A stretch of 34,526 nucleotides of DNA from Rhodocyclaceae bacterium (GTDB lineage Bacteria > Pseudomonadota > Gammaproteobacteria > Burkholderiales > Rhodocyclaceae). The stretch spans positions 28,395-62,920 of the forward strand of contig JAGRFQ010000006.1 in assembly GCA_020445945.1 (NCBI GenBank), given 5' to 3'. The first letter of the stretch is position 1; each line of letters opens with the position of its first letter. Below, piece after piece: positions 1-34,526 of the stretch. Position numbers and translations under genes: made by a program. The notes under the pieces were generated by a model. It was not told the DNA's origin and ran no database searches. It saw only the letters and a program-made list of their open reading frames with translations.

Positions 1-191
1 CGGAACTCGTCCCACACGCGCAGCGCGCGCAGCATGTAGCTGGCCGCAAAACCAAGCGCGGCGAGCGCCAACGCCGGCGGGGGCACGGTGGCGATCGCAT
101 CGCCCAGCGCGCGCCACTGGCCGCCGGCGACGAACCACGCCAGCAGGGCCAGCGACAGCAGCACCGCCAGGACGCGCTTGGCGATCTTCAT
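1..191 (-). CDS. Flippase-like / lysylphosphatidylglycerol synthase-type membrane protein, N-terminal part only
   Basis: Only the first 63 codons lie in the window; the gene runs off the left edge. The visible protein starts MKIAKRVLAVLLSLALLAWF, a basic cytoplasmic end followed by a membrane helix (about residues 6-22). A second hydrophobic stretch lies at about 38-54 and ends in SYMLRALRVWDEF. Two N-terminal helices followed by an RALRxW-type motif are typical of the UPF0104/AglD-like family, which shares the multi-helix domain of lysylphosphatidylglycerol synthase and often sits with lipid-modifying genes. The start codon overlaps the stop of the upstream PAP2 phosphatase gene (ATGA, 188-191), so the two are probably translationally coupled. 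A PAP2 lipid phosphatase partner fits a role in membrane lipid or undecaprenyl carrier metabolism, but substrate and direction of transport are not visible. Another polytopic membrane protein remains possible. Confidence 0.6.
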   Translation of the reverse strand, partial: MKIAKRVLAVLLSLALLAWFVAGGQWRALGDAIATVPPPALALAALGFAASYMLRALRVWDEF

Positions 192-979
192 GCGCGCACG
201 CCGCGGGTGAGGCAGATCAGCGCCGCCGCGCAGGCGCCCGCGCCAAGCACGATGGCGACCCCGCGCGCGTCGGGGTAGCCCGACTCAAGCGCCATGCGCA
301 AGCCCCCCGCGCACAGCGCCAGCCCGGCCAGCGTGCGATAGCCGGCGGGCGTGCGCCACAGCGGCCAGCGCGCCGCGGCCAGTGCGCCGCTCAATCCGCA
401 CAGCCAGCCCAGCGCCGCGCCGGCGAGCACATCGACCGGCCAGTGCGCACCCACCGCGATCCGCGAGACGCCGACCAGCGCCGCGGCAGACAAAACCGGT
501 ACCGCCCAGCGGCGACGTGCCGCGCGGTCGATGCTGTAGAGCAGCGCCGCCGCGAGCGCGAAGGCGGTCGCGGTGTGGCCGGAGGGAAAGCTGTAACGCG
601 TGAGCTCAGTGCCGATGAGCTGGAAACTGTCGGCCGGCAATGTGGCGGCGGGGCGGGGGGCGTCCGCCCACGCCTTGAGCCCGCGGATCAGCACCAGCCC
701 GGCCGGCCACGAAAACAGCCCGGCGGTGGCGATGCGCGGATGGCGATACACGCACAGCGCGAGCAGGGCCGCGGCCGACAGCGTGCTGGCCTGGTCGGTG
801 ATGAGCGACCACAGCCACGCCGGCCAGCGCGCGGCGGCAGCATTGAGATGCACAAAGGCGACGGTGTTGGCGTCGAGCAGCCACACCGCCAGCGCCGCGC
901 CGGCGGCCAGCAGCGCCGGCGCAAGCGCCCAGCCGGTGAGGCGAATTTGCGGACCGTCGAGCGCGGCGGCGTGAGTCAT
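188..979 (-). CDS. PAP2-family membrane phosphatase
   Basis: A 263-residue integral membrane protein carrying all three phosphatase signatures of the PAP2 superfamily. These are KAWADAPRP (K102, R109, P110; the K-x6-RP motif), FPSGHT (P132-H135) and SRIAVGAHWPVD (S172, R173, catalytic H179, D183; the SR-x5-H-x3-D motif). Several hydrophobic segments flank these motifs. The family removes phosphate from lipid phosphates such as undecaprenyl diphosphate or phosphatidate at the outer face of the inner membrane; which lipid is used here cannot be read. The ATG at 979 was chosen because it begins the conserved hydrophobic N-terminus. No strong Shine-Dalgarno sequence precedes it. The reading frame stays open far upstream across purL on the opposite strand, but that extension is an antisense shadow. 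Its stop overlaps the start of the next membrane gene, and it is divergent from purL. Confidence 0.88.
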   Translation of the reverse strand: MTHAAALDGPQIRLTGWALAPALLAAGAALAVWLLDANTVAFVHLNAAAARWPAWLWSLITDQASTLSAAALLALCVYRHPRIATAGLFSWPAGLVLIRGLKAWADAPRPAATLPADSFQLIGTELTRYSFPSGHTATAFALAAALLYSIDRAARRRWAVPVLSAAALVGVSRIAVGAHWPVDVLAGAALGWLCGLSGALAAARWPLWRTPAGYRTLAGLALCAGGLRMALESGYPDARGVAIVLGAGACAAALICLTRGVRA

Positions 980-1067
980 TTGAGGACGCGTGGATGAAAG
1001 CGCCGATTCTAGCGCACACCAGCCAGCGCGCGGCCGGTGTGCGCCGCAACGCGGGACGGTGCTCGGG

Positions 1068-1073
1068 TATAAT
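1068..1073 (+). promoter_or_regulatory. -10 box of the purL promoter
   Basis: A perfect TATAAT lies 72 bases upstream of the purL ATG in the divergent gap between the PAP2 gene and purL. No good TTGACA-like -35 element is found 16-18 bases upstream, so the promoter is weak on that side or relies on an activator. Transcription would start near 1080. Confidence 0.55.
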
Positions 1074-1144
1074 CCGCGCTTTCCCAACCTGCTGCCGGGG
1101 CCCGCGTGGCGACGGCATCCGATCCTGCTTCCCCCGTCGATCCC

Positions 1145-5071
<3,927 letters not shown>

Positions 5072-5072
5072 G

Positions 5073-5121
5073 GCGCCGCACACCGCAGGAGCGGCGCTGT
5101 GACCGGCACCGTTCCTGCCGG
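5073..5121. terminator. Two GC-rich hairpins between convergent purL and the signalling operon
   Basis: One hairpin pairs GCGCCGC (5073-5079) with GCGGCGC (5091-5097). The other pairs CCGGCA (5103-5108) with TGCCGG (5116-5121) around a 7-base loop. They fill the 72-base gap between convergent genes, where termination is expected, but neither is followed by a U-run on either strand, so intrinsic termination is not certain. Confidence 0.35.
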
Positions 5122-5143
5122 CGCCACCAGCGGCCAGTTGCGC

Positions 5144-7408
5144 TCAGGAGTCGGCTGTGCGGCTGAGTACGCGCAGCAAGGTCGAAAACAGTTCTTCCGG
5201 ATTCAATGGCTTGATCAGCACATCGTCCATGCCCGCCTCGATGCACCGGTCGCGGTCTTCCGCGAAGGCGTTGGCGGTGATGGCGATGATCGGGGTGTCG
5301 ACGTGGCTGTCGAGCTTGCGGATCTCGCGCGTTGCTTCGGGGCCGTCCATGGTGGGCATCTGCATGTCCATCAGGATCGCGGCGTAGCGATGCGCGCTGG
5401 CCATGGCGATTGCCTCGGTCCCGTCGACCGCCACGTCCACCACGCATTCAACGTCTTCGAGCAATCGGAGCACGATTTCGCGGTTTACCGGTTCGTCGTC
5501 GGCAAGCAGGACGCGGGTGCCGGCGTAGTGTTGCCGGAGCTGTGTTTCGGCACTGAGGGCGGCGGGGTCGGGCGCTGCACGTACGTCGGTCGATTTCTTC
5601 AAGCGGGCGCTGTACCAGAAGGTGCTGCCCACCCCCTTGGTGCTGTGTGCACCGGCGCCGCCGCCCATCAATTCGGCAAGGTGACGGGTGATGGTCAGAC
5701 CCAGGCCGGTGCCGCCGTAGTGGCGGCTCATTGAGCCGTCGGCCTGTTCAAAGGGATTGAACAGGCCGGCCAGGGCGTCGGGGGCCACGCCAATGCCGGA
5801 GTCTTCGACTTCGAAACGCAGCATGATGAAATCTGGCGTTTCGTCGAGGACGACAGTGCGGATCTTGATGAAACCGGTTGGCGTGAATTTGACCGCGTTG
5901 GTGACCAGGTTGAGCAGCGCCTGCTGCAGACGGGTGGGGTCGCCCTTGAGCGATTGTGACAGCGCCGGACTGTCGACCAACAGGCGCAGTCCTTTCGATT
6001 TGCATTGCTCTGCAACGAACGAGACGACGTTGCCGATCAATGCATCGACCACGACCGGAACCTCTTCGAGAACAAATTTTCCGGCTTCGATCTTGGACAG
6101 ATCGAGGACGTCGTTGATGACCGACAGCAGGTGTTGGGAGCAGCGGTTGATGGTCTCGACCTGATGTTCCTGCTTTGTGGTGAGCGTTTGCCGGCGGAGC
6201 AAATTGACCATGCCGATAATGCCGTTCATCGGGGTGCGGATCTCATGGCTCATGTTCGACAGGAAAACGCTTTTTGCGATGCTGGCGGCTTCGGCCTGCG
6301 ATTTTGCGATGTTGAGCTCGGCGGTGCGCTCAAGTACGCGCTGCTCGAGATCGGCCGCATGCTTGAGGATTTCAGCGTGCATTCTCGCGTTCTGCAGGCC
6401 CATCGCGGCGTGCTCGGCGAGGGTTTCCAGAAAGATGGATTGAGCTTCGAAATCTCGTTCCGTCGCCGATGCCAGGCCCAGCACGCCGATGGTGGTTTCG
6501 CCCACCTGAAGGGGCAGGGCGGCAAAGGAGACGCCGCCGCTTTTGGCGCATGCGCTCCAGATCGCGGCGGGGTCGGTCGCGATGTTGCGGCAATACATCG
6601 CTTTGTCCTGTGCGGCGGCGGCCCAGCACAAGCACGCGTCGGTGTCGTCTTCGGCTGCGTCCGTGCGCATGATCGCCGGGCCCTGGGCGGTTGAGGCGAG
6701 CAGGCGCAGGGTGTCATTTTCGGACAACAGCAGCAGGCTCAGGTTGGACTCGCTCACGCGCAGGCTTTCCTCCACGATGACCTGCGCGACCTCGGCGACA
6801 TCCAGGCTGGCATTGACCCGCTTGCTGGCAAGATTGAGGCTGGCAAGTTCGGATGAACGCAGCGTGAGCGATTCCTCGGTCCGCCTGCGTTGCGCGATTT
6901 CCGCCTGTAGTTCGCGTTCCGTGGTTTCGAGATCGAACAGTTTTTTCTCGAGCTTGCGGATCAGCGTTTCGTTGTACTGGCGCAGCACGACAGCATCGTC
7001 GGTGGAGGGCGTTGCCGCGGGTTCGGCCTTGCCGGAGAGCGTTTTGGCGATGACCGTTTCGACGGTTTTGAGCAGCTGCGCCGGATCCTCCGGCTTGCGA
7101 ATGAAACAATCGGCGCCCAGGCTGAGCGCGAATGCCTCGTCTTTCGGATCGGTGTAGGTGGCGGTATAGAAGATGAACGGGATGTGCTTGAGTTGCGCGT
7201 CGGCGCGCCACTGACGGCACAGTTCGAAGCCGTCCATCGCTGGCATGAGGATGTCGGTGATGATCAGGTCGGGGGCTGCGCCCCTCGCCGATGCGAGCGC
7301 CTCGACGCCGTTATTGGCCGAACTTACCGTCCAGCCGGCGCCCTCGAATACGAACACGAGCAGGTACAGATTCTGGGCATTGTCGTCGACGACGAGTACA
7401 TGCTTCAT
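5144..7408 (-). CDS. Hybrid sensor histidine kinase (REC-GAF-HisKA-HATPase-REC)
   Basis: A soluble hybrid kinase of 754 residues with no membrane segment. The N-terminal receiver (about 1-122) has acidic D8/D9 and phospho-acceptor D52 in [12 protein letters not shown] coiled coil follows at about 140-195, then a GAF-like sensor domain (about 200-345). The kinase dimerisation domain has phospho-accepting H388 in [14 protein letters not shown]. The ATPase domain shows the N box around N500-N504, DSGIG (536-540) and GGTGLGL (565-571). A second receiver (about 631-748) has D681 in [11 protein letters not shown]. The start is ATG 7408, where the conserved receiver begins. It has a GGAAGGGA ribosome site and overlaps the stop of the preceding response regulator (ATGA). 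There is no HPt and no DNA-binding domain, so phosphate must pass to a partner encoded elsewhere. It is last in a three-gene operon behind a membrane sensor kinase. Confidence 0.92.
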
Positions 7409-7785
7409 GGGGTGATCTTCCCTTCCAGATACGGCATGAGCGCATCCACAAAGCTCGACGGATCGATCGGTTTTTCGATGTAGCCGTTGCAACCCGCGGC
7501 GAGCCCGCGCTCGCGATCGCCGCACATGGCGTACGAACTGACCGCCACGATCGGCACGGGGTTGAGCGCCGGGATGGCGCGCAACGCCTGCGCGACCGCG
7601 TAGCCGTCCATGCCGGGGAGCTGGATGTCGAGCAAGATCAACGCGGGCATGTGTTGCTGTGCCATGGCGATGCCGGTTGGGCCGTCTCGAGCAGCGATGA
7701 CCTCCAGGTTTCGCTTTTCGAGCAGGAAAGTCACCAGATAGAGATTGTTGTCGTTGTCTTCGACGACCAGAACAGTTTTCTTCAT
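7405..7785 (-). CDS. Single-domain response regulator (receiver only)
   Basis: Encodes 126 residues consisting of one CheY/DivK-like receiver domain. The acidic pair is E9/D10 (VLVVEDN), the phospho-acceptor is D53 in [11 protein letters not shown], and the conserved lysine lies in IEKPIDP. There is no output domain, so it would act by protein contact or as a phosphate shuttle. Its start overlaps the stop of the upstream sensor kinase gene and its stop overlaps the start of the downstream hybrid kinase gene, both as ATGA. All three are therefore probably translated in step. The simplest reading is that it carries phosphate from the membrane kinase to the rest of the relay; this is inference from order and domain content. 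Confidence 0.92.
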
Positions 7786-10610
7786 TGCGCGTTTCCGCGG
7801 CGCGTGGCGTGCCGCGCCTTGTTGGTCAGCGGCAGCCAGATCTCGAACGAGGTTCCGCGACCGGGCTCGCTGCTGACGGAGATTTCGCCGCCCAGCAATC
7901 CCACCAGTTTCTTGCAGATCGAGAGCCCGAGTCCGGTGCCGTCCTGTTGGCGGGTGCTGCCGCTGTCGATTTGATGGAAGGGTTTGAAGATGTGCTCGAG
8001 ATTTTCACGGTCGATGCCGATGCCTGTGTCGGTGATGCGTACCCGCAAGCGCGGCTCGCCATCTCCGTTCGCTTCGTCAATTTCGGCGGCAAGCACGACG
8101 CTGCCGGCTTCGGTAAATTTGACCGCGTTGGTCAGGAGATTGACAAGCACCTGACGGAAGCGTCTTTGGTCGCCCACGAGCTGGTCCACGTCAGGCGCGA
8201 TCCGCGCCGTGAGCGCGAGTGCCTTGGCGTTTGCCAGGGGCGCCACCATTTCGAGCGCGTGCGTGAGTGCGGCGCGGGCGTCGAAGTGCTCGAATTCCAC
8301 CTCAAGCTGTTCGGCCTCGATTTTGGAGAGGTCGAGCACGTCGTTGATCAGGTCGAGCAGGTGCTTCGCGCTGCCGGAGATCATCTTCAGCTGTTTGGTC
8401 TGCTCGTCGTTGAGCGGCCCGGCGAGCCCCTGACTGAGGACGCCTGAGAATCCGAGGATCGAGTTGAGCGGGGTGCGCAATTCGTGCGACATGGTGGCGA
8501 GAAAGACCGATTTCATCCGGTCGGCCGATTCGGCCCGCTGCTTCTCGATCGCCAGCTCGGCCGAACGCCGGATCAAGGTGTCGTTGAGTTCCCGCATCTG
8601 CGCCTCAACCTGCTTGCGTTCGGTGATGTCGATCACGGCTGCCAGCACGGCCAGGCCCTTGGGCGTGGGCAGCGGGTTGAGCCCGATCTCGAGCGGGAAG
8701 GTGCTGCCATCCTTGCGCAGGCCGAACAAGTCGCGCCCCTCGCCCATCGCACGGGTCTGGGCCGCGGTGAAGAAGCGCTGCCGATGGCCGACGTGGGCGG
8801 CACGGAGCGCCTGGGGGAGCAGCATCTCGACGGGCTGCCCGATCAGCGCCTCGCGCGGATAGCCGAACATTGTCTCGATGTGGGCATTGACCAAGCGGAT
8901 GATGCCCGCCTGATTGACCAGCACAATGCCGTTGGGCGCGGATTCGACCACATTGCGGAATCGCTCCCGCCCGCGCCTGATCTGGCGCGACCACAGGAAA
9001 AAGGCAAACGCGCCGAGCGCCAGCAGCAACACCGCGGTCGCGCCCCAGCGCCACACTTTCTGGGGATCGATACCCTCCGTCAATGAGGCGCCGACCCACT
9101 TGCGACGAACCAACGTGGCCTCGCGGTGAGAAATTGCAGCCAGCCCGGCGTCGATGAGCATGTCCAGATCCGCCACCCGCGGACTGACCGCAATGCTGAT
9201 CCGGACCGGCACCTCGTCGAGTCGCCCCGCATAGTGCAGTCCGCTCATCCCCTCAGCTTCGATCACGCGCAGGATCGAGCTTGTTTCGGCAACCAGGTGG
9301 TCCGCCTTCCCGGCAAGCAAGGCATCGATGGCATCGCCGAGGCTGGGATAGGGCTGGAGCTGGATGCGCGGAAAGGCGCTCAGGATTTCGTGGGCGACCG
9401 CCTCCTTGCGTACTGCCACGGGGTGGTCGAAGAGATCGCGCAACTCGCCGAGAAACACATTGTTTTTGCGCACGAACACGCCGAGCGAGGACGAATAATA
9501 GGGCTCGCTGAGCACCTCGGTCGACAGGCGGGGGCCAGCGCCGGTGGCGGCCAGCACCAGATCGAGTTGGCCGTCGGCAAGGCGCTGCAGCAAATCGGCC
9601 GAATCATTGGCGCGAACGAGCGTGGTTTTGATCCCCGTATGCTTCACCAGCAAGGCCAGCATGTCGGCCGCCAGCCCCGCGTGATGTCCGTCCTTGTCGA
9701 TAAAGTCGAACGGTGGGCGATTGTTTGTCACGCCGACGCGCAAGGGCGGCAGCGCCGCGAACCGGGCCAGCATCGACGCATCCAGCGTCGCGGCGGGCAC
9801 GCTGATGTCGTCCATCGACACCGGAATCCAGCGCGCGAAAATTTCATTCTTCTCCGCCTCCGGAATCGAATCCAGGGCTTTCTCGAGCAAGGGCACCAGC
9901 TCTGGCCAATCCTTGCGCACACCGAAGGCTTGCCCGTTGTCGAGGCTGAAGCCGGTGTTTACCTTGATGTTGGATATGCCGTTCCGGCTGGCGATATAGG
10001 TGTTGATGCCAAGCACGCCGATGTAGGCCTCGGCGCGGCCGTCGGACACGGCGCGCAGCCCTTCGAGCGGCGTGCCAACATCGAGCACCTTCATCTGCGG
10101 ATAGCGTTCCATCGCCAGCGCGGATGAGGAATAGGCTGTCACCAGTGCCACGCTGAGGTCGTTGAGCTGTGCCAGACTGCGCAGGCGCGGGGTGTCGCGG
10201 CGCGTCATCACGACCAGCGGCGTTGGCAGGTAATTGCGCGTGAAGTTCAGGTATGCCTCGCGGTCGGGGCGTCTGGCGGCCGTGGTAATCAGGTCGACCG
10301 TTCGCTGACGCGCCCCGTCGAGGATTTGCGGCCAGCTCAGGCCCGGCACGAGCTCCAGGCGTACCCCGAGGCGCTCGGCGATGCGCGCCGTTAACTCCGC
10401 CGAAACCCCTGCCGGCTGACCCTGCGGATCGATAAACGCGTAGGGCGCATAGCCGGCGTCAACCCCGATCCGGATCACCGGATGGGCGTCGAGCCAGGCC
10501 TGCTCGGCAGGCGTCAGATGCAATGCTTCAGCTGCGCCAGCGTTTGCAATCTGGAGCAACACGGCAAGGACTGCCAGAAATACGCGAGGCAGAAGCATGT
10601 GGCGTTTCAT
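7782..10610 (-). CDS. Membrane sensor histidine kinase with two periplasmic SBP_bac_3 domains and a PAS domain
   Basis: Encodes 942 residues. A signal peptide or anchor (about 1-29) is followed by two tandem periplasmic solute-binding domains of family 3 (about 45-265 and 289-505). A membrane helix lies at about 522-541. A PAS domain follows (about 548-665, ending VIDITERKQ), then a HisKA domain with H709 in [14 protein letters not shown]. The ATPase domain has NLLTNAVKF (824-832), DTGIGI (861-866) and GTGLGL (891-896). The layout is that of BvgS/EvgS sensors, but there is no C-terminal receiver; the next gene supplies one. SBP_bac_3 domains usually bind amino acids, and this operon lies directly downstream of glutamate dehydrogenase, so an amino acid or polyamine ligand is a reasonable guess. 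ATG 10610 was chosen because the signal sequence begins there. A TTG at 10631 is possible, and no clear Shine-Dalgarno sequence favours either. Confidence 0.92.
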
Positions 10611-10626
10611 GATTGGTGCATTGTTA

Positions 10627-10659
10627 CCCAATTCCCATGGAATTTACATGGGTACTGGG
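10627..10659 (-). promoter_or_regulatory. Imperfect inverted repeat just upstream of the sensor kinase operon
   Basis: Thirteen-base arms at 10627-10639 (CCCAATTCCCATG) and 10647-10659 (CATGGGTACTGGG) match in 11 of 13 positions around a 7-base spacer. The repeat ends 17 bases before the chosen start codon, so it could be an operator or, in the mRNA, a stem near the ribosome-binding region. Confidence 0.4.
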
Positions 10660-10814
10660 CGATTCGGAGCCGGAAAATGCGCAGTGAATCCGCGCCGATC
10701 GCGCCGCCGGCCCGGCAGGGCATCGGTCCCCGATGCAGGCACGAAGGCACGCGCGCCATCGCCTCGCCCCGGTTTTGGTTTGCCGCTTGACCCCATATCC
10801 GCGCTGGATGCGTG

Positions 10815-10841
10815 CCGGCGCGGCGGTGTGGGCCGCGCCGG
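10815..10841 (-). terminator. Perfect hairpin after the glutamate dehydrogenase gene
   Basis: A 10-bp perfect stem (CCGGCGCGGC at 10815-10824 paired with 10832-10841) with a 7-base loop begins six bases beyond the GDH stop codon. It has no U-run, so it may be a rho-assisted terminator or an mRNA 3'-end stabiliser between GDH and the kinase operon. Confidence 0.45.
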
Positions 10842-10846
10842 GGTAT

Positions 10847-13800
10847 TCAGGCCAGGTTGCGCAACTCCCGCAGGGTGACGGACAGCATCGGCATGTCGGT
10901 GGCGGTGCTGCTCCGGATGTCGGCAAACAGTTGCTGGCTGCGTTCGATCTGGGTGGCGCGCTGGGTCTCCCAGGCCTGCATCAGCGCGTCGGGGTCGGTG
11001 AGGTCCGGCGACAGGCGCAGGACGTCGACGGCGAGGTTGCGGGCCTGGGTGGAGAGGTCGTCGCGCAAGGCCGCGCGGGCCAGTACCTGCCAGTGGGTTT
11101 CGGCGGGCAGGGTGGCGATCTGGTGGCCCAGCCAGTGCAGGTCGAAGCGGCCGCCGAGGGCGAAGTAGACCTGCGCCGCGGTGTTCTGGTTGCGCCCGGT
11201 TTCATCCGCGATTTCCACCAGATCGAGCGCCGAATACAGCTCGCCAAGCCCGGCGATGCGTTTGGCCAGTGCCTCGGGTACGCCGCGTTGCACGTAGGCT
11301 TCGGCGGCGGCATCGATCTGGCTGCGGTAGGCCGGGGTGACCACATCGTACAAGGTGTTTGCCAGATCCGTGGCGCCGGGGACGAAGCGTGCGAGGGTGG
11401 CCGACAGGTCGGTGGTCAATGCGGGGTGGCGCAGGAACCACAGCGTACCGCGCAGGACGAGCCGCGACGCGTCGAGAATCATCTCGGTCTGCAGTGCGTC
11501 TTCGACCTGGTTGTCGAGCGCTTCGATGGCCGACCACAGGGAGAACAGATCGAAGGCTTCCCGGGCGGCGAGGTAGGCGCGGACGATCTCGGGCACGCTG
11601 GCGCCGGTTTCGTCCTGCAGCCGGCTGACGAAGGTTGCGCCGACGCGGTTGATCATGCTGTTGATGACGTGGGTGGCGATGATCTCGCGCTTGAGCGGGT
11701 GGCGCTGGATCTGCTCGGCGTAGCGCTCACGCAGCGCGACCGGGAAGTAGCGGAACAGGGCTTGCGAGATGTAGGGGTCTTCGGGGATGTCCGATGCGAG
11801 GACGGCGTCGTAAACCTCGATCTTGCTGTAGGCCAGCAAGACCGCGAGCTCGGGCGATACCAGGCCGCTGCGGGCGGCCTTGCGTTCGGCGATTTCCTCG
11901 TCGAAGGGCAGGAATTCGAGTTTGCGGTTGAGGCGCCCGGCGTTGCCGAGTTTGCGCATGAAGCGGGCCTGTTCGTCGAGGAGTTCTAGCCCGCGCGCAC
12001 GGGTCACCGACAGGGTCTGGGTCTGGAAGTAGTTGTCGCGCAGCACCAGTGCAGCGACTTCGTCGGTCATGTCGAGCAGCAGCTGGTTGCGCTGCTTGTT
12101 GGTGAGTTCGCCTTCGGCAACCACGCCGTTGAGCAGAATCTTGATGTTCACTTCGTGATCGGAGCAATCGACGCCGCCGGAGTTGTCGATGGCGTCGGTG
12201 CACACTCTGCCGCCGTTGAGGGCGAATTCGATGCGCCCGAGTTGGGTCGCGCCCAGGTTGCCGCCTTCGCCAAACACCTTGCAGCGCAGCTCGCGGCCGT
12301 TGACGCGCACCGCGTCGTTGGCGCGGTCGCCCACTGCGGCGTCGGTCTCGCTGGTGGCCTTGATGTAGGTGCCGATGCCGCCGTTGTAGAGCAGGTCGAC
12401 CGGCGCCTTGAGGATGCAGCGGATCAGCTCGGTGGGCGGCAGCGCGGTGGCGTCGGTGTCGAGCACCGCACGCATCTGGTCGGTGAGCGGGATCGACTTG
12501 GCGCTGCGCGGCCAGATGCCGCCGCCCGCGGAGATCAGTGCGCGGTTGTAGTCGTCCCACGACGAGCGCGGCAGGGCGAACATGCGGTCGCGTTCGGTCC
12601 AGCTGGTTTCGGGGTCTGGATCGGGGTCGAAGAAGATGTGACGGTGGTCGAAGGCCGCGACGAGCTTGATCTGGCGCGACAGCAGCATGCCGTTGCCGAA
12701 TACGTCGCCCGACATGTCGCCGATGCCGACCACGGTGAACGGTTCTTCCTGGGTGTTGACGCCCATTTCGCGGAAGTGGCGTTTGACCGATTCCCACGCG
12801 CCGCGCGCGGTGATGCCCATCTTCTTGTGGTCATAACCCACCGAGCCGCCCGAGGCGAAGGCGTCGTCGAGCCAGAAGCCGTACTCGGCGGCGACGGCGT
12901 TGGCAATGTCGGAGAAGGTGGCGGTGCCCTTGTCGGCAGCGACCACGAGGTAGGGGTCGTCCTCGTCATGCCGCACCACCGCGGCGGGGGGCACGACGTC
13001 GCCGAGCACGAGGTTGTCGGTCAGGTCGAGGAGACCGGACAGGAAGGTGCGGTAGCAGGCGATGCCTTCGGCCAGCATGGCTTCGCGGTCGCCGCCGGGT
13101 GGCGGATTCTTGACCACGAAGCCGCCCTTGGAGCCGACCGGCACGATGACCGCATTCTTGACGATCTGGGCTTTCACCAGGCCGAGAATCTCGGTGCGGA
13201 AGTCTTCCATCCGGTCCGACCAGCGCAGCCCGCCGCGGGCGACCTTGCCGCCGCGCAGGTGGACGCCCTCGACCCGCGGCGAGTACACGAAGATCTCGAA
13301 CATCGGCTTCGGTTCGGGCAGGTTGGGGATGCGTCGCGGGTCGAACTTGAACGACAGGTAGGGCTTGGGCCGGCCATCCTTGCCGGGCTGGAAGTAGTTG
13401 GTCCGCAAGGTGGCCTGGATGACGGCCAGAAACTGGCGCAGGATGCGGTCTTCGTCGAGGTTGGCGACGGTGTCGAGGGTGGCGTTTATTTCTTCGACAA
13501 GCGCTTCGCAGCGGGTGCTGCGACTGACTTCCTGCGCGGGATCGAAGCGCGCCTTGAACAGCGCAACCAGCTGTGCGGTGAGCGCCGGGTAATGCGCCAG
13601 CGTCTGCTCCATGTAGGTCTGGCTGAAGGTGAAGGCGGCCTGCTTCATGTGCTTGGCGTAGGCGCGCAACATGGCAACCTCGCGCCAGCCGAGGCCGGCG
13701 AGCAGGGTCAGCCGGTTGAAGTCGTCGTTCTCGATCTCGCCGCGCCACACGCGCTGGAAGGCTTCGTGGAACAGCGGGCGGACCGCGTCGAGGTTGAGCT

Positions 13801-15667
13801 CTTCGACGCCTTCAAAGGTCATGCCGAAGTCATGCACCCACACCAGCGTGCCGTCGCTGCGTTCGATGCGGTTGGGGCGCTCTTCCTCGACCTTGACGCC
13901 GGTGCGTTCGAGCATCGGCAGGCTGGATGACAGCGCGACCGGCGCCCCGACATGGAAGAGCTTGAAGTTGAGGCGTCCGGGCGGGGCCTCGAGCGGGATG
14001 TAGAGGTTCATCCCGAGGCCATTGTCCGGGTCGATCGATTCCATCAGCTCGATGTCGTGTACCGCGATGCGGGCGGCGTACTCTTCGCGATAGCCGGCGG
14101 GGAAGGCGTTGAGATAGCGCCGCGCCAGGCGCATGCCGCGCTCTTCGCCGTGATGTTCGAGCAGGGCGTGCTGCAGGCCGTCTTCCCAACGCCGCGCGAC
14201 GTTGACCAGGCGCTGTTCGATCTCGCGCACGTCGAAGGGCGGAATGACCGAGTCCTTGGTGCGCACGATGATCAGCAGGCGCGCCAGTGCGGACTCCGAA
14301 AAATGCACCTCGAACTCCGAGGAGCTGCCCTCGAAGGACTCCATCAGCTGTGCCTGGATGCGCTTGCGCTGCTCGGTGTTGTAGTGCTCGCGCGGGACGT
14401 AGATGAGGCAGGAGACGAAGCGCGCGAAGGCGTCGGGGCGGACGAACAGGCGAATGCGCTGACGCTCTCCGAGGCGCAGGATGCCGGTGGTGGTGGTGAA
14501 CAGCTCGTCGACCGAGCTCTGGAAAAGCTCGTCGCGCGGGTATTGCTCGAGGATCGTGCGCAGCGCCTTGCCGGCGTGGCTCTTGGGCATCAGCCCGGCG
14601 CGCTCGATCACGCTCTGGACCTTGCGACGCAGTAGCGGAATGCGTTTGGGGTTGGTGTTGTAGGCGGTCGAGGTGAGCAGGCCGATGATGCGCCGCTCGC
14701 CGGTGACGCGCCCGTCGGCGTCGAAGGTCTTGACGCTGAGGTGGTCGAGATAGCCATGACGATGCACCGTCGAGCGGGTGTTGGATTTGGTGATGGTGAA
14801 CAGGTTGGGCAGATGGGCCTGCGCCTTGAGCTGCGGCGGCAGGGCGGCGAAGGACAGCGACTGGGTGGCGTCGCTGGTTTCGCGCAGCAGCCCGAGGCCG
14901 GAGCCGCTGCGGATGCGCAGCTCGTTCTCGCCGCCGTCGCTGATCAGGTCGTAGTCGCGGCAACCGAGCAGGACGAAGTTGTCGTCTGCCAGCCACTCCA
15001 GAAACTCCTTGATTTCGGCGATGTCCTCGGGCTTTTCGGGCGCCGTGGTGGTGCCGACCTCTGCGATCACGTCGGCCAGCCGCTGGGTCATCGCCGGCCA
15101 GTCGGCAACCGATTCGCGGACGTCGGCGAGCACGTCTTCGAGCCCGGACTTGATCGCCGCCATGTCGGCGGGCTCGGTGCGGCGGTCGACCTCGACGTGA
15201 ATCAGCGATTCGTAGGGCACGCCACCGGGCGCTTCGTCTTCGGCCAGGTGCAGGAAATGACCGCCCGCATCACGCGCCACGGCCATCACCGGGTGGATGA
15301 TCAAGTGCAGGGTGAGCCCCTGGCGGTTGACCTCCATGCCGATCGAGTCGACCAGAAACGGCATGTCGTCGCCGACCAGCTCGATCACGGTGTGGGTGGA
15401 CTCCCAGCCGTGCTCGTCGATGCGCGGGTTGTACACGCGCACCTTGGTGCCGGTGTCGCGCTTGCGCGCGAACTGCCAGTGGTTGAGCACTGCGCCGTAC
15501 AGATCGGCGACTTCGCGTTCGGCCAGATCGTCGCTGTCAACCTGGTTGAAATAGTGGCGCGCAAAGGGCTCGATGATGGCGGCCTGCGCCGGCGGGAGCT
15601 TGGCGTGAATGGCCGCGACGACACCCTCGATCTGGCTGGTGGCGGCTTCTTCGGCGCGTGGTGTCAT
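10847..15667 (-). CDS. gdhB: NAD-specific glutamate dehydrogenase, 180 kDa class
   Basis: Encodes 1606 residues, the normal length of the large bacterial NAD-GDH (Bac_GDH family). It oxidises glutamate to 2-oxoglutarate and ammonia in the cytosol and is used mainly for catabolism. A long N-terminal regulatory region begins with [20 protein letters not shown] and contains the conserved block around [20 protein letters not shown] (about 97-116). The catalytic core lies near residues 800-1150, with [20 protein letters not shown] and [10 protein letters not shown] and, further on, [15 protein letters not shown]. The C-terminal half is helical and typical of this class. The start has a strong GAGGAG ribosome site. 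It lies 69 bases after the decarboxylase gene on the same strand, so it may be read from the same message. That would place glutamate disposal with the polyamine/GABA genes upstream. The sequence looks intact. Confidence 0.96.
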   Translation of the reverse strand: [1606 protein letters not shown]

Positions 15668-15736
15668 GTGGGTCTCCTCAATCGTGTCGTGTCTGCTTCA
15701 GGGCGCTCGCGGCGCCTTTGCTTATTGTTGGGGTGC

Positions 15737-18490
15737 TTATTCAAGCGCCTGGATCACCGGCTTGGCTTCGAGCGCAGCGAGCGCTTCCGCGGTGAAGATG
15801 CGCAGCCCCAGTTCCGGCCGGTAGCCATGAATCTCGGTAACGTCCAGCGCGCGCATGAAGGCGATGATCTCCTGGCTGATGACCTGCCCCGGCACCAGAA
15901 TCGGGAAGCCCGGCGGGTAGGGGATGACGAAGGTGGTCGACACCAGCTGGCGACCGGCGGCGAGTGCCTTCTCGAAGGCGTTGCCCTCGATGGGAATATA
16001 GTCGCACTTGCCTTCGTCATAGGCCAGAAAAAAGGCCGAGCGGATGTCGCCCTCGGGCGTGCCGTTGCCGGCGCTGATGCGGAAGGCGTCGTGGAAGCAA
16101 CTGAAGTCGGGCAGCGGCGGCAGGTCTTCGCGCAGCGCCTTGACCTTGCGCTCGAAGATTTTCTTCTCCACCGCGCTGGCGTCGTCGAGCCGCTCGTCGA
16201 GCTCGCTGGCGATCTTGACCAGCACTTCGATGAGGTAGGCAATCGACGAGCGCGTGGTGCCGATGTTGGTCATGAACAACACCGTGTTGCGCGAGGTCTT
16301 GTTGATCTGGATGCCGTGGCGATCCATCAGGATCTGGTTCTTGAAGGTGTCGCCATCCCAGCCCGAGCCGGCCACCGAGAGGGTGATACGGGTGGCGTCG
16401 AGCACGAATTCGTCCTCGCTCCACGCTTCGGCGATGTCGCTCCAGCCGTGTTCCGGGTCCCAGTAACTCTTGATGCCCGACTTGCGGTATTCGGCCGGAA
16501 TCATCTCCGCCACGGTGAGCACGCGGAAATACTTGCTGATCAGCGGGTGGTGGTTGATCGCCTTGCGCAGCGACATGGCTTGCTCGACCTGGCGCTGGAT
16601 GAACTCGAAGCCTTCGAGCTCCACCTGCCGCCGGCCGACATCGAGCGAGGCGATGATCTGGTAGTTCGGCGAGGTCGAGGTGTGGGTCATGTAGGCTTCG
16701 TGAAAGGCCTGTTCGACCTCGTCCTTGAAGTCCTGGTCATGCACGTGAATCATCGAGCCCTGACGCAGCGAGGTGAGCGTCTTGTGGGTCGACTGGCAGG
16801 TGTAGACGCGCACCCGCACCTTGTCCGGGTCGGGCATCAGGCGGGTCTTGAGCAGGGTTTCCTCGTCGGCGCCGGCGATTTTCTCGGCATGTTTGGCATA
16901 CGCGGCCCGATACTCCGGCGAGCGGAAGCGCTCACGCAGCAGGCCGGCGCAATGCATGCCGGTGCGGCGGCGGTAGGCCGGGCCGAAGCGCGCGAAGGCA
17001 AACCAGGCTTCGTCCCACAGAAAGACCAGATCGGGCTTGATGGCGAGGCACTCTTCCATCACCCGCTCGACGTTGTAGACCACCCCGTCGAAGGTGCAGT
17101 TGGTGAGCAGCAGCATGCGCACCCGGTCGAGCTTGCCGGCGGCCTTGAGTTCGAGCAGGCGGTGCTTGATCTCGCGGACCGGCACCGCGCCGTACATCGA
17201 GTAGTCGTTGAGCGGATAGCTGTCCAGATACACCACCTGCGCGCCGGCCAGCACCATGCCGTAGTGGTGCGATTTGTGGCAGTCGCGGTCGACCAGCACG
17301 ATGTCGCCGGGGCGGACGATGGCCTGCACCACGATCTTGTTGCAGGTCGAGGTGCCGTTGGTGGAGAAGAAGGTCTGCTTGGCGCCGAAGGCGCGGGCGG
17401 CCTTTTCCTGCGCCTTCTTGATCGGGCCGTGCGGCTCCAGCAGGCTGTCCAGCCCGCCGGAGGTGGCGGAGGTTTCGGCGAGGAAGATGTTCATGCCGTA
17501 GAAGTCGCCCATGTCCTTGATCCAGTGCGAGCGGGTGATCGACTTGCCGCGGCTGATCGGCATGGCGTGAAACACGCCGGTGGGCTTGCGCGCGTACTGG
17601 GTGAGGGCGTTGAAGAAGGGCGCCTCGTAGCGGTCGGAGACGCCGCGCAGGATGTTCAGATGCAGTTCGAGGTGGTCTTCCTGGTTGTAGAACACGCGCC
17701 GGCAGTTGCCCAGATTGGCGCCGGCGATCTCCTCGACCGACTGGTCGGTGAACAGGAAAACGTCGAGCTCGGGCCGGACCTTGGCGATCAGACGGCACAG
17801 CTCGGGGCCGTATTCCTTGGGCTCGACATCCTGCAGGGCGTCTTCTTCGAGGCGCGACAGGTAACGGTGCAGGATCTCCAGGGTCTGATCCGATTCCAGA
17901 TTGAGCCCGTTGCGCACCACCACGGTCTGCACGTTGTGGTTGAACATCACCGCGATCAGCGCGTCGGTCAGGCTGGGGACGAACACCGGCTCGTAGACGA
18001 AGGGGTCTTCCGGCCGGCGCATGCTGGCCATGGTGCGACGCAGGTTGGCTTCCTGCATCGGGCTGAAGTTGTCGACGAACAGCACTTCGAAGTAGAGCAC
18101 CTCCTTGCTGCGCTTTTCGTTCGATTCCTCGTCGCGTTCGAGCAGCTCGTCGATGTCCTGGTGCTGCGGATTGCGCCGGTAGCTGTTGCTCAGCAAGGCG
18201 GCGCAGATCGAGTTCACCGTGGTGGCCAGGGTTTCGATTCGCCCCTCGTTGAGAAAATCGGCGAGGCGGTCGAAGGTCGTGTGGCCGGGGAAGGCCCAGT
18301 ACAGCTCGATCGGGCGCAGCACCTCTATCAACTCGCGGATCTTGCGTTCGGCCTCCGCCGTCTTGCGCTCGCTCTGCGCCTGGGTGAGCTGCACGCACGC
18401 GATCTTGAGCGCCGTCCAGCGGTCGGTCCGCAGCTGTAGCGCGCTGTAGTATTCACCGAGCGACTTCTTGGTTTTGCTGCCTGCCTTCAT
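15737..18490 (-). CDS. Orn/Lys/Arg decarboxylase family protein with long N-terminal extension
   Basis: A PLP-dependent basic amino acid decarboxylase (fold-type I, the SpeC/LdcC/AdiA family) of 917 residues. The PLP-binding lysine is K570 in CQSTHKTLTSLRQGSMIHV. D493 in LWDEAW holds the pyridine nitrogen, and FFSTNGTSTCNK (374-385) is the phosphate-binding region. Products would be putrescine, cadaverine or agmatine plus CO2; I cannot tell the substrate from sequence. In E. coli relatives the lysine falls near residues 355-386 of 711-755, so this protein has about 190 additional residues in front, partly a receiver-like wing domain and partly unrecognised. ATG 18490 has a GAGGAGA site at good spacing and begins a basic stretch (MKAGSKTKKS). 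It follows the C45-type hydrolase gene by 69 bases and precedes GDH by 69 bases, all on one strand. Confidence 0.92.
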   Translation of the reverse strand: MKAGSKTKKSLGEYYSALQLRTDRWTALKIACVQLTQAQSERKTAEAERKIRELIEVLRPIELYWAFPGHTTFDRLADFLNEGRIETLATTVNSICAALLSNSYRRNPQHQDIDELLERDEESNEKRSKEVLYFEVLFVDNFSPMQEANLRRTMASMRRPEDPFVYEPVFVPSLTDALIAVMFNHNVQTVVVRNGLNLESDQTLEILHRYLSRLEEDALQDVEPKEYGPELCRLIAKVRPELDVFLFTDQSVEEIAGANLGNCRRVFYNQEDHLELHLNILRGVSDRYEAPFFNALTQYARKPTGVFHAMPISRGKSITRSHWIKDMGDFYGMNIFLAETSATSGGLDSLLEPHGPIKKAQEKAARAFGAKQTFFSTNGTSTCNKIVVQAIVRPGDIVLVDRDCHKSHHYGMVLAGAQVVYLDSYPLNDYSMYGAVPVREIKHRLLELKAAGKLDRVRMLLLTNCTFDGVVYNVERVMEECLAIKPDLVFLWDEAWFAFARFGPAYRRRTGMHCAGLLRERFRSPEYRAAYAKHAEKIAGADEETLLKTRLMPDPDKVRVRVYTCQSTHKTLTSLRQGSMIHVHDQDFKDEVEQAFHEAYMTHTSTSPNYQIIASLDVGRRQVELEGFEFIQRQVEQAMSLRKAINHHPLISKYFRVLTVAEMIPAEYRKSGIKSYWDPEHGWSDIAEAWSEDEFVLDATRITLSVAGSGWDGDTFKNQILMDRHGIQINKTSRNTVLFMTNIGTTRSSIAYLIEVLVKIASELDERLDDASAVEKKIFERKVKALREDLPPLPDFSCFHDAFRISAGNGTPEGDIRSAFFLAYDEGKCDYIPIEGNAFEKALAAGRQLVSTTFVIPYPPGFPILVPGQVISQEIIAFMRALDVTEIHGYRPELGLRIFTAEALAALEAKPVIQALE

Positions 18491-18559
18491 GGTGTGTCTC
18501 CTCACCAAAATCCGTGCATCGAGGCTGCGTGTGCCGCACGCGGCCAGCGCGCTTCGTGT

Positions 18560-19564
18560 TCAATGGGTCGGCGCTGCGTCGCCGAAGCGAATCAGACATT
18601 CGCCCGGCGTAAAGTAGTCAAACGACTGCGGCCAGTGCCGTCCCGGCCAGAAGAAGTCGGCGCGCGCCTCGGTCGGCCAGTACGCGGCCGAGTACAGCGT
18701 GCCGAAGCCGCGCGAAAATGCGGTCGAGTAAATCGGGGGTTTCAGGAACGCGCCGATCAGGGTGTCGGCGCTGAGTTCGGCGTCATGCAGCATCAGCAGC
18801 AAACGCCGGTGACGCTCCACCGTGGCGGTGGCGCTGGCGTGCTGGTGCCACTCGATCTTGTGCTGGTGGTTGGTGGCCACCGCGGTACGGCGGATGTCGC
18901 CGGGCTTGTCGGGAGCGACATACACCGTGGCAAAGTCGCCGCTGCGGTCCACCACCGTAACGTTGTAGCTCATGTGCACCGGGATGCGCGCCAGCGCCGC
19001 GGCGGCCTCGGCGCAGCGGGTGCAGGTCTCCAGCACATAGCGCAACACCAGCGGCACGCCGAAGCCCTCGCCGACGTCGCGCCGCCCGCCGAATGACAGC
19101 GAAACGGCGAGCCCGTCCTCGTTCATGCCGTCGAGCAGGCCCCACAGGCAGTCGCTGACGCCCATCACCCGGCGGCCGTTCCATGCGGTTTTGAGGATCA
19201 CGCCTTCGCACAACTGGGCGGGATAGTCGTAGTTGCGCACCAGCACCGGCCGATCGCCCGGCCACACCGCCTGCGAGCATGCCGACACGTACGGCGGCGG
19301 GCAGAACAGCGACAGGAAGCGCGCCTCCAGATCGCCGCCGCCGGCGATCTCGACCAGCGCTTCGTAGGTCGGCAACAGCTCCGGCATGTGCTCGCGCAAG
19401 GCGCGCACGCAGGGCAGGTAATAGGGTCGCGCGGCGTCGCCGCTTTGCAGATACCAGCGCTGATACGACGGCCAGAACGCGTCGAAGAGCGACCGCCAGG
19501 CCGCACCCGGCCGCGCCTCTTCGACCGCGCGAAACAGCAGCGACTGGTTCTGGATGAGCGACAT
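18560..19564 (-). CDS. C45-type Ntn hydrolase / acyltransferase-like protein
   Basis: Encodes 334 residues resembling the peptidase C45 / acyl-CoA:6-aminopenicillanate acyltransferase group of Ntn hydrolases. The core reads SACSQAVWPGDRPVLVRNYDY. C96 is the likely nucleophile, and the RNYDY at 110-114 is the strand seen after the catalytic cysteine in choloylglycine-hydrolase-like and C45 enzymes. In family members, autoproteolysis just before the cysteine frees it as the N-terminal residue; here that would release a propeptide of about 95 residues. The family cleaves or transfers amide-linked acyl groups, but the substrate here is unknown. There is no signal peptide, so it is probably cytosolic. 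It starts 16 bases after the ATP-grasp gene, so the two are almost certainly co-transcribed. A ligase directly beside an amide-bond hydrolase suggests that one makes and the other breaks (or transfers) the same bond. Confidence 0.8.
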   Translation of the reverse strand: MSLIQNQSLLFRAVEEARPGAAWRSLFDAFWPSYQRWYLQSGDAARPYYLPCVRALREHMPELLPTYEALVEIAGGGDLEARFLSLFCPPPYVSACSQAVWPGDRPVLVRNYDYPAQLCEGVILKTAWNGRRVMGVSDCLWGLLDGMNEDGLAVSLSFGGRRDVGEGFGVPLVLRYVLETCTRCAEAAAALARIPVHMSYNVTVVDRSGDFATVYVAPDKPGDIRRTAVATNHQHKIEWHQHASATATVERHRRLLLMLHDAELSADTLIGAFLKPPIYSTAFSRGFGTLYSAAYWPTEARADFFWPGRHWPQSFDYFTPGECLIRFGDAAPTH

Positions 19565-19580
19565 TGGCCGCGCGCTCCGC

Positions 19581-21044
19581 TCAGAGGATCTTGAACGCCC
19601 CGGCCGTCGGCGCCGGTTCCGCCAGCTCCTGCACCGCGCCGATCGGCCGGCCCGAATAGCACTTCTGGATGCCCTCGATCCAGCGCTCGGCGCGTGTGTT
19701 GAGCGAGAACGCGTCGGTCATCGAGCGTCCGCGGGTAATCAGGATGCCCAGGTCGGCGCCCTCGTAGCGGTAGTCGCCCGGCCCGGTGATGCGCAGCCAG
19801 AACGCCTCGTTTTCGCTCTCCACGGCCAGGCGGTGATAGTCGAAGCGGTGAAAGCTCACGTTGCCGGCTGCGTCCATGCGGTAGATGCCCGACTCGGGCG
19901 CTTCTTCGACGATGTCCACCGTGTCCGCGGTGTGCTTCATCACCAGCTGGCTCCAGCTGTCGATGTACTTGGGGTTCTTCCAGCGCTCGTTCATGGCGGC
20001 GACGTCGAGGTCGAAATCGACGCCGCTGTATTCGAGCAGGTGGAAGAAGAACAGCGGTGCATCGGCGTAGGCAAAGGCGGCGTGGTTGGTCATCGGGCTG
20101 GCGCCGCAGATGCGCGGGTTGAGCTCGCCCAGATAGACCTCGTCGGTGTCCTGGTCGATCAGGAAGTCGAGGTCGAAATAGCCGCGATACCCTTCCTTGA
20201 GCAACTGGTTGCCGAAGGCATAGGCGTAGTCGCGCGCGGTGATGCGCGCCTTTTCGGAGAAGGCGCCGGGGAAGACCTCGTTGCCGCACCAGCCGCCCTT
20301 GTAGGGCGTCAATTGCTTCTGGCCGACGATCTCGGTGAGCAGCGGGCCGACCACCGTGCCGCAGCGGGTGACGCAGGCTTCGAGCGTGCCGCCGCGGCAG
20401 TTGATGCGCTTCATGACCTTGACTTCGGGATCTTTCACGATCTCGTCGGCGTACTTCTTCCATTCCTCTTCGTTGGAGATGAAGAAGGTGGTGTGGCCGG
20501 AATCGCCAAAGGCGGTCTGAATCACCAGATCGGTGCCGAGCTTGTGCGCCTCGGTCAGCTTGAGCAGATGTTCATAGCTCTCGACCCTGGACAGGACGTT
20601 GGGCACCGACGGCACGCCGGCCTTGTTGCCGATGCGCACGGTTTCCATCTTGTTGTCGCAGCGGGTGCGCAACGCGGCCGAGGGGAACCACACCTCGATG
20701 CCCAGCTCCTTGCACAGCGCTTCGGTTTTTTCGTCGAACATCAAAAAGATCGCCACCGGATCGCCGCCGCGCCCCTTGATGTAGTCGAGCACTTCCTTGT
20801 GCTGGAGCAGGTAGTTGTTGATGTCTTCGATGCCCTCGAACTCCGGGTGCGGTTGTTCGCTGGGCACGAACACGTTCGGGTGGCGGCCGTCGAAGCAGTC
20901 GATGTAGTTGATGTGCTTGAAGTGCGGCACCCGCTCGTCCATGCCGGCGAGGTTGAAGTTGGTGGCACTGATGAAGTAGATCGGACGCTCGTTGCGATGA
21001 AAGAACAGACGCAGGTCCGACATGCTGGTGATTTTTTCGCTCAT
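19581..21044 (-). CDS. ATP-grasp ligase (biotin-carboxylase-like fold), substrate unknown
   Basis: Encodes 487 residues from ATG 21044, which has a strong GAGGAG site. The ATP-grasp signature is clear: the Mg-binding acidic residues D291/D293 in GYFDLDFLID and E307/N309 in YLGELNPRICGA. The nucleotide-binding region includes VIQTAFGDSGHTTFF (174-188). An N-terminal pre-ATP-grasp part (about 1-130) includes ATNFNLAGMDERVPHF. ATP-grasp enzymes join a carboxylate, via an acyl phosphate, to an amine, thiol or biotin. There is no biotin carrier domain or carboxyltransferase nearby, so automatic 'biotin carboxylase' naming would be misleading; an amide or peptide ligase is more likely. The frame stays open upstream to ATG 21167, which also has a good ribosome site (GGAG, 8-base spacing). 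That start would add 41 residues beginning with a membrane helix (MTYLMLGLFLAFLVWLGV), so a membrane-anchored 528-residue form is possible. Confidence 0.86.
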   Translation of the reverse strand: MSEKITSMSDLRLFFHRNERPIYFISATNFNLAGMDERVPHFKHINYIDCFDGRHPNVFVPSEQPHPEFEGIEDINNYLLQHKEVLDYIKGRGGDPVAIFLMFDEKTEALCKELGIEVWFPSAALRTRCDNKMETVRIGNKAGVPSVPNVLSRVESYEHLLKLTEAHKLGTDLVIQTAFGDSGHTTFFISNEEEWKKYADEIVKDPEVKVMKRINCRGGTLEACVTRCGTVVGPLLTEIVGQKQLTPYKGGWCGNEVFPGAFSEKARITARDYAYAFGNQLLKEGYRGYFDLDFLIDQDTDEVYLGELNPRICGASPMTNHAAFAYADAPLFFFHLLEYSGVDFDLDVAAMNERWKNPKYIDSWSQLVMKHTADTVDIVEEAPESGIYRMDAAGNVSFHRFDYHRLAVESENEAFWLRITGPGDYRYEGADLGILITRGRSMTDAFSLNTRAERWIEGIQKCYSGRPIGAVQELAEPAPTAGAFKIL

Positions 21045-21167
21045 TTCGGGTCTCCTCACGGGCGATGGCAGATGTGCTTCTCGTGGCTTCTGCGGTTTTT
21101 GTGCGGTGTTGCGGACGCCCAGCCAGACGAGAAAAGCGAGAAACAGGCCGAGCATCAGGTAGGTCAT
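21045..21167 (-). other. Possible small membrane-peptide leader in frame with the ATP-grasp gene
   Basis: The 149-base gap between the nitrilase and ATP-grasp genes contains an ATG at 21167 preceded by GGAG at 8-base spacing. It is followed by 41 codons with no stop before the ATP-grasp ATG. The first 18 residues form one membrane helix; the rest is basic and proline-rich (TAQKPQKPREAHLPSPVRRP). It is either an N-terminal anchor of the ligase or a chance open stretch ahead of the real start at 21044. Confidence 0.4.
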
Positions 21168-21193
21168 CAAAGGTTCTCCAACGCGGCGTGTGC

Positions 21194-22162
21194 TCAGTAA
21201 CCGTGCGGATGTGCCGGGGGGGCGGCATCCGACGACGTGGCGTCGTCGTCATCGGCCGCCTTGTCCGGTCCGGCGATGGCCTCGGACGGCAAGGCCACCC
21301 CGGCACGCGAACCGCGGCTGGGCTTGATCAGCGGGCCGAGACTGTTCAGATAGCTGTCGATCTCGGTGTTGCGCTGGTACACCGGAAACTCCACCGGTCG
21401 GTCGCGGAAGCTCTTGAGCGTCTGACCCAGTCCGCGAATGCCGACCTCGCGCTCGCGGCGCACGCGTGACAGGTCGATTTCGACCGGAATCGTCTCCTCG
21501 CCGCCGCCAGCCTCGTGAATCACGTAGCCCGAGGGGCCGACCACGATCGAGCGCCCGGTGCCGCAATCGCCCACGCCGTTGATGTCGAAGAAGTAGCACT
21601 GGTTGATGGTGGCGTTGGCGCGCGCCAGCGGCAGCTCGACATCGCGGTCGATGGTGTCGGTCATGGTCGGGTGCAAGATGCACTCCGCGCCCATCGCCAC
21701 CAGCGTGCGGGTGGTTTCGGGAAACCACATGTCGTAGCAGATCGAGACCCCGAAGCGGCCGATCTCGGGCACGTCGAACACGCAGAACTCCTCGCCGGGT
21801 TTGATGCCCGTCTCGTAGGGCTGGAACGGAAACATCTTGCGATAGCGGGTCACAACATGGCCGCTGGGGTCGATCACCGGCGTCGTGTTGTAGATATCGT
21901 CGCCGACGCGTTCGAACAAGGAGCCCGGCAACAGCCACACGCCATGCTTGCGCGCCATCTGGCAAAAGATCTGCTCGGCGTGCCCGCCCGCCGGTTCGGC
22001 GTGATAGGGCGATGGGCCATAGGCCGCCAGTTCGCTGAACATCACCATCTGGACCCAGGGAAAGCGGGACATCAGCACATCCAGCTTTCGCCCCATGGCA
22101 GTGATGTTTTCATGCGCCGTCGAGATGTTCATCTGAACGCCGGCAATCGCAAACGGAATCAT
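21194..22162 (-). CDS. Nitrilase-superfamily carbon-nitrogen hydrolase
   Basis: Encodes 322 residues with the full Glu-Lys-Cys triad of the nitrilase superfamily: E44 in MFSELAAYGP, K109 in YRKMFPF and C142 in ICYDMWFPETTR. These enzymes hydrolyse C-N bonds in amides, carbamoyl amines or nitriles. Polyamine relatives include N-carbamoylputrescine amidase, and aliphatic amidases and omega-amidases are also close in fold, so the precise substrate is open. The catalytic domain ends near residue 275. The last 50 residues are unusual and low in complexity, with an acidic DDDD run and a His/Pro-rich end (HPHGY), and are probably disordered. ATG 22162 has GGAG at 8-base spacing and begins the first strand (IPFAIAGVQMN). 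The gene lies between the XRE/cupin regulator (52 bases upstream) and the ATP-grasp gene on the same strand, which supports a role in the same pathway. Confidence 0.88.
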   Translation of the reverse strand: MIPFAIAGVQMNISTAHENITAMGRKLDVLMSRFPWVQMVMFSELAAYGPSPYHAEPAGGHAEQIFCQMARKHGVWLLPGSLFERVGDDIYNTTPVIDPSGHVVTRYRKMFPFQPYETGIKPGEEFCVFDVPEIGRFGVSICYDMWFPETTRTLVAMGAECILHPTMTDTIDRDVELPLARANATINQCYFFDINGVGDCGTGRSIVVGPSGYVIHEAGGGEETIPVEIDLSRVRREREVGIRGLGQTLKSFRDRPVEFPVYQRNTEIDSYLNSLGPLIKPSRGSRAGVALPSEAIAGPDKAADDDDATSSDAAPPAHPHGY

Positions 22163-22214
22163 TCGGTTACTCCGGTAAGGTCGGGGGCAAGCCTGTGCAG
22201 ACTGGGCGCTGAGC

Positions 22215-22856
22215 CTAGAACGAGGGCGGCGAGCAGGCGCTGACCAGCTCGCACTCTTCATCGCCGAGGTTGCGGAAACGGTGCGGCAGACGGCTGTCGA
22301 AGTAGTAGCCATCGCCGGGCCCGAGGACGGTGCTCTGGTGGCCCACGGTGACCTCGATGCGCCCGCGGATGATGAAGCCGCCTTCCTCCGCCTCATGTGT
22401 CAACATCGTTTCACCGGTGTCGGCGCCGGGCGGATAGGTCTCGGTCATGATCTGCATCGAGCGCCCGCCGAGTTGGTCGCCGAGCTGGCGGAAACGGATT
22501 GCGCCGTTGTCCATGACCTTCATTTGCTGCGCGGCAAAAAATACCGGCGAGGGGGTAACGTCCTCGACAGCGCTGAAAAAATCCGCCAGCGACAGGGGAA
22601 TCCCGGACAGGACTTTCTTGAGGAGCGACACCGACGGACTGGTCTTGTTCTGCTCGATCAGCGAGATCATGCCGTTGGTCACCCCCGAGCGCCGCGCCAG
22701 CTCCCGTTGGGACAGGCCATGCAGATGGCGCAACTCGCGCAGCCGGTCGCCCACGAACGGGGTCTCGGAAGGGGGGCTGGCGTCGCTTGATATATTCAAC
22801 GCCACGCCTTTCTTCGGCTGTGTCAGCTGCGCTGCCTGGTCGACCGCATTCGCCAT
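22215..22856 (-). CDS. XRE-family regulator with C-terminal cupin domain, PuuR-like
   Basis: Encodes 213 residues. A helix-turn-helix of the XRE type spans about 36-92 (DRLRELRHLHGLSQRELARR, then SGVTNGMISLIEQNKTSPS). A cupin-2 fold spans about 135-205, with H154, E155 and P191-H192 in the pocket. This architecture and the wording of the HTH are those of PuuR, the putrescine-responsive repressor of E. coli, and relatives that control amine and amino acid catabolism. The ATG at 22856 is preceded by GAGGTG. It is the first gene of the minus-strand cluster, so it probably regulates itself and the nitrilase, ATP-grasp, C45 and decarboxylase genes behind it. A PuuR-like site lies 82-96 bases upstream. 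The ligand is likely a polyamine or a derived metabolite, by analogy only. Confidence 0.9.
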   Translation of the reverse strand: MANAVDQAAQLTQPKKGVALNISSDASPPSETPFVGDRLRELRHLHGLSQRELARRSGVTNGMISLIEQNKTSPSVSLLKKVLSGIPLSLADFFSAVEDVTPSPVFFAAQQMKVMDNGAIRFRQLGDQLGGRSMQIMTETYPPGADTGETMLTHEAEEGGFIIRGRIEVTVGHQSTVLGPGDGYYFDSRLPHRFRNLGDEECELVSACSPPSF

Positions 22857-22937
22857 CGAACACCTCTATTTATGGCATTTTGCTGCACTGCGATGGCCGG
22901 CGTCAGCCGCCTGCATCTGCGCCTTTGGCATCGTTGT

Positions 22938-22952
22938 TTAATATACTGAACA
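22938..22952 (-). promoter_or_regulatory. PuuR-like operator upstream of the regulator-led cluster
   Basis: On the plus strand TTAATATACTGAACA matches the E. coli PuuR recognition sequence, recalled as AAAATATAATGAACA, at 12 of 15 positions. It also lies in an imperfect 16-base palindrome (GTTTAATATACTGAAC, 22936-22951). On the minus strand it covers TATATT, a possible -10 box for the cluster; the only -35 candidate is the T-run of the preceding terminator, which is weak. Confidence 0.5.
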
Positions 22953-22962
22953 TCATGCGCCC

Positions 22963-22988
22963 AAAAAAAGCAAGCTGTCGCAGCCTGC
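22963..22988 (-). terminator. Rho-independent terminator of the MocR-type regulator gene
   Basis: Read on the minus strand, a 7-bp stem (GCAGGCT paired with AGCTTGC, one G-U pair) with a 5-base loop is followed by seven T residues (22963-22969). It begins 11 bases after the regulator's stop codon and separates it from the PuuR-like gene's promoter. Confidence 0.75.
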
Positions 22989-22999
22989 CCGGCGCAGTC

Positions 23000-24489
23000 T
23001 CAGGCGCCGATGCGCTGGCGCCCGAGATGGCGCTGAACGATGGCGCACAAACGCCCGGCGGCAGCGTCGATGTCTTCCGAGCGCACCGCGGCGAACCCGA
23101 GCACCATCCCCGTGCGGCGATGCGCCGGGTTGTCGTAGTACATCGACAGCGGACGGAGCACGATGCCGGCATCGAGTGCGTCCTTGGCCAGCGCCACGTC
23201 GTCGAGCGGGGTCTCGAAAAAGTAGGGCAGATGCAGCCCGGCAAGGCCGCCGGTGGTGGTCACATGTGCGCCAAGACGGGGCTCGATGGCCGCGCGCAGC
23301 ACGTTGCGCCGCTCCTGGTACACATTGCGCATGCGCTTGAGGTGGGCGCTCAGATGCCCCCCTCGATGAACTCGGCAAGCGCCGCCTGTTCGATCATGCG
23401 GCCCTCGCGATACAGCTCGGCGTTACCGATCGAAAAGGCCTCGGCGAGGTGCTCGGGCACCACCAGGTAGGCCAGCCGCAAGCCCGGAAACATGACCTTG
23501 CTGAAGGTTCCGAGGTAGAGCACCCGCTGGGTGCGCGACTGGCCGAACAGCGACCCGAGGGTGTGCGGGTGATAGCGGATCTCGTTGTCGTAGTCGTCCT
23601 CGATGATCCACGCGCCGTGCAGCTCGGCCTGTTCGAGCAGACTCAGGCGGCGCGCCAGCGACATCACCGCGCCGGTCGGGTACTGGCTCGACGGCGACAC
23701 GAACATCAGCCTGGGCGGGGGCCCGTCCAGGGTCTCGGGCGGCGCGATGCCTTCATCGTCCACCGCCACCGGCACCAGCTGCAGTCCGTTGGCACGCAGG
23801 ACGTTGCGTGCGCCCCAGTAGCCCGGCTCTTCCATCCACACCCGGTCGCCGGGATCGCACAGCATGCGCGCGCACAGGTCGATCGCCTGATGCGACCCGT
23901 TGAGGATCAGGATCTGCTGCGGCGAGCACACCATCATGCGCGAGACGCGCAGGTACTCGGCCAGCGCGACCTTGAGCGGCCCGTAGCCGCCCTGGCTGTA
24001 GCGCGCCAGGTGGCGTTGCTCGAAGCGCACATTTTTCGACAACAGCCGACGCCAGGTCGGGAACGGGAACAGGCCCACGTCGGGCACGCCGGGCACGAAG
24101 GCGCCGCCTTGAATGCGGCTGCTCGTGGCGTGGCGGGCGATTTCCTGCCCGCGCTGCGACAAAGCCGCGGTCGGAGCAGGGCGGGGGGATTTGTCCGGGC
24201 TGGCGAGCATCGCGGTGGGCAGGGCTTCGGACACCGACGTGGCCGCGCCGCCACGGCTTTGCAGATAGCCTTCCCTCACCAGTTGGGCGTAGACGCGCAC
24301 CAAGGTGCTGCGGCTGAAACCCAGCGCATCGGCCAGCGTGCGGGTCGGTGGCAGGGCGGTGCCGGGCAGCAATGAGCCATCGAGGATGAGATGTCGAATC
24401 GCCAGATACAGCGTTGTACGCACGTTTCGGCCGGATGACTCGCTCCCGAAACGCTGACGGATCAGCTCAAGATAGCGTGCGTGACCCAC
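23000..24489 (-). pseudogene. MocR/GabR-type regulator (GntR HTH plus aminotransferase domain), interrupted by a frameshift
   Basis: The first frame (24489 to 23350) gives a GntR winged helix (about 24-84, LPPTRTLADALGFSRSTLVRV) and most of a fold-type I aminotransferase domain. The latter has D298/D299 in IIEDDYDNE and PLP lysine K331 in TFSKVMFPGLRLAY. It stops at FIEGGI. The missing C-terminus continues in another frame to 23000 (HLSAHLKRMRNVYQERRNVL onward, ending RQRIGA). Adding one G to the run of six at 23357-23362 joins the parts into a normal protein of about 496 residues with FIEGGHLSAHLKRM at the seam. The start is GTG 24489, without an obvious ribosome site. It is divergent from gabD-gabT, the arrangement seen for GabR, which activates GABA use. 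This is either a one-base sequencing error, a homopolymer-slippage switch or an inactive gene. Confidence 0.85.
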
Positions 24490-24503
24490 TGCGATGCACC
24501 ATA

Positions 24504-24538
24504 ATTGGTTTCAACAAATTTGACGAAATTGAACCAAT
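24504..24538. promoter_or_regulatory. Inverted repeat between the MocR-type regulator and gabD
   Basis: ATTGGTTTCAA (24504-24514) and TTGAACCAAT (24529-24538) form an inverted repeat that differs by one extra T, with a 14-base AT-rich centre in otherwise GC-rich DNA. The centre also holds a short direct repeat one helical turn apart (AAATTTGA at 24516, AAATTGAA at 24526). Position and composition suit the operator of the divergent GabR-like regulator. A TAGAAT at 24558-24563 may be the -10 of gabD. Confidence 0.5.
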
Positions 24539-24659
24539 ATTGCGCCGATTTGATGGCTAGAATCAAGGCATCACCGCCCTGCGTCTGCCGTCGAGCCCCG
24601 CCCGGACGGCGCCCCGGCACCGCGCGACCGATGTGTGCAGTCACCACGGAGACACGACC

Positions 24660-26114
24660 TTGAAGCTTTCAGACACTACCTTGCTCAAGCAGCAGTGCTA
24701 CATCGACGGTGAATGGAGCGGTGCCGACGGCGGCCAGACCGTCGCGGTGCTCAACCCCGCCACCGGGGAGACGCTGGCCACCGTGCCCGATGCCGGCGCC
24801 ACGGAAACCCGCCGCGCCATCGAGGCGGCGCGCCTCGCCCAGCCGGCGTGGCGCGCATGCACCGCCGGCGAGCGCGCCAAAGTGCTGCGCCGCTGGTACG
24901 AACTGCTGCTGGAGAACCAGGAAGATCTGGCCCGCCTGATGACGGCCGAGCAGGGCAAGCCGCTGGCCGAGTCGCGGGGCGAGATCGCCTATGCCGCCTC
25001 GTTCATCGAATGGTTCGCCGAGGAAGGCAAGCGCATCTATGGCGATATCGTTCCGCCGCATCACGTCGACAAGCGTGTTCTGGTGACCAAGGAGCCGATC
25101 GGCGTGTGCGCGGCCATCACCCCGTGGAATTTTCCCGCCGCGATGATCACCCGCAAGGCCGGCCCGGCGCTGGCCGCCGGATGCGCGATGGTGCTCAAGC
25201 CGGCCGAGGCCACGCCGCTGTCGGCGCTGGCGCTGGCCGAACTGGCCGAACGTGCCGGGGTGCCGAAGGGCATCTTCAGCGTGCTGACCGGCGATGCGCG
25301 CGCGATCGGCGGCGAGATGTGTGCCAACCCCACGGTGCGCAAACTGAGCTTTACGGGGTCGACCGAAGTTGGCCGCATCCTGATGCAGCAGTGCGCGCCG
25401 ACGATCAAAAAGCTGTCGCTCGAACTCGGCGGCAACGCGCCGTTCATCGTTTTCGACGATGCCGATCTGGATGCCGCGGTGCAGGGCGCGATGGCATCCA
25501 AATACCGCAACGCGGGCCAGACCTGCGTGTGCGCCAATCGTCTGCTGGTGCAGGACGGCATCTACGATGCGTTCGTCGCCCGGCTGGCCGATGCGGTCGC
25601 CGCGCTGAAGGTCGGCAACGGCGTCGATGACGGCGTGACGCAAGGGCCGCTGATCGACGACGCAGCCATCGCCAAGGTCGAGGCGCTGGTCGACGATGCA
25701 CGCGAGAAGGGCGCCCGGGTGGTGTGCGGCGGTACGCGCCACGCGCTCGGCCGGACCTGGTACGTGCCGACCATTCTGGCCAATGTCACCCCGGCGATGC
25801 GCCTCGCCCGCGAGGAGGTGTTCGGCCCGGTGGCGCCGGTGTTCCGCTTCAAGACCGAAGCCGAGGCGATTGCGATGGCCAACGACACGGAGTTTGGCCT
25901 GGCGTCGTATTTCTATACCGAGAACCTGGCCCGCACGATGCGCGTCTCCAGCGCGCTGGAATACGGCATCGTCGGCGTCAACACCGGGCTGATCTCGACC
26001 GAGGTGGCGCCGTTTGGCGGCATGAAATCCTCCGGCCTGGGGCGCGAAGGCTCGAAGTACGGCATCGAGGATTACCTGGAAATCAAACACGTCTGCATCG
26101 GCGGTATCGAGTGA
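24660..26114 (+). CDS. gabD: Succinate-semialdehyde dehydrogenase
   Basis: A 484-residue aldehyde dehydrogenase of the GabD group, which oxidises succinate semialdehyde to succinate with NAD(P)+ as the last step of GABA breakdown in the cytosol. The catalytic cysteine is C289 in NAGQTCVCANR, the general base is E255 in LELGGNAPFI, and the cofactor region has ITPWNFPAAMITRK and FTGSTEVGR. Sequence such as FIEWFAEEGKRIYGD is characteristic of SSADH rather than general aldehyde dehydrogenases. The start is TTG 24660, chosen because GGAG lies 8 bases upstream and the protein then begins MKLSDTTLLKQQCYIDGEWSG, as family members do. A GTG at 24633 would add nine residues with no support. gabT follows after 31 bases, and the GabR-like regulator is divergent. 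Confidence 0.94.
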   Translation: MKLSDTTLLKQQCYIDGEWSGADGGQTVAVLNPATGETLATVPDAGATETRRAIEAARLAQPAWRACTAGERAKVLRRWYELLLENQEDLARLMTAEQGKPLAESRGEIAYAASFIEWFAEEGKRIYGDIVPPHHVDKRVLVTKEPIGVCAAITPWNFPAAMITRKAGPALAAGCAMVLKPAEATPLSALALAELAERAGVPKGIFSVLTGDARAIGGEMCANPTVRKLSFTGSTEVGRILMQQCAPTIKKLSLELGGNAPFIVFDDADLDAAVQGAMASKYRNAGQTCVCANRLLVQDGIYDAFVARLADAVAALKVGNGVDDGVTQGPLIDDAAIAKVEALVDDAREKGARVVCGGTRHALGRTWYVPTILANVTPAMRLAREEVFGPVAPVFRFKTEAEAIAMANDTEFGLASYFYTENLARTMRVSSALEYGIVGVNTGLISTEVAPFGGMKSSGLGREGSKYGIEDYLEIKHVCIGGIE

Positions 26115-26145
26115 TCGGCCGCAGGACGCGCGCAGGAGCACGCTC

Positions 26146-27450
26146 ATGAACGCACGCAACGACAGTCTCCCCAAAACCAATGCCGCGCTGATGGCGCGGC
26201 GTACCGCGGCGCTGCCGCGCGGCGTCGGGCAGGCCCACCCGCTGTTTGCCCAACGCGCCGACAACGCCGAAATCTGGGATGTCGAAGGACGTCGCTGGAT
26301 CGATTTCTGCGCCGGCATCGCGGTGGTCAACACCGGCCACTGCCACCCCAAGGTGATGGCGGCGGCGCACGCCCAGCTCGACAAGTTCACCCACACCTGC
26401 TTTCAGGTGATGGCCTACGCGCCCTACGTGGAACTGTGTGAGCGCCTCAATGCGGCCGCACCGGGCGCGACGCCGAAGAAGTCGTTTCTGGTCAATTCCG
26501 GCGCCGAGGCGGTGGAGAACGCGGTCAAGATTGCGCGGGCGGCAACCGGCCGGCCGGGGGTGATCGCGTTTGGTGGCGGGTTTCATGGCCGCACCATGTT
26601 CGGCATGGCACTGACCGGCAAGGTGGCGCCGTACAAGATCAAGTTCGGGCCGTTCCCCGGCGAGATCTTCCACGTGCCGTTTCCGCACGCCTTGCACGGC
26701 GTCTCGGAAGACGATTCGATCGATGCGATCGAGCGGCTGTTCAAGTACAGCATCGAGGCCTCGCGGGTGGGCGCCATCATCATCGAGCCGGTGCTGGGCG
26801 AGGGGGGTTACGTCCCCGCACCGCTCGGCTTCCTCAAACGCCTGCGCGCGCTGTGCGATGAGCACGGCATCTTGCTGATCGTGGACGAGGTGCAGACCGG
26901 CATCGCGCGCTGCGGCAAGCTGTTTGCCACCGAGCACTACGGCATCGAGCCCGACATCGTGACGCTCGCCAAAGGGCTGGGCGGCGGCATGACGGTGTCG
27001 GCAGTGGTGGGCAAGGCCGAGATCATGGATGCGGCCGATCCCGGCGGCCTGGGCTCCACCTATGCCGGCAATCCGGTGGCGGTGGCGGCTGCGCTGGCAG
27101 TGCTCGACGTGGTCGCGGAAGAAGGCCTGTGTGCCCGCTCGACGGCACTTGGGGAGACGATGCGCAAGCGCTTCAGCGCCATGAAAACGCGTTTCGCCAG
27201 CATTGCCGAAGTCCGCGGGCTGGGCGCCATGACGGCAGTCGAATTCTGCCGCGACGGCGACCCGAAGCAACCCGCCGCAGATATCGCGACAGCATTGAAG
27301 GACGAGGCGGCAAAACGCGGTTTGTTGCTGCTGACATGCGGCACTTATGGCAACGTACTGCGGGTGATGGTGCCGCTGACGCTCTCGGATGGCGTGCTCG
27401 ACGAGGGCATGGACATCATCGAGCAATCATTGCAGGCTATTGGTGCCTGA
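26146..27450 (+). CDS. gabT: 4-aminobutyrate aminotransferase
   Basis: A 434-residue class III aminotransferase that moves the amino group of GABA to 2-oxoglutarate, giving succinate semialdehyde and glutamate. PLP-binding K276 lies in VTLAKGLGGGM and the cofactor aspartate D247 in LIVDEVQTGI. NSGAEAVENAVKIAR (117-131) and GGGFHGRT (143-150) match GabT. ATG 26146 is preceded by AGGAG. It lies 31 bases after gabD, and the product of GabT is the substrate of GabD, so a gabD-gabT operon is clear. A related omega-aminotransferase acting on 5-aminovalerate or a putrescine derivative cannot be excluded. A TAXI transporter gene follows after 82 bases. Confidence 0.93.
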   Translation: MNARNDSLPKTNAALMARRTAALPRGVGQAHPLFAQRADNAEIWDVEGRRWIDFCAGIAVVNTGHCHPKVMAAAHAQLDKFTHTCFQVMAYAPYVELCERLNAAAPGATPKKSFLVNSGAEAVENAVKIARAATGRPGVIAFGGGFHGRTMFGMALTGKVAPYKIKFGPFPGEIFHVPFPHALHGVSEDDSIDAIERLFKYSIEASRVGAIIIEPVLGEGGYVPAPLGFLKRLRALCDEHGILLIVDEVQTGIARCGKLFATEHYGIEPDIVTLAKGLGGGMTVSAVVGKAEIMDAADPGGLGSTYAGNPVAVAAALAVLDVVAEEGLCARSTALGETMRKRFSAMKTRFASIAEVRGLGAMTAVEFCRDGDPKQPAADIATALKDEAAKRGLLLLTCGTYGNVLRVMVPLTLSDGVLDEGMDIIEQSLQAIGA

Positions 27451-27532
27451 GCATGACTGGACGGGACGACCAGCCCCGCAAGCTGGTTACCACTGGATCG
27501 CGAAGCAAGTGATTTCAATGAGGAGATAGACA

Positions 27533-28501
27533 ATGAGTAGAGTAACCGCGATTGCAGCAGCCCTCGCACTTGGCGCAACACTCGGTGCTGCACCGGTGCA
27601 CGCAGAAACCAAGTTCGTGACCATCGGGACCGGTGGCGTCACGGGCGTGTACTACGCTGCCGGCGGCGCCATTTGCCGCCTGATGAACAAGGACCGCAAG
27701 AGCCACGGCATCCGCTGCTCGGTCGAGAGTACCGGCGGCTCCGTATACAACGTGAACACCATCCGCGCCGGCGAGCTCGACTTCGGCGTGGCGCAGTCCG
27801 ACTGGCAGTATCACGCCGTCAAGGGCACCAGCAAGTTCGCCGATGCCGGCCCCTTCACCGAACTGCGCGCGGTGTTCTCGATTCACCCCGAGCCGATGAC
27901 GGTTGTTGCACGCGCGGACGCCGGCATCAAGCAGTTCGCCGACTTCAAGGGCAAGCGCTTCAACATCGGCAACCCCGGCTCAGGTACCCGGGCGTCGATG
28001 GAGGAACTGCTCAAGGCGCTGGGCATGAGCAAGGATGACTTCTCGCTGGCCTCCGAGCTGAAGGCCGACGAGCACGGGGCTGCGCTGTGCGACAACAAGA
28101 TCGACGGCTTCTTCTACGGCGTCGGCCATCCGTCGGCCAACATTCAGGACCCGACCACCACCTGCGGCGCCAAGCTGGTCGCGCTCAACGGCCCGGCAAT
28201 CGACAAGCTGGTGGCGGACAACAGCTTCTACGCCAAAGTGGAAATTCCCGGCGGGCTCTACGCCGGCAACGACCAGCCGACCCCGACCTACGGCGTGGTG
28301 GCGAGCTTTGTGAGCTCGACCAATACGCCGCCGGAGATGGTGTATGAACTCGTCAAGGCGGTCTTCGAAAACTTTGCCGATTTCAAGAAGCTGCACCCGG
28401 CGTTTGCCAACCTGAAGCCCGAGGAGATGATCAAGAACGGTCTCTCCGCTCCGCTGCACGACGGTGCGGTGAAGTACTACAAAGAGAAGGGCTGGATGTA
28501 A
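27533..28501 (+). CDS. TAXI-family TRAP transporter solute-binding protein
   Basis: A 322-residue periplasmic binding protein. A signal peptide (1-24, cleaved after APVHA) precedes [20 protein letters not shown], the hallmark N-terminus of TAXI proteins; [20 protein letters not shown] and [18 protein letters not shown] are also family-typical. TAXI proteins feed TRAP permeases, which use ion gradients; the few with known ligands bind glutamate, glutamine or other organic acids. Sitting directly behind gabD-gabT, it may bring in GABA, glutamate or a related amino acid. The ribosome site is a strong GAGGAGA. A small stem (ACCAGC at 27469-27474 with GCTGGT at 27482-27487) lies in the gap after gabT, but there is no convincing terminator, so read-through from gabT is possible. 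Confidence 0.93.
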
Positions 28502-28511
28502 TTGCGCTGAA

Positions 28512-28540
28512 GCGCCGGCCGGCACGATGCCGGCTGGCGC
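28512..28540 (+). other. Long intercistronic hairpin between the TAXI binding protein and its permease
   Basis: A 13-bp stem (28512-28524 paired with 28528-28540, one G-U pair) closes a CGA loop ten bases after the binding protein stop. With no U-run it is more likely an mRNA-stabilising or partial-termination element, of the kind that keeps binding protein levels above permease levels. Confidence 0.55.
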
Positions 28541-28643
28541 GGAGCATACGGCAGGGACCGACCTGTCGGCAGTTTGAAACTGCGTGTGTGCGACGACGGC
28601 CCCGCCTTGTCCCGCCAGATGCAGAACGTACGGAGGCGAGGCC

Positions 28644-31259
28644 ATGGCTGGCGCGAAGAAGAAAGCAGAGCATCATCAGCTCAGTGACGAAGAGCTCAAA
28701 CAGATCGTCGCAGAGGCCGACACGGGCGGACGCAAGCCGACCGGCGCCGTTGCCCAGGCGATGATGCTGATCGCGCTCGGGTGGTCTCTGTTCCAGGTAT
28801 GGATCGCCTCACCGTTACCGTTCACGTTCGGGGTTCTGGTGTTCAACGACACCGAATCACGCGCGATCCACCTGGCCTTCGCGGTCTTCCTCGCGTTCAT
28901 GGCCTATCCGGCCGGCAAGCGCTCGCCGCGCGACTTCATCCCCGCGGTGGATTGGGTTCTGGCCGCCGTCGGCGCGTTCTGCGCGGCCTATCTGTTTCTG
29001 TTCTATTCCCAACTCGCGGAGCGCCCGGGCAGCCCGACCGATTACGATCTGGTGGTTGCCGTGGCCGGCATGGTGTTGCTGCTCGAAGCGGCGCGCCGCG
29101 CGCTCGGTCTGCCGATGGTGATTCTGGCCATCGTGTTCATCATCTACATCTTCGCCGGGCCGCACATGCCCGACATGATCGCCCACAAGGGCGCCTCGCT
29201 GGCCAAGGGCATGAGCCACCTGTGGCTGACCACCGAGGGCGTGTTCGGGGTGGCGCTCGGGGTGTCCTCGGGCTTCATCTTCCTGTTCGTGCTGTTCGGC
29301 GCCTTGCTCGAAACGGCCGGTGCGGGCAACTATTTCATCAAGAGCGCGGTCGGCCTGCTGGGGCATCTGCGCGGCGGTCCGGCCAAGGCGGCGGTGGTGG
29401 CCTCGGCGGCGACCGGGGTGATCTCCGGCTCGTCGATCGCCAACGTGGTGACCACCGGTACCTTCACGATTCCGCTGATGAAGCGCATCGGCTATCGCGC
29501 CGACAAGGCCGGTGCGGTCGAGGTGGCCGGGTCGGTCAACGGCCAGATCATGCCGCCAGTCATGGGCGCGGCGGCCTTTCTGATGGTCGAGTACGTCGGC
29601 ATCCCGTATGTGCAGGTACTCAAGCATGCCATCGTGCCGGCGCTGATCTCCTACATCGCGCTGTTCTACATCGTGCACCTCGAGGCGATGAAGGCCAACC
29701 TGCAGGGCATCCCGCGTGAAAACCCCAAGCCGTGGCAGCAGTCGTTGGTGAGTTTCACGATGACCGTGTCGGGTCTGGTGATTCTCGCCGGTGTGGTTTA
29801 CTGGGGCCTGGGGTGGATCAAGGCGGTGGCGCCGGACGGCTCGATCGTGATCATCGCCATCCTCATGTCGATCGCCTATATCGCGCTGCTCAAGCTCAGC
29901 ACCCACTATCCCGAGCTGCACATGGACGATCCGAACGACCCGATCGAGAGCCTTCCCGATGTCGGCCCGACGCTCAAGTCCGGCCTGCACTATCTGCTGC
30001 CGGTCGTGGCGCTGATCTGGAACCTGATGGTCGAGCAGCTATCGCCCGCGCTGTCGGCCTTCTGGGCGACCATCTTCCTGGCCTTCATTCTGGTCACGCA
30101 GCGTCCGATCACGGCGTTCTTCCGCGGCCACACGAACATTCACGATGAAATGCAGCGCGGCTTCAAGGACTTGCTCGACGGCCTCGTGACCGGGGCGCGC
30201 AACATGATCGGCATCGGGATTGCGACCGCCGCCGCGGGCGTGATCGTCGGCACGGTGACGCTCACCGGCGTCGGCCTGGTGATGACCGAGCTGGTGGAGA
30301 CGCTGTCGGGCGGCAACATCGTGATCATGCTGTTCATGGTCGCCTTCATCTGCCTAATCCTCGGCATGGGTCTGCCGACCACCGCCAACTACATCATCGT
30401 GTCCACCCTGATGGCGCCGGTGATCGTCGAAGTCGGCGCTCAGAACGGCCTGCTGGTGCCGCTCATCGCAGTCCATCTGTTCGTGTTCTATTTCGGCCTG
30501 ATGGCGGATGTGACCCCACCGGTCGGGCTCGCCTCCTACGCCGCGGCGGGCATTGCGCTGACCGACCCGATCAAGACGGGCGTGACCGCGTTCACCTACT
30601 CGATCCGTACCGCGGTGCTGCCCTTCATGTTCATCTTCAACACCCAGCTGCTGCTGATCGACATCGAGGGACCATTCCATCTGCTCGTCACCCTTGGCAG
30701 CGCGACGATCGCCAGTCTGATCTTTGCTGCGGCGACGCAAGGCTGGTTCATGACCCGCAGCCGAAAGTGGGAGTCGGCGGTGCTGATCGTGCTCACCTTC
30801 GTCTTGTTCCGCCCCGGTTTCGTGATGGACGAGATCTTCCCGCCCTATACCCACCTGACCGGCAATGCCGCAATCGAAGCCGTCAATGCAGTCCCGGACA
30901 ACGACCGTTTGCGGCTCTTCATCGAAGGCATCAACATCGACGGCGATGAAGTCAACAAAGGCGTGTTGTTGCCACTCGGCCCCAGGGCCGACAATGCTAG
31001 GGCGCGCCTCGCCGCCGTCGGGGTGAAGGTCATCCCCTTCGGCGAGGATATTCAAGTCGTCGGCGTCGACTTCGGCTCCCAGGCGGAAAAACTCGGCATC
31101 GAGCAAGGCTTCAATATTTCCGCAGTCGAGATCCCGAACGAACGCCCCGCCAAGGAGTGGATGTTCCTGCCGGCTTTCGCCGTCCTCGGGCTGATCGTGA
31201 TGATCCAGAAGCGTCGCGCCAGGCACGTCGACCCGCATGCCGAGCCGACGCCCGCATAA
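28644..31259 (+). CDS. TRAP transporter fused permease, TAXI type (4TM and 12TM parts joined)
   Basis: An 871-residue polytopic inner-membrane protein. A cytoplasmic N-terminus of about 35 residues is followed by many hydrophobic helices. The DctM-like core has GVISGSSIANVVTTGTFTIPLMKRIGY and, in the second half, ILGMGLPTTANYIIVSTLMAP and FYFGLMADVTPPVGLASYAA, all typical of the fused permease paired with TAXI binding proteins. After the last core helix a C-terminal region (about 740-871) matches the DUF3394-type extension, with a soluble part (GVKVIPFGEDIQVVGVDFGS) and a final helix (MFLPAFAVLGLIVMIQ). ATG 28644 has GGAGG at 8-base spacing. It forms one transport unit with the preceding gene; substrate is unproven, with GABA or glutamate favoured by context. 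Confidence 0.94.
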   Translation: MAGAKKKAEHHQLSDEELKQIVAEADTGGRKPTGAVAQAMMLIALGWSLFQVWIASPLPFTFGVLVFNDTESRAIHLAFAVFLAFMAYPAGKRSPRDFIPAVDWVLAAVGAFCAAYLFLFYSQLAERPGSPTDYDLVVAVAGMVLLLEAARRALGLPMVILAIVFIIYIFAGPHMPDMIAHKGASLAKGMSHLWLTTEGVFGVALGVSSGFIFLFVLFGALLETAGAGNYFIKSAVGLLGHLRGGPAKAAVVASAATGVISGSSIANVVTTGTFTIPLMKRIGYRADKAGAVEVAGSVNGQIMPPVMGAAAFLMVEYVGIPYVQVLKHAIVPALISYIALFYIVHLEAMKANLQGIPRENPKPWQQSLVSFTMTVSGLVILAGVVYWGLGWIKAVAPDGSIVIIAILMSIAYIALLKLSTHYPELHMDDPNDPIESLPDVGPTLKSGLHYLLPVVALIWNLMVEQLSPALSAFWATIFLAFILVTQRPITAFFRGHTNIHDEMQRGFKDLLDGLVTGARNMIGIGIATAAAGVIVGTVTLTGVGLVMTELVETLSGGNIVIMLFMVAFICLILGMGLPTTANYIIVSTLMAPVIVEVGAQNGLLVPLIAVHLFVFYFGLMADVTPPVGLASYAAAGIALTDPIKTGVTAFTYSIRTAVLPFMFIFNTQLLLIDIEGPFHLLVTLGSATIASLIFAAATQGWFMTRSRKWESAVLIVLTFVLFRPGFVMDEIFPPYTHLTGNAAIEAVNAVPDNDRLRLFIEGINIDGDEVNKGVLLPLGPRADNARARLAAVGVKVIPFGEDIQVVGVDFGSQAEKLGIEQGFNISAVEIPNERPAKEWMFLPAFAVLGLIVMIQKRRARHVDPHAEPTPA

Positions 31260-31283
31260 TCGCCTCGCACACACCCGCCGAGC

Positions 31284-31313
31284 AAAAACGCCCTGCACAA
31301 ACAGGGCGTTTTT
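31284..31313. terminator. Bidirectional rho-independent terminator
   Basis: A perfect 12-bp stem (AAAAACGCCCTG paired with CAGGGCGTTTTT) with a 6-base loop lies 24 bases after the permease stop and 17 bases from the end of the convergent ETF-QO gene. Because A and T tracts flank both sides, it can terminate both transcripts. Confidence 0.93.
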
Positions 31314-31330
31314 CATTGGCGGTGTGCTGG

Positions 31331-32968
31331 CTACATCCCCTGATAGATCGGCCCTTCGCCGCCTTGCGGTACCACCCAGTTGATGTTCTGCGTCGGGTCC
31401 TTGATGTCGCAGGTTTTGCAATGCACGCAGTTCTGGGCATTGATCTGCAGGCGTGGCGCATCGCCCTCGCGGACGATCTCGTACACCCCTGCCGGGCAGT
31501 AGCGTTGCTCGGGCGAGTCGAAGACCGCCAGATTGGTGTCGATCGCCACCGCTGGATTCTTCAGCTGCAAGTGACAGGGCTGCTCCTCTTCGTGATTGGT
31601 GTTCGACAGGAACACCGAGGAGAGGCGATCGAAGGTCAGTTTGCCGTCGGGCTTGGGGTAGGCGATCGGAGTGCACTCGGCTGCCGGCTTGAGTTTGACG
31701 TGATCGGCGGTGTTGTGCAGCGTCCAGGGCGCCTTGCCGCCAAACACGCGCTGGTCGATGCCGAACAGAATCGACCCCATCCACAAGCCCTTGCTCATGT
31801 AAGGCTTGAAATTGCGCGTCTTGTGCAACTCATCATGCAGCCAGCTCGCCTTGAAGGCTTCCGGATAACTGTCGAGCGTGTCGCGCGTACGCTCGGCGTC
31901 CAGCGCGGTGAAGGCCGCTTCGGCGGCGAGCATGCCGCTCTTGATCGCGGCATGGCTGCCCTTGATGCGCGCGGCGTTGAGAAAGCCGGCATCGCAGCCG
32001 ATCAATGCCCCCCCCGGAAACACCAGCTCCGGCAGCGACTGCAGGCCGCCCGCGGCAATCGCCCGCGCGCCATAGGCAACGCGTTTGCCGCCTTCGAGAA
32101 AGCGACGGATCGCCGGATGGGTCTTGTAACGCTGGAACTCCTAATAGGGCGACAGGTGCGGGTTGCTGTAGTTGAGGCCGACCACGAAGCCGACCGACAC
32201 CAGATTCTCCTCCAGGTGATACAGAAAAGAGCCGCCGTAAGTGTCTGAGCCCAGCGGCCAGCCGGCACTGTGAACCACCAGACCGGCCTGATGTTTGGCC
32301 GGATCGATCTCCCACAGCTCCTTGATGCCCAGCCCGTAGGTTTGCGGATCGGCGTTGGCGCGCAGATTGAATTTCGCCTCCAGCGACTTGCCCAGATGGC
32401 CGCGGCAGCCTTCGGCGAAGAGTGTGTACTTTGCGTGCAGCTCCATGCCCGGTTGATAGTTCGGGCCGGGCTCACCATCGCGACCGACGCCCATGTCGCC
32501 CGTGGCCACACCCATCACCGCGCCGGCTTCGTCGTACAAAACCTCTGCGCCGGCAAAACCGGGGTAGATTTCGACCCCCATCGCCTCGGCCTGCTCACCG
32601 AGCCATTTGGCGACGTTGCCGAGGCGCACCACGTAGTTGCCGTGGTTCAGAAAACAGTCCGGGAGGAGACTGTTCGGAATTTGCCGTGCACCGGTTTCGC
32701 TGAGCATCAGGAAACGGTCTTCGCTCACTTCGGTGGTGATCGGCGCGCCGAGGTCTTTCCAGTCGGGCAGCAGCTCATTGAGCGCGCGCGGGTCCATCAC
32801 CGCGCCGGACAGGATGTGGGCACCGATCTCGGCACCTTTTTCGATCAGGCAGACATCGACCTCGCGCTGTGCCGCTGCTGCCATCTGTTTCAGCCGGATC
32901 GCGGCCGACAGCCCGGCCGGCCCGCCACCGACGATCAGGACGTCGAACTCCATTGACTCGCGTTGCAT
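31331..32968 (-). pseudogene. Electron transfer flavoprotein-ubiquinone oxidoreductase, with an in-frame amber codon
   Basis: The full frame covers 545 codons, the normal ETF-QO length. The enzyme passes electrons from ETF, reduced by acyl-CoA and other dehydrogenases, to the quinone pool at the inner membrane. The N-terminus has an FAD-binding DVLIVGGGPAGLSAA (9-23), and later GCRGHLGKSLEAKF. The C-terminus has the [4Fe-4S] cysteines in YCPAGVYE and NCVHCKTCDIKDP. Codon 276 is TAG (32141-32143), giving HLSPY-stop-EFQRYKTHPAIRRF. Homologues normally have an acidic residue there, so one GAG-to-TAG change explains it. The frame is otherwise intact on both sides. As written, the product would lack the Fe-S domain and be inactive. 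The start ATG 32968 has a GAGGAG site. The break may be a base-call error, since the enzyme is usually needed for fatty acid oxidation. Confidence 0.88.
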
Positions 32969-33017
32969 TGTGTTCTCCTCGTGCGGGCTGCCGGTCACGC
33001 CGGGTGCCGGTGCCACG

Positions 33018-33045
33018 CTGTTATGGTGTGGAATGATGTTGCCAA
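33018..33045 (-). promoter_or_regulatory. Candidate promoter of the ETF-QO gene
   Basis: On the minus strand TTGGCA (33045-33040) and TAACAG (33023-33018) are separated by 16 bases, a plausible sigma-70 promoter 50 bases before the ETF-QO start. Its -35 overlaps that of the divergent promoter. Confidence 0.4.
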
Positions 33046-33068
33046 AGCAACATACGCTGCCGTATGTT
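33039..33068 (+). promoter_or_regulatory. Candidate promoter overlapping a perfect palindrome upstream of the thioesterase gene
   Basis: TTGCCA (33039-33044) and TATGTT (33063-33068) are separated by 18 bases. The palindrome AACATACG (33049-33056) / CGTATGTT (33061-33068), perfect with a 4-base centre, covers the spacer and -10. A second perfect repeat, ATGTTGC (33036-33042) / GCAACAT (33047-33053), overlaps it. This looks like a repressor operator, for example of TetR type. Confidence 0.55.
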
Positions 33069-33114
33069 ACTGCATTCCTGTTCCAAATGAGAATAGCAAA
33101 CACGGAGAACCCCA

Positions 33115-33528
33115 ATGAATTCAGACTCGCGAATCCTGCTTCACACCACACACATCCCCGTGCGCTGGGGCGACATGGACGCCTACGGCCACGTAAACAA
33201 CACGGTCTATTTCCGTTTTTGCGAGCAAGCGCGGGTGGAGTGGGTCGAGGCGCTGGGCTTCCCGGTGACCGTCGGCGAAGTGCACGGGCCGGTGATCATC
33301 AACGCGGCGTGCACCTTCCTGATCCCGATCAACTACCCGGCAACGGTTCAGGTCGACCTCTACGCCGGACAACCCGGTCGCAGCAGTGCGATGACGTGGT
33401 ATGAAATCCGGATCGAGGGCGACACACGGCTCTACGCGGAAGGCAGTGCAAAAATGGTATGGATGGACCACGCCAGCGGGCGCTCGGTCCCCTTGCCCGA
33501 ACACCTTCGACGCAGGATCGAAAGTTGA
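33115..33528 (+). CDS. Acyl-CoA thioesterase of the 4-hydroxybenzoyl-CoA thioesterase (hotdog) family
   Basis: A 137-residue single hotdog-fold protein. The motif VRWGDMDAYGHVNNTVYFRF holds the catalytic aspartate: D22 corresponds to Asp17 of the Pseudomonas 4-hydroxybenzoyl-CoA thioesterase. HVNNxxYxR is the common form in acyl-CoA thioesterases such as YbgC/FcbC-like proteins. It would hydrolyse an acyl- or aroyl-CoA to the free acid in the cytosol, probably as a tetramer; chain specificity is not visible. The ribosome site is GGAG at 8-base spacing. It is divergent from the ETF-QO gene and lies 37 bases before acetoacetyl-CoA synthetase, so fatty acid or ketone body metabolism is the likely setting. 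Confidence 0.88.
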   Translation: MNSDSRILLHTTHIPVRWGDMDAYGHVNNTVYFRFCEQARVEWVEALGFPVTVGEVHGPVIINAACTFLIPINYPATVQVDLYAGQPGRSSAMTWYEIRIEGDTRLYAEGSAKMVWMDHASGRSVPLPEHLRRRIES

Positions 33529-33565
33529 CTACGATTCGCGGCATATAACAAAGACGGAGACGCCC

Positions 33566-34526
33566 ATGGTTCAACCGAACACCCCCGAGCAGCCCCTGTG
33601 GACCCCGCGCCCGGCGCAGGTCAACGCCGCCCAGATCACCGCGTTTCGCCATGCCGCGAACGCGCGCTGGGCGCTGGCGATGGACGACTACGAGGCACTG
33701 CATGCGTGGTCCGTCGCTGCACCCGAGCAGTTCTGGCGCTCGGTGTGGGCATTCGGCGAAGTCATCGGCGACGCCGGCGAGGTGGTGCTCGAACACGGCG
33801 AGCGCATGCCCGGCGCGCGCTGGTTTCCGGGCGCGCGGCTGAACTTCGCGCAAAACCTGCTGCGCCGCCGCGACGATGGCGACGCGCTGGTGTTCTGGGG
33901 CGAAGACAAGCTCAAGCTGCGCTATTCGTGGGGCGAGCTGTATCGCGAGGTGGCGCACTTTGCCGCGGCGCTGCGCGAGATGGGGGTGGTCGAGGGCGAC
34001 CGCGTCGCCGCCTACATGCCCAACATGCCGCACACCGTCATCGCCATGCTCGCCACCGCCAGCATCGGCGCGATCTTCACCTCCGCCTCGCCGGATTTCG
34101 GCGTGCAGGGCGTGCTCGACCGCTTCGGGCAGACCGCGCCCAAACTGCTGCTCGCCGTCGATGGCTACCACTACAACGGCAAACACGTCGATTGCCTCGC
34201 CAAGGTGGCCGAAGTGGCGGCGGCGCTGCCCTCGCTCAAGCGGGTGGTGGTGGTGCCGTATCTCGACGCCCACCCGGTGCTCGACGGCATTGTCCACGCG
34301 CGGAGCTGGTCCGCTTTCGTCAAACCGTTTGCACACTGCACCGAGATCGAATTCGCGCAGCTGCCGTTCGACCAGCCGCTCTACGTGATGTATTCCTCCG
34401 GCACCACCGGGGTGCCCAAGTGCATCGTGCACTGTGCCGGCGGCGCGCTGCTGCAGCACATCAAGGAACACCGCCTGCACGCCGACGTGCGCCCCGACGA
34501 CCGGGTGTTCTACTTCACCACCTGCG
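33566..34526 (+). CDS. Acetoacetyl-CoA synthetase, N-terminal part only
   Basis: The frame is open from ATG 33566 to the right edge of the window (320 codons), about half of the roughly 650-residue enzyme. It activates acetoacetate with ATP and CoA to acetoacetyl-CoA, linking ketone bodies and polyhydroxybutyrate breakdown to central metabolism. The N-terminal ACAS domain shows FWRSVWAFGEVIG and MPGARWFPGARLNFAQNLL, wording specific to acetoacetyl-CoA synthetase rather than acetyl-CoA synthetase. The AMP-binding P-loop motif MYSSGTTGVPKCIVH lies at about 272-286. The start has GGAG at 7-base spacing. It probably forms an operon with the thioesterase gene just before it. Confidence 0.92.
   Translation, partial: MVQPNTPEQPLWTPRPAQVNAAQITAFRHAANARWALAMDDYEALHAWSVAAPEQFWRSVWAFGEVIGDAGEVVLEHGERMPGARWFPGARLNFAQNLLRRRDDGDALVFWGEDKLKLRYSWGELYREVAHFAAALREMGVVEGDRVAAYMPNMPHTVIAMLATASIGAIFTSASPDFGVQGVLDRFGQTAPKLLLAVDGYHYNGKHVDCLAKVAEVAAALPSLKRVVVVPYLDAHPVLDGIVHARSWSAFVKPFAHCTEIEFAQLPFDQPLYVMYSSGTTGVPKCIVHCAGGALLQHIKEHRLHADVRPDDRVFYFTTC

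Follow-up and report, generated by a model that had tools for sequence, protein, structure and literature searches.

In the Puu pathway of E. coli, ATP-dependent amide ligation and hydrolysis take place around GABA, with a glutamine-synthetase-type ligase (PuuA) and a hydrolase (PuuD). D-arginine/ketoarginine catabolism proceeds through DauA, AruI, KauB and a ureohydrolase and, to our knowledge, its descriptions include neither an ATP-grasp nor a C45 gene. In insects, the NRPS-like enzyme Ebony couples an omega-amino acid to an amine, and Tan, a member of the C45 family, splits the product. In the butirosin system the ATP-grasp ligase BtrJ is paired with the decarboxylase BtrK. According to the accessible text of PMC7857480, BtrK is a PLP enzyme converting carrier-bound glutamate to a GABA unit, and in the FigA/FigC system the conjugate is formed first, citryl-ornithine being decarboxylated afterwards.

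The gene set studied here is located in a Denitromonas draft genome, within a stretch of 34,526 nucleotides (the window). A sequence-only reading had proposed that five co-directional genes form an undescribed polyamine or amino acid conjugation pathway led by a PuuR-like regulator, with gabDT and a glutamate dehydrogenase next to them. All five ORFs were present and intact on the minus strand, between positions 15737 and 22856, and Pfam and NCBIfam models agreed with the assigned families (XRE + cupin, CN_hydrolase, ATP-grasp, AAT/C45 and OKR_DC_1). The genes of the set and its neighbours are:

22215..22856, minus strand: XRE + cupin regulator of the PuuR superfamily, below the PuuR cut-off (NF007408)
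21194..22162, minus strand: nitrilase-superfamily C-N hydrolase (NIT) with an E-K-C triad and a second Glu
19581..21044, minus strand: ATP-grasp ligase (GRASP) of the NF005096/PRK06524 family, 772 bits; core gene
18560..19564, minus strand: C45 autoproteolytic Ntn amidohydrolase/acyltransferase (NF040521); core gene
15737..18490, minus strand: OKR-fold PLP decarboxylase (DEC, PF01276), 917 aa, like PDB 9n0n
10847..15667, minus strand: large NAD-glutamate dehydrogenase (GDH, PF05088), 69 bp downstream of DEC
23350..24489, minus strand: MocR-type GntR/aminotransferase regulator, upstream of the set; three best models below cut-off
24633..26114, plus strand: gabD, NADP-dependent succinate-semialdehyde dehydrogenase (NF008415, 837 bits, cut-off 828)
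26146..27450, plus strand: gabT, 4-aminobutyrate transaminase (TIGR00700, 564 bits, cut-off 507)

The locus resembles the Puu pathway in its predicted amide ligation and hydrolysis, in the XRE-cupin regulator and in the vicinity of gabT/gabD. It differs in that the ligase is of the ATP-grasp type and the hydrolases are a C45 protein and a nitrilase, neither a PuuA-type ligase nor PuuD being found within the cluster; moreover, the regulator is not conserved and DEC occurs in 54 of 80 related loci. With butirosin it shares the pairing of an ATP-grasp ligase with a PLP decarboxylase, but the cluster has no carrier protein and BtrK has an alanine-racemase fold. The likeness to Ebony/Tan, here predicted from the genes, lies in the coupling and splitting of an amide, although the cluster ligase is an ATP-grasp enzyme.

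The likely starts are 22856 (XRE), 22162 (NIT), 21044 (ATP-grasp), 19564 (C45) and 18490 (DEC), leaving gaps of 52, 149, 16 and 69 bp between successive genes. For NIT the ATG at 22162 was preferred because the longer ORF, starting at 22396, overlaps the XRE gene. The ATP-grasp ORF extends in frame to an upstream ATG at 21167, from which a membrane-anchored long form may start. Since no terminator-like site was listed on the minus strand between DEC and GDH, GDH may be a sixth gene of a putative operon. A scan for sigma-70 consensus promoters found none and was uninformative.

Conservation of the gene set

Among 398 Pseudomonadota genomes, the ATP-grasp gene was found in 11, the decarboxylase in 17 and C45 in 13. 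The proposed pathway was to be abandoned if the genes failed to occur together elsewhere. They do occur together: all 11 ATP-grasp genomes also contain the decarboxylase and the C45 family, and in the ten genomes other than the window's own the three lie on one stretch. Hypergeometric probabilities of co-occurrence with ATP-grasp, in which the kinship of genomes is ignored, were 1.4e-17 for the decarboxylase and 9e-20 for C45 (3.3e-16 and 2.8e-18 with the own genome left out). The ATP-grasp gene was present in five of nine congeners; four of these five carry all nine genes, from gabT-gabD-MocR through GDH, in identical order, and in the fifth the contig stops inside the gene set. The occurrence in congeners, the preserved gene order and the co-occurrence among the 398 genomes show that the cluster is not a product of chance. 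The five genes were thereby confirmed to be real, intact and conserved, and no description of the set was found in the literature searched, as the sequence-only reading had anticipated.

A one-genome-per-species scan yielded 388 stretches encoding relatives of the ATP-grasp protein, with E values of up to 1e-3. The best 80 of the 388, all with at least 65% identity, were read; polyphosphate-accumulating bacteria from sludge are among them, as are Acinetobacter and Rhizobiales, and a plasmid search added legume symbionts as carriers. No relative was found among 168 pattern matches in viral contigs. When 99 loci were scanned for the ATP-grasp ORF, two had no complete one. As gene calling misses some ORFs, loci were counted by tblastn; in these counts, which come from loci sharing ancestry and not phylogenetically independent, C45 was found in 79, NIT in 64 and DEC in 54 of the 80. 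The core of the module is thus ATP-grasp plus C45, usually with the nitrilase. The gabDT genes reported next to the set are indeed there, and across the 80 loci gabT was matched in 37 and gabD in 24. XRE regulators were matched in only 10/80, less commonly than MocR-type proteins (29/80), and the XRE + cupin protein scored 129 bits with the PuuR equivalog model (cut-off 211). This regulator is confined to Denitromonas and a small number of relatives, and the notion that a PuuR-like protein leads the set does not hold in general.

Ligase, hydrolases and decarboxylase

Presumed catalytic residues of NIT, C45, DEC and ATP-grasp were checked in representative aligned rows picked from a set non-redundant at 78% identity. 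The ATP-grasp protein exceeds the cut-off of NF005096 (PRK06524; 772 bits, cut-off 684), an accession of which no mention was found in the literature searched, and Lys132, Lys209, Glu307 and Asn309 are intact in 21/21 rows. Foldseek with the predicted model (pLDDT 89.5) gave ATP-grasp matches at superfamily level only, with 10-16% identity among the 50 matches listed. The C45 protein scored 186 bits with NF040521 (cut-off 85). Its Cys96, Arg110 and Asp113 are intact in all 37 rows; Cys96, the nucleophile, is preceded by Ala, the residue there being Gly in 31 of the 37. The C45 model (pLDDT 95.6) has an Ntn fold and matches isopenicillin N acyltransferase (TM 0.71), which it also resembles in having the Cys nucleophile behind about 95 residues, although identity to such C45 enzymes is 14-15%. 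Its predicted fold and its nucleophile would suit a C45 hydrolase of the Ebony/Tan type. In the nitrilase, E44, K109 and C142 are intact in 21/21 rows; its best NCBIfam model, AguB, gave 72 bits (cut-off 410). Judged from these families, the ATP-grasp enzyme probably builds an amide bond and C45 and the nitrilase probably break one, so that the ligase-plus-hydrolase logic of the sequence-only reading remains the natural one.

DEC (PF01276, 261 bits) has the PLP-binding Lys570, Asp493 and His405 in 24/24 rows. It shares the PLP Lys, the Asp, the HK motif and the major domain with LdcI, AdiA and SpeC/SpeF, but has some 150-165 more residues before the shared core and falls far below all curated Lys/Orn/Arg decarboxylase cut-offs (best 221 bits versus 968). 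The Glu of the LdcI/AdiA EKTG motif (E526 in LdcI), which presumably binds the basic side chain of the substrate, is replaced by Asn (Asn730) in 24/24 cluster DECs, in the closest solved relative, 9n0n (Rv2531c), and in all five lone DECs inspected (a sixth DEC-only genome, G170, was left out). The motif reads NKTSRN in 21, NKTTRN in two and NKTSPN in one of the 24, an Arg thus being added in 23, and NKTSRN in 5/5 lone DECs; 9n0n has the Asn without the Arg. The activity of Rv2531c is described as unclarified in the accessible text of PMC12910592.

The neighbours of DEC suggest a link to acidic amino acids. All five lone DECs adjoin an AspT-type antiporter (four by family search, one of these above the AspT cut-off, and the fifth by a near-identical start). 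Acidic-amino-acid genes were found in 32/54 DEC loci. Acidic-type transporter matches, some of them 3-6 kb from the core, occurred in 28/54 DEC loci versus 0/12 loci of the second type described below; the symporter (DctA, 362 versus 513) and binding-protein (GltI, 242 versus 375) matches were below cut-off, and only a TAXI match was above. Glutamate dehydrogenase lies near DEC in Denitromonas and in loci L177 and L124, the order GDH-DEC-GRASP-C45 recurring in L177, which belongs to another family; PutA follows C45 in L178, and gabT or gabD was matched in 32/54 DEC loci.

Because of the Glu-to-Asn change, the added Arg and these neighbours, DEC is probably not a conventional Orn/Lys/Arg enzyme. 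We propose that it is a glutamate decarboxylase; the AspT-type antiporters speak for aspartate just as much. A simple cadaverine/putrescine operon was set aside on the same grounds. What stands of the sequence-only reading is therefore the conserved ligase-hydrolase set; a leading PuuR-like regulator and an ordinary Orn/Lys/Arg decarboxylase are not supported, and polyamines become less likely as substrates, GABA or glutamate fitting better. Cap15-like oxidative decarboxylation to a carboxamide was considered and dropped, the evidence pointing neither way.

Upstream partners and host routes

The 80 loci differ in the partner that would act upstream of the core in metabolism: 54 have DEC, 12 have genes of a second type (racemase, D-amino-acid dehydrogenase and aldehyde dehydrogenase), none has both, and 14, some cut at contig ends, have neither. 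The 12 embed the module in a gene set like that of D-arginine/ketoarginine catabolism. In L119, a plasmid copy of the second type, matches to AruI (737 bits versus 500), agmatinase (212 versus 174) and D-amino-acid dehydrogenase (474 versus 383) are above cut-off, and by family names these would give a route from arginine to GABA. The racemase model matched in second-type loci, an ornithine racemase, was below cut-off (393 versus 480). In the tree, at least three changes of the second-type label are forced: second-type Thiofilum is separated from the Rhizobiales, whose second-type clade has nif-linked rhizobial rows of the DEC type nested in it. Three Labrys genomes have a second-type locus and DEC elsewhere, and both routes can therefore share a genome.

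In the five cluster-bearing Denitromonas genomes tested (of six), neither arginase-family ureohydrolases (PF00491) nor agmatine deiminase (PF04371) were matched, which would leave agmatine without an exit by these two known routes, AguA/AguB and agmatinase. Four of the five cluster-bearing congeners were tested for a PF00282 decarboxylase and each had one above cut-off, the own genome having none above it; DEC therefore need not be the sole source of GABA. Ornithine/arginine decarboxylases of another fold (PF02784) were present in 11/11 genomes searched and do not discriminate.

A proposed GABA amide cycle and its alternatives

We consider it most plausible, with a probability of roughly one in three, that ATP-grasp and C45, with or without the nitrilase, are a portable ligase-hydrolase module for amides of GABA or a closely related omega-amino acid, to which DEC is an interchangeable source of GABA. 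Imported or catabolic glutamate would be decarboxylated to GABA by DEC; in other genomes arginine or ornithine would yield GABA through racemase, D-amino-acid dehydrogenase, AruI, aldehyde dehydrogenase and ureohydrolase. The ATP-grasp enzyme would link GABA with a second partner, and C45, the nitrilase or both would hydrolyse the amide, returning GABA to gabT/gabD and hence to succinate. With gabT/gabD nearby, ligation of GABA seems futile unless the steps are separated in time by regulation, and in second-type loci the substrate of the module could be arginine, ornithine or guanidinobutyrate rather than GABA.

A Puu-like protection scheme is a possible but doubtful alternative. DEC would make putrescine, cadaverine or agmatine, the ligase would attach glutamate or a dicarboxylate to shield the omega-amine, and after transamination and oxidation C45 or the nitrilase would free GABA; or ornithine or lysine would be acylated first and the conjugate decarboxylated, a precedent for which is N-citrylornithine decarboxylase (FigA/FigC; accessible text of PMC7857480). 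The gabT/gabD neighbours suit this scheme, a glutamyl donor would be in keeping with the glutamate-related neighbours, and an acylated, neutral side chain would likewise be compatible with the missing EKTG Glu. A PuuC-like aldehyde dehydrogenase lies beside the NIT-GRASP-C45 trio in L078 (689 bits, cut-off 850), another in L083 shares 70% identity with it, and L078 has a Hist_deacetyl gene, taken as an acetylpolyamine amidohydrolase, with a 37% match in L143. Against it, no PuuB-like oxidase was found among the genes examined, acidic substrates are a better match for the DEC motif and the AspT-type neighbours, and in Aquitalea and two Acinetobacter loci the trio lacks a DEC gene; those of their genomes that were searched have no DEC orthologue. 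That the cluster makes a small amide product or signal of the GABA or beta-alanine type, for instance in root nodules, with C45 as acyltransferase, appears unlikely: uptake systems and catabolic enzymes recur as neighbours and no recurrent exporter was recognised among those read, even though a copy adjoins nif genes in Rhizobium leguminosarum, sigma-54/NifA-type sites precede DEC in two Sinorhizobium meliloti plasmids of the same arrangement, and the C45 fold matches include an acyltransferase.

Slightly less likely still is an arginine-centred nitrogen route, in which DEC would be an arginine (or oxidative) decarboxylase and the trio would strip guanidino or amide nitrogen where ureohydrolases are missing. 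The lack of PF00491 and PF04371 matches in the five Denitromonas genomes and the AguB match, though far below cut-off, are in its favour, as are the arginine-type genes around the module in 12/80 loci (AruI in 10). However, ureohydrolases are present in 8/10 non-own sampled cluster genomes, second-type loci usually have their own (8/12), which would make the module redundant, and DEC has no acidic residue in its EKTG motif. Candidate substrates of the trio on this route are agmatine, 4-guanidinobutyrate and 4-guanidinobutyramide. That the ATP-grasp enzyme is a true carboxylase, using bicarbonate to carboxylate a small amine or guanidine, with hydrolases that undo carbamates, is very improbable. 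It is suggested by the name 'biotin carboxylase' that NCBI annotation gives to NF005096 and by a fold like those of biotin carboxylase and PurK, but the low-identity fold matches are generic for ATP-grasp and include GAR synthetase. In biotin carboxylase, the E-x-N-x-R motif is followed by a bicarbonate-binding Gln and Glu; here these positions hold Cys/Thr/Ser and Ala (Ile in 2/21), and no biotin-carrier domain was among the cluster Pfam matches. Identity as a biotin carboxylase was rejected on both counts, and the annotated plasmid copies, mostly so named, are probably wrongly named.

The proposed GABA amide module draws on an unusually sharp clue to its hub metabolite, namely the exchange of DEC for an arginine-to-GABA route. 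Its most specific form is more tentative than the Puu-like scheme: an OKR-fold glutamate decarboxylase would feed a portable, hitherto undescribed GABA-amide cycle, a bacterial counterpart of Ebony/Tan, inserted repeatedly into glutamate or arginine catabolism and brought under NifA-type control in Sinorhizobium meliloti. If true, this would be a new decarboxylase specificity for the OKR fold, with a bearing on the activity of Rv2531c, and would reveal another way of handling GABA, new to biology as far as described, encoded by a gene set that is widely conserved in bacteria, often beside genes that make and burn GABA.

The gene set and its core

The genome holding the window is a 3.1 Mb draft. 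The set comprises the following genes, listed with the short names used below.

Genes of the set (window coordinates, strand, description)
22215-22856, minus: XRE-cupin regulator, first in transcription order
21194-22162, minus: NIT, nitrilase-type hydrolase, second
19581-21044, minus: GRASP, ATP-grasp ligase, third
18560-19564, minus: C45, Ntn hydrolase, fourth
15737-18490, minus: DEC, OKR-fold PLP decarboxylase, fifth
69 bp after DEC, minus: GDH, NAD-glutamate dehydrogenase, 1606 residues
23350-24489, minus: MocR-type regulator, upstream of the set on the shared strand
gabD-gabT: divergent from the MocR-type regulator

GRASP was found in five of nine congeners. Four of these five have all nine genes, from gabT-gabD-MocR through GDH, in unchanged order, and the contig of the fifth is cut. 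DEC, GRASP and C45 are also adjacent, at ~45% identity, in L036, a locus from another genus of the same family. When 398 Pseudomonadota genomes were sampled (E up to 1e-40 for GRASP, 1e-120 for DEC and 1e-60 for C45), matches were obtained in 11, 17 and 13 genomes, respectively, and all 11 GRASP genomes had both DEC and C45. Up to 9 kb on either side of GRASP, in ten genomes (the window's own left out), C45 and DEC were present ten times each, NIT eight times, gabD three times and a gabT match (30-31%) twice. In the locus L146, C45 and NIT lie on the opposite strand. In a class-level sample (n=369) GRASP occurred in 10 genomes at 11 places, nine of which were examined, the window's own and one already covered being left out; these had C45 in 9/9, DEC in 6/9 and NIT in 5/9, several of the stretches being cut by contig ends and one being a repeat of the Thiofilum locus.

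A tblastn search of the best 80 of 388 related stretches gave matches to C45 in 79, NIT in 64, DEC in 54, gabT in 37, MocR in 29, gabD in 24, XRE in 10 and GDH in 4; among the 54 of these 80 loci that are flanked by 6 kb or more on each side, the counts were 54 (C45), 50 (NIT), 37 (DEC) and 32 (gabT). These counts identify GRASP-C45 as the core, with NIT next. The PuuR-like regulator, placed at the head of a candidate polyamine or amino acid conjugation pathway by the sequence-only reading, is by the same XRE count a local feature. NIT-GRASP-C45 occurs without DEC in six Aquitalea loci, Acinetobacter qingfengensis and Acinetobacter sp. MB5. Whole-genome searches of both Acinetobacter and three of the Aquitalea genomes detected no DEC orthologue; matches were partial and of classical type in the three Aquitalea genomes and absent from the two of Acinetobacter.

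At least three Accumulibacter genomes carry two diverged cluster copies (L044/L075, L050/L090, L051/L086), one next to TAXI-TRAP genes and the other next to a GltI-like binding protein. In one plasmid of Sinorhizobium meliloti and seven of Sinorhizobium medicae (H25-H32) the GRASP match is only partial, which we read as cluster decay; the surroundings are transposase-rich in the one record examined. In the window, the GRASP gene has an in-frame hydrophobic N-terminal extension (21044-21167, MTYLMLGLFLAFLVWLGV...) with its own ribosome-binding-like site. The extension, present in Denitromonas relatives too, may mean that the protein exists in an anchored and a soluble form, or it may be a small ORF upstream of the gene.

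Two proposed upstream routes

Twelve of the best 80 of 388 loci (Shinella, Rhizobium, Labrys and other Rhizobiales, and Thiofilum) are of a second type, in which racemase, D-amino-acid dehydrogenase and aldehyde dehydrogenase genes take the place of DEC; the families were named from the plasmid copy L119. In 10 of the 12 this set is accompanied by AruI and an amino-acid permease, and in eight by a ureohydrolase. In the Rhizobiales loci the GRASP-C45 pair sits between the aldehyde dehydrogenase and the D-amino-acid dehydrogenase; in Thiofilum NIT-GRASP-C45 precedes the operon. DEC and the racemase/dehydrogenase set were found together in none of the 80. Fourteen loci showed neither upstream set; in three of these (L052, L058 and L100) a contig end cuts the locus off at GRASP, and a DEC is present in the L100 genome. 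Three Labrys genomes with a second-type locus have DEC elsewhere.

In a GRASP tree of 95 rows (near-copies L125 and L148 left out; quick method, SH-aLRT only) the second type requires at least three changes on starred branches; a single gain plus two losses could account for these. Thiofilum and a DEC-type row form a group with support 88, and nif-linked rhizobial DEC-type rows are nested in the Rhizobiales second-type clade. That one input route is swapped for the other suggests that both deliver the same product. Since the second route reads as leading from arginine or ornithine to GABA, we infer that GABA is the simplest common product.

L119 also encodes, at 13791-15578, a fusion of an ornithine-racemase-type racemase with an arginase-family domain (Ala_racemase_N + Arginase). 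On the Sinorhizobium meliloti plasmids L147 and L148, a pair at 5583-5702, made up of a strict sigma-54 -24/-12 site and a NifA-type site ~100 bp before it, lies ~190 bp upstream of DEC, and a second sigma-54/NifA-type pair lies at 4742-4859. Two strict sites per locus were found vs 0.155 expected, at identical positions on plasmids that are not independent. These sites suggest nodule expression of the DEC-GRASP-C45 operon. On a Rhizobium leguminosarum Vaf10 plasmid (L123), DEC-GRASP-C45, a peptide-type ABC transporter and an amidase are divergent from nifHDKE; L122, L123 and L124 yielded no strict sigma-54 site.

Substrate of the decarboxylase

DEC keeps the PLP machinery. The LdcI/AdiA motif EKTG(P/L)Y, whose Glu (LdcI E526, Lactobacillus OrnDC E532) we take to bind the distal amine, reads NKTSRN in 21, NKTTRN in two and NKTSPN in one of 24 DEC rows, and NKTSIN in 9n0n, presumably Rv2531c. 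DEC without GRASP occurs in six sampled genomes. All five examined (L158-L162) have NKTSRN and an adjoining AspT-type antiporter. Family search recognized four of the antiporters, of which one scores above the AspT cut-off and three score below it; the one in L162 was recognized by its near-identical start. An aspartate 4-decarboxylase is also present in one of the five loci. These loci are perhaps decarboxylation-antiport systems.

Acidic-type transporters (SDF symporter, family-3 binding protein most like GltI, TAXI-TRAP) were matched in 28/54 DEC loci, 3/14 loci with neither set and 0/12 second-type loci (28/54 vs 0/12, Fisher 7e-4, the loci not being independent). In eight DEC loci an SDF symporter follows C45 by 54-314 bp; other transporters lie up to ~6 kb off. 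Glutamate dehydrogenase neighbours DEC in Denitromonas, in L177 from another family and in Rhizobium L124, and PutA follows C45 in L178. Because of the motif, the antiporters, the transporters and these neighbours, glutamate (or aspartate) is favoured as DEC substrate over ornithine, lysine and arginine. In line with this, of the six Denitromonas genomes that bear the cluster, the five searched contain neither an arginase-family enzyme nor agmatine deiminase; four of these five have another PF00282 decarboxylase above cut-off.

The proposed cycle on GABA

The putative ATP-grasp residues of GRASP (Lys132, Lys209, Glu307 and Asn309) are invariant in 21/21 rows. Its predicted model (pLDDT 89.5) matches biotin carboxylase, PurK and GAR synthetase at superfamily level only (10-16% identity). 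The name 'biotin carboxylase' is unsupported. The C45 model (pLDDT 95.6) matches isopenicillin N acyltransferase (TM 0.71), ~95 residues preceding the Cys nucleophile, and NIT has E-K-C and a second Glu in 21/21 rows. A putative amide-forming ligase and two putative amide hydrolases would make up a conjugation cycle on GABA, in our view the best reading because these enzymes adjoin GABA-making and GABA-using genes. A Puu-like scheme, in which a polyamine would be protected as an amide and later released, appears rather unlikely; the minority share of belief that it keeps is owed above all to a PuuC-like aldehyde dehydrogenase beside the trio in two loci, L078 and L083.

One paper links Rv2531c to 9N0O and calls its activity unclarified (PMC12910592); according to a heading in another, Rv2531c, whose deletion was tried for growth on arginine, was not crucial (PMC4569260). 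The CATCH-N work on arginine catabolism in Sinorhizobium meliloti profiled the decarboxylases OdcA and OdcB (PMC7268258), neither of which we could connect with DEC. The open-licence literature searched yielded no description of the gene set. Its parts belong to known families; their combination, and the role proposed here for it, are new to us.
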